A DNA stretch of 64,000 nt, taken from Devosia marina. GTDB lineage: Bacteria; Pseudomonadota; Alphaproteobacteria; Rhizobiales; Devosiaceae. Shown here piece after piece: positions 1 through 64,000 of this stretch. The stretch's first letter is position 1. Each line of letters opens with the position of its first letter. The stretch lies in the NCBI RefSeq assembly GCF_009758415.1, contig NZ_WQRF01000001.1:1426001-1490000 (forward strand), read 5' to 3'. Under the pieces are notes generated by a model. That model was given only the letters and a program-made list of their open reading frames with translations, was not told where the DNA came from and made no database searches. The position numbers and the translations under genes are program-made.

Positions 1-58
1 CCTGCCGCTGCGTGACACTCTCTGCCGCCAGCTCGGGCGCCTGTTCTGGAAGGGTCAT
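1..58 (-). CDS. 5' end of an unidentified gene running off the left edge
   Basis: Reading leftwards from an ATG at 58, all 19 codons left in the window are open (the peptide begins MTLPEQAPEL). A GGAG lies seven bases before this ATG, a sensible ribosome binding site. The gene would be divergent from the host-attachment-like gene at 255, and the ~200 bases between would hold both promoters. The fragment is far too short to identify, and chance openness cannot be excluded. Confidence 0.35.
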   Translation of the reverse strand, partial: MTLPEQAPELAAESVTQRQ

Positions 59-254
59 GGCAGGACTCCGCACCACGATGCGGGTGCCCGTTCCTGCACC
101 AACCCGAACGCATCATGGCCAATCAGAGTTTGTGATCGCCAACCCTTGCAAAGGTGATGGCTTAGTCCCAACCTTTGTGTGTGTCGGACGTTGGCCTTGA
201 GAAGCGCCGTTATGCTCGCGCGCTTCGGACCCGTCCCTATACGAGGAGCAGCAG

Positions 255-704
255 ATGAAAAAGACAGTGACCTGGATCCTGATCGCCGATGGAACACAGG
301 CCCGCGTGGTTGAACACGCCGGCCCCGGCAAGGGTCTCACGACCGTCAAGGGCCTGGACTGGTCCATTCCGCCGCTTCAGACCCAGGACATCAATGCCGA
401 CCGGCCCGGCCGCAGTCATTCCTCGGTTGGCCATGGCCGCAGCGCCATGGAACCCAAGACCGATCCGGCGGACCACCGGGAAGCCGAGTTCGTGCGTTCC
501 GTGGCCCATGTGATGGAAGAAAAGGCCATGTCGGGCGCCTATGATCGGTTGATCATCGCCGCCGCTCCAATTGCGCTGGGCAATCTGCGCAAAGTGCTGT
601 CCGATCATGTCAAGAAAACCGTGCTGGCCGAGCTCGACAAGGATTTGACCAACGTGCCCACTCCACAATTGGACAAGCATCTGGACGGCATCATCGCCGT
701 CTAG
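255..704 (+). CDS. host attachment family protein
   Basis: A 149-residue soluble protein without signal peptide. It has the layout of the family annotated as 'protein required for attachment to host cells' (PF10116): an N-terminal strand ending in WILIADGTQARV, a central polar stretch rich in H, S and D, and a C-terminal half with YDRLIIAAAPIALGNLR. Family members resemble the RNase-E/eRF1-like baeRF fold, and the 'attachment' name comes from one Agrobacterium study, so the molecular role is uncertain. The ATG at 255 follows a GAGGAG. It stands alone, with no co-directional neighbour. The family call is from memory of these motifs and is fairly sure; the function is not. Confidence 0.8.
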   Translation: MKKTVTWILIADGTQARVVEHAGPGKGLTTVKGLDWSIPPLQTQDINADRPGRSHSSVGHGRSAMEPKTDPADHREAEFVRSVAHVMEEKAMSGAYDRLIIAAAPIALGNLRKVLSDHVKKTVLAELDKDLTNVPTPQLDKHLDGIIAV

Positions 705-835
705 GCGGCGAGCAGAGCTTACTACGGTATTTCAGAGGCTTAACACGATTTCCGGAATCAGTCTCGACAGAGCTTGAAGCAGATTGTCAGGGCCGGGAAT
801 CAATCTCTGAGATTGTTGAATCTGAACCAGAGCCA

Positions 836-864
836 AGCGGCGCGACTTCTTGCGTCGCGCCGCT
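836..864. terminator. perfect 11-bp hairpin, bidirectional terminator candidate
   Basis: Arms at 836-846 and 854-864 are perfectly complementary around a 7-base loop (TTCTTGC). The hairpin overlaps the stop codon of the leftward alpha/beta hydrolase gene and lies about 130 bases after the rightward host-attachment gene. There is no long T run on either side, so termination is plausible rather than proven. Confidence 0.6.
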
Positions 865-1705
865 AGTCATCTGTTTCGTCGTCGCTTTCCCCGCGCGAAA
901 AGGCGTCGAGAAATTGCAGCAACACCGAATTGACCAGGCCCGGCTTTTCAATGCTGGGAATGTGCGCCGCCCCTTCCAGGACCACCCCGATGGCGTTGGG
1001 CATGGTTTCGGACAGTGTCTCGTGCCGGTCGACCAGAGCGGTAAAATCCTCATCCCCGACAATCAGCAGGGTGGGCGCCGCCACGGACTCGATCCGGTTC
1101 CAGGCATCAGGTGAAGGCTCTTCCTGGGTCAATTCCGGCTTTCTGAGAACGGCAGCATTCATATCGAGGAACAGCTCACGCACAGCGCCGCCAACACGGC
1201 CACTCTGGCTGCGTGGCCCATCGAGCCACTCATGGGCCTGCACGCGATTGAGCAGATCAATGTCGCCGCGTTCCCAGGCATCTTCCTCGGCCATTTCAAT
1301 GGCGCTTTCTTCCGCCGTGACGCTCCAGGGTGCACCGTTGATCGATGTGCCCATCAACACCAGCCCAATCACACGGCCGGGATAGGCGAGTGCAAAATCG
1401 ACCGCCAGCCCGCCACCCATGGAGCATCCCACCAGAATGGCGGCATGGATATCCATTTCCTGGAGCAGGGCCTCGAGATCATCGAGATGGCTGAACGGCT
1501 CGTCTTCACTGGTGGTTTCGCCATAGCCGCGCCGGTCATAGGCAATGGCGTGCCAACCCCTGGTAGCGACCGCTTCCATCTGGTCGAGCCACATGCGCTT
1601 GTCGCAGACACCGGCATGGAGGAACACGACCGCAAGCCCCTCCCCCTGTTCAAGACCGCTCAGCGTGGCGCCGCCGATCTCGAGAGTGAAAGGCTCGGCG
1701 CTCAT
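863..1705 (-). CDS. alpha/beta-fold hydrolase
   Basis: A 280-residue cytoplasmic alpha/beta hydrolase. The nucleophile elbow GCSMGG puts the catalytic serine at residue 95. The acid is in VGDEDF (D218 or D220) and the histidine in EGAAHIPSIEKP (H248), so the triad is complete. The oxyanion strand is VVFLHAGVCD near residue 30. Overall it looks like the 3-oxoadipate enol-lactonase/haloperoxidase-like group, but no substrate can be assigned. I chose the ATG at 1705 because it overlaps the upstream gene's stop as ATGA; an upstream in-frame ATG at 1753 would overlap that gene by 52 bases. Co-transcribed with the small exported protein before it. Confidence 0.85.
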   Translation of the reverse strand: MSAEPFTLEIGGATLSGLEQGEGLAVVFLHAGVCDKRMWLDQMEAVATRGWHAIAYDRRGYGETTSEDEPFSHLDDLEALLQEMDIHAAILVGCSMGGGLAVDFALAYPGRVIGLVLMGTSINGAPWSVTAEESAIEMAEEDAWERGDIDLLNRVQAHEWLDGPRSQSGRVGGAVRELFLDMNAAVLRKPELTQEEPSPDAWNRIESVAAPTLLIVGDEDFTALVDRHETLSETMPNAIGVVLEGAAHIPSIEKPGLVNSVLLQFLDAFSRGESDDETDD

Positions 1706-2040
1706 TGCTCCAGGGCCGCGCAGAATTTCGTGCCGTCCTTGTCGCCCAGCCAACAGCCTGGCTCGCCATCGACAGGCGCAAACCTGCCCAGTTCCTTAGG
1801 GTAGCGGCCCGGTTGTGGTTCAGCGGCAATGAGATAGCCCAGGCCCTCGCCATCGGCTTCATGCGCAAACACGAAAGTTTCTCCACTCGGCAGGGCAAAG
1901 GTAATGCCACCACCATCGACAGTCACGTCGCAATCAAAAGGATCCAGGCCCGTGATTGAGCATTGCCCCGGCGCAGAAAGTGCCGGAACGGCGAGGGCAA
2001 GGCTGACCAGCAGCACCGCCCCCGTCACCAAATTCTTCAT
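1702..2040 (-). CDS. small exported protein of unknown function
   Basis: A 112-residue protein with a clear Sec signal peptide (MKNLVTGAVLLVSLALAV, then an ALSA cleavage site). The mature part has four cysteines, two near its N-terminus (QCSITGLDPFDC) and two near the C-terminus (PGCWLGDKDGTKFC), which suggests disulfides in the periplasm. The start at 2040 has a GGGGGA seven bases upstream; an in-frame ATG at 2073 would put 11 extra residues before the signal peptide. The stop overlaps the start of the hydrolase gene by four bases, so the two form an operon. I do not recognise a family. Confidence 0.75.
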   Translation of the reverse strand: MKNLVTGAVLLVSLALAVPALSAPGQCSITGLDPFDCDVTVDGGGITFALPSGETFVFAHEADGEGLGYLIAAEPQPGRYPKELGRFAPVDGEPGCWLGDKDGTKFCAALEQ

Positions 2041-2164
2041 ACAGTCCCCCAAGAACCGATCTGCAAGGAGCATGGCTCCATTCAGGGCACTCTATTGCAG
2101 AAAGCCCAACAAACCCAACGCTTTTCACATGTCAATGGAGGATTGGTAAAGGCCGGCCGGCAAG

Positions 2165-2533
2165 TTAGACGTCTGCCCCGAGCAGACGATCCAGCGCCTG
2201 TTCAATGTCAGTCTGGCTATAGGGCTTGGCGATGACTGCATGATCCTGCCATTCCGGCGGTAGGCCGTCGCGCCCATAGCCGGTGGCAAACAGGATCGGC
2301 ACCCCGCGCTCGCGCAGGATCTGCGCTGCAGGAAACACCTTGGCTCCGCCGATATTGACGTCCAGAATAGCAACATCAAGGGCTTCGACACTGCTGGCCA
2401 GCCGCTCAGCGTCGGGCAATCGCATGGCCTGCGCCGCGATGCTCCAGCCGAGTTGCTCCAGAATATCCTCGAGATTGATCAGAACCAGCGTCTCGTCCTC
2501 GACGACGAGTACGCGGCGTCCGGCCCTAGTCAA
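2165..2533 (-). CDS. single-domain response regulator (TTG start)
   Basis: A 122-residue CheY-like receiver with no output domain. It has the acidic pair in VVEDE, the phospho-acceptor aspartate in VAILDVNIGG, the conserved T in LFATGYG and the lysine in VIAKPYS. The start is a TTG at 2533: AGGAGG sits exactly six bases before it, and the codon overlaps the end of the kinase gene by eight bases. Upstream in-frame ATGs at 2554 and 2602 lack such a site and would lengthen the overlap. The partner is almost certainly the HWE kinase just upstream. Single-receiver proteins of this type usually act as phosphate relays or sinks, for example in the alphaproteobacterial general stress response. Confidence 0.85.
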   Translation of the reverse strand: MTRAGRRVLVVEDETLVLINLEDILEQLGWSIAAQAMRLPDAERLASSVEALDVAILDVNIGGAKVFPAAQILRERGVPILFATGYGRDGLPPEWQDHAVIAKPYSQTDIEQALDRLLGADV

Positions 2534-3968
2534 ATCGCGCCTCCTGCTCAGCATAGGCTGTCGCAGGGATCGACAACCGCGCCCGAAGTCCGTTCGGATC
2601 ATAGTTCAAATCCAGGCCGCCACCCAATTCGCCCGTCACCACCATGCGCAAGAGCCGCGAACCGAAACCCTGCCGCTCCGTCTCGGCCGGCGTTGGACCG
2701 TTTCGCTCTATCCATTCGAGCACGAGCTGCCCCTCTCCGTCCCGATGCCAGCTGACAGCCAGATTGCCCTCTGGCACCGAAAGGGCACCGTGCCGGGCCG
2801 CATTGGCCGCCATTTCGTGCAGCACCAAAGCCAGCGCCACTGTCGTCTTGGCGTTCACCACCAACGCAGGGCCACCGTAATCGACTTGTTCATCGCCAAA
2901 AGCGCTCAGCTCCTGACACACCAGGTGCCCGAGTTCGGCATCATGCCAATGGCGGTCGCTCAGCATGGTGTGGGCCTTGGAGAGCGCCATGATCCGTGCC
3001 TCAAGCGACCGCCGCGCTTGGGCGAAATCGCTGGTGCTGCGTAGGGTCTGGCTGGCAATGGACTGCACGGTCGCCAGAGTGTTTTTCACCCGGTGGTTCA
3101 ACTCATCGATCAGCAGACGCTGCCGGCGGGCGGCCCGCACTGCCTCGGTGCGATCCATGCCCTGCACGAAAACGCCGGTAATATTACCCGCGCCGTCGCG
3201 GATCGGATTGTAGGAGAAATCGAGGAAGGTTTCCTTGGCCGGCCGGTGGGGCTCGTTTCCCAGCATGACGCGGGCCCCCTCGGCCGCATGCACATGGCCG
3301 TCGGCGTAAACCTTGTCCAATATCTCAATGAAACCCTGCTCGACGACTTCGGGGAGCGCCTGTGCAACGGTTTGCCCGATGACGTCCCGCCCTCCGATCA
3401 GCTTGGAGTAGGAATCGGAGGTGAAGGTGAAAACGTGGCTGGGACCTGAGAGCACGGCGAAAAACGCAGGCGCCTGCTGAAACAACCGGCGGAACTCGGC
3501 GCTCGAAGCCTCGGTCTCGCGGGTGCGCTCGATCAGGCGTGTGGCCGCCGAAATCGATCCATAGGGCAGCGTTGCCGCCTCACGCATCCGCACCAGCTCG
3601 GTGACATCGACCGTGTTCTGCATCACATGCTGCACCGTGCCATCCGGGCCGGTGAGTGGCACGTGCACGGCGGTCCAATAGCGATTGGTGACCGTGCCGT
3701 CGGCTTCCGTGATTGGATAATTAATATAGGCCAGAGTGTCCGGCTCGCCGGTTGCCAGAACGCGTTCTAAGGATTGGCGCAGACGAACTCCCGCCTCGTC
3801 TTCGTTAGGAAACAGGTCGAAGAGCTTCTGGTCCTTGAGCCTGGAAAATGGCGTTCCCACCACCGCCTCATAGGCCGGATTGGCGGCGACATAGCGAAGA
3901 TTTTGATCCAGGATCATGAATGGACTGGGCAGCGCCTCGAATATGCGCGCAAAATCCAGCTCAGCCAT
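2526..3968 (-). CDS. PAS-PAS HWE-family sensor histidine kinase
   Basis: A 480-residue soluble sensor kinase. Two PAS domains come first (about residues 5-125, with ALPSPFMILDQNLRYVAANPA, and about 155-275). The HWE/HisKA_2 dimerisation segment follows, with phospho-acceptor H292 in IDELNHRVKNTLATVQS. The ATP-binding part has the N-box LHEMAANAARHGAL, the WIERNGP motif typical of HWE kinases and a G-rich GFGSRLL. There is no membrane segment, so the signal is cytoplasmic; a cofactor in a PAS domain is possible, but the NCRF motif of blue-light LOV domains is absent. I chose the ATG at 3968, preceded by GGGGGA, because the PAS domain begins immediately after it; in-frame ATGs at 4007 and 4091 are less likely. 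Confidence 0.88.
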   Translation of the reverse strand: MAELDFARIFEALPSPFMILDQNLRYVAANPAYEAVVGTPFSRLKDQKLFDLFPNEDEAGVRLRQSLERVLATGEPDTLAYINYPITEADGTVTNRYWTAVHVPLTGPDGTVQHVMQNTVDVTELVRMREAATLPYGSISAATRLIERTRETEASSAEFRRLFQQAPAFFAVLSGPSHVFTFTSDSYSKLIGGRDVIGQTVAQALPEVVEQGFIEILDKVYADGHVHAAEGARVMLGNEPHRPAKETFLDFSYNPIRDGAGNITGVFVQGMDRTEAVRAARRQRLLIDELNHRVKNTLATVQSIASQTLRSTSDFAQARRSLEARIMALSKAHTMLSDRHWHDAELGHLVCQELSAFGDEQVDYGGPALVVNAKTTVALALVLHEMAANAARHGALSVPEGNLAVSWHRDGEGQLVLEWIERNGPTPAETERQGFGSRLLRMVVTGELGGGLDLNYDPNGLRARLSIPATAYAEQEARFD

Positions 3969-4092
3969 AGATCGGAAATCCCCCAAGATACGTGCCGGGA
4001 TCGTCATCCCGATCAAGCGAGTTGAACGCAGTGGCATCCAACTGGTTCCATTGAGAAGAATAGTTTCTCGCTGGCAATGGGATGATGGCACG

Positions 4093-4120
4093 AAAACGGG
4101 GCGCAGCTCTCGCCGCGCCC
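4093..4120 (-). terminator. terminator of ettA
   Basis: Read leftward, a GC-rich hairpin (arms 4098-4103 and 4115-4120) is followed by a short T run (AAAA at 4093-4096 on the given strand). It begins about ten bases beyond the ettA stop codon. Confidence 0.55.
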
Positions 4121-4130
4121 TTGTTAGTGA

Positions 4131-5786
4131 TTACCGCGTCAGCGGCTTGTAGGTTGCACGCCGTGGATTGACGGCATCGGCGCCGAGGCGACGGACCTTG
4201 TCGGCTTCGTAGTCCTGGAAATTGCCCTCGAACCATTCGACATGGCTGTCCCCTTCAAAGGCCAGCATGTGGGTGGCGAGGCGATCAAGGAACATGCGAT
4301 CGTGGCTGATGATGACGGCGCAACCGGCGAATTCCTCGAGCGCTTCTTCGAGCGCCGCAAGAGTTTCGGTGTCCAAATCGTTGGTCGGTTCGTCGAGCAG
4401 CAGCACGTTGGCACCGGATTTGAGCATCTTGGCCAGGTGCACGCGATTGCGCTGCCCGCCCGAGAGATTGCCGACCTTCTGCTGCTGGTCACCGCCCTTG
4501 AAGTTGAAGGCAGAAGTATAAGCGCGTGAGTTCATCTCGCGCTTGCCCAGCATCAGGATGTCGTCGCCCTCCGAGATTTCCTCCCAGACCGTCTTGTTGG
4601 GATTGAGCGCATCGCGGCTCTGATCGACATAGCCCAGATGCACGTTTTCAGCGACGGTAACGGTGCCGCTATCGGGCTTTTCCTGGCCAGTCAGCATCTT
4701 GAACAGGGTGGTCTTGCCCGCGCCATTGGGACCGATAATGCCCACAATGCCGCCAGGCGGCAGCTTGAACGAGAGATCGTCAATCAGCAGCCGGTCACCA
4801 AAAGATTTGGAAAGGTTCTCGACCGTGATGACATTCTGCCCGAGCCGCTCGCCGGGGGGAATGATGATCTGTGCGGTCTGGGACTGGGTGCGGGCCTCGT
4901 TGAGTTTGACCAGCTCGTCATAGGCCTTGATACGCGCCTTGGACTTGGACTGGCGCGCCTGCGGGGACTGGCCCATCCATTCGCGCTCGCGCTCGAGCAC
5001 CTTGGCGCGGGCGGCGTCCTCGCTCTTTTCCTGCGCGAAGCGCTTCGCCTTGGCATCGAGATAGGCGGTGTAATTGCCTTCATAGGGCACGCCGCGGCCG
5101 CGATCGAGTTCGAGAATCCAGCCCGTGACATTGTCGAGGAAGTAGCGGTCGTGGGTGATGATCAGCACCGCGCCCTCGAACTCGCGCAGGTGCCGTTCAA
5201 GCCATGCCGTGGTTTCGGCGTCCAAATGGTTGGTCGGTTCGTCGAGCAGCAGCAGGTCGGGCTTGGACAGGAGCAGTGCGCAAAGCGCCACGCGGCGCTT
5301 TTCACCGCCCGAGAGATTGGTAACGTCGGCATCGCCCGGCGGGCAGCCAAGCGCCTCCATGGCCACCTCGACCTGGGATTCGAGATCCCACAGATTCTGT
5401 GCGTCGATGACGTCCTGAAGCTGGGTCGCCTCGTCCGCGGTCTCGTCGGAATAGTTCATCATCAACTCGTTGTAGCGGTCGACGATGTCCTTCTTTTCCT
5501 TGACGCCCATCATCACATTGCCCAGCACGTTGAGCGCCGGATCAAGCTGCGGCTCCTGGGGGAGATAGCCAACCTTGGCGCCATCGGCAGCCCAAGCTTC
5601 GCCCGAAAACTCAGTTTCGATGCCAGCCATGATCTTGAGCAGGGTCGACTTGCCCGAGCCATTGGGGCCGAGAATGCCGATCTTGGCGTCGGGGTAGAAG
5701 GAGAGATGGATATTATCCAGCACCTTCTTGCCGCCGGCATAGGCCTTACTCATTCCGTGCATGTGATAGATGAACTGGCGTGCCAT
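4131..5786 (-). CDS. ettA: energy-dependent translational throttle protein EttA (ABC-F)
   Basis: A 551-residue cytoplasmic ABC-F protein with two ATPase domains and no membrane part, close to the ~555 residues of Escherichia coli EttA. Walker A of domain 1 is at residues 40-48 (GPNGSGKST) and its signature is LSGGEKRRV; domain 2 has GPNGAGKTT and LSGGQRNRV. Both Walker B motifs end in DEPTN. The opening ARQFIYHMHGMSKAY is typical of EttA rather than Uup or YheS. EttA binds the ribosomal E site and regulates the first elongation step according to the ADP/ATP ratio. It is monocistronic here, with its own terminator. Confidence 0.93.
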   Translation of the reverse strand: MARQFIYHMHGMSKAYAGGKKVLDNIHLSFYPDAKIGILGPNGSGKSTLLKIMAGIETEFSGEAWAADGAKVGYLPQEPQLDPALNVLGNVMMGVKEKKDIVDRYNELMMNYSDETADEATQLQDVIDAQNLWDLESQVEVAMEALGCPPGDADVTNLSGGEKRRVALCALLLSKPDLLLLDEPTNHLDAETTAWLERHLREFEGAVLIITHDRYFLDNVTGWILELDRGRGVPYEGNYTAYLDAKAKRFAQEKSEDAARAKVLEREREWMGQSPQARQSKSKARIKAYDELVKLNEARTQSQTAQIIIPPGERLGQNVITVENLSKSFGDRLLIDDLSFKLPPGGIVGIIGPNGAGKTTLFKMLTGQEKPDSGTVTVAENVHLGYVDQSRDALNPNKTVWEEISEGDDILMLGKREMNSRAYTSAFNFKGGDQQQKVGNLSGGQRNRVHLAKMLKSGANVLLLDEPTNDLDTETLAALEEALEEFAGCAVIISHDRMFLDRLATHMLAFEGDSHVEWFEGNFQDYEADKVRRLGADAVNPRRATYKPLTR

Positions 5787-5933
5787 GGGCGATGAACCTC
5801 TTGAAGGGTGTTCGGGGATTGGCGCCTATGTAGGGCATAGGGCAACGCGGAGCAACGGGGGGCCAGTGGTCACGCAGCCGTCATCTGCGCCCACTAAGCA
5901 GGGCCGGCCTTCATACCGCCCAAGAGCCTTGCC

Positions 5934-6755
5934 ATGACCCGCCCGCTACCAACAATTGGCGCCGCCCTGCTCGTCGACGATCTGGAAACGCTTGCGCCCT
6001 GGCTGATCGAGGGGCAGCGCGATGTCGAAATCCAGGACTTCATCTCTCCCAGCCGGCTGGACGGCGACTGGAGGGTCCAGGTCGATCGGGCCCGCAGCCT
6101 GCTCGATGGCCACACCGGGCGACTGGGCATCCATGGACCGTTCATAGGCTTTTCCATTGCCACGCCCGACCCGGTCATTCGTGAGGCGGTAAAGCTGCGC
6201 CTGCGCCAGGGGCTCGACATCGCCGTGGCTCTGGGTGCTACGCAGATGGTCGTCCACAGCCCCTACACCACCTGGAGCTACAACAATCTGGACAAGGATT
6301 CCGGCGCCCGCACGCGCATGATCGAATATGGCCATGCCACCATGGGCGATGCGGTCAAGCAAGCAGAAGACCATGGCATTACCCTGGTTATCGAGAATAT
6401 CGAGGACAAGGACCCGATGGACCGGCTGCACCTGGCCAATAGTTTCAACTCGGACGCGGTTGCCGTCTCCATCGACACCGGCCACGCGCACTATGCCCAC
6501 GGCACGACCGGCGCGCCCCCGGTTGACTATTTCGTGACGGCAGCCGGTGACCGGCTTTCCCATATCCATATGCAGGATGCCGATGGCTATGCCGACCGCC
6601 ATTGGCGGCCCGGCATGGGTACGGTCAACTGGCACGCGGTTTTCGCGGCCCTAGCCACGCTGCCCCAATCGCCGCACCTGGTGCTCGAACTGGCCGACAA
6701 CAGCCAGTTGCGCGCCGGGGCCGACTGGCTGATCGCGCAGGGACTTGCGCGCTAA
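5934..6755 (+). CDS. TIM-barrel sugar phosphate isomerase/epimerase family protein
   Basis: A 273-residue protein of the xylose-isomerase-like TIM-barrel/AP-endonuclease-2 superfamily. The expected metal ligands are present in order: H67, H108 (VVHSPY), E154 (VIENIE), D181 and H184 (SIDTGHAHY), H210/H212 (SHIHMQD), H223 and E252 (LELAD). The residues DADGYADRHWRPGMG match the loop around the metal site. Such proteins isomerise or epimerise sugars or cyclitols; the exact substrate cannot be read. The neighbour 66 bases downstream is a GH13 glucoside enzyme, so a role in sugar metabolism fits. No strong Shine-Dalgarno is seen before the ATG. Confidence 0.8.
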   Translation: MTRPLPTIGAALLVDDLETLAPWLIEGQRDVEIQDFISPSRLDGDWRVQVDRARSLLDGHTGRLGIHGPFIGFSIATPDPVIREAVKLRLRQGLDIAVALGATQMVVHSPYTTWSYNNLDKDSGARTRMIEYGHATMGDAVKQAEDHGITLVIENIEDKDPMDRLHLANSFNSDAVAVSIDTGHAHYAHGTTGAPPVDYFVTAAGDRLSHIHMQDADGYADRHWRPGMGTVNWHAVFAALATLPQSPHLVLELADNSQLRAGADWLIAQGLAR

Positions 6756-6821
6756 CGGCAAGGGCCGGTGGAACGAATTTACCGCGACGTCGGTTTGTCC
6801 TGAAAGCGTCAGGACCTATGC

Positions 6822-8453
6822 ATGGCCAATCTCTGGTACAAGAATGCCATCGTCTATTGCGTCGATGTCAAAAGCTTCATGGACGCCAATGGTGACGGCA
6901 CCGGCGATTTTGTGGGGCTGGCCGACAGGCTCGATCATCTCGAACGGCTGGGCGTCACCTGTATCTGGCTCAATCCATTCTATCCGTCCCCACGACGGGA
7001 CAATGGCTACGACATCTCAGACTATTACGGCATAGACCCCGCGCTTGGGACATTGGGGGACTTTGTCGAGTTCATCGAAGCGGCCAAAGATCGGGGCATG
7101 CGGGTGATTGTCGACCTCGTCGTCAACCATACCTCCGACGAGCATCCCTGGTTTCAGGCCGCCCGGGCCGACCCGAACTCGCCCTACCGCGACTGGTATG
7201 TATGGCGCGACGAGAAACCGGACAATATCACCGACGGCATTGTCTTTCCCGGCGTGCAGAAGGCCATCTGGAGCTATGACCGAACCGCCAAGGCCTGGTA
7301 CATGCACCGGTTCTACAAGTTCCAGCCGGACCTCAACACGACCAACCCCGCCGTGAGGCAGGAAATTCTCAAGATCATGGGGTTCTGGCTGGCGCTGGGC
7401 GTGTCAGGATTTCGCGTTGATGCCGTGCCGTTTCTGATTGAGCCGCGCGGCGTGCTGACGGACAAGCCGGTCGTGGACCCCCACGCCATGCTGACCGAGA
7501 TTCACGACTTCCTGTCCTGGCGCAAGGCCGAAGCCATTCTGCTGGCCGAGGCCAATATCAGCTACGAAGAAGCGCCCGACTATTTTGCCGCCGGAGACCG
7601 CATGACCATGGTTTTCGACTTTGTCGGCAACCAGCAATTGTTCCTCTCCCTCGCGCGCGGGACTGCCGCCCCCCTGCGTCGCTCGCTGGCCGCAAGACCC
7701 GAACCTCAGGGCATGGGCCAATGGGCCGTCTTTCTGCGCAACCATGACGAGCTGAACCTGGGAAACCTCACGGAACAGGAGCGCGAGCAATGTTTCTCCG
7801 CCTTCGGGCCGGACCCGAACATGCAGATCTATGACCGTGGCCTGAGACGCCGCCTCGCCAGCATGTTCAATGGGGACCAGACGCGTCTGAAGATGGCTTT
7901 TTCGCTGTTGCTGGCCCTGCCGGGCACACCCGTTATCTGGTATGGCGACGAGATCGGCATGGGGGAAGACCTGGCCCTGCCCGAACGCGAAGCTGTCCGC
8001 ACGCCAATGCAATGGTCGCCAAGGCATAATGGCGGGTTCTCGGATGCGCCAAAAGACCGCCTTGTCCGGCCGCTGATAGACAGGGGAAAGTTCAGCTACC
8101 ATCATGTCAACGCGGCCATGCAGACCCAGCACCGCAACTCGTTCTTCCATGCCATTGCCGATATGGTCTCGGCGCGCCGATCCTCCCCGGAAGTCGGCTG
8201 GGGTGGGGTCGAGATCATTGATGTCGGCGACGATGAATTGCTCGTGCTCTCCAGTCGCTGGCGCGGCAACCGGGTCATCACCGCCCATAACTTTGCTGGC
8301 GAACCCAAGTCATTTCATCTGGCCGATGAAGGCATCGAAGAGCTCATGCCGATGCTGACCGATTCACCGACCGGACCGATCGAGGGCGATGGCGAAATCG
8401 CGCTGTCGCCCTATGGCTATTGCTGGCTGCGCTGCAATGGTGAGCGGCGCTAG
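6822..8453 (+). CDS. GH13 alpha-amylase family enzyme, trehalose-synthase-like
   Basis: A 543-residue glycoside hydrolase of family 13. It opens with LWYKNAIVYCVDVKSFMDAN, very like the start of trehalose synthase (maltose alpha-glucosyltransferase). The catalytic residues are all present: nucleophile D200 in GFRVDAVPF, acid/base E243 in LLAEAN and transition-state D309 in RNHDE. A small beta-sandwich domain ends the protein (from about residue 470). It has no maltokinase domain, unlike fused TreS-Pep2 enzymes. TreS interconverts maltose and trehalose and so links to the glycogen operon elsewhere in this window; a plain alpha-glucosidase is the alternative. The ATG at 6822 has AGGA eight bases upstream. 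Confidence 0.82.
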   Translation: MANLWYKNAIVYCVDVKSFMDANGDGTGDFVGLADRLDHLERLGVTCIWLNPFYPSPRRDNGYDISDYYGIDPALGTLGDFVEFIEAAKDRGMRVIVDLVVNHTSDEHPWFQAARADPNSPYRDWYVWRDEKPDNITDGIVFPGVQKAIWSYDRTAKAWYMHRFYKFQPDLNTTNPAVRQEILKIMGFWLALGVSGFRVDAVPFLIEPRGVLTDKPVVDPHAMLTEIHDFLSWRKAEAILLAEANISYEEAPDYFAAGDRMTMVFDFVGNQQLFLSLARGTAAPLRRSLAARPEPQGMGQWAVFLRNHDELNLGNLTEQEREQCFSAFGPDPNMQIYDRGLRRRLASMFNGDQTRLKMAFSLLLALPGTPVIWYGDEIGMGEDLALPEREAVRTPMQWSPRHNGGFSDAPKDRLVRPLIDRGKFSYHHVNAAMQTQHRNSFFHAIADMVSARRSSPEVGWGGVEIIDVGDDELLVLSSRWRGNRVITAHNFAGEPKSFHLADEGIEELMPMLTDSPTGPIEGDGEIALSPYGYCWLRCNGERR

Positions 8454-8458
8454 CGCGC

Positions 8459-10607
8459 TCACGCTGCCGATACCTCCACGGGCACGGATTTGAAGGCGGG
8501 GGTCTTGCTGCGCGGATCGACCGCCTGCCCCACCAGGACATTGGCTTCCGGATAATAGGCCAGCACCGAGCCCGGAGGCAGATCGAACCGCGTGGCAATG
8601 CCACGCATTTCCCCGGCGTCGGACCGGACCATCACCGCCTGCCCCTCGACCAATCCGCGCGCGGCCATGTCGTCTGCATTGAGGAAAATCGACTCTCGCC
8701 CTGCCTGGCCGCGATAGCTGTCGGTTTCCTCATAGATGATCGAATTGAACTGCCCCTCGCTGCGCATGCTGGCCAGCATCAGGCGGCCCGGTGCCTGTTC
8801 GGGTAGCGGTGTCACCACGAAGTGCGCCTTTCCATCCGCCGTGCCGAACGAGGGCGCATGCAGCACGCGATTGCGAATGTGGAACTCGCGCTTGGCTACA
8901 TCGATATCCGCCAGTTGTTCCATGCCCGGCACAATGGCAGCGATGGCATCGCGCAGTTTTGCGTGACCGGAAAAAGCTGCAAAATCTATGGGCGATTGCG
9001 GCAGCATCCGCTGGCCCAATTGCCCCAGGATCCAGCTTTCCGGGCGCACGGTTTCGATGCGCCGAATGCCGCCATCGGACAGACGCACGAAGTTGAACAT
9101 GGATTCCTGCGTAGTCGGCTCCCATTCCTCGTCGCGCGCCGTGACCGGCAGGATCATCATCTCCCCCTCGCCCACGCCATGCACATGGCCCTGATTGAGC
9201 GTGGTGGTGAGGAACAGCTTGAAGCCGATATTGGCCATAGCGCGTGAGGAAAAGGCGGTGTCCGGTGTCGCGGCCCAGAGATTGCCGCCCATAATGACAG
9301 CCGCGTCGATCGCGCCGGCAGCGGCCTTTTGCATGCAGGCCATGGTGTCGAGCCCCTTTTCCTCCGGGAAGGTCACGCCAAAGGCCTCCTGCATGCGATC
9401 GAGCACATCGCGCGCCAACACCGGCTTGACGCCGATGGTGCCGATGCCCTGCACATTGGAATGGCCGCGCAGGGGCAGCAGCCCAGCAAAGCGGCGCCCG
9501 ATCATGCCGCGCAGCAGCGCCAGATTGGCGATGGCCTCCACATTGGCAACGCCATGGACATGGTGGGTCATGCCCATGCCCCAGGCAAAGACGGCGTTCC
9601 TTGCGCGGCCATAGGCGGCGGCCACGCGCTCGATTTCGGACCGGGCGAGACCGCAGACTGAAGTGATTGTGTCCCAGCTCAGAGCATCGAGATCGGACTT
9701 GAAGCCCGCAAACTCGCCCGTGTGCGATGAGATGAAATCGCGGTCTGCGGTTCCCTGTTCGAGGACGGCCTTGGCCAAGCCCTTGAACAGCGCAATGTCG
9801 CTGCCGATGCGCGGCTGCAGATAGTCCGAGGCGATCTCGCTGCCGCCCTTGAGCATGGACAATGGCGATTTCGGCACGGCGAACTTTACCAGCCCCGGCT
9901 CCTTGGCCGGATTGAGGACAATGACCTGTCCGCCCCGTTCGCGGCAGTTCTTCAGCATGTGAATGAAGCGGGGATGGTTGGACGAGGGATTGGCGCCAAT
10001 GACGAAGATAAGGTCGGCACCGGTCAGGTCGTCCAGCTCGATCGTCGCCGTGCCGGTGCCGATGGTCGTCTTCAGGCCCTCACTGGTCGCCTGGTGGCAG
10101 TAGTAGGAGCAATTGTTGACATTGTTGGTGCCATAGGCCCGCGCCAGGAGCTGGAACAGGAAGCCCGCCTCGTTGGATGAGCGGCCCGAAGAATAGAAGA
10201 AGCTGCGCTGCGGATCGGTCTCGGCCAGCCGATGGGCGGCATGGTCGAGCGCCGCATCCCAATCCAGAGGTTCGAAGCGGCTGGCGCCGGCGCGGCGGAA
10301 CAGCGGCGTGCCCAGCCGCCCCAGTGATTCCATCTCCTTGCCGCTCAATTCGGCCAGATCGTCAATGGTGTGCTCGAAAACCAGCGCAGGACTGGGCCTG
10401 CACCGACTTGTTGCAGACCGAAGGGAATTCGCCCAGCTCATTGGTCATGCCGCCCTGCTGGCCGCCCATGCCATAGGCGCAGGCCTTGCAGGTGTTCCTG
10501 GCGGTCAGCGCCTTGGTGGCCTTGCCCACCCCGATCCGGTTGATGGTCGAGAGGGTGTAAAGCACCTTCTTGGGGCCGCCGCCCACGATGTGGCTGGTAT
10601 CGGTCAA
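8459..10607 (-). pseudogene. molybdopterin oxidoreductase (FdhF/YdeP family), frameshifted near the N-terminus
   Basis: The gene reads in two frames. The N-terminal piece, from a TTG at 10607 (AGGAG seven bases upstream), encodes MTDTSHIVGGGPKKVLYTL and a cysteine motif for an Fe-S cluster (CKACAYGM then, 21 residues later, FPSVC), then stops at 10362 in a wrong tail. The rest, in the next frame from about 10396 to 8459, encodes the molybdopterin domains (SSGRSSNEAG, then NNCSYYCHQATS with the likely Mo-ligand cysteine) and the C-terminal MGD-binding domain (SMRSEGQFNS). Loss of one base near 10394-10397 joins KSVQAQ to PALVFEH. A sequencing error, a true mutation or recoding are all possible. 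It follows the ABC permease gene by 65 bases and probably shares its transcript. Confidence 0.85.
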
Positions 10608-10672
10608 ATCATTTCTCCTCGCCCCATTGTTCGCCAGCGGCGGGCATTGGGGCAAGGGAAATGCTTGCGCGA

Positions 10673-11488
10673 TCAGTTCGACATTGTCGAGCGGTGCGCC
10701 CAACCGGTCATGCGTTTCTCGATCCAGGCCATCAGCGCATACATGGCGATGCCTTCAACGGCCAGCATCAACAGGCCCGCAAAGACCAGCGGCACGTTGA
10801 AGTTGGACTGCGCCGACGCCATCATCTGACCCAGCCCCGAATTGGACGCGACGGTTTCGCTCACCACCGAGCCGACAAAGGCCAGGGTGATCGCCACTTT
10901 CAGCGAGCCGAAGAAATAAGGCATGGAACGCGGAATACCGACCTTGAGCATGATGTCGAGCTTCTTGGCGCCGAGCGCTCGCAACACGTCCTCGGTTTCC
11001 GGCTCGATGGTGGCAAGGCCTGTTGCCACGTTGACCACGATGGGGAAGAAGGAGATCAGAAAGGCGGTCAGCACTGCGGGTACAGTGCCGATGCCAAACC
11101 AGATCACCAGGATCGGCACCAGCGCCACCTTGGGAATGGCGTTGAAACCCACCATGATCGGGTAGAGCCCGGCATAAATGGTCTTGGACCAGCCGATGAA
11201 CAGGCCAATGCCGAGCCCGGCCACGATGGCGATAAGGAAGCCGAGCACGGTCGTGTAGAGCGTCTGCACCGAATTCTTCCAGATCGGCGACCAATACTGG
11301 AAGATGGCTTCGAACACCCGCGTCGGGGTAGGCAGGATGGTATGCGGCAGGCCGGAAATGCGCGCGCCCAGCTCCCAGATGACGAACAGCCCGATGGTGT
11401 AAAGCACCGGGGACAGCCGCACCCAGTTGATCTTGAGCGCCGGCTTTGGCGCCGCCGCGACAGGCGTTCTGGTTTCTGTTGAGCTCAT
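10673..11488 (-). CDS. ABC transporter permease, SsuC/TauC/ThiX type
   Basis: A 271-residue inner-membrane permease with about six hydrophobic segments (first near residues 28-45). The cytoplasmic EAA loop is DVLRALGAKKLDIMLKVGIP, followed by RSMPYFFGSLK, as in the BPD_transp_1 family members that work with NMT1/SsuA-like binding proteins. Its ATG overlaps the ATPase stop as ATGA, so the two are translationally coupled. With the ATPase and binding protein upstream it forms a complete importer. Substrates of this group include sulfonates, nitrate and thiamine pyrimidines; sequence alone does not decide. Confidence 0.88.
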   Translation of the reverse strand: MSSTETRTPVAAAPKPALKINWVRLSPVLYTIGLFVIWELGARISGLPHTILPTPTRVFEAIFQYWSPIWKNSVQTLYTTVLGFLIAIVAGLGIGLFIGWSKTIYAGLYPIMVGFNAIPKVALVPILVIWFGIGTVPAVLTAFLISFFPIVVNVATGLATIEPETEDVLRALGAKKLDIMLKVGIPRSMPYFFGSLKVAITLAFVGSVVSETVASNSGLGQMMASAQSNFNVPLVFAGLLMLAVEGIAMYALMAWIEKRMTGWAHRSTMSN

Positions 11489-12276
11489 GCTGCAGCCCTC
11501 GCGGTGGCGATTTCCCCGTGCAGCTTCTGCACCATTTCGTTGAAGGCCGGTTCATAGAGCAGTTCGAGCTGACGCGGCCGCGCAAAAGGCACGACATGCT
11601 CGGAGATGATGCGGCCCGGACGTGCGCTCATCACCACGACCTTGTCGGCCAGGAACACGCTCTCGCGCAGATCATGGGTCACCAGCGCAATGGTGACGTC
11701 CTGCGTTGCATGCAGGTCGCGGATGACGCACCACAATTCCTCCCGAGTGAAGGCGTCGAGCGCTCCAAAGGGTTCGTCGAGCATCAGCAGTTCGGGTTCA
11801 TGGATCAGCGCGCGGCAAAGATTTGCCCGCTGCTGCATGCCGCCGGACAATTGCCAGGGAAATTTTTCGCCAAAGCCCTTGAGGCCGACGGTTTCAAGCA
11901 GCTTTTCCGCCTTGGCGACATATTCCGCCTTGTGCGCACGCAGCCGGTGGCGATGGCGCTCGACGATCTCGAGCGGCAACAGGATGTTTTCCAGCGTTGT
12001 GCGCCAGGGCAGCATGGTGGGGTTCTGGAAGGCCATGCCCACGATCGAAACCGGCTTGGTCACCTGGCTATTGGCCACAACCACCGAGCCCGATTGCGGA
12101 ATATGCAGCCCCGTAGTCAGCTTCATGAGGGTGGACTTGCCACAGCCCGAGGGGCCGACGACGGCGACGAATTCGCCGCGCTGAATTTTGAGATTGAGCC
12201 CACTCACCGCCAGCGTGCCATCCGGCCCGCCATAGCGCATGTCGACATTTTCGATTGAAACCAGGGGCGAGGCCAT
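11485..12276 (-). CDS. ABC transporter ATP-binding protein, SsuB/TauB type
   Basis: A 263-residue ATPase subunit. Walker A is at residues 41-49 (GPSGCGKST), signature LSGGMQQR at 143-150, and Walker B LLMLDEPFGALD follows; the H-loop is in VTHDLRESVFLAD. PTMLPWRT after the Q-loop is typical of nitrate/sulfonate/taurine importers. Two ATGs lie close together; I chose 12276 because GGAG is six bases before it, whereas it abuts the one at 12282. It energises the permease encoded four bases into its own stop. Confidence 0.9.
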   Translation of the reverse strand: MASPLVSIENVDMRYGGPDGTLAVSGLNLKIQRGEFVAVVGPSGCGKSTLMKLTTGLHIPQSGSVVVANSQVTKPVSIVGMAFQNPTMLPWRTTLENILLPLEIVERHRHRLRAHKAEYVAKAEKLLETVGLKGFGEKFPWQLSGGMQQRANLCRALIHEPELLMLDEPFGALDAFTREELWCVIRDLHATQDVTIALVTHDLRESVFLADKVVVMSARPGRIISEHVVPFARPRQLELLYEPAFNEMVQKLHGEIATARAAA

Positions 12277-12355
12277 AGGCATCTCCAGTCAAGGCAGAAC
12301 AGGACCGCCCCGAAACCATTCCCGTTCCCTCGGAAGAATGGCTCGGGGCGGATGA

Positions 12356-12379
12356 CCCGGGCGTCCCTTATCGCCCGGG
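12356..12379 (-). terminator. intercistronic stem-loop after the binding-protein gene
   Basis: A perfect 8-bp stem (12356-12363 with 12372-12379) around an 8-base loop lies 14 bases beyond the binding-protein stop. No T run follows on the minus strand, so it is more likely a 3'-end stabiliser or partial terminator that lowers expression of the downstream ATPase and permease than a full stop. Confidence 0.55.
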
Positions 12380-12393
12380 AATGCAGGCCGCTA

Positions 12394-13425
12394 TCAGGGC
12401 AGCATGCGCTCCTCTGCCGGGGGCAGAAACTGCGCATCGAAGATGTCGGCGGCAGTCACATTGCCCTGTAGGCCCATGGAGATCTTGAGCGTTTCGATGG
12501 ACGCGGCCAGCCGCGCCTCGTCGATGCCGCCAAAGCCGTTCTCGACCACGTACGGGGTCTTGATATTCATCTCATTGGCCATTTCCAGGCGCTCGGTCTC
12601 GGTGTTGATGTCGAGAATTTCGTTGCGCGCCAAAACGGCGGCAGCGCCGGCACCCGGATCCGCCACGGCGTCGGCAAAGCCCTTTGCCAAGGCGCGGAGG
12701 AAACCCTTGACCGCCTCCGGATTTTCCTCGGCAAAGGCCTCATTGACCATGATGGCATTGCCATAAAGATTGAGGCCGTGATCGGCGAACAGCAACGGCA
12801 CGATATCGTCTTCCGGCACACCATTGGCCTTAAGGTTGAGGATCACCGAGAAGGCGAAGCCAAAGACGCCGTCCACATCGCCGGACGCCAGCATCGGTTC
12901 GCGCACCGGGAAGCCGATCGATTCAAGGGTGATGGCACTATCATCGATTCCGGCCACTTCCTTGAAAGCGGGCCATTGGGCAAAGGCGCCATCCGGCGGC
13001 GGTGCGCCCAGCTTCTTGCCTTCCAGAGACTTGGGATCCTCGGTGATGCCGAGCGACCTGCGGCCCACCACTGAGAACACCGGCTTGTCATAGACCATCA
13101 TCACGGCCTTGACCGGCTGGGACGGGTCTTCGTCCAGGAACTTGATCAGCGAGTTGATATCGCCGAAGCCAAGCTGATAGGCGCCGGTGGCGACACGCGG
13201 AATGGCCTCGACCGAGCCATTGCCGACATCGATGGTGACGTTAAGCCCTTCATCGGCGAAATAGCCATTGTCCTGAGCCAGAAGGAAGCCGGCGGCGGGA
13301 CCCTCGAAGCGCCAGTCAAGCGTCAGCTTGATGTCGGTCTGCGCCAGGGCGGGCAGGGCCAGGCCGGAAACGGACAGGCCCGTTGCCAGAGCCAGGGCTG
13401 CGGTAAAGTGGCGGCGAGAAAGCAT
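12394..13425 (-). CDS. ABC transporter substrate-binding protein, NMT1/SsuA-like
   Basis: A 343-residue periplasmic binding protein. The start at 13425 gives MLSRRHFTAALALATGLSVS with an ALA-Q cleavage site, a standard signal peptide with a Tat-like double arginine. The mature part begins TDIKLTLDWRFEGPAAGFLL, the usual NMT1/THI5-like opening (DW in the first strand), followed by AQDNGYFADEGLNV and a GSVEAIPRVATGAYQLGFGD segment. The family binds thiamine pyrimidines, sulfonates, nitrate or related small molecules. The linked Mo-enzyme gene may act on the imported compound, which is inference. An in-frame start at 13464 would only extend the signal peptide. Confidence 0.87.
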   Translation of the reverse strand: MLSRRHFTAALALATGLSVSGLALPALAQTDIKLTLDWRFEGPAAGFLLAQDNGYFADEGLNVTIDVGNGSVEAIPRVATGAYQLGFGDINSLIKFLDEDPSQPVKAVMMVYDKPVFSVVGRRSLGITEDPKSLEGKKLGAPPPDGAFAQWPAFKEVAGIDDSAITLESIGFPVREPMLASGDVDGVFGFAFSVILNLKANGVPEDDIVPLLFADHGLNLYGNAIMVNEAFAEENPEAVKGFLRALAKGFADAVADPGAGAAAVLARNEILDINTETERLEMANEMNIKTPYVVENGFGGIDEARLAASIETLKISMGLQGNVTAADIFDAQFLPPAEERMLP

Positions 13426-13566
13426 GATTTTGACGTCCCCAGTTTTGTTATGAGGAGAAATCAAGCGCAGTCACCGCCCGCGCGCAAGTTTTTTCTGACC
13501 ATTTTGGCATCAGACAGCATTGCTGCCCAATTTCTCAGCAACCTGCTGCCTCTTTCTCCGCCAGGC

Positions 13567-14070
13567 TCAGATCGGCAGGCCCGAACGCGCCTTGACCCGC
13601 CGAATACTCATATTGGAATGAATGCGCGCCACCCCGGGCAGCCGAGCGCTCAAGCGGCGATGCAGATGCTCGAAATCCTCGTGGTCCCGGCAAATCACCC
13701 GCAAGATATAGTCGGACTGGCCGGCCATCAGATGGCATTCGAGCACTTCGGGTATATCCTGAACGGCGGCCTCGAAGGCATCGAGCGCCGCTTCGCTCTG
13801 GCTTGTCAGCCCCACCTCGATGAAGAATTGCATGGCAAAGCCAAGCCGCCCCGCATCGAGCTCGGCGCGATAGCCCTGCACGAAGCCGGCCTCCTCCAGC
13901 GCCCTGATACGCCGGTGGCAGGCAGAGGGCGACAAGCCAACCGTGTCACCAAGAACTTGTACACTGCGATGGGAATCGCGTTGCAGTTCACGCAATAATT
14001 TCCGGTCAGTCGCATCGGGCTGTAGGGGCAAGGCGCGGTTCTCCGGCAGGACGAGCAATAATTCGACCAT
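13567..14070 (-). CDS. Lrp/AsnC family transcriptional regulator
   Basis: A 167-residue regulator. An N-terminal helix-turn-helix covers about residues 17-78 (LQPDATDRKLLRELQRDSH, then GLSPSACHRRIRALEEAGFV), and the RAM ligand-binding domain follows (VLECHLMAGQSDYILRVICRD). The frame stays open far upstream by chance, but only the ATG at 14070 gives the family length. Lrp/AsnC proteins sense amino acids and often control a neighbouring gene. The neighbour here is the importer operon that starts about 140 bases downstream on the same strand, so a control link is possible. Confidence 0.88.
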   Translation of the reverse strand: MVELLLVLPENRALPLQPDATDRKLLRELQRDSHRSVQVLGDTVGLSPSACHRRIRALEEAGFVQGYRAELDAGRLGFAMQFFIEVGLTSQSEAALDAFEAAVQDIPEVLECHLMAGQSDYILRVICRDHEDFEHLHRRLSARLPGVARIHSNMSIRRVKARSGLPI

Positions 14071-14447
14071 GTATCCCGTGGCGATGTCCTGACAAGGACC
14101 GGGCGGCTTATCCCCCGCCACCCCCACAAATGGGCAGTAATCTGGTAAACAAATACTCTCGAATTTCGTCCGCTTTTTGTCCGCAAATCCGCGACATTCC
14201 GATTGGCCGTGCGCAAGAAACAGGGCGCGAAACCGAAGTCTCGCGCCCCTCCGGGGCGGCCAACAAAGGAGCGTCAACCTCTGCGACCGACCACCGATCG
14301 GATGGTGGAGGCTCTGTTGGCGGTCCACCATAGATGGGTCCGGATTGATCATTGTCCGGTTCGCTTGCTCAACGACCGGACGCGCAGGCGGTTCCCGCCA
14401 AACAGGCTCACATTGCTTTTGTGATCGGAGAACGACGCGCAGCGCGG
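14071..14447. other. 377-base intergenic region with overlapping hairpins
   Basis: No gene is recognisable between the LuxR-type regulator and the Lrp gene, both leftward. It must hold the promoter of the Lrp gene. A perfect 8-bp hairpin (arms 14223-14230 and 14241-14248) shares bases with a second 6-bp hairpin (14244-14249 with 14253-14258), so only one can form at a time. No T run follows either. Confidence 0.5.
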
Positions 14448-15377
14448 CTAAAGCTCGAACGGCGCCTGTAGCGACTGGATCGCCTTGATGGCGGCCGAGG
14501 CACGGTTTTCCACGCCCAGCTTGGCATAGACCTGCTCCAGGTGCTTGTTCACCGTGCGCGGGCTGAGGCCCAGAATATCGCCAATATCCTTGTTGGACTT
14601 GCCGCGCCCGATCCAGAGCAGCACTTCGCTTTCGCGCTGCGTCAGACCGAATTGCTGGCGCAGGACCTCTTCCTGCCCCTCCTCCTGGGCGCGCGCGATG
14701 CGGAACAGGTATTCGTCCCCGCCAACAACGCCCAGAAAGGCAAAGTGCAGGCCGATGCTCTCTCCTGTCTTGAGATCGAACCCCCCCCCCGGCGTTGGTC
14801 GCTCGCCTTCGGCCAGGCGCCAGTCGACAAAGCACCGCGACATGCTGAGTTGGACCCCCTGCCCCAGACCCGAGCGATCCAGCAGCCGATTGGCCTGGGG
14901 TGTCGACCAAAGCACCAGCCCCTCTGCGGCAAAGGCCACCAGGTGCCGTCCGGCAGCATCCAGAGCAATGCGGGCGCTTTGCGCCCGCCGCGCATTGGCA
15001 AGATGCACCCTTATCCGGGCGCGCAATTCATCCACGTTGATCGGCTTGGAGAGATAATCCACCCCGCCGCTTTCGAGCGCATGCACTACATGCTCGGTCT
15101 CGGTCAGCCCGGTCATGAAGATGATTGGCACATGGACCAGCGGCGGCAGTGCTTTCATCTGCCGGCAGGTTTCAAAACCATCCAGCCCCGGCATCACCGC
15201 ATCCATCAGCACCACGTCCGGCGTGACCCGTTCAATGATCTTGAGCGCTGCCTCGCCGCTGCGGGCGACAAGCACGGTGACACCCGCCTGTTCGAGAGCC
15301 GTGGTCAGAAAACCAAGCGACTCCGGCGAGTCGTCGACCAGAAGAACGATGTCCTGTTCCTGCTCAATCCGGCTCAT
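14448..15377 (-). CDS. response regulator with LuxR-type DNA-binding domain
   Basis: A 309-residue regulator in three parts. The receiver (about residues 8-128) has the acidic pair D15/D16, phospho-acceptor D59 (VVLMDAVMPGLDG), T in IFMTG and lysine in YLSKP. A middle segment (about 135-235) resembles the PAS-like part of activators without a named family. A LuxR/NarL helix-turn-helix ends the protein (FGLTQRESEVLLWIGRGKSN, then SPRTVNKHLEQVYAKLGVENR). The gene overlaps the stop of the large permease-kinase gene by 14 bases, so the two form one two-component system. A run of ten C at 14781-14790 lies in the middle segment. Confidence 0.9.
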   Translation of the reverse strand: MSRIEQEQDIVLLVDDSPESLGFLTTALEQAGVTVLVARSGEAALKIIERVTPDVVLMDAVMPGLDGFETCRQMKALPPLVHVPIIFMTGLTETEHVVHALESGGVDYLSKPINVDELRARIRVHLANARRAQSARIALDAAGRHLVAFAAEGLVLWSTPQANRLLDRSGLGQGVQLSMSRCFVDWRLAEGERPTPGGGFDLKTGESIGLHFAFLGVVGGDEYLFRIARAQEEGQEEVLRQQFGLTQRESEVLLWIGRGKSNKDIGDILGLSPRTVNKHLEQVYAKLGVENRASAAIKAIQSLQAPFEL

Positions 15378-18300
15378 GGCCTACCCGCTCCAGCGTTTCG
15401 GCGAAGCCGTCGAAATCAAAATTCTGCATATGCTGCCTTAGCGCCTCGACAAGTGGCAGATTGGCCGGATCGGCCGCCAGCTCGGCCAGCTTGTCATCAA
15501 TGCCCCTGACATGGCCGATTTGACTGAGTGCGGCCAGGTCACGCAAGTGTTCTGCGCCCGGAGACCGCATTTGTCTGTCCCGCGGTGCAGGTTTGTCAGG
15601 CGCTTCATGGACCCATTCCAACCCCAGATGCGTGCCCAGCCGGTCGACAAGCTGGTTAAGATCGAAAGGCTTGGCCAGCGTATCACTATGTCCGGCATCC
15701 GCACTGGTGGGATTGGCGCCATCCCCGATATTGGCCGAGAGCATGATCATCGGCGCCACCACGCCACGAGCACGCATGGCCTGCACCAGCTCCCAGCCGC
15801 TCATGCCCGGCATGCGGATGTCGACAAAGAACAGATCGGGCCGCGCCGTCTCGATGGCGGCAAGACAGGACTGACCATCGACCGCCGTAAGAACTGTAAA
15901 GCCGAGCGGGGCGAGCATTTCGTGCATCAACTGGCGGTGGTCGGCATTGTCATCAACGACCATGATGGTGCGCCGCCTGCCCTGATAGCCAATGATCTGC
16001 TGCACGGGCGCCATGCGCTTGGCCGGCCGCTCAACCTTAGACAGCATCAGCCGGGCCTGGAAGCGCGTGCCCTCTCCCACGGCGCTGGACACGGTGATCT
16101 CACCGCCTAGCGTCTCGGTCAGCAGCTTGGTGATGGTGAGGCCCAGCCCCAGCCCCGGTGTAAAGCGATTGCGCTCCGCCTCGCCACGGACAAAGGGCTC
16201 AAAGACATGATCAAGATCGGCCGCCGCGATGCCGCTGCCGCTATCCTCAACTGTGAAAGTCGCCACCTGCATGCGATAGCCGACGCTGAAGCTGACATGA
16301 CCAGCACTCGTGAACTTGATGGCGTTGGATAGGAGGTTGACCAGGATTTGCCGCAACCGTTTCTCGTCGGTCCGCACATAGTCGGGTAGCGCACGGGCGC
16401 GCTCATGGCGGAATTCGAGCCCCTTGGCCTCGGCCTGCAGGCGGAACATGTCGACGATCTGATCCAGGAAATCCTGGATATTGACCTCGCTGGCATAGAC
16501 CTGCAGCCGCCCGGCTTCTATCTTGGAAATGTCGAGCAGCCCGTCGATCAGTCCCGACAGATGCTCGGCGCTGCGGCGAATGACCTGTGCCGAGCCGCGA
16601 CGGTTCTCCGGCAATTGCCCGTCGCGTTCGAGAATTTGCGCATAGCCCATCACCGCATTGAGCGGCGTGCGCAATTCATGGCTGAGGCCGACGACATAGC
16701 GCGACTTGGCCTGATTGGCAGCCTCGGCCTTTTCCTTGGCGCGCTGCAATTCGGCGTCGGTTTTCGAGTGCGCGTCGATTTCCTTGAGGAGCAACGTATT
16801 CTGACGCGAGCTTTCCTCCTCGGCCACCAGGCGACTGTCATGCGCCAGCACCAGGAACCAGGTCATGACCCCAGCGGCGACCGCAAAGACAAAGAACACC
16901 ACCAGTAGCGTGCCGCCGACGACATCGGCGGTATTGGGCGCCGAGCGACTGGCAAAATAGTAGATCAGCCCCAGAATGCCGCCCAGAATCGCCGTGGCAA
17001 TAGCCATGGAAATGCCATAGCGCCCCAGGCGGGACCGTAATTTGTCGATGGCCCATTGCGGCAGGATACTCGCCGCCACCGCATGGGTCTGCGCGCGGAA
17101 ATGCGCGTGTGGCTTGCACATATCGTGGCAACGCGCATCGAGCGAGCAGCACAGCGAACAGATGGGCGCCGCATAGGCCGGGCACCAGGCCATGTCCTCG
17201 GGCTCGAAGGGATGCTCGCAGATCGAGCAGGTAAGCGTTTGCCTGGACTGCCACTGCTTGCGCGGCTTGCGGGCGAGATAATACTTGCCCTTTGTTGCCC
17301 AGGCGATGGCCGGTGAGGCGATGAAGCAAACGATCAAGGCGATATAGGGTGAGAGCGCCGAGGCCATCTCGCCAAAGGCGCCGAAATGGGCGGTCAGGGC
17401 GATGACGACAGACAGGAACATCGAGCCGACGCCGACCGGATTGATGTCATAAAGATGGGCGCGCTTGAACTCGATGCCCGGCGGCGCCAGGCCCAGGGGC
17501 TTGTTGATGAACAGATCCGCAGAAATCGAGCACAGCCAGGCCATGGCAATGATCGAGAAGATGCCCAGCGTCTCTTCGAGCAGCCGATAAATGCCCAGCT
17601 CCATGAGCAACAGCGCAATGGCGACATTGAACAGCAGCCAGACCACACGCCCTGGATGGCTGTGGGTCAGACGCGAGAAGAAGTTCGACCAGGCGAGCGA
17701 GCCGGCATAGGCGTTCATCACATTGATCTTGAGCTGGCTAACGACGACAAACACCGCCATCAGCATCAATGCCACGAACTCATTGGGGATCATGTAGCCA
17801 AACGCGACGGCATACATATGCCCCGGCTCGGAGGCATGTTCGGGCGAAACACCCACTGAAAGTGCGAGAAAGGCCAGGAACGAGCCGGCAATAAGCTTTG
17901 GCGCACCGACCACCACCCAGCCGGCACCTGCCAGGAAGATGCCGATCTTGTGCCGCCATTTCGGTGCCCCTTCGGCCGGCAGGAAGCGCAGGAAGTCGAC
18001 CTGCTCGCCGATCTGGGTCATCAGGGCCAGGATGACCGCCGATGCGGCGCCAAACTTGGCGATTTCGAATGGCGCGATACTGCCCGCAGCGCCTTCCGGC
18101 TCTCCGAGCCCGGCAAAGGCGCGCCACAGGTCGAACTTCTCCCAATCCATGAAGGCGATGAAGAAGAAGGGCAGGATATTGAGCACGATCCAGATCGGCT
18201 GGGTCAGCATCTGGAACGAGGAGATCATGCGGATGCCATGTGTCACCAGCGGGATTACCACCAGCGCCGAAATGATATGGCCGATCCAGAGCGGAATACC

Positions 18301-18732
18301 GAAGGCCAGTTCCAGCGCGCTCGACATGATCGAGGCCTCGATGGCGAAGAGGATGAAGGTAAAGCTGGCATAGATCAGCGAAGTGATCGTCGAGCCGATA
18401 TAGCCAAAGCTGGCCCCGCGCGTGAGCAGGTCGACATCGACGCCATGCCGGGTCGCGTAGCGCGAGATCGGCACGCCAACCAGCAAAATGGCGATGGAGG
18501 CGACGAGAATCGCAATCAACGCATTGGTGGTGCCGTAGGAAAGTGTAATGGCCCCGCCGATCGCCTCCAGTGCAAGGAAGGAAATGGCGCCGATAGCGGT
18601 CTGGGAAATCCGGTCATTGGAGAAGCGCCGAGCCGACTTGGCGGTAAAGCGCAGCGCATAGTCTTCCAGGGTCTGGTCGGCCACCCAGCGATTATATTCG
18701 CGCCTGACCGGAATGATCCGCTGCCGTGCCAT
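15364..18732 (-). CDS. hybrid sensor histidine kinase with an NCS1-permease sensory domain
   Basis: A 1122-residue fusion. Residues 1 to about 485 resemble a nucleobase:cation symporter-1 (purine/cytosine permease family) with about twelve membrane segments. Residues 500-540 carry a cluster of eight cysteines (C502, C505, C517, C525, C528, C529, C535, C539), like a zinc ribbon. Two more membrane segments follow (about 573-593 and 605-630), then a coiled linker. The kinase core has H685 in SHELRTPLNAVMGYAQ, the N-box LVNLLSNAIKFT and G-boxes (DSGSGI, GLGLGL). A receiver with D927/D928 and D971 ends it, plus a ~100-residue tail. It lies divergently next to the urea importer genes, so it may sense urea or a nucleobase through its permease part. 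That is inference; the architecture is plain. Confidence 0.9.
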   Translation of the reverse strand: MARQRIIPVRREYNRWVADQTLEDYALRFTAKSARRFSNDRISQTAIGAISFLALEAIGGAITLSYGTTNALIAILVASIAILLVGVPISRYATRHGVDVDLLTRGASFGYIGSTITSLIYASFTFILFAIEASIMSSALELAFGIPLWIGHIISALVVIPLVTHGIRMISSFQMLTQPIWIVLNILPFFFIAFMDWEKFDLWRAFAGLGEPEGAAGSIAPFEIAKFGAASAVILALMTQIGEQVDFLRFLPAEGAPKWRHKIGIFLAGAGWVVVGAPKLIAGSFLAFLALSVGVSPEHASEPGHMYAVAFGYMIPNEFVALMLMAVFVVVSQLKINVMNAYAGSLAWSNFFSRLTHSHPGRVVWLLFNVAIALLLMELGIYRLLEETLGIFSIIAMAWLCSISADLFINKPLGLAPPGIEFKRAHLYDINPVGVGSMFLSVVIALTAHFGAFGEMASALSPYIALIVCFIASPAIAWATKGKYYLARKPRKQWQSRQTLTCSICEHPFEPEDMAWCPAYAAPICSLCCSLDARCHDMCKPHAHFRAQTHAVAASILPQWAIDKLRSRLGRYGISMAIATAILGGILGLIYYFASRSAPNTADVVGGTLLVVFFVFAVAAGVMTWFLVLAHDSRLVAEEESSRQNTLLLKEIDAHSKTDAELQRAKEKAEAANQAKSRYVVGLSHELRTPLNAVMGYAQILERDGQLPENRRGSAQVIRRSAEHLSGLIDGLLDISKIEAGRLQVYASEVNIQDFLDQIVDMFRLQAEAKGLEFRHERARALPDYVRTDEKRLRQILVNLLSNAIKFTSAGHVSFSVGYRMQVATFTVEDSGSGIAAADLDHVFEPFVRGEAERNRFTPGLGLGLTITKLLTETLGGEITVSSAVGEGTRFQARLMLSKVERPAKRMAPVQQIIGYQGRRRTIMVVDDNADHRQLMHEMLAPLGFTVLTAVDGQSCLAAIETARPDLFFVDIRMPGMSGWELVQAMRARGVVAPMIMLSANIGDGANPTSADAGHSDTLAKPFDLNQLVDRLGTHLGLEWVHEAPDKPAPRDRQMRSPGAEHLRDLAALSQIGHVRGIDDKLAELAADPANLPLVEALRQHMQNFDFDGFAETLERVGHEPD

Positions 18733-18864
18733 GCAAGCCTAAGCCTTAACCAATTCGTCGCGCTGCCCAAAAAATCGCCAGCCCTTCAATAGCACGAAAT
18801 TGGGAAAAATCACGCGGTTTTTCAGGGCTTTCCGCCGATAGCGGGAATCAACGCGACAGGCAGT

Positions 18865-18880
18865 TACGTCAATCGACGTA
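18865..18880. promoter_or_regulatory. inverted repeat, candidate operator upstream of urtA
   Basis: TACGTC and GACGTA form a perfect 6-bp dyad around AATC, in the 235-base gap between the divergent permease-kinase gene and urtA, 88 bases before the urtA start. The size suits a dimeric regulator such as the LuxR-type response regulator encoded nearby. I saw no sigma-54 promoter (GG-N10-GC) in the gap. Confidence 0.4.
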
Positions 18881-18967
18881 TAGGGCGAACGTTAAGAGAT
18901 GTCCCAGTGTGCCCCCAGGACGCCTCCCGGTGTCTTCAGGGACTCAACAGGTCTAGAGGGACAACAC

Positions 18968-20263
18968 ATGAAAAACTTCAGCGCGAAAAGCGCTTTGCTC
19001 GCCGCCGCACTTGCCGGCAGCGTCTCGCTGTCTGCAGTGCCGGTCATGGCGCAGGACGACACTATCAAGGTCGGCATTCTGCACTCGCTCTCGGGCACCA
19101 TGGCGATTTCGGAAACCACGCTCAAGGACACCATGCTGTTCCTGATCGAACAGCAGAATGCCAAGGGCGGCGTGATGGGCAAGATGCTCGAACCCGTCGT
19201 GGTCGACATCGCGTCGGACTGGCCGCTGGCCGCCGAGTTGGCCCGTCAGCTCATCGAAGTCGATGAAGTCGATGCGGTGTTTGGTTGCTGGACCTCGGTT
19301 TGCCGCAAATCGGTGCTGCCGGTGTTTGAAGAACTCAATTCGCTGCTCTTCTACCCGGTGCAGTACGAAGGCGAAGAATCCCAGCGCAACGTGTTCTACA
19401 CCGGTGCCTCCCCGAACCAGCAGGCCATTCCAGCCGTCGACTATCTGATGAACGAAGAGGGCGTCGAGCGCTGGGTTCTGGCTGGCACTGACTATGTCTA
19501 CCCCCAGACCACCAACAAGATCCTCGAGCAGTACCTGCTCGACAAGGGTGTGGCCGCCGAAGACATCATGATCAACTACACGCCCTTCGGTCATTCCGAT
19601 TGGCAGACCATTGTCTCCGACATCGTCGCCTTTGGTTCGGAAGGCAAGAAGACCGCCGTTGTCTCCACCATCAATGGTGACGCCAACGTGCCGTTCTACC
19701 GCGAACTGGGCAACCAAGGCGTTGCCGCTGAGGACATCCCCGTGGTGGCCTTCTCGGTGGGTGAAGAAGAACTCTCGGGCTTCGACACCACCCCGCTGGT
19801 GGGCCATCTGGCCGCCTGGAACTACTTCATGAGTGTCGATACCCCGGAAAATGAGCAGTTCATCGCTGACTGGCAGGCGTTCATCGGTTCGGAAGACCGC
19901 GTCACCAATGACCCGATGGAAGCTCACCTGATTGGCTTCAACCTCTGGGTCAAGGCCGTGGAAGCGGCCGGCACCACCGATGCTGACGCCGTCATCGACG
20001 CCATTGTCGGTCTCGAAACCCCGAACCTGACCGGCGGCATGGCCACCATGCTCCCCAACCACCACATCACCAAGCCCGTGCTGATCGGTGAAATCCAGGA
20101 TGACGGCCAGTTCTTCGTGGTCTGGGAAACCGAAGACCTCGTGCCGGGCGATGCCTGGTCCGACTTCCTGCCAGAGAGCGCCATGCTCGAGGCCGATTGG
20201 ACCGCCCCGATCAACTGCGGCAACTACAACACCGAGACCGAGAGCTGCGGCTCGGCAATGTAA
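18968..20263 (+). CDS. urtA: urea ABC transporter substrate-binding protein
   Basis: A 431-residue periplasmic protein with a signal peptide (MKNFSAKSALLAAALAGSVS, cleavage after VMA at residue 28). The mature part starts DDTIKVGILHSLSGTMAISE, as in UrtA of the FmdD/branched-chain amino acid binding-protein family, and VFGCWTSVCRKSVLPVFEE is a UrtA hallmark. It delivers urea (or short amides) to the UrtBC channel. The ATG at 18968 has AGAGGGA just upstream and puts the signal peptide at the N-terminus; an in-frame start at 18899 does not. First gene of urtABCDE, probably nitrogen-regulated. Confidence 0.95.
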   Translation: MKNFSAKSALLAAALAGSVSLSAVPVMAQDDTIKVGILHSLSGTMAISETTLKDTMLFLIEQQNAKGGVMGKMLEPVVVDIASDWPLAAELARQLIEVDEVDAVFGCWTSVCRKSVLPVFEELNSLLFYPVQYEGEESQRNVFYTGASPNQQAIPAVDYLMNEEGVERWVLAGTDYVYPQTTNKILEQYLLDKGVAAEDIMINYTPFGHSDWQTIVSDIVAFGSEGKKTAVVSTINGDANVPFYRELGNQGVAAEDIPVVAFSVGEEELSGFDTTPLVGHLAAWNYFMSVDTPENEQFIADWQAFIGSEDRVTNDPMEAHLIGFNLWVKAVEAAGTTDADAVIDAIVGLETPNLTGGMATMLPNHHITKPVLIGEIQDDGQFFVVWETEDLVPGDAWSDFLPESAMLEADWTAPINCGNYNTETESCGSAM

Positions 20264-20281
20264 GGCAGCTTGCCTGACCTG

Positions 20282-20305
20282 GGCAGGGGCGTCGCCGCCC
20301 CTGCC
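20282..20305 (+). terminator. intercistronic hairpin after urtA
   Basis: A perfect 10-bp stem (20282-20291 with 20296-20305) with a 4-base loop lies 18 bases after the urtA stop. Only a short T run follows, so it probably stabilises the urtA message and lets part of transcription through to urtB. Confidence 0.6.
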
Positions 20306-20342
20306 AACTCGACTTTCCCGAACGACAAGGACTTGCCCCGCG

Positions 20343-21962
20343 ATGCTGATCCTCCGCGCACTCCGCCTGGTGCTTCTGGCCCTGCCGTTCCTGCTGTTGC
20401 CGTCCAACGCCATCCGCGCACAGGACGCAGCAACCGACATTCCTGCCGCCATTCAGGCCATGGGCGAGGCCAATCTGCGCGAACTCGAACAGATCGTCGC
20501 CGACCTTGCCGCAACCGGGAGCGATACGGTCGTTCCGGTCCTGACCGCCCTGGGCGATGGCAATCTCTATCTCGAAGAAACCTCCGGCGCCGTCCTGATT
20601 GAACGCGGTTCGACCTATCTCGAACCGCTTTCAGGCGAGGCTGTCGAACTGGGTGCCGATGCTGATCTCTCCAAGATCCGCGTCAATAACGGCTTGCGAC
20701 GCGATATCGCCGCCGCCCTCGCCGGAATGACGCTGATGAGCGACAGCCCCGCCCGCCGCCTGACGGCCGCGCAGGGATTTCTGGCCAATCCCGACCCTGC
20801 CAATATCCCGCTGCTCGACGAGGCCATTGCGGCCGAGACCGATGCCAATGTCCTCAAGGCCATGCAAGCGGCCCGGGCCGTGACCATTCTGGGCGACGAC
20901 GAGCAGAGCGTTGCGGACCGGAAGGCCGCCGTGCCGCTGGTCGCATCCGGCGCGGGGCGCAACGCCTTGACCATCCTCAACTCCGCGCTCAATGGCGCAC
21001 CCGAAGAACTGGCGCCGACGATCCAGTCGGCCATTGCCGGTCTCGAACAGGAGCGCGCCATCTGGGGCGCCCTGCAGAATGTCTGGTTTGGCCTCTCGCT
21101 CGGCTCGGTCCTGCTGCTGGCCGCCATTGGTCTGGCCATCACCTTCGGCGTCATGGGTGTCATCAACATGGCGCATGGTGAAATGGTCATGCTGGGGGCC
21201 TACACCACCTTCATCGTCCAGTTGGTCATCCGCCAGAATTTCCCCGGCCTGCTCGACTATTCCCTGCTCATCGCCCTGCCCTGCGCCTTCCTGGTCACCG
21301 GTGCGATCGGGGTCGGCATCGAGCGCGGCATCATCCGCTGGCTCTATGGCCGCCCGCTTGAAACCCTGCTCGCCACCTGGGGCCTGTCGCTGATCCTGCA
21401 GCAGACCGTGCGCTCGATCTTCGGCCCCACCAACCAGATGGTCATCGCCCCGACCTGGATGTCGGGCTCGACCGAATTCTTCGGTCTCTCGATTACCTAT
21501 GGCCGGTTCTGGATCGTCATTTTTGCCATCATTGTCTTCCTGTTGCTACTGATGGTGCTCAATCGGACCGCGCTGGGCCTGCAGATGCGTGCCGTGACTC
21601 AAAACCGCCGCATGGCCTCGGCCATGGGCATCCGCACCCCCTTTGTCGACGCCATGACCTTCGGCCTAGGCTCCGGCATCGCCGGGCTGGCCGGTGTGGC
21701 GCTGACCCAGATCGACAACATCTCCCCCAATCTGGGCCAGAACTACATCATCGACAGCTTCATGGTCGTGGTCTTTGGCGGTGTCGGCAATCTCTGGGGC
21801 ACGCTGGTCGGCGCGTTGACCCTTGGCGTCGCGAACAAGTTCCTCGAACCCTATGCTGGCGCGGTTCTGGGCAAGATCCTGATCCTGGTCCTCATCATCC
21901 TCTTTATTCAAAGGCGGCCGAGAGGGCTGTTCGCCCTCAAGGGTCGGGCGGTGGAACAATGA
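20343..21962 (+). CDS. urtB: urea ABC transporter permease UrtB
   Basis: A 539-residue LivH-type permease. After a signal peptide (LLALPFLLLPSNAIRAQ) comes a ~220-residue periplasmic extension of helical, HEAT-like repeats (RDIAAALAGMTLMSDSPARR and similar), normal for UrtB. The membrane part begins near residue 250 (WFGLSLGSVLLLAAIGLAIT) with the LivH motif FGVMGVINMAHGEMVMLGAY. The ATG at 20343 is chosen since the signal peptide follows it; the upstream open frame overlaps urtA. It forms the urea channel with UrtC. Confidence 0.93.
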   Translation: MLILRALRLVLLALPFLLLPSNAIRAQDAATDIPAAIQAMGEANLRELEQIVADLAATGSDTVVPVLTALGDGNLYLEETSGAVLIERGSTYLEPLSGEAVELGADADLSKIRVNNGLRRDIAAALAGMTLMSDSPARRLTAAQGFLANPDPANIPLLDEAIAAETDANVLKAMQAARAVTILGDDEQSVADRKAAVPLVASGAGRNALTILNSALNGAPEELAPTIQSAIAGLEQERAIWGALQNVWFGLSLGSVLLLAAIGLAITFGVMGVINMAHGEMVMLGAYTTFIVQLVIRQNFPGLLDYSLLIALPCAFLVTGAIGVGIERGIIRWLYGRPLETLLATWGLSLILQQTVRSIFGPTNQMVIAPTWMSGSTEFFGLSITYGRFWIVIFAIIVFLLLLMVLNRTALGLQMRAVTQNRRMASAMGIRTPFVDAMTFGLGSGIAGLAGVALTQIDNISPNLGQNYIIDSFMVVVFGGVGNLWGTLVGALTLGVANKFLEPYAGAVLGKILILVLIILFIQRRPRGLFALKGRAVEQ

Positions 21963-21999
21963 GTGTTCTGATCTGCACAAAGACCACCGGAGAACTTGC

Positions 22000-23211
22000 A
22001 TGCTGACCCAAGCCCTGTTCCGCGCACTCGACAAGAAGGCCATCTGGGTCATTGCCATCTTCCTGGCCGTCGCCGTTCTTGTGCCCATGGCCAATCTGCT
22101 GATCCCGCCGGGCCAGTACGGGCACGTGCCGACCTATCTCGTCTCGCTGATGGGCAAATATCTGGCCTATGCGATCCTCGCGCTCGCCCTCGATCTGGTC
22201 TGGGGCTATTGCGGAATCCTTTCGCTCGGACACGGCGCCTTCTTCGCGCTGGGGGGCTATGCAATGGGCATGTATCTGATGCGCCAGATCGGCAGCCGCG
22301 GCGTCTATGGCAATCCGGTGCTGCCCGACTTCATGGTCTTCCTGAACTACTCCGAACTGCCCTGGTTCTGGCTGGGCATGGACAATTTCTGGTTCGCCAT
22401 GCTGATGGTTGTGTTCGTTCCCGGCCTGCTGGCCTTTGTGTTCGGTTTCTTTGCGTTCCGCAGCCGCGTTACGGGCGTCTATCTCTCCATCATCACCCAG
22501 GCGATGACCTTCGCCCTGCTGCTGGCATTTTTCCGCAACGATATGGGCTTTGGCGGCAATAACGGGCTGACCGACTTCAAGGATATTCTGGGTGTGTCCG
22601 TGCAGGCGCAGAGCACCCGCGCCACGCTGTTCGCCGCCACCGCCATTGCCCTGGCGCTCTCGGTGCTGGTCTGTTCGATGATCGTGAATTCCAAGCTGGG
22701 CAAGGTGATGATCGCGGTGCGCGACGCGGAAAGCCGCACCCGCTTCCTCGGTTATCGCGTTGAATATGTGAAGCTCTTTGCCTTCACGGTTTCCGCCATC
22801 ATGGCTGGCATTGCTGGCGCGCTCTATGTCCCGCAGGTGGGCATCATCAACCCCTCAGAATTTGACCCGGCCAATTCCATCGAAGTGGTGATCTGGACGG
22901 CCGTGGGTGGACGCGGCACGCTGATCGGCCCGATCATCGGCGCCATCGTGGTCAATCTGGGCAAATCCTGGTTCACAACCACCCTGCCCGAGCTCTGGCT
23001 GTTTGCCCTGGGCGCGCTGTTCGTCTTCACCACGCTGTTCCTGCCCAAAGGCATTGTGGGCCTGTGGCACCAGGCGTGGGGCAGGATGCGCCGCAAAACC
23101 GAGCACGCGGAACGGCCCGCCCCACCCACGCCCGCCCAGTCCGCAGATATCGAGCGCGGCGAAGACCCCGCCAGCTTCGGCCACGAAGCGCAACCCAAAC
23201 CGGCGGAGTAA
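22000..23211 (+). CDS. urtC: urea ABC transporter permease UrtC
   Basis: A 403-residue LivM-type permease with about nine or ten membrane segments. It carries the family motif LDLVWGYCGILSLGHGAFFALGG split over residues 66-88 and the C-terminal AVGGRGTLIGPIIGA. It pairs with UrtB. The last ~40 residues are charged and proline-rich and probably lie in the cytoplasm. A GGAG lies before the ATG at 22000, 37 bases after urtB. UrtD begins five bases after its stop. Confidence 0.94.
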   Translation: MLTQALFRALDKKAIWVIAIFLAVAVLVPMANLLIPPGQYGHVPTYLVSLMGKYLAYAILALALDLVWGYCGILSLGHGAFFALGGYAMGMYLMRQIGSRGVYGNPVLPDFMVFLNYSELPWFWLGMDNFWFAMLMVVFVPGLLAFVFGFFAFRSRVTGVYLSIITQAMTFALLLAFFRNDMGFGGNNGLTDFKDILGVSVQAQSTRATLFAATAIALALSVLVCSMIVNSKLGKVMIAVRDAESRTRFLGYRVEYVKLFAFTVSAIMAGIAGALYVPQVGIINPSEFDPANSIEVVIWTAVGGRGTLIGPIIGAIVVNLGKSWFTTTLPELWLFALGALFVFTTLFLPKGIVGLWHQAWGRMRRKTEHAERPAPPTPAQSADIERGEDPASFGHEAQPKPAE

Positions 23212-23216
23212 AGGCC

Positions 23217-23966
23217 ATGAGCGCGCACACCGATACCATGCTCTATCTTGACGGCGTCTCGGTTGCCTTTGACGGCTTCAAGGCGATCAACAACCTCGCC
23301 ATCATCGTCAAGCCAGCGGAGATGCTGGCAATCATCGGCCCCAATGGCGCGGGCAAGACCACCATGATGGACATTATCACGGGCAAGACGCGGCCTGACA
23401 CTGGCCAGGTATTGTTCGATGGCCGTACTGACCTGACCAGGCTGGATGAAGCCGCCATCGCCAATCTGGGCATTGGTCGCAAGTTCCAGAAGCCGACGGT
23501 TTTCGAGAGTCAAACCGTCTGGGACAACCTGGAAATGGCGCTGAAGAAGCCGCGCGGCATCTTCTCGACCCTGTTCTACACCGCCAGTGACGACGATGTG
23601 GCGCGGATCACCGAAATCCTCGAGACGGTCCGTCTCATCGCACGCAAGGACGAACTCGCCGCCAATCTCAGCCACGGCCAGAAACAATGGCTCGAAATCG
23701 GCATGTTGTTGGCGCAGGATCCAAAGCTCTTGCTGGTCGATGAACCGGTGGCCGGCATGACTGACAGCGAAACCGAGGAAACCGCAAAGCTGCTGCGCGA
23801 AATTTCACAGACCCGCTCGGTGGTGGTGGTCGAGCATGACATGAGCTTTGTCCGCGAATTGGGCTCGCGCGTCGTCTGCCTTGCAGAAGGATCGGTGCTC
23901 GCCGAAGGCTCACTCGATCAGGTCAGCGCCAATCCGGTTGTTATTGAACGCTATCTGGGGAGGTGA
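23217..23966 (+). CDS. urtD: urea ABC transporter ATP-binding protein UrtD
   Basis: A 249-residue LivG-type ATPase. Walker A is at residues 41-48 (GPNGAGKT); the signature is LSHGQ (151-155) in place of LSGGQ, as is usual in UrtD (NLSHGQKQWLEIGM). Walker B is LLLVDEPVAGM, H-loop VVVEHDMSF. The start at 23217 has GGAG ten bases upstream and excludes an out-of-place extension into urtC. Confidence 0.94.
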   Translation: MSAHTDTMLYLDGVSVAFDGFKAINNLAIIVKPAEMLAIIGPNGAGKTTMMDIITGKTRPDTGQVLFDGRTDLTRLDEAAIANLGIGRKFQKPTVFESQTVWDNLEMALKKPRGIFSTLFYTASDDDVARITEILETVRLIARKDELAANLSHGQKQWLEIGMLLAQDPKLLLVDEPVAGMTDSETEETAKLLREISQTRSVVVVEHDMSFVRELGSRVVCLAEGSVLAEGSLDQVSANPVVIERYLGR

Positions 23967-23968
23967 GA

Positions 23969-24673
23969 ATGGTAGCTGCACTCTCAATCAATTCCATCGA
24001 CCTACACTACGGTGCCGCACAGGCGCTCAAGGGCATCTCCCTCACCTGCCAGCCGGGAAAGATCACGGCCGTGCTGGGTCGCAATGGCGTGGGCAAGTCG
24101 TCCACCTTGCGGGCCATCACCGGTATCAATCACCTATCTGCTGGTGACATCACCTTTGGCGAGGAAGTGCTCAAAAGAACTCCACCCTATAAGCGTGCCC
24201 GCATGGGCATCGGCTATGTGCCGCAGGGCCGCGAGATCTTCCCCCTGCTCACCGTCAAAGAGAATCTCGAGACCGGCTATGCGGGGCTTGCACGGTCGGA
24301 GCGCAACGTTCCCGACTACATTTTTGAACTCTTTCCGGTTCTGAAATCCATGCTGGGCCGTCGGGGGGGCGACTTGTCGGGCGGTCAGCAGCAACAACTG
24401 GCCATTGGCCGCGCGCTGGTCACCCGGCCCAAGGTGCTGGTGCTCGACGAGCCTACCGAGGGCATTCAGCCTTCGATCATCAAGGATATCGGCCGCGCGC
24501 TGCAATTTCTGCGCGATGAGAAGGGCATGACCATCCTTTTGGTAGAACAATTCCTCGATTTCTGCCGCGAAATTGCCGACGACATCTATGTCATGGATCG
24601 CGGCGAGATCATGCATACCGGCCCTGCCAGCGACCTTGACCTGCCCGACGTGCGCAAGCACCTGATGGTCTAG
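23969..24673 (+). CDS. urtE: urea ABC transporter ATP-binding protein UrtE
   Basis: A 234-residue LivF-type ATPase. Walker A is at residues 37-45 (GRNGVGKSS), signature LSGGQ at 136-140, Walker B VLVLDEPTEGIQPS, H-loop LLVEQFLDF; the Q-loop has YVPQGREIFPLLTV, standard for this subunit. The ATG at 23969 has GGAGG five bases upstream, which also contains the urtD stop; an in-frame GTG at 23963 would overlap the ribosome site itself. Last gene of the urt operon. Confidence 0.94.
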   Translation: MVAALSINSIDLHYGAAQALKGISLTCQPGKITAVLGRNGVGKSSTLRAITGINHLSAGDITFGEEVLKRTPPYKRARMGIGYVPQGREIFPLLTVKENLETGYAGLARSERNVPDYIFELFPVLKSMLGRRGGDLSGGQQQQLAIGRALVTRPKVLVLDEPTEGIQPSIIKDIGRALQFLRDEKGMTILLVEQFLDFCREIADDIYVMDRGEIMHTGPASDLDLPDVRKHLMV

Positions 24674-24680
24674 ACACAAA

Positions 24681-24710
24681 AAAGCACCCGGCCGAAGCCG
24701 GGCGCCTTTA
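24681..24710. terminator. shared bidirectional terminator with UUCG loop
   Basis: Stem 24687-24692 with 24697-24702 and loop CGAA. Read leftward it is C(UUCG)G, a very stable tetraloop, followed by six T: a strong terminator for the leftward acidic-protein gene. Read rightward it is followed by CTTTAA and serves urtE more weakly. Confidence 0.8.
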
Positions 24711-24727
24711 ACACCGAAGTGATCCGA

Positions 24728-25063
24728 TTACATGTCGAACCAGCCATCGGCCTCACATTCTGCAAGCGTGATGATGCCAAGGTCCACGGAAGTGGCCGTT
24801 TCAGAATCGGTGGCAGGGACGTTGTTGATGGCAGCGTTGCCCGCCACAGAGTCGTCAGCGGTGTCGTCATCGTTGTCAGTGCCCGTGCTGGACAGGGATT
24901 CAGTCTCGGCCGCAAGCTGCAGGTCAGCGCAGCGGGCCGCAACGGCCTCGACATCGGTTTCGGCAACAGTTTGGGTGCCGATCATCATGCCCTGGGCAAA
25001 AGCGGGGGTTGCGATCAGGCCGGCGGAAAGGGCGATGGCGGAAAGTGCAGACTTAATGGTCAT
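24728..25063 (-). CDS. small acidic exported protein of unknown function
   Basis: A 111-residue protein with a signal peptide (MTIKSALSAIALSAGLIATP, cleavage after AFA) and a very acidic, Thr/Ser/Asp-rich mature part (TGTDNDDDTADDS, then DSETATSVDLG). Two cysteines sit at ARCADL and LAECEAD. It is transcribed against urt and ure, between the two operons, and ends in a strong terminator. I recognise no domain; the composition suggests a disordered, possibly cation-binding periplasmic protein. The divergent ureD start is 78 bases away, so promoters overlap. Confidence 0.75.
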   Translation of the reverse strand: MTIKSALSAIALSAGLIATPAFAQGMMIGTQTVAETDVEAVAARCADLQLAAETESLSSTGTDNDDDTADDSVAGNAAINNVPATDSETATSVDLGIITLAECEADGWFDM

Positions 25064-25141
25064 TTGGTATAACCTTTTGAAAATTATCTCTGAAAGAGCG
25101 CTTGCTCACCCCCTCAACGGCAACCCCACCGGATCGTTGCA

Positions 25142-25984
25142 ATGAAATTTGCCGAGGCGGAAATCGTGAACGGCCCGATATTGCAACGCGCGCGCGGCAT
25201 CGGGCGCATCACGGCCAAGCAGGTCGACGAGCGCACGCGCCTGGACACTTTGTTCCAGGAAGGGTGTGGCAAGATTCGCCTGCCCAATACCCATTCGAGC
25301 AGCCTGGAAGCCGTGCTGATCAACACGGCGGGCGGCATAACCGGTGGCGACCATCTGCTCTGGGGCGCCGAGCTGGCGCCGGATGGCCACATGGTCCTGA
25401 CCACCCAGGCTTGCGAACGCAGCTATCGCTCGACCGGCGATTTCGGGCGCGTGGAAACTAGACTGAAAGTCGGCGCCGGCGGCCATCTCGACTGGCTGCC
25501 CCAGGAAACCATTCTCTTTGCTGCCAGCAAGCTCGACCGCCGGCTGGAGGTGGATCTGGACGAAGGCGCCACCCTGACCGCGATCGAGGCGGTGCTGCTG
25601 GGACGGGACGCCATGGGCGAGGATGCCGCCGACGCCCTGCTGCGCGACAATTGGCGTATCCGTCGCAATGGCCAACTGGTCCACGCCGAGGCCACCCAAT
25701 TGCACGCAACCGCTGAGGAGCGGCAAAGCCTTTCGCTATTGAATGGAAACAGGGCCTTCGCCAGCGTGCTGCATATAGCCGCGACGCCGGACCGCGCCAG
25801 CGCCATCGGCGACCGGGTCCGCGCCATGCTGCCCGCGGACCAGGCGATTGCCGTCAGCGTCAACCAATCCCGTCTGGTCATACGTGCCATGGCGCCAACC
25901 GGGCTTGCCCTGCGCCGCATGATCGTACCAGTCTTGCTCGAACTCACCGCAGCGGGCAGCCTGCCCCGCCTCTGGCATCTTTAG
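25142..25984 (+). CDS. ureD: urease accessory protein UreD
   Basis: A 280-residue cytoplasmic protein of the UreD/UreH family, the scaffold on which UreF and UreG load nickel into apo-urease. Family motifs are ILINTAGGITGGD-like (VLINTAGGITGGD, residues 59-71), TTQACERSYRS and the ETILFAAS strand. It starts the urease operon; ureA follows after nine bases. The ATG at 25142 is preceded by GGAT at eight bases. Confidence 0.94.
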   Translation: MKFAEAEIVNGPILQRARGIGRITAKQVDERTRLDTLFQEGCGKIRLPNTHSSSLEAVLINTAGGITGGDHLLWGAELAPDGHMVLTTQACERSYRSTGDFGRVETRLKVGAGGHLDWLPQETILFAASKLDRRLEVDLDEGATLTAIEAVLLGRDAMGEDAADALLRDNWRIRRNGQLVHAEATQLHATAEERQSLSLLNGNRAFASVLHIAATPDRASAIGDRVRAMLPADQAIAVSVNQSRLVIRAMAPTGLALRRMIVPVLLELTAAGSLPRLWHL

Positions 25985-25993
25985 GACCGGAAG

Positions 25994-26296
25994 ATGAATC
26001 TCACGCCTCGCGAAAAAGACAAACTGCTGATCTCGATGGCCGCCATGGTGGCGCGCCGGCGCCTTGAGCGCGGCGTCAAGCTCAACCATCCCGAAGCCAT
26101 CGCGCTGATCACCGACTTCGTTGTGGAAGGCGCGCGGGATGGCCGCGCCGTCTCCGAACTCATGGAGGCCGGAGCCCATGTCGTCACCCGCGACCAGGTC
26201 ATGGAAGGCGTCGCCGAAATGATCCACGACGTGCAGGTCGAAGCCACATTCCCCGACGGCACCAAGCTCGTCACCGTTCATCAGCCGATCCGATAA
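25994..26296 (+). CDS. ureA: urease gamma subunit
   Basis: A 100-residue protein that matches the full length of urease gamma ([58 protein letters not shown]). It is part of the (alpha-beta-gamma)3 enzyme that hydrolyses urea to ammonia and carbamate. A separate gene for gamma and beta is the usual arrangement outside Helicobacter. AGGA lies seven bases before the ATG. Confidence 0.97.
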
Positions 26297-26306
26297 AGAG
26301 GCCCAA

Positions 26307-26885
26307 ATGCTCAAGCGCAGCCTGCTGACCCTGGCAATATCCATCGCCGCTACCCTGCCGGCCTTTGCCCATCTCGACCCGCCTGAACATGGTTCGATTG
26401 CCGCCGGCTTCAGCCACCCCCTGCTTGGCCTCGACCATATTCTGGCGATGGTCGCGGTTGGTCTTTGGGGGGCGATGCAGGGTGGCCGCGCAGTCTGGCT
26501 GGTGCCGACGGCCTTTATCGGCACCATGGCGCTGGGCTTTACGGCAGCCATTGCCGGCATGCCCCTGCCCTTTGTCGAACCGGTCATCCTGGCCTCGGTG
26601 ATCTTCATCGGCATGGCCATCGCGCTGGCCCTGCCGATTCCCTCTTCGGCGGTCGCCGCCATGGTCGGGTTCTTCGCTTTCTTCCACGGCCATGCCCATG
26701 GCGGTGAAATGGGAGGCGCCGGCGCCTGGGAATTCGCCATTGGCTTTATCGTCGCCACTGCCGCCCTGCATGCGGCGGGCATTGGCGCCGGCCTGGTGCT
26801 GGCGCGGTCGAGCGGCAAGGTCCTGACCCGTCTTGCCGGTGCGGCGACGGCGCTTGGCGGTCTGTATCTGGCAATCGGCGGCTGA
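26307..26885 (+). CDS. ureJ: HupE/UreJ family nickel permease-like membrane protein
   Basis: A 192-residue membrane protein with a signal peptide (ending PAFA-H) and six hydrophobic segments. It has the family signature [20 protein letters not shown] and the histidine cluster [15 protein letters not shown]. HupE/UreJ proteins import nickel, the urease cofactor, and the position between ureA and ureB agrees with that. AGAGG lies before the ATG. Confidence 0.9.
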
Positions 26886-26895
26886 GGAGATGGAC

Positions 26896-27201
26896 ATGAT
26901 CCCCGGAGAAGTCATCCCTGCCAACGGCGACATTGAGCTCAATGTCGGGGCCGAACAGGTCGTGCTGGAGGTCGCCAATACCGGCGACCGCCCGGTCCAG
27001 GTCGGCTCGCATTATCATTTCTTCGAAGCCAATGCGGGGCTCCGCTTTGACCGAGACAAGGCGCGTGGCATGCGCCTTGATATCGCAGCGGGCACGGCCG
27101 TACGTTTCGAGCCCGGTCAGGCGCGCGAGGTTCGGCTGGTGCCGATCTCAGGCGACCGGCGCATTTTCGGTTTTCGGCAACAGATCATGGGAGATCTCTG
27201 A
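26896..27201 (+). CDS. ureB: urease beta subunit
   Basis: A 101-residue protein matching full-length urease beta ([52 protein letters not shown]). GAGGAG is six bases before the ATG at 26896, so that ATG is preferred to the one at 26890, which abuts it. Ten bases follow the hupE/ureJ stop. Confidence 0.97.
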
Positions 27202-27295
27202 ACCCTGTGGCCGGGCGCGATATTGTCCCGGCGGGGCATGGCGCAGCCAGGTGAAAGCTGGTTAAAGGGCACGTCTCGAAAAAGAGGATCGCGCC

Positions 27296-27697
27296 ATGAC
27301 CACCGAACCCAGCAAGGAAGCCCAGTTCAAGCAACGCTTCATTTCCGTTGTGGCGGATCTGCAGCAGAACGGCATCGATGATCCGGAAGCCATGGCCCAT
27401 ATCGGTGGTCTGGCAGTCGAGTTGTCCGATGCGCTGAAACAGAAGAGCTGGGTCGCGGTCAAGCAGAGCATGACCCCGGCCATCTATGACGAGTTGCTCG
27501 CGAGCTTCCAGAAGCGGGGCAACGAATATCACAAGGATGGCCGCACCAAACTGGCCTACGCCATCCAGCTTCTGAGCGTTTCGCTGGTCGCCTTTACCCA
27601 GCGCAACGATGCCGACATTGCGGCAGGCGAAAAGCTGGTGGACCAGTTGATCGATCAGGCCGCAACAAGATACCGCCAGGTCCGTCCAAAGCACTGA
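27296..27697 (+). CDS. unknown protein between ureB and ureC
   Basis: A 133-residue soluble, mostly helical protein without signal peptide (starts MTTEPSKEAQFKQRF; contains MAHIGGLAVELSDALKQKSW). GAGGA lies seven bases before the ATG. It sits in the urease operon 94 bases after ureB, on the same strand, in a place that is normally empty or holds a small unknown gene in related bacteria. I recognise no domain. It could be a folding helper of urease or an unrelated passenger; its codon use looks like its neighbours'. Confidence 0.75.
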   Translation: MTTEPSKEAQFKQRFISVVADLQQNGIDDPEAMAHIGGLAVELSDALKQKSWVAVKQSMTPAIYDELLASFQKRGNEYHKDGRTKLAYAIQLLSVSLVAFTQRNDADIAAGEKLVDQLIDQAATRYRQVRPKH

Positions 27698-27730
27698 TTG
27701 GGCTGGGCGCGACTGGCTTGAACAACGTGT

Positions 27731-27752
27731 TCCGGACTCTTGCCAGTCCGGA
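27731..27752 (+). repeat. perfect 8-bp stem-loop upstream of ureC
   Basis: TCCGGACT and AGTCCGGA form a perfect stem around CTTGCC (27739-27744), 33 bases after the unknown gene and 63 bases before ureC. With a one-base bulge it extends by three pairs. There is no T run, so it is more likely an mRNA-processing or stability element than a terminator. Confidence 0.45.
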
Positions 27753-27814
27753 CACCTTAGGCCAAAGTTACGCCCGGGAAGCCTTTGTTCCGGGCCATTC
27801 GAACGGGACACGAC

Positions 27815-29524
<1,710 letters not shown>

Positions 29525-29633
29525 CGACATCGGCATGGCTGATCGACCGGCAGCGATTGTCACTCCCTTCAAACGCCATGATTATGGGTGTGCAATAACT
29601 GCCGTTCGTTCCCTGTTGCCAAAGGACAGTTTC

Positions 29634-30056
29634 ATGCCCTCGCCCAGAGCGATGCTTGTCATCGGTTTTTCCCTGTTCGTCCCTCTTGCGGCTTTCGCCC
29701 AGGCCGAGGTCACGACCCTCGCCACTGTGCCGACAGTGCCTGCAGCGTCGGCCAGCCTGACATTGACCCTCGAAAGCCAGAGCGATATCGAGCGGCGCAC
29801 GGTTAGCTATCTTTGTGAGGATCAGCAGGTTCTGACCGTACACTATATCAACGCCGCCCCCAATTTCCTGGCCATTGTACCGGTCGAAGGCCAGAGCCTG
29901 GTCTTTGCAACCACGCTTTCAGCCTCCGGTGCGCGCTATGTTTCGGGGCCCTATGAATGGTGGAGCCATCAGGGCGAAGCCACCCTGCGTGACCTGATGC
30001 AGGACGAGGACGCCGAGCCGCTCGTCACCTGCACCGAAGCCAACAACACACCCTGA
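29634..30056 (+). CDS. MliC-family lysozyme-inhibitor-like periplasmic protein
   Basis: A 140-residue exported protein (signal peptide MPSPRAMLVIGFSLFVPLAA, cleavage after AFA). The mature part has the MliC (PF09864) pattern: VSYLCEDQQVLTVHYINAAPN, then LVFATTLSASGARYVSG with the conserved SASGARY, WW(S)HQGEATL, and a final cysteine (LVTC) able to bond the first. Family members inhibit C-type lysozyme. There is no lipobox, so it is soluble (PliC-like) rather than a lipoprotein. It lies between ureC and ureE, which is odd. AAAGGA precedes the ATG. Confidence 0.8.
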   Translation: MPSPRAMLVIGFSLFVPLAAFAQAEVTTLATVPTVPAASASLTLTLESQSDIERRTVSYLCEDQQVLTVHYINAAPNFLAIVPVEGQSLVFATTLSASGARYVSGPYEWWSHQGEATLRDLMQDEDAEPLVTCTEANNTP

Positions 30057-30064
30057 CCGCTGGC

Positions 30065-30652
30065 ATGGACCCAGCAATCTCCGCCGAACTGTTTCCGCAT
30101 GTGCGCATCGTCATGGGCACGGTTATCGGCCTGGGTATTACCAGGCTGCTGATGACCGTTGCCGGAATCATCCAGCATCCCCATCGTGGCAAGATTTCTG
30201 CCCTGCACATGCTCTGGATCGGCTCGATGCTGCTCGAGCTGGTGTTGTTCTGGTGGTGGGAATTTGCGCTGCACAGGGTGGAGATTTGGAATTTCGGCAT
30301 TGTCCTGTTCATCCTGACCTATGCCATCACCCTCTTCCTGATCGCGGCCCTGCTCTCCCCCGATAGCGTCTCCGAGTACAAGGGCTATGAGGACTTCTTC
30401 CTCAAGCGTCGTCATTGGTTTTTTGGCCTTTTGGGTGCAACCTTCATCCTCGACACCATCGATACGCTGATCAAGGGCCAGGCCCATTGGAGCCGGTTCG
30501 ACTGGAGCTATTTTGGCCAGGTTCCGGTAGGACTGGCGCTATGTATCTTCGCCTGGCGCTATGCCGACCGGCGCCTGCACCTGTCCATCGTTGGAGTGCA
30601 CATCACCTACCAACTCTTCCTCATTTTCCGTTTCTTCACCACGATCAGTTAG
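30065..30652 (+). CDS. polytopic membrane protein of unknown function in the urease operon
   Basis: A 195-residue protein with five or six predicted membrane segments (about 15-35, 45-65, 75-95, 118-135, 150-165, 175-192) and no signal peptide. Notable are the Trp-rich ELVLFWWWEFALHRVEIW and a charged cytoplasmic loop EYKGYEDFFLKRRHW. Eight bases after the MliC-like gene and six before ureE, so clearly co-transcribed. I recognise no family. A transport or sensing role linked to urea, nickel or ammonia is imaginable but unsupported. Confidence 0.75.
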   Translation: MDPAISAELFPHVRIVMGTVIGLGITRLLMTVAGIIQHPHRGKISALHMLWIGSMLLELVLFWWWEFALHRVEIWNFGIVLFILTYAITLFLIAALLSPDSVSEYKGYEDFFLKRRHWFFGLLGATFILDTIDTLIKGQAHWSRFDWSYFGQVPVGLALCIFAWRYADRRLHLSIVGVHITYQLFLIFRFFTTIS

Positions 30653-30658
30653 TTCCCC

Positions 30659-31132
30659 ATGTTCCGAGCCACTGCCCATTTGCCCGCCGATCACGGCAAG
30701 TCCCCGATCATCGACACCATCACCCTGGCCCATGACGAGCGCAGGCTGCGGCGCAAGCTGCTCACCGGGGCCAAAGGCACGGAAGTCATGGTGGATTTTC
30801 CCGCGACCGTGACCCTCGACCACATGGGGGCGCTGGAACTGGAGAGTGGTGAGTTGGTCAGCGTGCTGGCGGCCCAGGAACCGCTCTACGAAATTCGCGC
30901 CCGGGATCCCGGACACTTGCTGCGCCTCGCCTGGCATATCGGCAATCGCCACACCCCGGCGCAACTGGAGCCCGATCGCATCCTGATCAAGCGCGACCAC
31001 GTCCTCAAGACCATGCTGGAAGGTCTGGGCGCGGGCGTCGCAAATGTCACCGAACCCTTCTTTGCAGAGCATGGCGCCTATCATGCCCACGCCCATGGCG
31101 ATGGTGGCCATGCGCTGTTGAACCGCAAGTGA
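30659..31132 (+). CDS. ureE: urease accessory protein UreE
   Basis: A 157-residue nickel metallochaperone. The N-terminal peptide-binding domain is followed by the metal-binding domain with GNRHTP (residues 95-100, H98 as nickel ligand). The C-terminal tail from about 136 is His-rich ([15 protein letters not shown]), so extra Ni2+ can be bound. It delivers nickel to UreG. The ureF start overlaps its stop by four bases. Confidence 0.94.
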
Positions 31133-31785
31133 GCGCCGATCTGCAAAAGCTGCTGACCTGGATGTCACCGGCCTTCCCGGTCGGGGCCTTTGCCTGGTCC
31201 GCCGGTCTTGAGACCGCTATTGCGCAGGGCACAGTGTCCGACCGTGCGACCACCCAAGACTGGATTTCCGGCGTGCTGCATCACGGCAGCCTCAAGACCG
31301 ACGCGATCCTGCTCGCCCATGCCCACAGAGCTCATGCCGACAAGGCAAAGCTGGCTGAACTGGCCGATCTCTGCCTCGCCTTGACCGCCGCCCATGAGCG
31401 GCACGCCGAAACCACCATCACCGGCAACGCCTTCGTGCTCGCCAGTGCGGCATGGCCGGCCGCAACGCCTGTGCCGCTGCCCGAGCCCTGCCCCTACCCC
31501 ATCGCCGTTGGCGCATTGGCTGGTGCTCATGGCATTGAGCGCCGTGATACGCTGATCGCCTTTCTCGCCACGACGGTCCATAGTCAGGTGTCGGTCGCCG
31601 TGCGCCTCGTGCCCATCGGGCAGGCTGACGGCCTCGCCATCATGGCGGCGTTCGAGCCGGGCATCGCGCATATGGCCGATCTGTGCCTTCATGCCGCACT
31701 GGACGATATTGGCAGCGTGGCCTATGGCGCAGATATTGCGCAGATGCAGCACGAAACGCTGAGAACGAGGATTTTCCGGTCATGA
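31129..31785 (+). CDS. ureF: urease accessory protein UreF
   Basis: A 218-residue helical protein, the link between UreD and UreG in the nickel-insertion complex. Family motifs are [21 protein letters not shown] at the N-terminus (split at residue 20) and [13 protein letters not shown] in the middle. Start is GTG, overlapping the ureE stop as GTGA. The next gene overlaps its stop as ATGA, so translation is coupled in both directions. Confidence 0.94.
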
Positions 31786-32213
31786 GCATGCTTTTCGCCT
31801 CCTTCATGTTCATCGGCCTGTTCGCCGTGTCGATTGCCCATCTGATGTGGGCCTTCGGCCGTACCTGGCCGATCCGCGACGAGAAACTGCTGGCCCAGAC
31901 CGTGGCGGGCTTCAAGGACATCGAGCGCATGCCACCCAGACTGGCTTCGCTCGCCGTCGCCGTAGCCACCTTCACCGCCGGTTGCTTCGCCCTGGCTCTG
32001 GCCGATCACGACAGCGGCGGATGGCTGCTCAATCTGGCCGGTTTCGGCTTCGCTGCCGTGTTCCTGGCCCGCGGCATCATCGGCTATACACCCTGGTGGG
32101 CGGGGCTGACCCCCGAACCCAATTTCCGTCTCAATGACCGCCGGGTCTATTCCCCGCTCTGCCTGTTCCTGGGGCTGGGCTTCCTGGCACTTATCTATCT
32201 GCGTCTCGTCTGA
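31782..32213 (+). CDS. DUF3995-like membrane protein between ureF and ureG
   Basis: A 143-residue protein with about four membrane segments (about 3-25, 55-75, 80-100, 122-142). The pattern [13 protein letters not shown] near the N-terminus and [18 protein letters not shown] fit the DUF3995 family, which I recall with moderate certainty. Coupled to ureF by an ATGA overlap and 19 bases before ureG. Position suggests a link to urease maturation or nickel, but no function is known to me. Confidence 0.75.
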
Positions 32214-32232
32214 AACACATATGGAGCAAGTC

Positions 32233-32871
32233 ATGTCCAAGAGCCTCAACGGACCCCTGCGCATCGGCATTGGCGGGCCAGTCGGCTCGGGCAAGACCAC
32301 CTTGTGTGAAATGCTGCTCAAGGCCATGCGCGACCGCTATTCCATGGCCGTGGTCACCAATGACATCTACACTCAGGAAGACGCGCTGATCCTGTCGCGC
32401 GTTCAGGCGATTTCCGAGGACCGCATTGTCGGCGTCGAAACCGGCGGTTGCCCGCACACCGCCATTCGCGAAGACGCTTCGCTGAACCTGGCCGCCATTG
32501 ACGATCTGAACCGAAAGTTTCCCGATCTGGACATCGTGCTGATCGAGAGCGGCGGTGACAATCTGGCGGCCACCTTCTCGCCCGATCTGGCAGACCTCAC
32601 CATCTATGTGATTTCGGTCGCGCAGGGCGAAAAGATCCCGCGCAAGGGCGGCCCCGCGATTTCCCGCTCCGACCTCCTGGTCATCACCCACACCGACCTG
32701 GCGCCCTATGTCGGCGCCAGCCTCGAAGTGATGGAGAGCGACACGCAGAAGGTGCGCGAAGGCCGGCCCTATGTCTTCACCGACCTGCTGCGCCGCGAAA
32801 GCCTCGACCACATCATCGGCTTTATTGAGAAGCACGGTGGCTTCGTGGCGGAGGCAGCGGAACAAGCGTGA
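32233..32871 (+). CDS. ureG: urease accessory protein UreG (GTPase)
   Basis: A 212-residue SIMIBI-class GTPase that powers nickel insertion. Walker A is GPVGSGKT (residues 15-22), the nickel-binding CPH motif is C73-P74-H75 ([14 protein letters not shown]), and ESGGDN and the guanine motif ITHTDL (NKxD-like) follow. GGAG six bases before the ATG at 32233 favours it over an ATG at 32221. The GNAT gene overlaps its stop by four bases. Confidence 0.96.
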
Positions 32872-33328
32872 GCGACTTCGTCCGCCTGAGACGATCTCTC
32901 GCAGAACCAATGGTGCCGTCCGGACTCCCGCCGGGCGTGGAATGGCTACCACTATGGCGCAGCAGGCCGGCTGACCTCCACCGCCTGCTCGTGCTCGCCT
33001 ATGGCGAAGGCGGCGGCGCGGTCGGGTCGTTCGACCAATGGTGGTGGCCACTGGTGGACGACACCGAATTCGACCCTGCGCTGGTGATTATTGCCGCCAA
33101 TGCCGATCAGGAACCGCTGGGACTTGTCCAATGCTGGTCCAGCAGCTTCGTCAAGGACATCGTCGTGCATCCCGACGCACAAAACCGCGGTCTCGGCTCT
33201 GCGCTGCTGACATGCGCCTTTTCGTTGCTGCGCGAGCGCGGGCATCTGCATGCCGACCTAAAGGTAGAACGGGCCAACAGAGCGGCGCAGCGCTTTTATG
33301 CGCGTCACGGCATGTTCGAGGTGGAGAG

Positions 33329-33332
<4 letters not shown>
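32868..33332 (+). CDS. GNAT family N-acetyltransferase
   Basis: A 154-residue acetyltransferase. The acetyl-CoA site is [24 protein letters not shown] (R/Q-x-x-G-x-G/A), and the C-terminal [16 protein letters not shown] is the typical last GNAT block. Start is GTG, overlapping the ureG stop as GTGA, so it is the last gene of the urease operon. Substrate unknown. Its TAG stop is shared, through the palindrome CTAG, with the stop of glgX coming from the other side. Confidence 0.85.
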
Positions 33333-38420
<5,088 letters not shown>

Positions 38421-38424
<4 letters not shown>

Positions 38425-39692
38425 CGATCCGCCAGGTATTTATTGATCATGGCCTGGGTTATCAGCGTCACGCCTTCGTCGGACCGGCGGAACCATTTTG
38501 CGTCAAATTCAGGGTCTTCGCCCACCACCAGGCCCTCGGGGATATTGACGCCGCGATCGATAACAACCTTCTTCAGCCGCGCATTACGCCCGACATCGCA
38601 ATAGGGCAGCACCACCGCTTCCTCGAGCATTGAATAGGAGTGCACCCGGCTGCCAGTGGAAAGCAGCGTACGCTGCAAATGCCCGCCCGAAATGATGCAA
38701 TCGCCCGAAACCAGCGAGTTGACGGCAGAGCCGCGGCGCCCATCAAAGTCGTGTACGAATTTGGCAGGTGGCGTGATCTCGGCATAGGTCCAGATCGGCC
38801 AGTCACGATCATAAAGATCGAGCTGTGGCTTGATGTCGGTCAGGTCGATGGACGCTTTCCAATAGGCGTCGATCGTGCCCACATCGCGCCAATAGCTGAC
38901 TTCTTCATTGCTCGAGCGCACGCAGGAGCGCGGGAAGCGGTGCGCCCAGGCAGTCCCGTTCTTGACGATATAGGGGATGATGTCCTTGCCGAAGTCGCGA
39001 TTGGACCCCTCGGTCGCCGCATCGCGCTTGAGCTGCTCCATCAGGAAGCGCGTCTCGAATACATAAATGCCCATTGAGGCCAGCGCCATGTCGGGCTTGT
39101 CCGGAATGCCCGGAGGGTCCTTGGGTTTTTCTACGAAATCAACCACCCGATCGCGGCCATCGACATGCATCACGCCGAAGCCTGTAGCTTCCATGCGCGG
39201 GACTTCGAGGCACCCGATGGTGACGTCCGCGCCCGTATCCACATGCTGGCGGAGCATGATTTCGTAGTCCATCTTGTAGATGTGGTCGCCCGCCAGGATG
39301 ACGATATAGCGGGCGCCGGAATCCTCGATGATGTCCATGTTCTGGTACACCGCATCGGCGGTGCCGGCATACCACATGTCCTCGCGCACCCGCTGGCTGG
39401 CCGGCAGCACGTCAAAGCTCTCATTGCGCTCGGGCCTGAGGAAGTTCCACCCGCGCGACAAGTGGCGGATCAGGGAATGCGCCTGATATTGCGTGGCCAC
39501 TGAGATACGGCGAATGCCCGAATTGATGGCATTGGAAAGCGCAAAGTCGATGATGCGCGACTTGCCGCCAAAATACACCGCCGGCTTGGCACGCCGGTCG
39601 GTCAGTTCCATCAGACGCGTACCGCGCCCTCCCGCCAGCACATAGGCCATGGCTTCACGCGCCAGCGGCGATGGTACTCGATAGTCAGCCAT
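38421..39692 (-). CDS. glgC: glucose-1-phosphate adenylyltransferase
   Basis: A 423-residue nucleotidyltransferase that makes ADP-glucose, the committed step. The N-terminal pyrophosphorylase motif [20 protein letters not shown] and [18 protein letters not shown] are intact, and a left-handed beta-helix ends the protein. Such enzymes are allosterically controlled in alphaproteobacteria by fructose-6-phosphate and pyruvate. 57 bases separate it from glgB. Confidence 0.96.
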
Positions 39693-39712
39693 ATTATTTC
39701 CCTCCGCTTGAG

Positions 39713-39728
39713 CCCGGCTTCTGCCGGG
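39713..39728 (-). terminator. small hairpin between glgB and glgC
   Basis: A 6-bp stem (39713-39718 with 39723-39728) and 4-base loop in the 57-base gap, 22 bases beyond the glgB stop. No T run; probably an mRNA-stability element between cistrons. Confidence 0.35.
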
Positions 39729-39749
39729 TCTTATCTCACCCGAGCCGCC

Positions 39750-41945
39750 TCAGGCCGGCTCATACTTCAAAAACAGTGTTGCCAATGGCGGCAGGTAGAC
39801 TTCCGCCTCGGCCGGCCAGTGCTGCCCCTCGACAGCTTTGGCAACGACCGCGCCCTGATTGCCGGTGTTGCCACCGGAATACCAACCGGCATCGGTATTG
39901 ATCCGCTCCACCCAGCGCCCGGCTTTGGGCAGCGGTACCTTGTAGTGACTGCGTGGCACTGGCGTGAAATTGGAGATCACCAGCACCGGATCGGCATCCG
40001 GCGCCTTGCGCAGCCAAGCCAGCACGGAATTGGCCTGATCATTGCCGATCACCCACTCGAAGCCCTCCGGCTCGCAATCGCGGTCATAAAGCGCAGGCAG
40101 GCTGCGATAGGCCGCATTGAGGTCGGCCACCAGCCGCCGCATGCCTTCATGGCTTGGCGCGTCGAGCAGATACCAGTCGAGCGCCTGGCTCTCTGACCAT
40201 TCCTCGCGCTGCGCGAATTCCTGGCCCATGAACAGCAGTTTCTTGCCCGGATGGCCCCACATGAAGGCCAGATAGGCGCGCAGATTGGCGAATTGCTGCC
40301 AGTCGTCTCCCGGCATTTTTGAAAGCAGCGCGCCCTTGCCGTGCACCACCTCGTCATGGCTTAGCGGCAATACGAAATTCTCACTGAACGCGTACATCAG
40401 CCCGAAGGTCATGTCGTTGTGGTGGAACCGGCGATGGATGGTTTCCCGGCTCATGAACCGCAGGGTGTCGTTCATGAAACCCATGTTCCACTTGAAACCA
40501 AAGCCCAGCCCTCCCGCATAGGTGGGGGCGCTGACGCCGGGCCACGAAGTCGACTCCTCGGCGATCATGAAGGCACCCGGGAATTGTCGATAGACCTCCG
40601 CATTGACCCGCTGCAGAAAGGCCACTGCCTCCAGGTTCTGGTTACCGCCATGCTGGTTGGGCACCCATTCGCCCGGTTGCCGCGAATAGTCGAGATAGAG
40701 CATCGAGGCGACCGCATCGACCCGTAGGCCGTCGATATGGAACTGGTCGAACCAGAACAGTGCATTGTTCGTGAGGTAGGCCGAAACTTCCTTGCGCCCG
40801 AAATTGTAAATCGCCGTGTTCCAGTCTGGATGAAAACCTTGGCGCGGATCTTCATGCTCATAGAGCGCGGTGCCGTCGAAATGCGACAGGCCATGCTCGT
40901 CCGTCGGGAAATGCGCCGGCACCCAATCCAGGATCACCCCCAGCCCCGCCTCATGAGCCGCATTGACCAGTCGCGCGAACCCGGCCGGATCGCCAAACCG
41001 CGCCGTCGGGGCATAAAGCCCGGTTGGCTGATAGCCCCAGCTCGGATCGAAGGGATGCTCGGAGATCGGCATCAGTTCGAGGTGGGTGTACCCCATATCG
41101 GCCGCATAGGGCACGAGCTGCTCGGCAAGCTGGTCATAGGACATGAAGCTGCCGTCGGGGCGTCGTCGCCACGAGCCCAGATGCACTTCGTAGATGGACA
41201 TGGGCGTGCGTCGCCAGTCGCGCGTTGCGCGTTCTTCCATGTATTTTTGGTCAGTCCAGGTGAATGGCGTCGGATCGGGAACCACCGAAGCGGTTCGCGG
41301 CCGCATCTCGGCCTGCCGGGCATACGGGTCCGCCTTCAAGGGAAGCACCTGCCCATTCGGCCCGACGATCTCGTACTTGTAGATGGTGCCAGTCCCCAGC
41401 ACCGGGATGAACACTTCCCAGATGCCCTGGCGATTGCGCATCGGGTGGCGCCGTCCATCCCAATCATTCCAAGGCCCGACAACGGACACGCGCTGCGCAT
41501 TTGGCGCCCAGACCGCAAAATGGGTGCCGTGAATGCCCTCGAATTCCATTTCGTGGGCGCCCATCTTGTCGAACAGCCGCAAATGGCTGCCTTCGCCGAT
41601 GTAGTAGTCGTCCATCGGCCCGAGCACCGGACCGAAGGAATAGGGATCATAGACCGTCCAGCTTCCTCCGGCATTTTTAGCCTCATAGCGGATCGGCTGC
41701 CGCTCGGTGATGTCCACCTTGGCCTCAAAGAACCCGCCCTTATGGCGTGGGATCATGTGCCTGAGTGGCGTGCCGTCGAGTGTAAAGGCATTCAGCGTGT
41801 CCGCGTGGGGCACGAAGGCCCGCAGAACCCAGTGTCCTGCAACCTCGTGCAGACCCAGAAAGGCAAAGGCATTGCTGTGGCGCCCGGCCACAATGGCTTC
41901 GATTTCCCGCTCATCGGCCTGCCAGCTTTCCTTGCTCACACTCAC
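39750..41945 (-). CDS. glgB: 1,4-alpha-glucan branching enzyme
   Basis: A 731-residue GH13 branching enzyme, close to the 728 of E. coli. An N-terminal domain and CBM48 (THFAVWAPNAQRVSVVG) precede the barrel; the catalytic residues are D410 (GLRVDAVASMLYLD) and E463 (IAEESTSWPG), matching E. coli D405 and E458. I chose a GTG at 41945, where GGGGAG lies seven bases upstream and the homologous length results; the frame is open to 42155 but that part overlaps glgP's end. Confidence 0.94.
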   Translation of the reverse strand: MSVSKESWQADEREIEAIVAGRHSNAFAFLGLHEVAGHWVLRAFVPHADTLNAFTLDGTPLRHMIPRHKGGFFEAKVDITERQPIRYEAKNAGGSWTVYDPYSFGPVLGPMDDYYIGEGSHLRLFDKMGAHEMEFEGIHGTHFAVWAPNAQRVSVVGPWNDWDGRRHPMRNRQGIWEVFIPVLGTGTIYKYEIVGPNGQVLPLKADPYARQAEMRPRTASVVPDPTPFTWTDQKYMEERATRDWRRTPMSIYEVHLGSWRRRPDGSFMSYDQLAEQLVPYAADMGYTHLELMPISEHPFDPSWGYQPTGLYAPTARFGDPAGFARLVNAAHEAGLGVILDWVPAHFPTDEHGLSHFDGTALYEHEDPRQGFHPDWNTAIYNFGRKEVSAYLTNNALFWFDQFHIDGLRVDAVASMLYLDYSRQPGEWVPNQHGGNQNLEAVAFLQRVNAEVYRQFPGAFMIAEESTSWPGVSAPTYAGGLGFGFKWNMGFMNDTLRFMSRETIHRRFHHNDMTFGLMYAFSENFVLPLSHDEVVHGKGALLSKMPGDDWQQFANLRAYLAFMWGHPGKKLLFMGQEFAQREEWSESQALDWYLLDAPSHEGMRRLVADLNAAYRSLPALYDRDCEPEGFEWVIGNDQANSVLAWLRKAPDADPVLVISNFTPVPRSHYKVPLPKAGRWVERINTDAGWYSGGNTGNQGAVVAKAVEGQHWPAEAEVYLPPLATLFLKYEPA

Positions 41946-42049
41946 TCTCACGCTCCCCCAATGACCTGCCAAATCATCCCGGCCGGCCCAACAAAAACTC
42001 TGCGCGCAATGCTGATCTTGCGTCAGGTGCGACCGCGCGCGCTTGCGCT

Positions 42050-44521
42050 CTAGGACGTGGACACGCCCCAGATATCTTCTGCATATTGCCGGATCGTCCT
42101 GTCCGACGAGAAAAAGCCCACGCTCGCAGTGTTGCGGATGGCCATGGCCGTCCACTTCTTCTTGTCGCGCCAGATGGCATCGACCTTGGCCTGCGCCGCG
42201 ACATAGGCATCGAAGTCCCGCGCCACCATGAACCAGTCATGGTCGTAGAGCCCGCCAATCAGATCACGATAGCGATGCGGATCATCCGGAGAGAACACAC
42301 CAGTGGAGATGGAATCCAGTGCCTCACGCAGACGTGGCGACCTATCGATTGCCGCACGCGGCACTTCCGAACGGGCCCGCTTGTCATCCACCTCGTCCGT
42401 GGTCAGTCCGAAGATGACGATGTTCTTGTCGCCCACCTCCTTGTGCATCTCCACATTGGCCCCATCCATGGTACCGATGGTGATGGCGCCATTGGCCATG
42501 AACTTCATGTTGCCGGTGCCTGAGGCTTCCATGCCCGCGGTCGATATCTGTTCCGACAGATCCGCCGCCGGCACGATGACCTCGGCCAGGCTCACATTGT
42601 AGTTGGGCAGGAACACCACCTTGAGCAGGCCACGCACCGCCGGATCGTTGTTGATGACCCGCGCCACGTCGTTGATAAGCTTGATGATCAGCTTGGCGTT
42701 CCAGTAACTCGGCGCCGCCTTGCCCGCGAAGATCTTGACCCGCGGCACCCATTCCTTTTCCGGATGGGCGCGGATCTCATCATAAAGCGCCACGGCGTGA
42801 ATGATGTTGAGCAATTGCCGCTTGTATTCGTGGATGCGCTTGATCTGCACATCGAACATGGCATCAGGGGCCACGGTGATGTTCAGCCGATCCTTGATAA
42901 GCTTGGCCAGCACTTTCTTGTTCTTGAGCTTAACCTCGGCGAACTGCTTCTGGAAGCTGGGATCCTCGGCATGAGGCAAAAGCTGTTGCAGCTTATCGAT
43001 ATCGTCGAGAAATTCGGGCCCGATCCGGTCCGACACCAATCGCGTCAGCGTCGGGTTGCACTGCATCAGCCAGCGCCGCGGGGTGATGCCATTGGTCTTG
43101 TTGTTGATGCGATCGGGATAGAGCCGATGCAGATCGGCAAACACCGTCTGCTTCATCAGTTCGGTATGCAGCGCCGAAACGCCATTGATCGAGTGCGACC
43201 CGACAAAGGCCAGTTGGCCCATCCGCACGCGGCGCCCGCCATGCTCGTCAATCAGCGACACATTGGCGATCTGCTGGTCGGAGAACTTCGCCTTGTTGCG
43301 CGCTTCGGCCAAAACATCGGCATTGATCTGATAGACGATCTGCATATGGCGCGGCAGCAGGCGTTCGAGCAGGGCCACTGGCCAGCTTTCCAGCGCTTCG
43401 GGCAACAGGGTGTGGTTGGTATAGCCGAACGTGCCCTTGGTGATCTGCCAGGCCTTGGCCCATTTGATCCCGTTGTCATCGACCAGAATGCGCATCAGCT
43501 CGGCCACGGAGATGGCCGGATGCGTATCGTTGAGCTGAATCGCCACCTTGTCGGCCAGCGACCCCAGATCGCCATATTGCTGCAGATGGCGGCGGACGAT
43601 GTCCTGCAGTGAGGCCGAGGAGAAGAAGAACTCCTGGCGCAAGCGCAGTTCCTGCCCCGCCGCTGTCGAGTCTGCCGGGTAGAGCACGCGAGTAATGGCT
43701 TCGGCCTTGGCGCTTTCTTCGAGCGCCCCGATATGGTCACCGGAATTGAACTTGTCGAGCAGGATCGGGTCGATGGGCTGTGCGCTCCAGAGACGGAGCG
43801 TATTCACCCGCGCCCCGCGCCACCCGACAATCGGCGTATCAAAGGCCACGGCCAGCAAATGCTCATTCGGCCGCCATTCCTGACGCACCTCGCCGTCCGG
43901 ATCCGTGACCGGTTCGACATGGCCGCCAAACCCGACTTCATAGGCGCTCTCGCGGCGCTCGAATTCCCAGGGATTGCCGTGTGCCAGCCAGTCCTCGGGC
44001 AGTTCGACCTGCCAGCCTTCGCTCATTTCCTGCCGGAACAGGCCATGCACGTAGCGAATACCATAGCCATAGGCTGGGATTTCCACCGAGGACATGGATT
44101 CAAGGAAACAGGCGGCCAGACGCCCCAGGCCACCATTGCCCAGTGCAGCGTCTGGCTCGAGATTGATCAAATCGCCCAGATCGACATCGAGGTTTTTCAG
44201 CGCCTCGGCAACCGGCTGCATCAGCCCGACATTGCTCATCGCATCGCGCATTAGCCGCCCGATGAGGAACTCAAGGCTGAGGTAATAGACCCGCTTGTTC
44301 GAGGTTCGCCATGTCTCGCGCGAACTCTCCATCCAGCGGTCCATGATCCGGTCGCGCACCACCAGAATAGTGGCGCGCAGCCAGTCATGCGGTCGAGCGA
44401 CAATCGGATCCTTGCCGACCGAATAGATCAGCTTTTCAAGGATCTCGGCCTGAATCGCCTCAACTGTTATCGCGCGGGGTTCGGGCGTGGGCGCATCGTA
44501 AACGATCGGCTTTTGCGGCAT
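42050..44521 (-). CDS. glgP: glycogen phosphorylase
   Basis: An 823-residue GT35 enzyme that releases glucose-1-phosphate from glycogen with pyridoxal phosphate. The PLP lysine is in EASGTGNMKFMANGA, near the C-terminal third, and the N-terminal ALGNGGLGRLAACFLES block is intact. First gene of the operon, so the promoter must lie in the 97 bases upstream (44522-44618). The ATG at 44521 has GGA-TTGCGAG before it. Confidence 0.95.
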   Translation of the reverse strand: MPQKPIVYDAPTPEPRAITVEAIQAEILEKLIYSVGKDPIVARPHDWLRATILVVRDRIMDRWMESSRETWRTSNKRVYYLSLEFLIGRLMRDAMSNVGLMQPVAEALKNLDVDLGDLINLEPDAALGNGGLGRLAACFLESMSSVEIPAYGYGIRYVHGLFRQEMSEGWQVELPEDWLAHGNPWEFERRESAYEVGFGGHVEPVTDPDGEVRQEWRPNEHLLAVAFDTPIVGWRGARVNTLRLWSAQPIDPILLDKFNSGDHIGALEESAKAEAITRVLYPADSTAAGQELRLRQEFFFSSASLQDIVRRHLQQYGDLGSLADKVAIQLNDTHPAISVAELMRILVDDNGIKWAKAWQITKGTFGYTNHTLLPEALESWPVALLERLLPRHMQIVYQINADVLAEARNKAKFSDQQIANVSLIDEHGGRRVRMGQLAFVGSHSINGVSALHTELMKQTVFADLHRLYPDRINNKTNGITPRRWLMQCNPTLTRLVSDRIGPEFLDDIDKLQQLLPHAEDPSFQKQFAEVKLKNKKVLAKLIKDRLNITVAPDAMFDVQIKRIHEYKRQLLNIIHAVALYDEIRAHPEKEWVPRVKIFAGKAAPSYWNAKLIIKLINDVARVINNDPAVRGLLKVVFLPNYNVSLAEVIVPAADLSEQISTAGMEASGTGNMKFMANGAITIGTMDGANVEMHKEVGDKNIVIFGLTTDEVDDKRARSEVPRAAIDRSPRLREALDSISTGVFSPDDPHRYRDLIGGLYDHDWFMVARDFDAYVAAQAKVDAIWRDKKKWTAMAIRNTASVGFFSSDRTIRQYAEDIWGVSTS

Positions 44522-44618
44522 CTCGCAATCCAGTGTTCATATCGATGTTCCCCTCAGAATAGGTACAGTGTTGCACTTAATTTATGCAGGGGAAAGCCCC
44601 CGATTATTTCATTGGTGA

Positions 44619-46475
44619 CTAGCTGCCCCGCGCATGTTCGGCGGACTGGCTTGCAGCGGCCTCCGCCGCCTCCTCGGCGATGGAAACGCCGCCCTCACGC
44701 GCCTGATCCCGGGCATTGCTGATCAGCAATTGGGTCAGGTTGCGCCAATCCTCGCCACCCAGTTGCAGCTCGAAACGCTGCCGGTCGCGGCTGCGCACAC
44801 CCTCGATGACCTCATCGGCCTCTTCATCGGTTGCACCAAGCATCCGGATCGCGGTGCCACCAAAGGCGATCGCCGACTCAAATGTCTCGCGTAGCTGGTA
44901 TTCCACCCCTGCTCGCACCAACTCGATGCCATGCGACCGGTCGAAGGCACGTGCCATCACACGTGCCAAGGGAAACTCGTCCCGCAGCAATTCGGCAATC
45001 CGCGTAGTCTGTTCGCGCTGATCGGTGCAGATCAAGATCAGGTCTGCCGTCGACGCACCGGCCGCCCGGAGGATGTCGAGCCGCGTCCCGTCGCCATAAT
45101 AGACCTTGAAGCCGATCTGCGCCGCGGCCCTGATCATGTCCGTATCGTTGTCGATAATAGACACAGTATGTTTGAGGGCCAGCAGCGGCTGGCTGACGAT
45201 CTGCCCGAAGCGGCCAAAGCCGATGATCAGCACCTTGCCGCTCATTTCGTGGGCCTCTTCCACGCCATCCATGGACTGCTCCACTTTCGGCATCAGATAG
45301 CGCATGCCGATGATGGCAAAGGGCGTGATCACCATCGAGATGATCACTGTTGCGGTGAAGATCGCATTGGTGGGCGCATCGATCAGGCCACTGGTGGCGG
45401 CGGTGGTGTAGAGCACGAAGGCGAATTCGCCGCCCTGCCCCATCAATACGGCACGCTCCAGTGCTTCACCGTGGTCGGATTTCAGCACCCGCGCAATGAC
45501 ATAAATCGCGACCGCCTTGACCAGCATGTAGGTCACCACGCTGATGGCGATGAGGCCCCAGTTCTCACCGACCACGGACAGGTCGAGCGACATGCCGACG
45601 GCCAGGAAGAACAGGCCCAGAAGCAGACCCCTAAAGGGCTCCACATCGGCCTCAAGCTGGTGCTTGAATGCGGAGGTCGACAGCAGCACGCCGGCGAGGA
45701 ACGCGCCCATTGCCATCGACAACCCGCTGACTTGGAACAGCAAGGCTGCGCCCAGCACCACCAGCAGCGCCGCCGCTGTCATGACCTCGCGCACCTTGGC
45801 CTGGGCCAGCAGACCAAAGAAGGGGTTCATGATCCGGCGACCAAGAAAGATCAGCAGCAATATGGCGCCGACGGCGGCACCGAAGGAAATCAGCCGGGCC
45901 GTCATGCTGACATCGCCGGTGGAGGGCGCCATCAATGTGACAACGGCCAGCAAAGGAACAATGGCGAGATCCTCGAGCAGCAGCACCGACACCATTTTCT
46001 GCCCGCCGGGCGTCGCCAGTTCACCGCGTTCGCCCAGGATCTGCATGACAATGGCGGTCGAGGTCAGCACGAAGCCCATGCCGAAGACAAAAGCTACCGC
46101 CGGCGCAAAGCCCAGCAACACGCCGATGCCTGTCAACAGCCCGCCACAGACCGCGACCTGAATGACGCCCAGTCCAAAGATCTGCTGGCGTAGGGACCAG
46201 AGCCGGCTCGGCTCCATTTCCAGCCCGATGATGAAGAGAAACAGCACCACGCCCAGTTCGGCCGCGTGCAGGACCGAAGCAGGATCGGAGATCAGGCCGA
46301 TGCCCGAAGGCCCAAGCAGCAGGCCAGCAGCCAGGTAGCCAAGCACCGAACCGAGACCGATTCGCCGAAATATTGGAACCGCGATGGCTCCTGCTGCCAG
46401 CAAGGCAACGACAGGAACAAGGTCGAGACCGTGATGGGCTGCCTCTGCCGCATGGGCCGCTACTTCACCTGCCAT
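44619..46475 (-). CDS. CPA2 family monovalent cation:proton antiporter with RCK domain (KefB/KefC-like)
   Basis: A 618-residue protein. About twelve membrane segments fill residues 15-390 (motifs GYLAAGLLLGPSGIGLI, FLFIIGLEMEPSRLW, LSMAMGAFLAGVLLS). A cytoplasmic RCK/TrkA-N NAD-binding domain starts near residue 400 (GKVLIIGFGRFGQIVSQPLL), and a short charged tail ends it. Such systems exchange K+ for H+ under electrophile or pH stress. I chose the ATG at 46475 because of the GGGGGGA six bases upstream; an in-frame GTG at 46511 is weaker. No glutathione-binding certainty, so Kef versus a general antiporter is open. Confidence 0.9.
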   Translation of the reverse strand: MAGEVAAHAAEAAHHGLDLVPVVALLAAGAIAVPIFRRIGLGSVLGYLAAGLLLGPSGIGLISDPASVLHAAELGVVLFLFIIGLEMEPSRLWSLRQQIFGLGVIQVAVCGGLLTGIGVLLGFAPAVAFVFGMGFVLTSTAIVMQILGERGELATPGGQKMVSVLLLEDLAIVPLLAVVTLMAPSTGDVSMTARLISFGAAVGAILLLIFLGRRIMNPFFGLLAQAKVREVMTAAALLVVLGAALLFQVSGLSMAMGAFLAGVLLSTSAFKHQLEADVEPFRGLLLGLFFLAVGMSLDLSVVGENWGLIAISVVTYMLVKAVAIYVIARVLKSDHGEALERAVLMGQGGEFAFVLYTTAATSGLIDAPTNAIFTATVIISMVITPFAIIGMRYLMPKVEQSMDGVEEAHEMSGKVLIIGFGRFGQIVSQPLLALKHTVSIIDNDTDMIRAAAQIGFKVYYGDGTRLDILRAAGASTADLILICTDQREQTTRIAELLRDEFPLARVMARAFDRSHGIELVRAGVEYQLRETFESAIAFGGTAIRMLGATDEEADEVIEGVRSRDRQRFELQLGGEDWRNLTQLLISNARDQAREGGVSIAEEAAEAAASQSAEHARGS

Positions 46476-46561
46476 GGCCTGTCCCCCCGTTGCCGCTAAT
46501 TGGCTGGACACTGGTGTGTCAGACCGATGCCGTCAAGCGCTTGGGAGCGGATGGCAGCTTT

Positions 46562-47812
46562 CTAGCTGGTGGAGGGCTCGACCCCGGTTGGTCCCGTACC
46601 TTGGGGCGGCTCTTCCCGCTCTTGCCTGCGGGCCTCGCTATCTTCGTCCCGGCGCTTCTCGGCTATCGCCTGAGCGGCATTGGCCAGCAACTCGTCACGG
46701 TCGCTCATCTGGCGCGTACGGCGCACCGGCGTGCGGGGCGCCACGGGCTTGCTGGGCAGGGCATGGGCAATGACCGACTGGGCAATCAGCAGGGTTGGCA
46801 CCGCCACGAGCCCGCCAACCGGGCCCCAGGCCCAGATCCAGAAGGTAATCGAGAGAAAAATGATGAACGGATTGAGCGTCAACGATCGGCCGATGAAATG
46901 CGGCGTGAAGATCTGACCTTCGACGAAATTGATCCCCGCATAGCAGGCGACCGGCAACAGGATCTGCCAGAGCTCGGTCTGCGTCCCCAGGCCCACTGCG
47001 ATCAACACCGTGACCATGATCGCCTGGCCCACATAAGGGATATAGTTGAGCACTGCAGCCATTGCGCCCCACAAGAGCGGCGAGGGCATCCCGATGACCC
47101 ACATGGCAATCGACACCGCAGTGCCGACGCACAGATTAATCAGTGTGACCGACAGCAAAAACCGGCTGACCTTGAGTTCGACATCGCGGAACACATGGGC
47201 CGTGCGCCAGCGCATGCGCCGGGTGACGCACATGGAAAGCACCGAGGTACGGATATGGTCGCGCGTGGCTACAAAGAAATAGAGGCTCGCCAGGAAAATC
47301 GCCACCTGTGCCAACGCCGCCGGGGCCAGCATGGCCACCCCGGTCACCGTGCTGGCATCTTCAACCTGCACCGACATGGCCCCATCGGTGCCGAGAACAG
47401 AAGTCAACTGCTCCTGAAACTGGCCTATCGATTCAAGCGGCTCCCTGAGATTGGCCAGTTGCGCCTGCAGCTTCTCCCAGATCAAGGGCGCCCGCGCCAC
47501 CCATTCGCTCAGCGGCACCGCGAACAGTGTCGCAAACCCTGCGATAACCGTAAGCAGAAGCAACACCACGACGCCAGCGGAAAGCGCTGGCGGCACACTC
47601 CAGCTTTCCACCCGGTCAGCCACCGGCCCAAACATCAGGCCGACGACGATTGCCAGCGTAACCGGTGCAAGAAACACTTGCCCCGCCTGCAATACCGTCA
47701 GCAGCACAGCAAATCCAATGCCGACAACGGCCAGGCGCGCAGCATTGTTCAGCACGCGCTCGAACTGGCTTTGATCGACATCGGCAGGAAGGCCGGCTGG
47801 GGGGTGGCGCAT
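46562..47812 (-). CDS. AI-2E transporter (PerM) family membrane protein
   Basis: A 416-residue protein with about eight membrane segments and the family signature INFVEGQIFTPHFIGRSLTLNPFIIFLS split around residues 294-321; the cytosolic-loop GAMAAVLNYIPYVG block is also present. Members export small molecules or exchange Na+/H+. The last ~60 residues are charged and probably disordered. The reading frame is open far upstream, but the start at 47812 gives family length. GGAAA is a weak ribosome site. Confidence 0.87.
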   Translation of the reverse strand: MRHPPAGLPADVDQSQFERVLNNAARLAVVGIGFAVLLTVLQAGQVFLAPVTLAIVVGLMFGPVADRVESWSVPPALSAGVVVLLLLTVIAGFATLFAVPLSEWVARAPLIWEKLQAQLANLREPLESIGQFQEQLTSVLGTDGAMSVQVEDASTVTGVAMLAPAALAQVAIFLASLYFFVATRDHIRTSVLSMCVTRRMRWRTAHVFRDVELKVSRFLLSVTLINLCVGTAVSIAMWVIGMPSPLLWGAMAAVLNYIPYVGQAIMVTVLIAVGLGTQTELWQILLPVACYAGINFVEGQIFTPHFIGRSLTLNPFIIFLSITFWIWAWGPVGGLVAVPTLLIAQSVIAHALPSKPVAPRTPVRRTRQMSDRDELLANAAQAIAEKRRDEDSEARRQEREEPPQGTGPTGVEPSTS

Positions 47813-47956
47813 TTGGGTTTCCGCAACTGGGAGGAACTGCAAAAACGCGCCTCGAACAGCTTTCGTTCCGCCGCGACCAGTTGGTGCATCGACCGCGCCC
47901 ACGGCCTTGGATAAGGTCCCGCCCAAAATCAACTCCTGAGTCTTTTGGAAGCCTTC

Positions 47957-48898
47957 ATGTCCCGCAAGATCATTATCGACACCGACCCCGGCCAGGACGA
48001 TGCTGTCGCCATCCTCCTCGCCCTGGCTTCGCCCGAAGAGCTCGATGTGCTGGGCATTGTTGCGGTGGCCGGCAATGTCGGACTGGCGCAGAATGCGATC
48101 AATGCCCGCAAGGTCGTCGAACTGTCCGGCCGCACCGAAATTCCAGTCTATGCCGGATGTTCGCGCCCGATGCGCCGCCATCTTGTCACCGCCGAACATG
48201 TGCACGGCGAAACCGGCCTCAACGGTCCCGACCTGCCCGACCCTACCATTCCGCTGCAGGCCCAGCACGGCGTTGACTACATCATCGAAACCCTGATGAA
48301 CGCGGCGCCGAAGACCATCACCCTGTGCACGCTGGGGCCCTTGACCAACATCGCCATGGCGCTGGTCAAGCAGCCCGCCATTGCCGAGCGCATCCAGGAA
48401 ATCGTGATGATGGGCGGGGCCTATTTCGAGGTTGGCAACATCACCCCAGCGGCCGAGTTCAACATCTATGTCGATCCCGAAGCCGCCGATGTGGTGATGC
48501 GCTGCGGTGCCCCGATCACCGTCCTGTCGCTCGATGTCACCCACATGATCCAGTCGACCCCGGCGCGCCTCAAGGCCATCAAGGCGCTGGGCAACCAGTC
48601 GGGCGAGGCCGTGCATGCCATGCTCACCTTCTCGGAAACTTTCGATCTCGAAAAATACGGGTGGGACGGGGCGCCCCTGCATGATCCGACAGTCATCGCT
48701 TATCTGTTGCAGCCCGAGCTGTTTGACGGCCGCCACTGCAATGTGACCATCGAAACGGCAAGCGAGCTGACCATGGGCATGACCGTGGCCGATTTCTGGC
48801 ACGTCACCGGCCGCAGCTACAACGCCAACTGGATCCGCAGCGGCGACGCGGACGGCTTCTATGCCCTGCTGACTGAGCGCCTCGCCCGCCTGCCCTGA
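47957..48898 (+). CDS. nucleoside hydrolase
   Basis: A 313-residue inosine/uridine-preferring type nucleoside hydrolase. The Ca2+-binding cluster DTDPGQDDA (D8, D10, D14, D15) opens the protein, and LCTLGPLTNIAMAL, MMGGAYFEVGNITPAAEFNI and the His/Asp of LHDPTVIAYL complete the active site. It splits nucleosides into base and ribose, giving purines or pyrimidines. I chose the ATG at 47957 with GGAA seven bases before it. It is divergent from the AI-2E gene, with about 140 bases between. Confidence 0.93.
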   Translation: MSRKIIIDTDPGQDDAVAILLALASPEELDVLGIVAVAGNVGLAQNAINARKVVELSGRTEIPVYAGCSRPMRRHLVTAEHVHGETGLNGPDLPDPTIPLQAQHGVDYIIETLMNAAPKTITLCTLGPLTNIAMALVKQPAIAERIQEIVMMGGAYFEVGNITPAAEFNIYVDPEAADVVMRCGAPITVLSLDVTHMIQSTPARLKAIKALGNQSGEAVHAMLTFSETFDLEKYGWDGAPLHDPTVIAYLLQPELFDGRHCNVTIETASELTMGMTVADFWHVTGRSYNANWIRSGDADGFYALLTERLARLP

Positions 48899-49011
48899 CT
48901 TCACGCGAGCGTGATGTGGAGGCTGAAACTGCCCTCACAGACACCACGTAGCTCCCTGTGATCGGACCGGCGAACAAGAAATCGACGGTCGACACAACAG
49001 GGAGAAAAGTC

Positions 49012-49563
49012 ATGTCATTTGCCAAGGCGTCTATCGCCGCTGCCGTTTTTGCCTTTGCCTCGAGCGTTGCTATTGCTCAGGACAATCCCATGGTCGGCGG
49101 CGCCGCCATGTTTGCCGACAAGAACATTGTCGAAAACGCCGTCAACTCGGCCGACCACACCACGCTTGTCGCTGCCGTCACGGCCGCCGGCTTAGTGGAA
49201 ACCCTGCAGAGCCCAGGCCCTTTCACCGTGTTTGCGCCAACTAATGATGCCTTTGGCAAACTGCCCGATGGCACTGTGGACACTTTGCTGATGGAGGAAA
49301 ACAAGGACCAGCTGGTCAAGGTCCTGACCGCCCATGTCGTGGCGGGCAAGCTCAGTGCAGCAGATCTCGTTAGCCGCGCCCGCGCCAATGGCGGCCGCTA
49401 CAATATGCAGACCGTCAGCGGTGACGCCCTCACCGCCGAAGTGCGCGGCTCGCATGTCTATATCTATGACGAAGCCGGTGGCGCGGCCCTGGTGACCATT
49501 GCCGATGTCAATCAATCCAATGGCGTGATCCACGTCGTGGACGACGTCTTGCTGCCGCGATAA
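49012..49563 (+). CDS. fasciclin (FAS1) domain exported protein
   Basis: A 183-residue secreted protein: signal peptide (MSFAKASIAAAVFAFASSVA, cleavage after AIA), then one FAS1 domain from about residue 38 to the end (NIVENAVNSADHTTLVAAV; PFTVFAPTNDAFGKLP; VIHVVDDVLLP). Such proteins mediate adhesion at the cell surface or in matrix. GGGAGAAAAGTC precedes the ATG. Its 3' end overlaps the antisense tail of the ABC-F gene by 56 bases, and a strong hairpin follows 20 bases after its stop. Confidence 0.93.
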   Translation: MSFAKASIAAAVFAFASSVAIAQDNPMVGGAAMFADKNIVENAVNSADHTTLVAAVTAAGLVETLQSPGPFTVFAPTNDAFGKLPDGTVDTLLMEENKDQLVKVLTAHVVAGKLSAADLVSRARANGGRYNMQTVSGDALTAEVRGSHVYIYDEAGGAALVTIADVNQSNGVIHVVDDVLLPR

Positions 49564-51205
49564 TCCTTCCTCCCGGCGCGAGAACGGGCCCTGCGCCTAG
49601 TCCGCAGGGCCCGTTTCCGCCGGCGCCTCTACCCAGCGCAATCCTGCGCGTAACGCCGATCGCCTCCAGAAACGCCCGGTCGTGGCTGATCACCAGCAAT
49701 GCCCCGTCATAGGCCCGCAGCCCAGCCTCAACGACCTCGATGGCATCAATGTCCAGATGGTTGGTGGGTTCATCAAGCGCCAGCAGCATCGGCGGGGTCT
49801 TCCCACCCAGGACGCAGGCGAGGCCGGCTCGCAGCACCTCGCCGCCGCTCAAGCTGCCGACGCTTTGCAACGCTGCGTCGTTGCGAAACTTGAACGCCGC
49901 CAGAACGGCCCGACAGTCATTGGTCGAACTGTCTGGATTGAGTCTTCGGAAATTGTCCAAGATTGACGCGTCCCGGCGCAGCAGACCCACCTGCTGGTCG
50001 AGGACCGACAAAGGACCGCCGATCTCGACAACGCCACCGAGCGGCGTCAGAGCCCCGGTCAGCAAGTTGAGCAGCGTGGTCTTGCCCACTCCGTTCGGTC
50101 CGGTCACCGCAACCCGTTCCGGGCCGATAATTTCCAGCGACTTATCCACGATGACGGGGCGCTCCGGATCATGGCCGCCAGTCAGGGCGCTGGCCCGCAG
50201 GACGATCTTGCCTGCGGGCAGGCCGCTCGGGGCCAGCTTGACTGCGAAGGGCGTCAACACCTCTACCTTTGCGCGAGCCGCGGCGGCCTGGAGGTGCGCG
50301 GCATCCGCTTGTTTGGTCGCAAGCCGGTCCAGACCACCCGCTGTCGCCTCGGCCCGGCGCTTCATGGCACCGAGCAGGATTTTGGGGGCATCGCCCTTGG
50401 CCGCCTTACGCCGTCCGCCCGCATCTCGTCGGTCCTGGCGCTCTCGTGCCAACTGTGCTGCCCGGGCAGCATCCCGTACCTGTCGCTCAGCCTGGCTCAA
50501 CTCGCGTTGCACGGCGGATAACTCCAGTGCCTTGCGCTCGCGGTAAAAGCTCCAATTGCCCCCATAGCTCGTGGCTCCAACATTGGTCAGTTCGACAATG
50601 GCATCCATACGCTCGAGCAGGTTCCGATCATGGCTGACAACGATCGCCGCGCCGCGCCAATTTTCCAGCATTTCCGCGACCGTCCCGCGGCCTTCCGCAT
50701 CCAGATTGTTGGTCGGTTCGTCCAGGAGGATCAGCTCCGGCGCATCGAAGACCAGCGCGGCAAGCGCGGCCCTCGTCCGCTGCCCGCCGGACAGCGTCGA
50801 CAAGAGGGTCTGCGGGCTGGCTTCGAGCTCCAGTGCACTCAGCGCCTCGCCGAGTCGGGCCTCGAGCGTCCAGTCGGCCCCTGCCAGCTCTTCGGCATCC
50901 GCTTCGCCCGCCATCGCGCGCTCAAGTAAAGCGAGGCCGCTCCGCATGCCGAATAGGTCAGCAACCGTTTCGTCCGCCGCCGGTTGCACCAACTGGCGCA
51001 GCACACCAATTCGACCGGCAACAGTAACCGCTCCTGAGCTGGCCGTAAGCTCGCCTGCGATCAGACGCAGCAACGTGGTCTTGCCCACGCCATTGCGGCC
51101 AACAAGCCCGGTCCGTCCGGGGCCGAATGTCAGGTCGAGATTGGAGAAGAGGGTTTGGCCGTCAGGGCCGGTATAGGTTAGTTGCGCAAGCGTCACGGAA
51201 GGCAT
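49508..51205 (-). CDS. ABC-F family ATP-binding protein (Uup/YheS-like), with doubtful C-terminus
   Basis: A 565-residue soluble protein with two ABC domains: Walker A GRNGVGKTT and GPNGVGKTT, signatures LSGGQRTRA and LSGGEVLRA, Walker B ILLDEPTNN and LALDEPTNH. A charged linker rich in Arg/Lys joins them (SQAERQVRDAARAAQLARER). Ribosome-acting ABC-F proteins protect from antibiotics or aid translation. The natural end is probably at IGVTRRIALG near 49640: the last ~40 codons are glycine/arginine-rich, cross a strong hairpin and run 56 bases into the fasciclin gene on the other strand. A one-base shift would give TAG right after IALG. Confidence 0.82.
   Translation of the reverse strand: MPSVTLAQLTYTGPDGQTLFSNLDLTFGPGRTGLVGRNGVGKTTLLRLIAGELTASSGAVTVAGRIGVLRQLVQPAADETVADLFGMRSGLALLERAMAGEADAEELAGADWTLEARLGEALSALELEASPQTLLSTLSGGQRTRAALAALVFDAPELILLDEPTNNLDAEGRGTVAEMLENWRGAAIVVSHDRNLLERMDAIVELTNVGATSYGGNWSFYRERKALELSAVQRELSQAERQVRDAARAAQLARERQDRRDAGGRRKAAKGDAPKILLGAMKRRAEATAGGLDRLATKQADAAHLQAAAARAKVEVLTPFAVKLAPSGLPAGKIVLRASALTGGHDPERPVIVDKSLEIIGPERVAVTGPNGVGKTTLLNLLTGALTPLGGVVEIGGPLSVLDQQVGLLRRDASILDNFRRLNPDSSTNDCRAVLAAFKFRNDAALQSVGSLSGGEVLRAGLACVLGGKTPPMLLALDEPTNHLDIDAIEVVEAGLRAYDGALLVISHDRAFLEAIGVTRRIALGRGAGGNGPCGLGAGPVLAPGGRIIAAARRRPRRGSRHWID
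49583..49615. terminator. strong bidirectional hairpin between fasciclin and ABC-F genes
   Basis: A perfect 13-bp stem (49583-49595 with 49603-49615) with a 7-base loop. It lies after the fasciclin stop and, from the other side, inside the odd tail of the ABC-F reading frame. Expected place of the terminator for both convergent genes; T runs are short. Confidence 0.7.
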
Positions 51206-51389
51206 GGTTTGTCAAATCCTCAGGGGCAAGGCAAATCGGCGTTGCTGTGAGGATGCGATCCATTGGGAACCGTCCGGTCGGGTTGCGATGGCTCCTAATT
51301 AATCGAGCAAGCGCCTGCGTCAACCTCCCGCTGGCCAAATGGCCGGCGCGGGGCTAGTGTCCGCCACCACATATCGCCGGGTGCCCGCC

Positions 51390-52001
51390 ATGGACCTCTT
51401 TACCCTTTCCGCCTTCACCATCGCCTATGCAATCGCCGTGCTCGTGCCCGGCCCAGGCGTTGCCGCCGTAGTGGCCCGCGCTCTTGGTGGCGGCTTCAAG
51501 GGTGCTTTCCCCATGGTGCTGGGCATTCTGGCCGGTGATCTGGTCTATTTCTTCTTCGCCGTTTTTGGCCTGGCCGCCATCGCCACCTGGTTTGGGCCGG
51601 TTTTCGCCATCGTGCGCTGGGCCGGCGCCGCCTACCTGCTCTATATCGCCTATAAATTCTGGACCGCGCGCCCCGGCTCGGAACAGATGAAGCCAAAGAA
51701 TGAAGGCCGCTGGAAGACTTTCCTGGCCGGATTTTCGCTGACCATGGGCAATCCCAAGACCATCGTCTTCTATCTGGCGATCCTGCCGACAGTCGTGCCG
51801 CTGGGCGAGATGACGCCGCTGGCCTTCGTTGAGTTGACCGCAATTGTGGTCGTTGTGCTGCTGTTGATTGGATGCGGCTATGCCTGGCTGGCCTCCGCTG
51901 CACGCGACATGTTCCGCAGCGAAAAAGCCCTTGGCCGCCTCAACAAAGCGGCTGGCGCCATGATGGCGGGCGCCGCCGGTCTCGTGGTGACCCAGCACTG
52001 A
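51390..52001 (+). CDS. LysE/RhtB family exporter
   Basis: A 203-residue protein with about six membrane segments and the family motif VLVPGPGVAAVVARALGGG near the N-terminus. MTMGNPK (LTMGNPKTIVFYLAILP) is the second family block. Members export amino acids such as lysine, threonine or homoserine lactones. I chose the ATG at 51390 where the first membrane segment starts; the in-frame start at 51339 would add a non-homologous leader. Confidence 0.9.
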   Translation: MDLFTLSAFTIAYAIAVLVPGPGVAAVVARALGGGFKGAFPMVLGILAGDLVYFFFAVFGLAAIATWFGPVFAIVRWAGAAYLLYIAYKFWTARPGSEQMKPKNEGRWKTFLAGFSLTMGNPKTIVFYLAILPTVVPLGEMTPLAFVELTAIVVVVLLLIGCGYAWLASAARDMFRSEKALGRLNKAAGAMMAGAAGLVVTQH

Positions 52002-52028
52002 CGCCTTTACCAGTCGCTAAGCATTTAA

Positions 52029-52051
52029 CGCCCGATTAACCATAATCGGCG
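52029..52051 (+). promoter_or_regulatory. inverted repeat just upstream of the first small paralogue
   Basis: CGCC(C)GATTA and TAATCGGCG pair with one bulged C around ACCA, 11 bases before the ATG at 52063. It could be an operator or an mRNA hairpin near the start codon. Confidence 0.35.
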
Positions 52052-52062
52052 AAGCTTCGTGC

Positions 52063-52284
52063 ATGGCCTACGGCAGCACCAAGATCAATCGATTCAACAT
52101 GCATCAGCTCTCCCCCTATGAGCGGATCCAGTATCAGCGCGAGCGCCGGGCTGCCGCCGCCGAGATCGCACAGAAAAATGCGAGCATGGCGAACAGCTTC
52201 GCCTCGATACAGAGCAATAGCGCAGTGGAAACCGGCAATCTGTTTTCCAAGATTGCCATGCAGCGCATCTCCAAGACCGCCTGA
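52063..52284 (+). CDS. small conserved-looking protein, tandem paralogue 1
   Basis: A 73-residue soluble, helical, basic protein without signal peptide. By hand alignment it is identical at 48 of 72 positions to the protein encoded 115 bases downstream, with the shared core NRFNMHQLS-YER and GNL-SKIAMQRISK. The duplication and retained identity show that both are real genes. No known domain is seen. No clear Shine-Dalgarno lies before the ATG. The block of Arg/Gln in YQRERRAAAAEIAQK looks like a coiled-coil or nucleic-acid-facing helix. Confidence 0.75.
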   Translation: MAYGSTKINRFNMHQLSPYERIQYQRERRAAAAEIAQKNASMANSFASIQSNSAVETGNLFSKIAMQRISKTA

Positions 52285-52399
52285 TTCCGCATCAGATTTC
52301 CTTGCAAACCTGTTTGGACAAGCGAACTACCGCCCAGCGTTCATAAAACAGAACGCACAAATTTACGTGCCGTAAAGCGCCGACATTCAGTCTTGCGCC

Positions 52400-52618
52400 A
52401 TGAGCTATTCAGGCAGAATTACCCGCTTCAACATGCACCAGCTCTCTTCCTACGAGCGGCTGCAGTATCAGCGCGACCGCAGGGCGGAGGCTTTGGCCAT
52501 GGCGCAGAAGCAGGCCGCGCTCGCCAACAGCCTTGCTGCAATCCAGAAGAACCAGGCTGTGGCGATTGGCAATCTTGTTTCCAAGGTTGCCATGCAGCGT
52601 ATTTCCAAACGCGTCTAG
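52400..52618 (+). CDS. small conserved-looking protein, tandem paralogue 2
   Basis: A 72-residue paralogue of the preceding gene, same orientation. It shares TRFNMHQLSSYERLQYQRD and ends GNLVSKVAMQRISKRV. Changes between the copies are mostly conservative (I/L, E/D, I/V), a sign of selection on the protein. Function unknown. Its TAG stop lies in the palindrome CTAG, which is also the stop of the convergent DUF2087 gene. As for copy 1, no clear Shine-Dalgarno is visible. Confidence 0.75.
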   Translation: MSYSGRITRFNMHQLSSYERLQYQRDRRAEALAMAQKQAALANSLAAIQKNQAVAIGNLVSKVAMQRISKRV

Positions 52619-53136
52619 CCTTGGGTGGGCGCAATGCGCCGCAGCAATGCAGACAGCTCCGCAGGCGGCTTCTGTTCAATACGCCGATAGGTGCGCCCGT
52701 CCCGCGTCCGCGCGACATAACCCATTTCCACCAGCGCACGCCGCAACAGGGCGTGGTCGCCGAAACTGGCCAGTCCATTGAGCAGTTCAGTGTTCTCCCG
52801 GTCGGCATATTCCCGCCTCGGCACCATCCTGGCCCAAAGTGCCCAAAGACATAATGGCTGCAGGCTGTTCCGCGACGGCCAGCGCATCAGCACGCCCTGA
52901 CCATCGAAATGCCGGGACACTTTCTCCACCAGCGCCAGGTCGAGAGCTTCGACCGGTGGCCGCTCGGCACTGGCCGCCTTGAAGTGCTGGTAATTGCGGA
53001 ACCCCGCAGCGCGCGCCAGCATGGTCAGAATTTCGACATGGCTGGGCGTGTCATCGACGGCCGCAAGCTGCGTCCGCAGCGTTTTGGCAAAAGCCGATAG
53101 ATCGGGAATGGTCAGGGGTTGAATCTGTCTCGACAT
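52615..53136 (-). CDS. DUF2087 domain-containing protein
   Basis: A 173-residue protein. The C-terminal half (about 80-160) has the DUF2087 pattern: MRWPSRNSLQPLCLWALWARM, EYADRENTELLNGL, HALLRRALVEMGYVARTRDGRTYRR. The N-terminal half (LTIPDLSAFAKTLRTQL; VEILTMLARAAGFRNYQHFK) resembles the short N-terminal region often found with this domain. DUF2087 looks like a winged-helix variant and is often fused to regulators; function unknown. Confidence 0.8.
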   Translation of the reverse strand: MSRQIQPLTIPDLSAFAKTLRTQLAAVDDTPSHVEILTMLARAAGFRNYQHFKAASAERPPVEALDLALVEKVSRHFDGQGVLMRWPSRNSLQPLCLWALWARMVPRREYADRENTELLNGLASFGDHALLRRALVEMGYVARTRDGRTYRRIEQKPPAELSALLRRIAPTQG

Positions 53137-53326
53137 GGCGCATCCTCAGTGTGCCCAGAGCTGCCTGAAGGGCAGTGTCGGTGGTCGCCGGCTTGCGACG
53201 GGCACGAGGAAAGTGCGTGTCGAAAATTATGATCGGGCAGGTTTAGCTTCCCTTGTCGGGACGGCGACGCCTCGGTGAACTGCAGACCGGCCCTAACCGG
53301 ATACGCCGCTCCTCTGCCAAAATCAA

Positions 53327-53349
53327 GCGCCCGGCTCTGGGCCAGGCGC
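53327..53349 (-). terminator. terminator after the RND fragment
   Basis: A 9-bp stem with one mismatch (53327-53335 with 53341-53349) lies just past the end of the RND remnant; leftward it is followed by TTGATTTTGG, a loose T-rich tail. Probably the original terminator of the decayed pump gene. Confidence 0.5.
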
Positions 53350-53357
53350 GTGTCGTC

Positions 53358-53740
53358 TTACATTGGCGCTTGCGCGTGTTCGGCATCATCCGGCGCCATG
53401 GGCAGGAAGCGGCGGGCAAACCAGCTGAACTGGTCGATATAGGTCAGAAACACCGGCACCACGAGCAGCGTCGGGGTGGTCGAACTGATCGGCTCGCCAA
53501 TCAACGCGTGGGCCATCGGGGCTTTCCCGCCGCTGCCGCCACGCAGGTTGGGGGCCAGCGGCCGCATGCCGAAAATCACCGACAACAGCGGGGCCGAACC
53601 GACCGCGTCCATGGCCTCGGCGATCTGCTCGACGTCGCCACCAAATGAGGTGCGGTAGCCCGTGGGCAGGCAGCGTCAACGCCGCCATGGCCGCCCGCAA
53701 TTGCGGCGTGGCGGTACCCAGTTCCACCCCTTCGAGATGG
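53358..53740 (-). pseudogene. decayed 3' part of an RND efflux pump gene
   Basis: Two frames together give RND inner-membrane pump sequence. From about 53740 to 53670, one frame reads GVELGTATPQLRAAMAALTLP; after a one-base shift the next frame continues LPTGYRTSFGGDVEQIAEAM, the pattern of the second porter domain. It then jumps straight to LLSVIFGMRPLAPN and EPISSTTPTLLVVPVFLTYID, the end of the last membrane block, and stops at 53358. About 170 residues with several membrane helices are missing in between. So at least one frameshift and one internal deletion; the 5' two thirds of the gene are absent. No function is expected. Confidence 0.7.
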
Positions 53741-53865
53741 GCCTGTCGTCTTCGGCGACCGATTGCCACCGATCATCACGATCGAGGCGGCGGCTTAACG
53801 CTCACGGTCGATGAAGCGGGCGGGCACCGATGACGAAGCGATTGCAGCGCGGTTTCCCACCACAC

Positions 53866-54417
53866 TCACGCTGGGTCGAAGCTCGCAAAGGAAGTTATGG
53901 GTACCAGACCCTTGGCGAAGCGACGCGCGTTCTGCACGTAGCCCAATGCAGAACGCTCGAGGGAGGCGATTGCATCTGCATCCAGTGTCCGAAGCACCTT
54001 TCCAGGGCTGCCAACAACCAGTGCCCCATCCGGGATTTCCTTGCCTTCCGTGATCAATGCCCCGGCGCCGATCAGACAGTCACGGCCAATTCTGGCGCCA
54101 TTAAGTACGGTCGCCCCCATTCCGATCAGGGTATTGTCGCCGATCGTGCAGCCATGCAGCATGGCCTTGTGGCCGATGGTGCAACCTTTCCCGATGGTCA
54201 GCGGGTGTCCCATATCAGTGTGCAGCACTGTGTTTTCCTGCACATTGCTACCCACCCCAATCGTAATCTCTTCATTGTCTCCACGCGCGACCACGCCAAA
54301 CCACACGCTGGCGTCGGCATGCATCACGATCTTGCCCACGAGCACCGCTGTTGGCGCTATCCAGGCCGCTTGCGGGTCGATTTTCGGTGCATGGCCATCA
54401 AGGGCATAAAGGGGCAT
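53866..54417 (-). CDS. gamma-carbonic anhydrase family protein (left-handed beta-helix)
   Basis: A 183-residue hexapeptide-repeat protein of the gamma-carbonic anhydrase/PaaY/YrdA group. Metal-ligand histidines are H66 (VLHTDMGH), H83 (IGHKAML) and H88 (LHGC). Motifs [25 protein letters not shown] and [13 protein letters not shown] are typical. It forms trimers. YrdA-like proteins often lack strong anhydrase activity, so the role is open. Upstream 54418-54662 (245 bases) holds no recognisable gene. Confidence 0.9.
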
Positions 54418-54662
54418 CTCGGTCTCCTCCCAAACGAAACTCCAACCGGACTCTTCGGCATTGGCCGGGGCGCTTCACCACGGTTCGGGCTGCGTTGAGC
54501 GCATGTATCGCCGCCATCCTATGCCACAGCATAATGCCGGGCAGGATAAGCGCCACCATGATGGTCAATTTGCCGTTGAACAAGCCCACTGCGGCCGGGG
54601 TTCCGGCCGTATCCGCTGAACGGCGTCAGCCTGTTCGCCACCGCCGGACGGGCGATGGACAG

Positions 54663-56348
54663 TCAACGCGCCCAGTCCTTCTTTTTCGAAGTCTTGCCGA
54701 TACCGGGATTAAAGCTGTTGGTCGGATCGAGCGCGCGGTAGAAATCGCGCAATGCCGGCTTGGCATGATAGAGATGGCCGACATTGTGCTCGGCCGGATA
54801 CTCGGCGCCGCGCTGGTCCAGCAGATGGAGCAACTGCTCCTCTATAGCCTCCAGATCCCCGCCCTTTTGCACAAGATACTCCTGGTGCATGACGTGGCAG
54901 AAGAAGTGCCCGCAATACATCTTGCGTACGAACTGGCTGTCGAGCGCTGCTGGAAGGGTTTCAAACCAGTCCGTGGTGTTGCGTGGCAGGGCAATGTCGA
55001 GCGCCACGATATCTTCGACATGATCCGGATGCACATCGCGGAACCTTACCACGGAGCCGCCGACAGCAAAGCGGTTGAGGAATGCGTCCTGCCCCTCTGC
55101 TGGTCTACATTCAAGATAGTTTCCATTGGCCGTCGGAAACCGGGAGGAGAGATATCGGCGTGCTTCGTCGACTCCCCCACCGCCCATCTTGAGCAGCAGA
55201 TGATGCTCATAGCGGTCCCGGTAGTCATTCAGTCGTTGCGGCAGATGCTCCGGCAACCAGCGCATGACCGCCTGTAGCAAGCGATCCGTAAGATGGCCGC
55301 CAAGGCCGATGCTCTCAGTCAGCCCGTCCAGCCAGCTCTTGGCCCCAAAAGCAGCCGGTACATGGTCCGTGCCGAAATATTTGACGAACAGAAACAGGTC
55401 CTTGCCGTAATCCTGCGACAACTCATACGCGCCGCGATGCATGTATTCGCCGGCAATCGGCAGATGCTCGAAATCGGTGAGAATATCGCGCCGGATGGTC
55501 GCCAGTTCCGAAGGATCATTGCTGCCAATATAGAAGACCGTCACATCCTTGTCGGCCTCGAAGGTATCGAGCCTGAGGGCGAATACGGCGATCTTGCCTG
55601 CCGAGCCCGAGGCTTCATAATGCCGTCGCGGATCTGCATTGAAGCGTGCGGGCGTTGACGCATCAACGTCCCGGACATGTTCGTGATAGCCACGGTCCGA
55701 CGCCCATTGATTGTCGCTGCCCAGCACATCGGCTGGGCCATAATCTGCCTTGTCCAGCCGCTGCAAGATCTCCTCGGCATCGCCGCCAAGTTCGATCCCC
55801 AAATGATTGACCAAATGCAGCTTTCCCGCGCTGTCGACCTGCGCAAACAGGGCAAGTTGCGTATAGGCCGGGCCACGCCGGATCAGCGAGCCGCCCGAAT
55901 TATTGCAGACGCCGCCTGTCACAGAAGCGCCGATGCAGGATGAGCCGATGACCGAATGAGGCTCCCGACCGATATCCCGCAAGCGCTTTTCCAGCTTGTC
56001 CAGTGTCGCGCCGGGCAGGCAAAGGACCTGCCGGCCCTCGTCCAGGAGATCAAAGCGGTCCATGCGCATGGTGTTGATGATGACAATGGGGCGATCATAG
56101 CCCTCGCCATCCGGCGTTGAGCCCCCTGTGAGGCCCGTATTGGCCGCTTGCACGATGACGATGACGTCATGGGCCACGCAAGCCTGGATGACCCGCCATT
56201 GCTCGATCAGGGAGCCGGGACGCACGGCTGCGAGCACGCTGCCCTCTCCGAAGCGATAGCCCTTACGGAAACGCCGCGTCTGCCGGTCTCCCACCAGAAC
56301 ATGACGGCGTCCGACGATGCTTTGAAATGTCTCGATCAGCGCGTGCAC
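54663..56348 (-). CDS. dld: FAD-dependent (quinone) D-lactate dehydrogenase
   Basis: A 561-residue membrane-associated flavoprotein. The FAD_binding_4 domain comes first (VQAANTGLTGGSTPDG, GSSCIGASVTGGVCNNSGGSLI), followed by the membrane-binding domain unique to Dld (YELSQDYGKDLFLFVKYFGTDHVPAAFG) and the C-terminal block GAEYPAEHNVGHLY. Length equals E. coli Dld (571). It oxidises D-lactate to pyruvate and passes electrons to quinone. As last gene of the importer/catabolic operon it suggests that the imported compound yields D-lactate or a similar 2-hydroxyacid. Confidence 0.94.
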   Translation of the reverse strand: MHALIETFQSIVGRRHVLVGDRQTRRFRKGYRFGEGSVLAAVRPGSLIEQWRVIQACVAHDVIVIVQAANTGLTGGSTPDGEGYDRPIVIINTMRMDRFDLLDEGRQVLCLPGATLDKLEKRLRDIGREPHSVIGSSCIGASVTGGVCNNSGGSLIRRGPAYTQLALFAQVDSAGKLHLVNHLGIELGGDAEEILQRLDKADYGPADVLGSDNQWASDRGYHEHVRDVDASTPARFNADPRRHYEASGSAGKIAVFALRLDTFEADKDVTVFYIGSNDPSELATIRRDILTDFEHLPIAGEYMHRGAYELSQDYGKDLFLFVKYFGTDHVPAAFGAKSWLDGLTESIGLGGHLTDRLLQAVMRWLPEHLPQRLNDYRDRYEHHLLLKMGGGGVDEARRYLSSRFPTANGNYLECRPAEGQDAFLNRFAVGGSVVRFRDVHPDHVEDIVALDIALPRNTTDWFETLPAALDSQFVRKMYCGHFFCHVMHQEYLVQKGGDLEAIEEQLLHLLDQRGAEYPAEHNVGHLYHAKPALRDFYRALDPTNSFNPGIGKTSKKKDWAR

Positions 56349-56368
56349 GTCATCTCCCGGCAGTAAGA

Positions 56369-56390
56369 GCAGGCGCCCGAAGGCGCCTGC
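56369..56390 (-). terminator. perfect 9-bp hairpin with UUCG loop between the RraA-like gene and dld
   Basis: Arms 56369-56377 and 56382-56390 with loop CGAA, i.e. C(UUCG)G on the transcribed (minus) strand, nine bases after the RraA-like stop. A short T-containing tail (CTCTTAC) follows. It may partially terminate or protect the upstream message. Confidence 0.6.
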
Positions 56391-56399
56391 ATATCCGCT

Positions 56400-57125
56400 T
56401 TACCAGGGGCGTTCTTCCAATTCGACCGTCTTGTCGAAGGGCATGCCCAGCTTCTCGTAGAAAGCGCGACGCATGCGGCGGTCCTTGTCCTGAACCATCC
56501 AGGCCCGCTTGGCGATTTCTTCGCCGTCTTCCTGCGGGATCACCACGATCCCATCGTCATCGGCGATCACACCGTCGCCCGGTCGCACATAGACTCCGCC
56601 GCAGGTGATCGGCTTGCCCATCGAGGAGAGCTCGAGCCGGCCTGCCATGTGGCGCATCGAGCGGACCGAGCAGAACACCGGGTCCTTCTGCATGATGCAC
56701 TCACCGGAGTCGCGGCAAGCGCCGTCGATAATGAAACCAACCGATCCCTTGACCCGCGCATCAAGCAAATTGTTCGAGCCCAGCAGGCCGCAGCGGGACT
56801 GTTTGGTGTCCACGACGTGCACTTCATCAGGAGCACCGAAGCTGTGGCCAGCCGGCCACAGGGCGTCAGGGTGCGTGCTACGGTCCGGATTGCGCTTGTA
56901 CTGGCGATCATCGAACTCTTCGTAGCTCATCGCCGGGATGGTGCGGTTGATGATGTTGAATTCCGCTGTGGTCGCGATGCCGGCGAAAAAGATGCCGGGG
57001 AACAACGGGCGCAGCCGCGGATCCATCTCATAGGTGTTCATATAGCCCATGGAATCCAGGGCGTCGGTCACATCTGAGGTACGTACCTTGCGCAGGATCT
57101 CGAGTGTGCTGCTATTGATAGCCAT
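56400..57125 (-). CDS. RraA-family aldolase/decarboxylase-like protein
   Basis: A 241-residue protein of the RraA/4-hydroxy-4-methyl-2-oxoglutarate aldolase family. Substrate-site residues are in GFIIDGACRDSGECI (R and D next to the metal site) and VRPGDGVIADDDGIVVIPQED. Metal-dependent members cleave 4-hydroxy-2-oxo acids to pyruvate and a second keto acid, or decarboxylate oxaloacetate; RNase-E inhibition is another role of the family, unlikely here. The start at 57125 (AAGGA seven bases upstream) is chosen over 57254, which reaches into the ATPase gene. Confidence 0.88.
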   Translation of the reverse strand: MAINSSTLEILRKVRTSDVTDALDSMGYMNTYEMDPRLRPLFPGIFFAGIATTAEFNIINRTIPAMSYEEFDDRQYKRNPDRSTHPDALWPAGHSFGAPDEVHVVDTKQSRCGLLGSNNLLDARVKGSVGFIIDGACRDSGECIMQKDPVFCSVRSMRHMAGRLELSSMGKPITCGGVYVRPGDGVIADDDGIVVIPQEDGEEIAKRAWMVQDKDRRMRRAFYEKLGMPFDKTVELEERPW

Positions 57126-57158
57126 GTTACTTTCCTTCTGGTGATTGCAGGTTTGACG

Positions 57159-57178
57159 GCGCCCGAACGTGCGGGCGC
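57159..57178 (-). terminator. hairpin between ABC ATPase and RraA-like genes
   Basis: Perfect 7-bp stem (57159-57165 with 57172-57178) around AACGTG, eight bases after the ATPase stop; no T run. Probably an intercistronic stability element. Confidence 0.45.
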
Positions 57179-57186
57179 TGATGAGC

Positions 57187-58365
57187 TCAGTTGAGGATCG
57201 ACAGGCCTGTCTCGCCGTCGAAGAAATGCATGCGGGTGGTGTCGAACCAGACATTCACCGTGTCCCCCAGGCGCACCTGGCTTTTCGCATTGAAGCGAGC
57301 AATGCAGCGCGCTTTGCCGGCCTTGGACTTGATCTCATCCAGGCTGTCCGAGCTGCGCACTTCGGCCGGCTTTGCGTCGATGCCGATATGGACGATCACA
57401 TCCGAACCAAGTGCTTCGACCAGATCGACTTCAGCAGCGATGCAATCGGACGGATCGGCATTGGCAATCGAGGATGCCTCGGCAAGATCCTCGGGACGAA
57501 TGCCCACGATCAGCTTGCGTCCGGCATATTGAGACAGACTGGAGAACTGCTGGACAAGCGTTGCCGGAAGCTTCAACCGATTGTCGCCCAGCCGGAGGAA
57601 AAGCGTATCGCTCTCGTTTTCGAGCTCGGCCCAATACATGTTCATGGTGGGCGAACCAATAAAGGCGGCGACAAAGGTATTGCGCGGCTTGTTGTAGATA
57701 TTGGACGGGGTGTCGACCTGTTGCAGCACGCCATCCTTGAGCAGGGCCACCCGGTGTCCCATGGTCATGGCTTCCACCTGATCATGGGTCACATAAACGG
57801 TGGTGACACCCAGCCGGTGCTGGATCGACGCAATTTCGGCGCGCATCTGCACGCGGAGCTTGGCATCCAGATTGGACAGTGGTTCGTCCATCAGGAAGAC
57901 CGAGGGCTTGCGAACGATCGCACGGCCCATGGCAACACGCTGGCGCTGACCGCCGGATAGCTGGCCGGGACGCCGCTTGAGATAGGCTTCGAGTTCGAGC
58001 ACGCGGGCAGCTTCCTGCACCCGCTTGTCGACCTCCTCCTTGGGCATCTTGGCGATCTGAAGCGGGAAAGCGATATTGTCGTAAACGCTCATATGCGGAT
58101 AGAGCGCATAGGACTGGAACACCATGGCGATGTCGCGATCCTTGGGATGCGTGTCGTTGACGAACTCATCTCCGATCCAGACGGCCCCGTCGGTGATCTC
58201 CTCAAGTCCAGCGATCATGCGCAAAGCCGTCGACTTGCCGCAACCCGAGGGACCGACCAGGACGAGGAATTCCCCATCCTCGATCTCAAGGGAGACATCG
58301 TTGACGGCGCGAAGCTGTCCACCGGCATAGGTTTTGGTCAAATTCTGTAGAGTTACACTGGCCAT
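57187..58365 (-). CDS. sugar ABC transporter ATP-binding protein (UgpC/MsmK type)
   Basis: A 392-residue ATPase. Walker A is at 38-46 (GPSGCGKST), signature LSGGQRQRVAMGRAIVRKP, Walker B VFLMDEPLSNLDAKLR and H-loop VTHDQVEAMTMG. The C-terminal ~140 residues form the MalK-type TOBE/OB regulatory domain (YAGRKLIVGIRPEDL). It energises the two permeases encoded directly upstream. UgpC-type ATPases serve carbohydrate, polyol and sn-glycerol-3-phosphate importers. Confidence 0.94.
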   Translation of the reverse strand: MASVTLQNLTKTYAGGQLRAVNDVSLEIEDGEFLVLVGPSGCGKSTALRMIAGLEEITDGAVWIGDEFVNDTHPKDRDIAMVFQSYALYPHMSVYDNIAFPLQIAKMPKEEVDKRVQEAARVLELEAYLKRRPGQLSGGQRQRVAMGRAIVRKPSVFLMDEPLSNLDAKLRVQMRAEIASIQHRLGVTTVYVTHDQVEAMTMGHRVALLKDGVLQQVDTPSNIYNKPRNTFVAAFIGSPTMNMYWAELENESDTLFLRLGDNRLKLPATLVQQFSSLSQYAGRKLIVGIRPEDLAEASSIANADPSDCIAAEVDLVEALGSDVIVHIGIDAKPAEVRSSDSLDEIKSKAGKARCIARFNAKSQVRLGDTVNVWFDTTRMHFFDGETGLSILN

Positions 58366-58383
58366 GGGTCTGCTCCGGGCGGA

Positions 58384-59280
58384 TCACTTGAAACCTTGCG
58401 TGGCGATGCCCTTGGTGAGCAGCCGCTGCGAGGCGAGGAAAAAGCCGAGCACTGGGCCAATGGAGACAAGCACCATGGCGAACAGTCCACCAAAGGAGGA
58501 GGAACCGCCGCTCGGATCGAGGAAAAGCCGCAGAGCTACCGGAACCGTCATCCGGTCGGTGTCGGTGAGGTAGATCAACTGGCTGAAGAAGTCGTTATAC
58601 GTGTTGATGAAGGTGAATACGGCCGTGGTGGCCAGAGCCGGCATGGACAGCGGCAGAATAATCCGCCAGTAGCGCTGCCAATAGGACGCACCGTCAACGA
58701 TCGCTGCCTGCTCAAGTTCATGTGGCAATGAGCGCATGAACTGGACCATCAGGAAGATGAAGAAGGCATCGTGCGCCAGGAATTTCGGCACCACCAGGGG
58801 CAGGATGGTGTTCACCCAGCCGATGTTGAGAAAGAAGATATATTGCGGAATCAACTGCACATGGATCGGCAGCATCATGGTGCCGAGCATGATGGCAAAG
58901 AGCCACCACTTGCCGCGGAATTCGAGCCGCGCAAAGGCATAGGCCGCCATCGAGCAGGCCAGTAGGTTGCCGATGATCGCCAGGGCACAGATAATGAACG
59001 AGTTCACATAGAACTGTGTAAATGTGAGATTCCCGTAGAGCTGCCAGCCGCGAACGAAGTTCTCGAGCGTCCAGTTGGTGGGGATGAACCCCATGTCGCC
59101 GAAGATCTCGGTCTCGGGGCGCAGCGCACTCAGCACCATCCAGATAACCGGGTAGAGCATGACACCGAGGGTGGTGATCAGCAGGGCATGCAGGCCCAAT
59201 CCCTTAAGCCGGCGAATATTTTCGCGCTTGCGCCGCTCGGCGCGCAGCAGCTCGGGATCGTATGTCTTAACGGTCGCCAT
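58384..59280 (-). CDS. carbohydrate ABC transporter permease (MalG type)
   Basis: A 298-residue permease with six membrane segments. The EAA loop ELEQAAIVDGASYWQRYWRI and ILPLSMPAL is standard for MalG/UgpE-type subunits. Its ATG overlaps the stop of the MalF-type gene by 14 bases. It forms the channel with that partner. Confidence 0.93.
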   Translation of the reverse strand: MATVKTYDPELLRAERRKRENIRRLKGLGLHALLITTLGVMLYPVIWMVLSALRPETEIFGDMGFIPTNWTLENFVRGWQLYGNLTFTQFYVNSFIICALAIIGNLLACSMAAYAFARLEFRGKWWLFAIMLGTMMLPIHVQLIPQYIFFLNIGWVNTILPLVVPKFLAHDAFFIFLMVQFMRSLPHELEQAAIVDGASYWQRYWRIILPLSMPALATTAVFTFINTYNDFFSQLIYLTDTDRMTVPVALRLFLDPSGGSSSFGGLFAMVLVSIGPVLGFFLASQRLLTKGIATQGFK

Positions 59281-60244
59281 AGAACACCCAATAGCGTGAG
59301 GACCAGAACATCAGCGCCGTTGCGAGGCCGATAGCGATCAGCAGGATCCAGGCCATCGCCGAGGCGTAACCCATCTGCAGTTGCTGGAACGCCTGCTGGT
59401 AGAGATAGAGAGAATACAGGAGCGTCGAATCCACCGGCCCGCCCCGCCCATTGGAAACCACGAAGGCCTGGGTGAAGGACTGGAACGAATTGATCAGCAG
59501 CAGCACTGTGTTGAAGAAGATGACCGGCGTGATCAGCGGCAGGGTGATCCGGCGGAAACGCTGCCAGGCATTGGCCCCATCGATCGAGGCGGCCTCATAG
59601 TAGGATTCCGGGATCTGCCGCAGGGCGGCCAGGAAGATCACCATGGACGCACCAAACGTCCAGACGTTCAGCGCAATGACCGAAGGCAAGGCAAAGGTCG
59701 GATTATTAATCCAGCCACGGCCAGCCACACCGAACAGGGCCAGGATGTCATTGACGACGCCGCGCTCGCCGAACACTTCCTTCCAGAGCAGACCGATACC
59801 GACGCTGGCACCGATAAGCGAAGGCACATAAAACAGCGAGCGGTAGATCGCCAGCCCCCGCAGACCGCGATTGAGGGCAACTGCAACGGTCAACGAGAAC
59901 AGCAGCACCAGCGGCACCGAGAAACCCACATATTTCAAAGTCACCCAGATCGAGGTGACGAACCGCCGATCCGATGTGAACAGCCGTACATAATTGTCGA
60001 ACCCGACAAACGAGGGCAGGCCGATCACCGCATAATTGGTGAAGCTGAGATAGAGCGAAGCCAGCATAGGCAGGGCCGTAATCAGGATGATGCCGGCAAA
60101 CCAGGGCAAGAGGAACAGATAGGCCGCCCTGTTATCGGCCTTCTTGAGGGCAGACCCGGTTCTATTGCGAGGGATTTCCCGCACGGACCTCGCCGTTTCC
60201 GACGCGGTCAGTACCGGATCATTGGCGGCATCAATCGAGCTCAA
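59267..60244 (-). CDS. carbohydrate ABC transporter permease (MalF/UgpA type)
   Basis: A 325-residue permease with six membrane segments after a ~45-residue cytoplasmic start. The EAA loop is YYEAASIDGANAWQRFRRIT, then LPLITPVIFF. I chose a TTG at 60244 because GGGAG lies exactly six bases upstream; the in-frame ATG at 60280 has no ribosome site and would add 12 residues. Partner of the MalG-type gene. Confidence 0.88.
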   Translation of the reverse strand: MSSIDAANDPVLTASETARSVREIPRNRTGSALKKADNRAAYLFLLPWFAGIILITALPMLASLYLSFTNYAVIGLPSFVGFDNYVRLFTSDRRFVTSIWVTLKYVGFSVPLVLLFSLTVAVALNRGLRGLAIYRSLFYVPSLIGASVGIGLLWKEVFGERGVVNDILALFGVAGRGWINNPTFALPSVIALNVWTFGASMVIFLAALRQIPESYYEAASIDGANAWQRFRRITLPLITPVIFFNTVLLLINSFQSFTQAFVVSNGRGGPVDSTLLYSLYLYQQAFQQLQMGYASAMAWILLIAIGLATALMFWSSRYWVFYGDR

Positions 60245-60317
60245 TTCAGTCTCCCTTTTCGCCTGCCTGACGCAGACCATGCTGGGTCGAAATCAGCTTC
60301 GGCCATTCGCCGAAGTG

Positions 60318-60347
60318 GGCGCGCGGGCACTCACCGGCCCGCGCGCC
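60318..60347 (-). terminator. strong stem-loop after the sugar-binding-protein gene
   Basis: Perfect 11-bp GC stem (60318-60328 with 60337-60347) with an 8-base loop, nine bases beyond the binding-protein stop. No T run. Typical of hairpins that keep the binding-protein message abundant relative to the permeases. Confidence 0.65.
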
Positions 60348-60356
60348 AGCGCTAGA

Positions 60357-61703
60357 TCAGCGGGCAGCCTGAGACAGCTGCTGCTGCAGATCGGCGATCA
60401 GCTGATCAGCGCCCTGTTCGGGCGTCAGTTGACCAAAGGCCACCGCGTCGTAGGCGCGATTGAGCGTATCGGTCAGAGCCTGATATCCACCGGCCGGCCA
60501 GAACACCGGGTTGGCGGTATCGATAAGCTCTTGATACAGCTCGATATGCTCAACCTGGGTCGGCTGCGTATCAGGATCCTCGGCCTGTGCGGTCGCCAGG
60601 GCCGGAATGGACACCACGCCATTATCCGACTCATAGATCCCGGCCGCTTCTTCGTTCTGAGTCCAGAAGTTGATCCACTCGGCGGCCACGGGGACTCGCG
60701 CCTCATCGCAGCTGGCGCCGATCGCGATACCATTGGCACCGATGTCCATGCCGACCGTTCCATCAGGGCCAACCGGATAGGGTGTGATCCCGATCGTGGT
60801 ACCGGGGCTCACAGTATCCACGGTAGTCTGCACCGAACCAAGCTGGTTAGGCGGACGGTTGGTCATGAAGCCGCGGTTGTTGGCAATGTTGGATTCTTCG
60901 ATCAGCGCGCTATTATCGCTGATCATGACCTCGGGAGGCTCGGTGACCCCAGCAGTGCGCAGGGCTTCCCAATATTCGAACCACTGGACGGCGACATCCT
61001 TGGTGAAGCCGACATTCGAGCCGTCGAACACCTCTTCGCCATGCGACTGCACCCAGGTCACGAACGCATCCTGCTCGCGGCCCATATTGTGCACCGAGGC
61101 CGCGCCTTCGGGCAGATGCGGAAGGATGGCGGTTAGGTATTCAGCGAACTCGTCCCACGTGTAGGGGTAGTCGAGCGGTGCAACCCCGGCATCAGCTGCA
61201 GTCTGCGCCATCTGCTCATTATACATCAGGGCGAAGTAGAATACGCCATGCGGGATCATGTAGAGATTGCCATCTGCACCACGTGCTGAGTTCAGCACGG
61301 GCTCAGGAATACCCGACACGTCCAGGGTTCCGTTCTCGACCAGCTCGTCGAGTGGCATCAGGATGTCGGGACGCGCATAGGTTGCCAACCAGCGCGTCTG
61401 CATGGTGATGGCACAGGGCTGGTTGTTCCCGGTCGACTGGATCGTCAGGCGCTCCCAGTAAGGCGACCAGTCAGCGTTCTCGCGAACGATCGAAACGTTC
61501 GGGTGCTGACCTTCGAAAAGCTGGATGATCCGGTCAGTCTTGTCGTTACGGACCTGACCGCCCCACCAGCTGAACCGTATCTCGCCCTGCAGGTCACTAT
61601 CCTGCGCGGCCGCGCCGTTTGGCAAAACGGCCATGGACAGAGCCAGGATCGAGGTAGCGAGCAGTGATCCAGCCACCCTCTTCTTAAGACGGAATTCTTG
61701 CAT
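60357..61703 (-). CDS. carbohydrate ABC transporter substrate-binding protein (family 1)
   Basis: A 448-residue periplasmic protein with a signal peptide (start MQEFRLKKRVAGSLLATS, cleavage after AAA). The mature part opens LQGEIRFSWWGGQVRNDKT, as in extracellular solute-binding protein family 1, with FEGQHPNVSI and the later NQPCAITMQTRW. It binds a sugar-like compound; which one is not readable. GGGAGG five bases before the ATG at 61703. A regulatory gap with two operator-like sites lies upstream. Confidence 0.93.
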   Translation of the reverse strand: MQEFRLKKRVAGSLLATSILALSMAVLPNGAAAQDSDLQGEIRFSWWGGQVRNDKTDRIIQLFEGQHPNVSIVRENADWSPYWERLTIQSTGNNQPCAITMQTRWLATYARPDILMPLDELVENGTLDVSGIPEPVLNSARGADGNLYMIPHGVFYFALMYNEQMAQTAADAGVAPLDYPYTWDEFAEYLTAILPHLPEGAASVHNMGREQDAFVTWVQSHGEEVFDGSNVGFTKDVAVQWFEYWEALRTAGVTEPPEVMISDNSALIEESNIANNRGFMTNRPPNQLGSVQTTVDTVSPGTTIGITPYPVGPDGTVGMDIGANGIAIGASCDEARVPVAAEWINFWTQNEEAAGIYESDNGVVSIPALATAQAEDPDTQPTQVEHIELYQELIDTANPVFWPAGGYQALTDTLNRAYDAVAFGQLTPEQGADQLIADLQQQLSQAAR

Positions 61704-61829
61704 GGTTTCCTCCCTTTGCACATTCCCTCGCCTGCGCGTCTGACAACCAGCCTGCAGGCAATTTCTGTTCTGGCGCGACACGCCGCTCACCCCTCCGCGA
61801 GCACCCGGCGCCTCGTTGCCGGACTATTC

Positions 61830-61839
61830 TTGTATGCAA
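61830..61839. promoter_or_regulatory. GntR-type operator-like site, copy 1
   Basis: TTGTATGCAA, part of a longer dyad TTCTTG-TATG-CAAGAA, 127 bases upstream of the sugar-binding-protein start. The TTG-N4-CAA form resembles sites of GntR/FCD-family repressors. The gap 61704-62040 (337 bases) holds no gene; apart from the two sites it shows nothing recognisable. Confidence 0.55.
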
Positions 61840-62030
61840 GAAACGCGACTGTCAACGATAATGAGTCACTAATTTGTCGCTTCTCCTGACTGACGCAGAT
61901 TCCCCCCGAACACCCTGCATGCCTTGCCGCGCAAGGCAGATGTCCGAGAAAATTCAAACCAAATTGCCCCGCAGGGACGCACGCACAGGTAGACAAGGCA
62001 CACTCGGCGACCGCGCGCGGCGAAAGACTA

Positions 62031-62040
62031 TTGTATGCAA
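62031..62040. promoter_or_regulatory. GntR-type operator-like site, copy 2
   Basis: A second exact TTGTATGCAA, 201 bases from copy 1 and directly adjoining the stop codon of the YciI-like gene. GACTATT precedes both copies (with three extra bases in copy 1). The pair suggests a regulator that binds both, perhaps by looping. Confidence 0.5.
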
Positions 62041-62337
62041 CTATCCAGACAGTCCGTCAGGTCGCTTCATGAACCAATCCCATCGGGACACCGTCAGGCT
62101 TTCGAACACGCCCTGGGTCCAATACGGGTCAGCAAAGGCAAATTTTTCGGCGGCCTCTTGAGACTCGGCACGCATCACGATCATGCTGCCGATCGGTTCT
62201 CCATCCGCATCAAGATAGGGACCGGCAAGAATGAGATCTTCGTCCAGTCCGGCATAATAGGCACGGTGCTGCAGGCGATGTTCCAGCCTGCCTGCCATGC
62301 CATCCGCCTTGTCGCGGCCACTGACGATGAACAGCAC
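62041..62337 (-). CDS. YciI-like protein
   Basis: A 98-residue protein of the YCII family (ferredoxin-like alpha/beta fold with conserved His and Asp). The pattern HRAYYAGLDEDLILAGPYLDADG and FAFADPYWTQGVFESL is typical. YciI-like proteins often stand next to dehydrogenases in aromatic or sugar-acid degradation; MmlI/ClcF-type members are lactone enzymes. Substrate unknown here. 14 bases after the dehydrogenase gene. Confidence 0.88.
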   Translation of the reverse strand: MLFIVSGRDKADGMAGRLEHRLQHRAYYAGLDEDLILAGPYLDADGEPIGSMIVMRAESQEAAEKFAFADPYWTQGVFESLTVSRWDWFMKRPDGLSG

Positions 62338-62351
62338 TGCACCCTCCCCGA

Positions 62352-63254
62352 CTAGCCAGTGGTCTTTTGGTATAGGCGCGACACCGAAGCGCCGTCCTCC
62401 ATTTCGTTGCCGGCCTCCGCGTAGCGACGATATTGCCGCACGGCGACATCGAGCAGAGGTAAATCAAGCCCCAGATCATGCACGAAATGTTCCACCGATT
62501 TCAGGTCCTTGTTCACCTGGCGCACATAGCTGCGTGGTGGGTCGAAGTCTTCGGCACTCATCTGCGTATAGATGCGCTGCAGGATCGCGCTGTCCGCGAG
62601 TCCGCCCTTGAGGCAGACAGGCAGAAGATCCGGGTCAATCCCGGCGGCGCGGCAGCTCGCAAGAATCTCGGCCATAAGGATGTAATTGGCGCCCACGATC
62701 GCCTGATTCAGGATTTTGGTCTTCTGACCCGCGCCCAGCGGCCCCATCAACGTGACATTCTGTGCAATGGCGCGCAGCAGGGGCTCCACACCTCCAAACG
62801 CTGAGGGGTCGCCACCCGCCATGACTGTGAGTTCCCCTTGACGGGCTGGTGCCGGACCACCAGACATGGGCGCATCGACCCATTGCGCGCCCAGCTCTTC
62901 TTCAAGACGACCTGCCAACTTCACCGTCGCCTCCGGCGAAGTGGTCGAAAGGTCGACCAGCATGCGTGCACCGCGACCAGCCGCGGCAAAGCCACTAGAG
63001 CCGAAACAGACGCTTTCTATGGCTGCGTCACTCAGGACGCAGACGAACACGACATCAGAATTTTTCCAGACGTCGGCCGGGTTCGACGCCCATTTCGCGC
63101 CGCTTTCCTTGACTGTGTCATAACGCTCCGGCTCCAGGTTCCAGACAGTGAGCTCATAGCCCTGCTCTCGCAGCCGTTGCGCAATTGGCGCGCCCATAAT
63201 GCCCAGACCCACAAGGCCAAGACGGGTCGAGGTGTCGAAGGCAAGTCCGGTCAC
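62352..63254 (-). CDS. beta-hydroxyacid dehydrogenase (3-hydroxyisobutyrate dehydrogenase family)
   Basis: A 300-residue NAD(P)-dependent enzyme. The nucleotide site GLVGLGIMGAPIAQRL is near residues 13-28, the substrate loop WVDAPMSGGPAPARQG follows, and the catalytic lysine is K180 in GAGQKTKILNQ. Family members include tartronate semialdehyde reductase and 3-hydroxyisobutyrate dehydrogenase; which one is not decided. Start is GTG, overlapping the amidohydrolase stop as GTGA. Confidence 0.92.
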   Translation of the reverse strand: MTGLAFDTSTRLGLVGLGIMGAPIAQRLREQGYELTVWNLEPERYDTVKESGAKWASNPADVWKNSDVVFVCVLSDAAIESVCFGSSGFAAAGRGARMLVDLSTTSPEATVKLAGRLEEELGAQWVDAPMSGGPAPARQGELTVMAGGDPSAFGGVEPLLRAIAQNVTLMGPLGAGQKTKILNQAIVGANYILMAEILASCRAAGIDPDLLPVCLKGGLADSAILQRIYTQMSAEDFDPPRSYVRQVNKDLKSVEHFVHDLGLDLPLLDVAVRQYRRYAEAGNEMEDGASVSRLYQKTTG

Positions 63255-64000
63255 GGCGCAACTCCTTCCTTAGTCTGAATACGATAGATGCGGGCGGCAT
63301 TGTCATGGAACAGAGCCTGCTGGTCCCGTTCGGGCAGGTCACTCACGCAAGCCATGAACCCGTTGAATATGGTGCCGAAATCGGCCACCAGGCTGTCGAC
63401 CGGAAAATTGGACGCGAACATGCAACGCGCCACACCGAAGATCTCGATAGTGTCGCGGACGACAGGGCCGTTCGCCTCGACGGTCCAGGGGAGATCCTTC
63501 TGGCCCAGCCCCGAAATCTTGATTGCGATATTGGGACACTCGGCGGCCCGCTTCAGGGCACCGCGCCAGGCATCGAGGCCCTCCGCACTGCGGTCGGACG
63601 GCAGGCCGGTGTGATTGATGATGATCTGGGTGTCCGGGAAGGCCGCCGCCAGATCCGCGGCCTCGGCCAAATGCCACCAAGGCGTTTGCAGATCGAAGCT
63701 GAGGCCGTTTGGTTTCAGCATTGCAAAACCGCGCCGGAAGGCCTGGTCGCCCATGCTGCCGGGCGCACCTTCTTCAACATCCTCGGGGCGTGCTGCCGCC
63801 TTTGGCTTGTGCCGGATGCCACGGACAAATCCGGTTTGGCCATGCGCCTCGAGCACGGACGCAGCGTCATCCCGGTCCAGCCAGGCCTGCGCCACCATGA
63901 CGCTCGGCAGCCCTTCCTTCTTGCGAAGCGCCTCGACCCAGGCGACCTCACCCAGCGGGTCAGCCGGATTCCATTCGGTTTCGATGAAGACGCTTCCAGC
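63251..64000 (-). CDS. amidohydrolase family protein, 5' end beyond the window
   Basis: At least 249 residues of a metal-dependent hydrolase (amidohydrolase_2, PF04909); the gene continues past the right edge. The frame is open from 64000 (first residues AGSVFIETEWNPADPLGEV) to the stop at 63251. Family blocks are FDLQTPWWHL, IIINHTGLPSDR, AIKISGLG and MFASNFPVDS. Such enzymes open lactones or decarboxylate: L-fuconolactonase, 2-pyrone-4,6-dicarboxylate lactonase, and others. In an operon with a sugar importer a lactonase role for a sugar acid is most likely, which is inference. Confidence 0.9.
   Translation of the reverse strand, partial: AGSVFIETEWNPADPLGEVAWVEALRKKEGLPSVMVAQAWLDRDDAASVLEAHGQTGFVRGIRHKPKAAARPEDVEEGAPGSMGDQAFRRGFAMLKPNGLSFDLQTPWWHLAEAADLAAAFPDTQIIINHTGLPSDRSAEGLDAWRGALKRAAECPNIAIKISGLGQKDLPWTVEANGPVVRDTIEIFGVARCMFASNFPVDSLVADFGTIFNGFMACVSDLPERDQQALFHDNAARIYRIQTKEGVAP

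Follow-up and report, generated by a model that had tools for sequence, protein, structure and literature searches.

An NCS1-like transporter domain fused to a hybrid histidine kinase beside urea and amide uptake genes: a candidate urea and short-chain amide sensor of Devosia and other Pseudomonadota

Introduction

What does a histidine kinase with a transporter-like head sense, and which genes does it control, when it is encoded back to back with the genes for urea uptake? The question arises from a 64,000-nucleotide stretch of DNA of Devosia marina (the window), for which an initial annotation, made from the letters alone, proposed a permease-kinase fusion that senses urea, allantoin or a nucleobase.

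Domain architecture of the kinase and its regulator

The kinase ORF is intact and uninterrupted at exactly 15364-18732(-). Its computed domain make-up runs, from the N- to the C-terminus, from an NCS1-like/LeuT-fold domain through a segment with eight cysteines and a TM hairpin/signal helix to the HisKA, HATPase_c and receiver domains:

15364..18732, minus strand: hybrid sensor histidine kinase, 1122 aa
17266..18732, minus strand: residues 1-489, NCS1-like (LeuT-fold) transporter domain (AlphaFold2 and Foldseek, hhalign, profile, intermediates)
17098..17235, minus strand: residues 500-545, Cys-rich segment with 8 invariant Cys (invariant columns and model)
16753..17031, minus strand: residues 568-660, helical hairpin (568-597) leading into a long signalling helix (DSSP on the AlphaFold2 model)
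16510..16707, minus strand: residues 676-741, HisKA dimerisation/phosphoacceptor domain (PF00512, 1e-17)
16042..16371, minus strand: residues 788-897, HATPase_c catalytic domain (PF02518, 4.5e-26)
15637..15966, minus strand: residues 923-1032, receiver (PF00072, 7e-23)
14448..15377, minus strand: response regulator, receiver plus LuxR/GerE HTH, 309 aa (PF00072, 7e-29; PF00196, 2e-18)

The C-terminal half of this architecture is as initially annotated, in that HisKA, HATPase_c and Response_reg all score far above the Pfam cut-offs in the kinase and the adjacent gene encodes a LuxR-type regulator with Response_reg and GerE domains. Further, conservation is seen in the H-box, the N-box region and the ATP-binding motifs of the kinase and is weaker in the receiver and the C-terminal ~75 residues. 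The locus thus has what is expected of a two-component system, i.e., a HisKA domain with a conserved H-box, an HATPase_c domain, a receiver and an adjacent regulator. Residues 1-660 of the kinase have no Pfam match above cut-off, and neither a PAS nor a STAC domain was matched by Pfam in the protein, the content of the library with regard to a STAC model being uncertain. An HPt domain in the C-terminus is ruled out by the absence of a Pfam HPt match, for which the kinase protein only was searched, and by the weak conservation there. Open frames that exceed 1000 aa and share this layout are retained in hundreds of genomes, far beyond chance; these hundreds of conserved full-length relatives rule out a chance ORF, while the lack of stops and the retention of the catalytic motifs rule out a degraded kinase.

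The regulator and kinase genes share 14 nt. Of the 116 kinase loci scored, 112 have a homologue of the regulator, which immediately follows the kinase in the loci that were read. Downstream of the regulator, the window also encodes an Lrp/AsnC-type regulator (about 13567-14070(-)) and an NMT1/THI5-type ABC transporter (10673-13464(-)); a similar NMT1-like binding protein is also encoded behind the regulator at a further locus (L186).

The N-terminus as a diverged NCS1 domain

The kinase N-terminus returned nothing from direct Pfam, NCBIfam or single-sequence PDB searches, and PF02133 at the Pfam gathering score was not matched by the kinase protein, by anything in its own genome or by the divergent kinases tested. 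Since direct searches failed, the relationship had to be argued through intermediates, profiles and structure. First, a search with the N-terminus alone recovers a stand-alone permease of 473 aa (L136), with 23-24% identity to kinase residues 11-412, which itself scores PF02133 at 2.8e-9. A nearer stand-alone relative (L187) reaches 157 bits with the family profile and 27-31% pairwise identity, and scores PF02133 at 3.5e-9. Second, a profile made of the kinases together with these two permeases matches the CodB crystal sequence (E 5e-4), and hhalign, run with an alignment of kinases only, relates them to three NCS1 proteins with 96% probability over 404 columns. Third, an AlphaFold2 model built from 52 sequences (pLDDT 84.7, pTM 0.83) has CodB (7qoa) and Mhp1 at Foldseek PDB ranks 1-5 (E 4e-10 to 3e-8), with SSS, Nramp and APC structures ranking behind the NCS1 structures; in Pfam, the kinase has no SSS-family match at E<1. 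Judged by these computed homologies and the predicted fold, the N-terminus is a diverged NCS1 domain outside the reach of Pfam's model. The earlier description of a complete NCS1 domain therefore stands with respect to fold and homology but not as a domain recognizable at the PF02133 threshold.

In comparison with the NCS1 permeases (CodB, Mhp1; PF02133), the kinase domain shares the fold and a distant homology over about 400-450 residues but, besides being sub-threshold in Pfam, is fused to signalling domains and has invariant residues of its own. The motifs R105-x3-FG-x2-GS and D246-x2-R249 are common to the kinases and stand-alone permeases, whereas Q240, E243 and Q244, in the region of the D-x2-R motif, are invariant in the kinases and absent from two stand-alone relatives.

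Because its transporter domain is predicted not to be of the SLC5 type, the kinase is to be placed, on modelled structure and sequence, outside the SLC5/STAC family of CbrA, CrbS and RpuS. This bears on the parallel that was first drawn with CbrA of the Pseudomonas CbrA/CbrB system. The parallel is fair functionally, both proteins joining a histidine kinase to a LeuT-fold transporter domain, which in CbrA binds and transports a nutrient (PMC7096432, PMC13022988), but it does not extend to the transporter family or, judged by Pfam and the model, to the linker: CbrA has an SLC5 (SSS) domain of 13 TM followed by STAC and a PAS linker, whereas in the present kinase a Cys segment and a TM hairpin occupy the position of the STAC/PAS linker behind an NCS1 domain. 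Additionally, the partner CbrB and its regulon are unrelated to urea.

The cysteine-rich segment, likewise noted at the outset, contains eight cysteines that are invariant in 32 sequences and are spaced as C502-x2-C505, C517, C525-x2-C528-C529, C535 and C539. In the AlphaFold2 model it forms two short strands followed by a helix, and in a PDB sequence search it resembled only zinc-finger-like proteins, and these weakly (E 2-7). A treble-clef/RING-like site or sites is the probable interpretation of the modelled segment, the binding of zinc being inferred. From here, the hairpin and the long helix (about 568-660) run into HisKA.

Genomic neighborhood in the window

The genes on the other side of the kinase are as follows:

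18968..20263, plus strand: urtA, urea ABC transporter substrate-binding protein (Peripla_BP_5, 3e-156; homologous locus annotated urtA)
20343..24673, plus strand: urtB, urtC, urtD, urtE (tblastn synteny, annotated homologous loci)
25142..32871, plus strand: urease block ureD, ureA, ureJ-like, ureB, ureC, ureE, ureF, ureG (sequence recognition, synteny), with two small unrelated ORFs between genes

The urtA and kinase starts lie 235 bp apart on opposite strands, so that the divergent urtABCDE genes followed by urease, as initially reported, are seen in the window. Within the urease block, the Rfam model 5_ureB_sRNA matches with 144 bits at 27967-28256(-), antisense to the urease alpha-subunit gene ureC; this match may reflect only the conserved coding sequence under the model.

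The nucleoside hydrolase gene that was also pointed out is present (PF01156, 341 bits, 47969-48862(+)), yet it lies 29 kb from the kinase; the same genome has three further matches to this family. The gene offers some support for a reading in which a nucleobase, hydantoin or allantoin is the ligand of the NCS1 domain, as does the fold, which is that of the cytosine and hydantoin permeases. The breakdown of these compounds yields urea, and urea uptake and urease would then be the last step of the pathway. The neighborhoods of the kinase in other genomes, however, weigh against this.

Distribution and conserved linkage

Relatives of the kinase occur in 47 of 136 Devosiaceae genomes, 27/385 sampled Alphaproteobacteria genomes and 55/398 sampled Pseudomonadota genomes. 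A pattern scan of the contigs of one genome per species confirmed 521 kinase-encoding stretches, and 531 plasmid records match the kinase, 342 of them from Klebsiella. Some Devosia genomes have a second kinase of the family elsewhere, 54-55% identical (G047:C1:1136060-1138006 and G072:C1:1687045-1688988).

For the computed linkage, loci were fetched first and their neighbors inspected afterwards. Among the 44 close Devosiaceae kinases, 43 lie <=2.3 kb from urtA on one contig; the 44th is split across contigs, with its N-terminal piece adjoining urtA. A genuine urtA is present in all of the loci scored in the Devosia/Rhizobium/Agrobacterium group (79/79). Divergent kinases, mostly from other families, adjoin urea or amide genes in 34 of 37 cases, the partners being urt/ure (12), fmdDEF with fmdA (and fmdB, amiE; 20) or AmiS/UreI with fmdA (2), and three of the 37 loci have no urea or amide gene nearby. 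In representatives of these neighbors, Pfam confirmed the domains FmdA_AmdA, AmiS_UreI, Zn_ribbon_8 and CN_hydrolase. Homologues thus adjoin urt/ure genes repeatedly, as the neighborhood survey suggested in the initial annotation was meant to establish. Neither of the two computational outcomes that the annotation had named as refuting it, an N-terminus that does not match NCS1 and homologues that never occur near these genes, was obtained.

Two loci have a shorter form of the kinase, of about 890 aa and without the receiver (L189, 7499-10156(-); L190, 8163-10847(-)), which adjoins AmiS/UreI, FmdA, another regulator and a receiver-HisKA-HATPase protein encoded separately. This arrangement amounts to a phosphorelay that has been rearranged and has a channel in place of the ABC transporter. 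A plasmid gene of Moraxella osloensis (L242, 9914-11557(+)), annotated as an allantoin permease, lies beside fmdA/fmdB and is immediately followed by a gene for an IS5 transposase. It was rejected as a stand-alone NCS1 relative, as it represents the permease and Cys half of such a kinase, and it is probably an insertion-truncated kinase.

Partner types are intermixed in the tree of the kinases, where the urt label requires 6 changes, at least 5 of which are forced by supported branches. This intermixing indicates that the sensor family has served urea and amide regulons repeatedly, which in turn points to a shared carboxamide ligand; urea and the short-chain amides have the carboxamide group in common. 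Within Devosiaceae, urtA is present in 46 of the 47 kinase-bearing genomes versus 55/89 of the others (not corrected for relatedness). As 57 genomes of this family have urtA without a urt-type kinase, the kinase is not required for urea uptake and is an optional controller of it.

Behind the nearer of the stand-alone permeases (L187, 7949-12984(+)) lie, in line with it, a hydrolase of the nitrilase family with a double nitrilase domain, an AmiC-like binding protein and AmiR; the permease is a candidate for an amide-transporting branch of NCS1.

These neighborhoods render the sensing of a nucleobase, hydantoin or allantoin very improbable. In the loci inspected, gene sets for purines, pyrimidines or allantoin were not seen to recur next to the kinase, whereas fmdDEF/fmdA and AmiS/UreI do recur, and neither belongs to purine breakdown. 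Further, the nearest stand-alone relative sits in an amide operon, and the kinase invariants that two stand-alone relatives lack also speak against a conventional NCS1 ligand of this kind. The preference for urea or a short-chain amide rests mainly on the recurrent fmd/AmiS partners, on this amide operon and on the shared carboxamide, and to these ligands the original list of urea, allantoin and nucleobase can be narrowed by inference. No residue that cleanly separates urt-type from fmd-type sensors was found convincing, and the ligand reading is an inference made without experiment or ligand-bound structure.

It could also be asked if the ligand is read by the NCS1 domain at all. BceS, for instance, reads the BceAB transporter, and an ABC transporter of the UrtA/FmdD type is also encoded at almost all of the kinase loci; accordingly, the kinase might read UrtABCDE/FmdDEF, or loaded UrtA/FmdD, with the NCS1 domain merely a scaffold. 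However, three ure-only loci and two AmiS/UreI-fmdA loci lack such a binding protein beside the kinase, and the NCS1 core keeps many invariants, including both of the motifs shared with the permeases, beyond what a scaffold needs. We consider this improbable and retain direct sensing of urea or amides by the NCS1 domain as the preferred reading.

A candidate operator before urtA

The intergenic region contains one feature that could connect the regulator to urtA:

18865..18880, no strand assigned: candidate operator, perfect palindrome TACGTC-AATC-GACGTA, 87 bp before the urtA ATG and 132 bp before the kinase start

Alignment of the Devosia intergenic regions shows a conserved block, GTTACGTCAATCGACGTATAGGG, amid drifting sequence; it holds TACGTC-N4-GACGTA, the single such site in the window. 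The computed co-occurrence with the kinase is close. The exact palindrome is found once per genome in 44 of 136 Devosiaceae genomes, the same 44 in which the urt-type kinase occurs, and is absent from the other 92, 57 of which have urtA. The corresponding Fisher value, 9e-37, ignores relatedness and is not to be taken literally. In 43 of the 44 genomes the palindrome precedes urtA. In the remaining one (G033) the exact palindrome, which is a chance match, lies in apparent coding sequence, and the urtA promoter site has one mismatch. Where DNA has been inserted between kinase and urtA, as in another Devosia genome (G044) and on a Sinorhizobium plasmid (L243), the site is still about 100 bp from urtA.

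More broadly, the consensus TACGYN6RCGTA occurs exactly before 59/88 urt-type and 14/20 fmd-type kinases, versus 0.13% of mononucleotide shuffles. At 26 of the 88 urt-type loci there are at least two mismatches to it, and it is missing at the ure-only and AmiS loci. No ordinary sigma-70 promoter was found by consensus. This conservation fits a LuxR-type regulator, with its binding to the palindrome inferred, and a regulon of essentially one operon; control of urtA is supported by the joint occurrence of operator and kinase from genome to genome, the regulation itself being predicted from sequence.

Comparable arrangements are known from CrbS/CrbR and RpuS/RpuR, which likewise have a hybrid kinase with receiver, a LuxR-type regulator and a single-nutrient regulon, and in the case of CrbR an inverted-repeat operator before the assimilation genes (PMC5715377, PMC9100948). 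The combination of LuxR-type regulator and inverted-repeat operator seen with CrbR and RpuR is met here by the GerE domain and the palindrome before urtA, with binding predicted. However, those systems respond to acetate and pyruvate through an SLC5/STAC sensor, and the ACTU motif differs from TACGTC-N4-GACGTA.

A proposed mechanism

In our estimation, the kinase and its regulator quite likely constitute a dedicated two-component system for urea and short-chain amides that activates the adjacent uptake and hydrolysis genes. Urea, or in the sister systems formamide or other short-chain amides, would be bound in the LeuT-type central pocket of the NCS1 domain, which would act as a receptor or slow transporter. 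The resulting conformational change would pass through the Cys-rich, probably zinc-bound cytoplasmic element and the TM hairpin to the kinase. The kinase would then phosphorylate the LuxR-type regulator encoded next to it, by a phosphotransfer route that is inferred. The regulator, in turn, would bind TACGTC-N4-GACGTA and activate urtABCDE (and ure), activation as the direction of the response being likewise an inference.

One version of this explanation, overlapping with it rather than excluding it, would have the NCS1 part as an active importer of urea or amides, so that the kinase reports flux and not occupancy alone. The full transporter fold is retained, and CbrA combines histidine transport with kinase activity (PMC7096432, PMC13022988). 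Nevertheless, the locus already encodes a dedicated ABC transporter of high affinity, and active import, while possible, appears rather unlikely to us.

Related urea and amide systems

The fmd genes beside many of the kinases have a known counterpart in Methylophilus fmdCABDEF, which likewise combines a formamidase, FmdB and an ABC transporter for short-chain amides and urea; the transporter takes up urea and short-chain amides, and both formamide and urea induce the cluster (PMC10781810). For that cluster, the review mentions a putative positive regulator but no kinase (PMC10781810). The amiC/amiR system differs in that AmiR is an ANTAR antiterminator, as opposed to the LuxR-type regulator found here.

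In Klebsiella, the UTS (urtABC/amiF) of pKPN-307-type plasmids is a cluster from which a 48%-identical kinase and a regulator are divergently encoded; the Klebsiella plasmid kinases are ~48% identical among the matches listed. On one such plasmid (L241; CP024508.1 64017-85963) the kinase (9992-13372) and regulator (13335-14255) diverge from urtABCDE-amiF, and the operator consensus is found between them as TACGTCATTTAACGTA. As far as the available portions of the papers on UTS extend, these describe the transporter and amidase only (PMC5506382, PMC13060141), the word "kinase" being absent from those of PMC5506382 and "histidine kinase" from those of PMC13060141.

Significance

The open full-text literature that was searched yielded no account of a kinase with an NCS1 head, nor of one that controls urt/fmd genes; subscription literature lay mostly outside this search, and absence is no proof. 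The transporter-headed kinases described in that literature are SLC5/STAC types, to which NCS1 adds a second transporter family with a different linker. We lean towards regarding these proteins as a large, undescribed Pseudomonadota receptor family, in which an NCS1 head is joined to a hybrid kinase by a conserved zinc-finger-like adaptor and serves as a general carboxamide (urea/formamide) sensor. Such a sensor would repeatedly have changed places between urea and amide operons and would have been disseminated by conjugative plasmids, among them the Klebsiella ones with the urea transport system. For that system a role as a niche factor has been discussed, and the portions of the sources available mention no regulator. 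The kinase also occurs in the agriculturally relevant genera Rhizobium, Agrobacterium, Sinorhizobium and Devosia. More generally, it makes signalling from a LeuT fold to a kinase comparable across independent fusions, and the predictions that follow from it are a signal specific to urea/amides, a single-site regulon and a directly testable operator.
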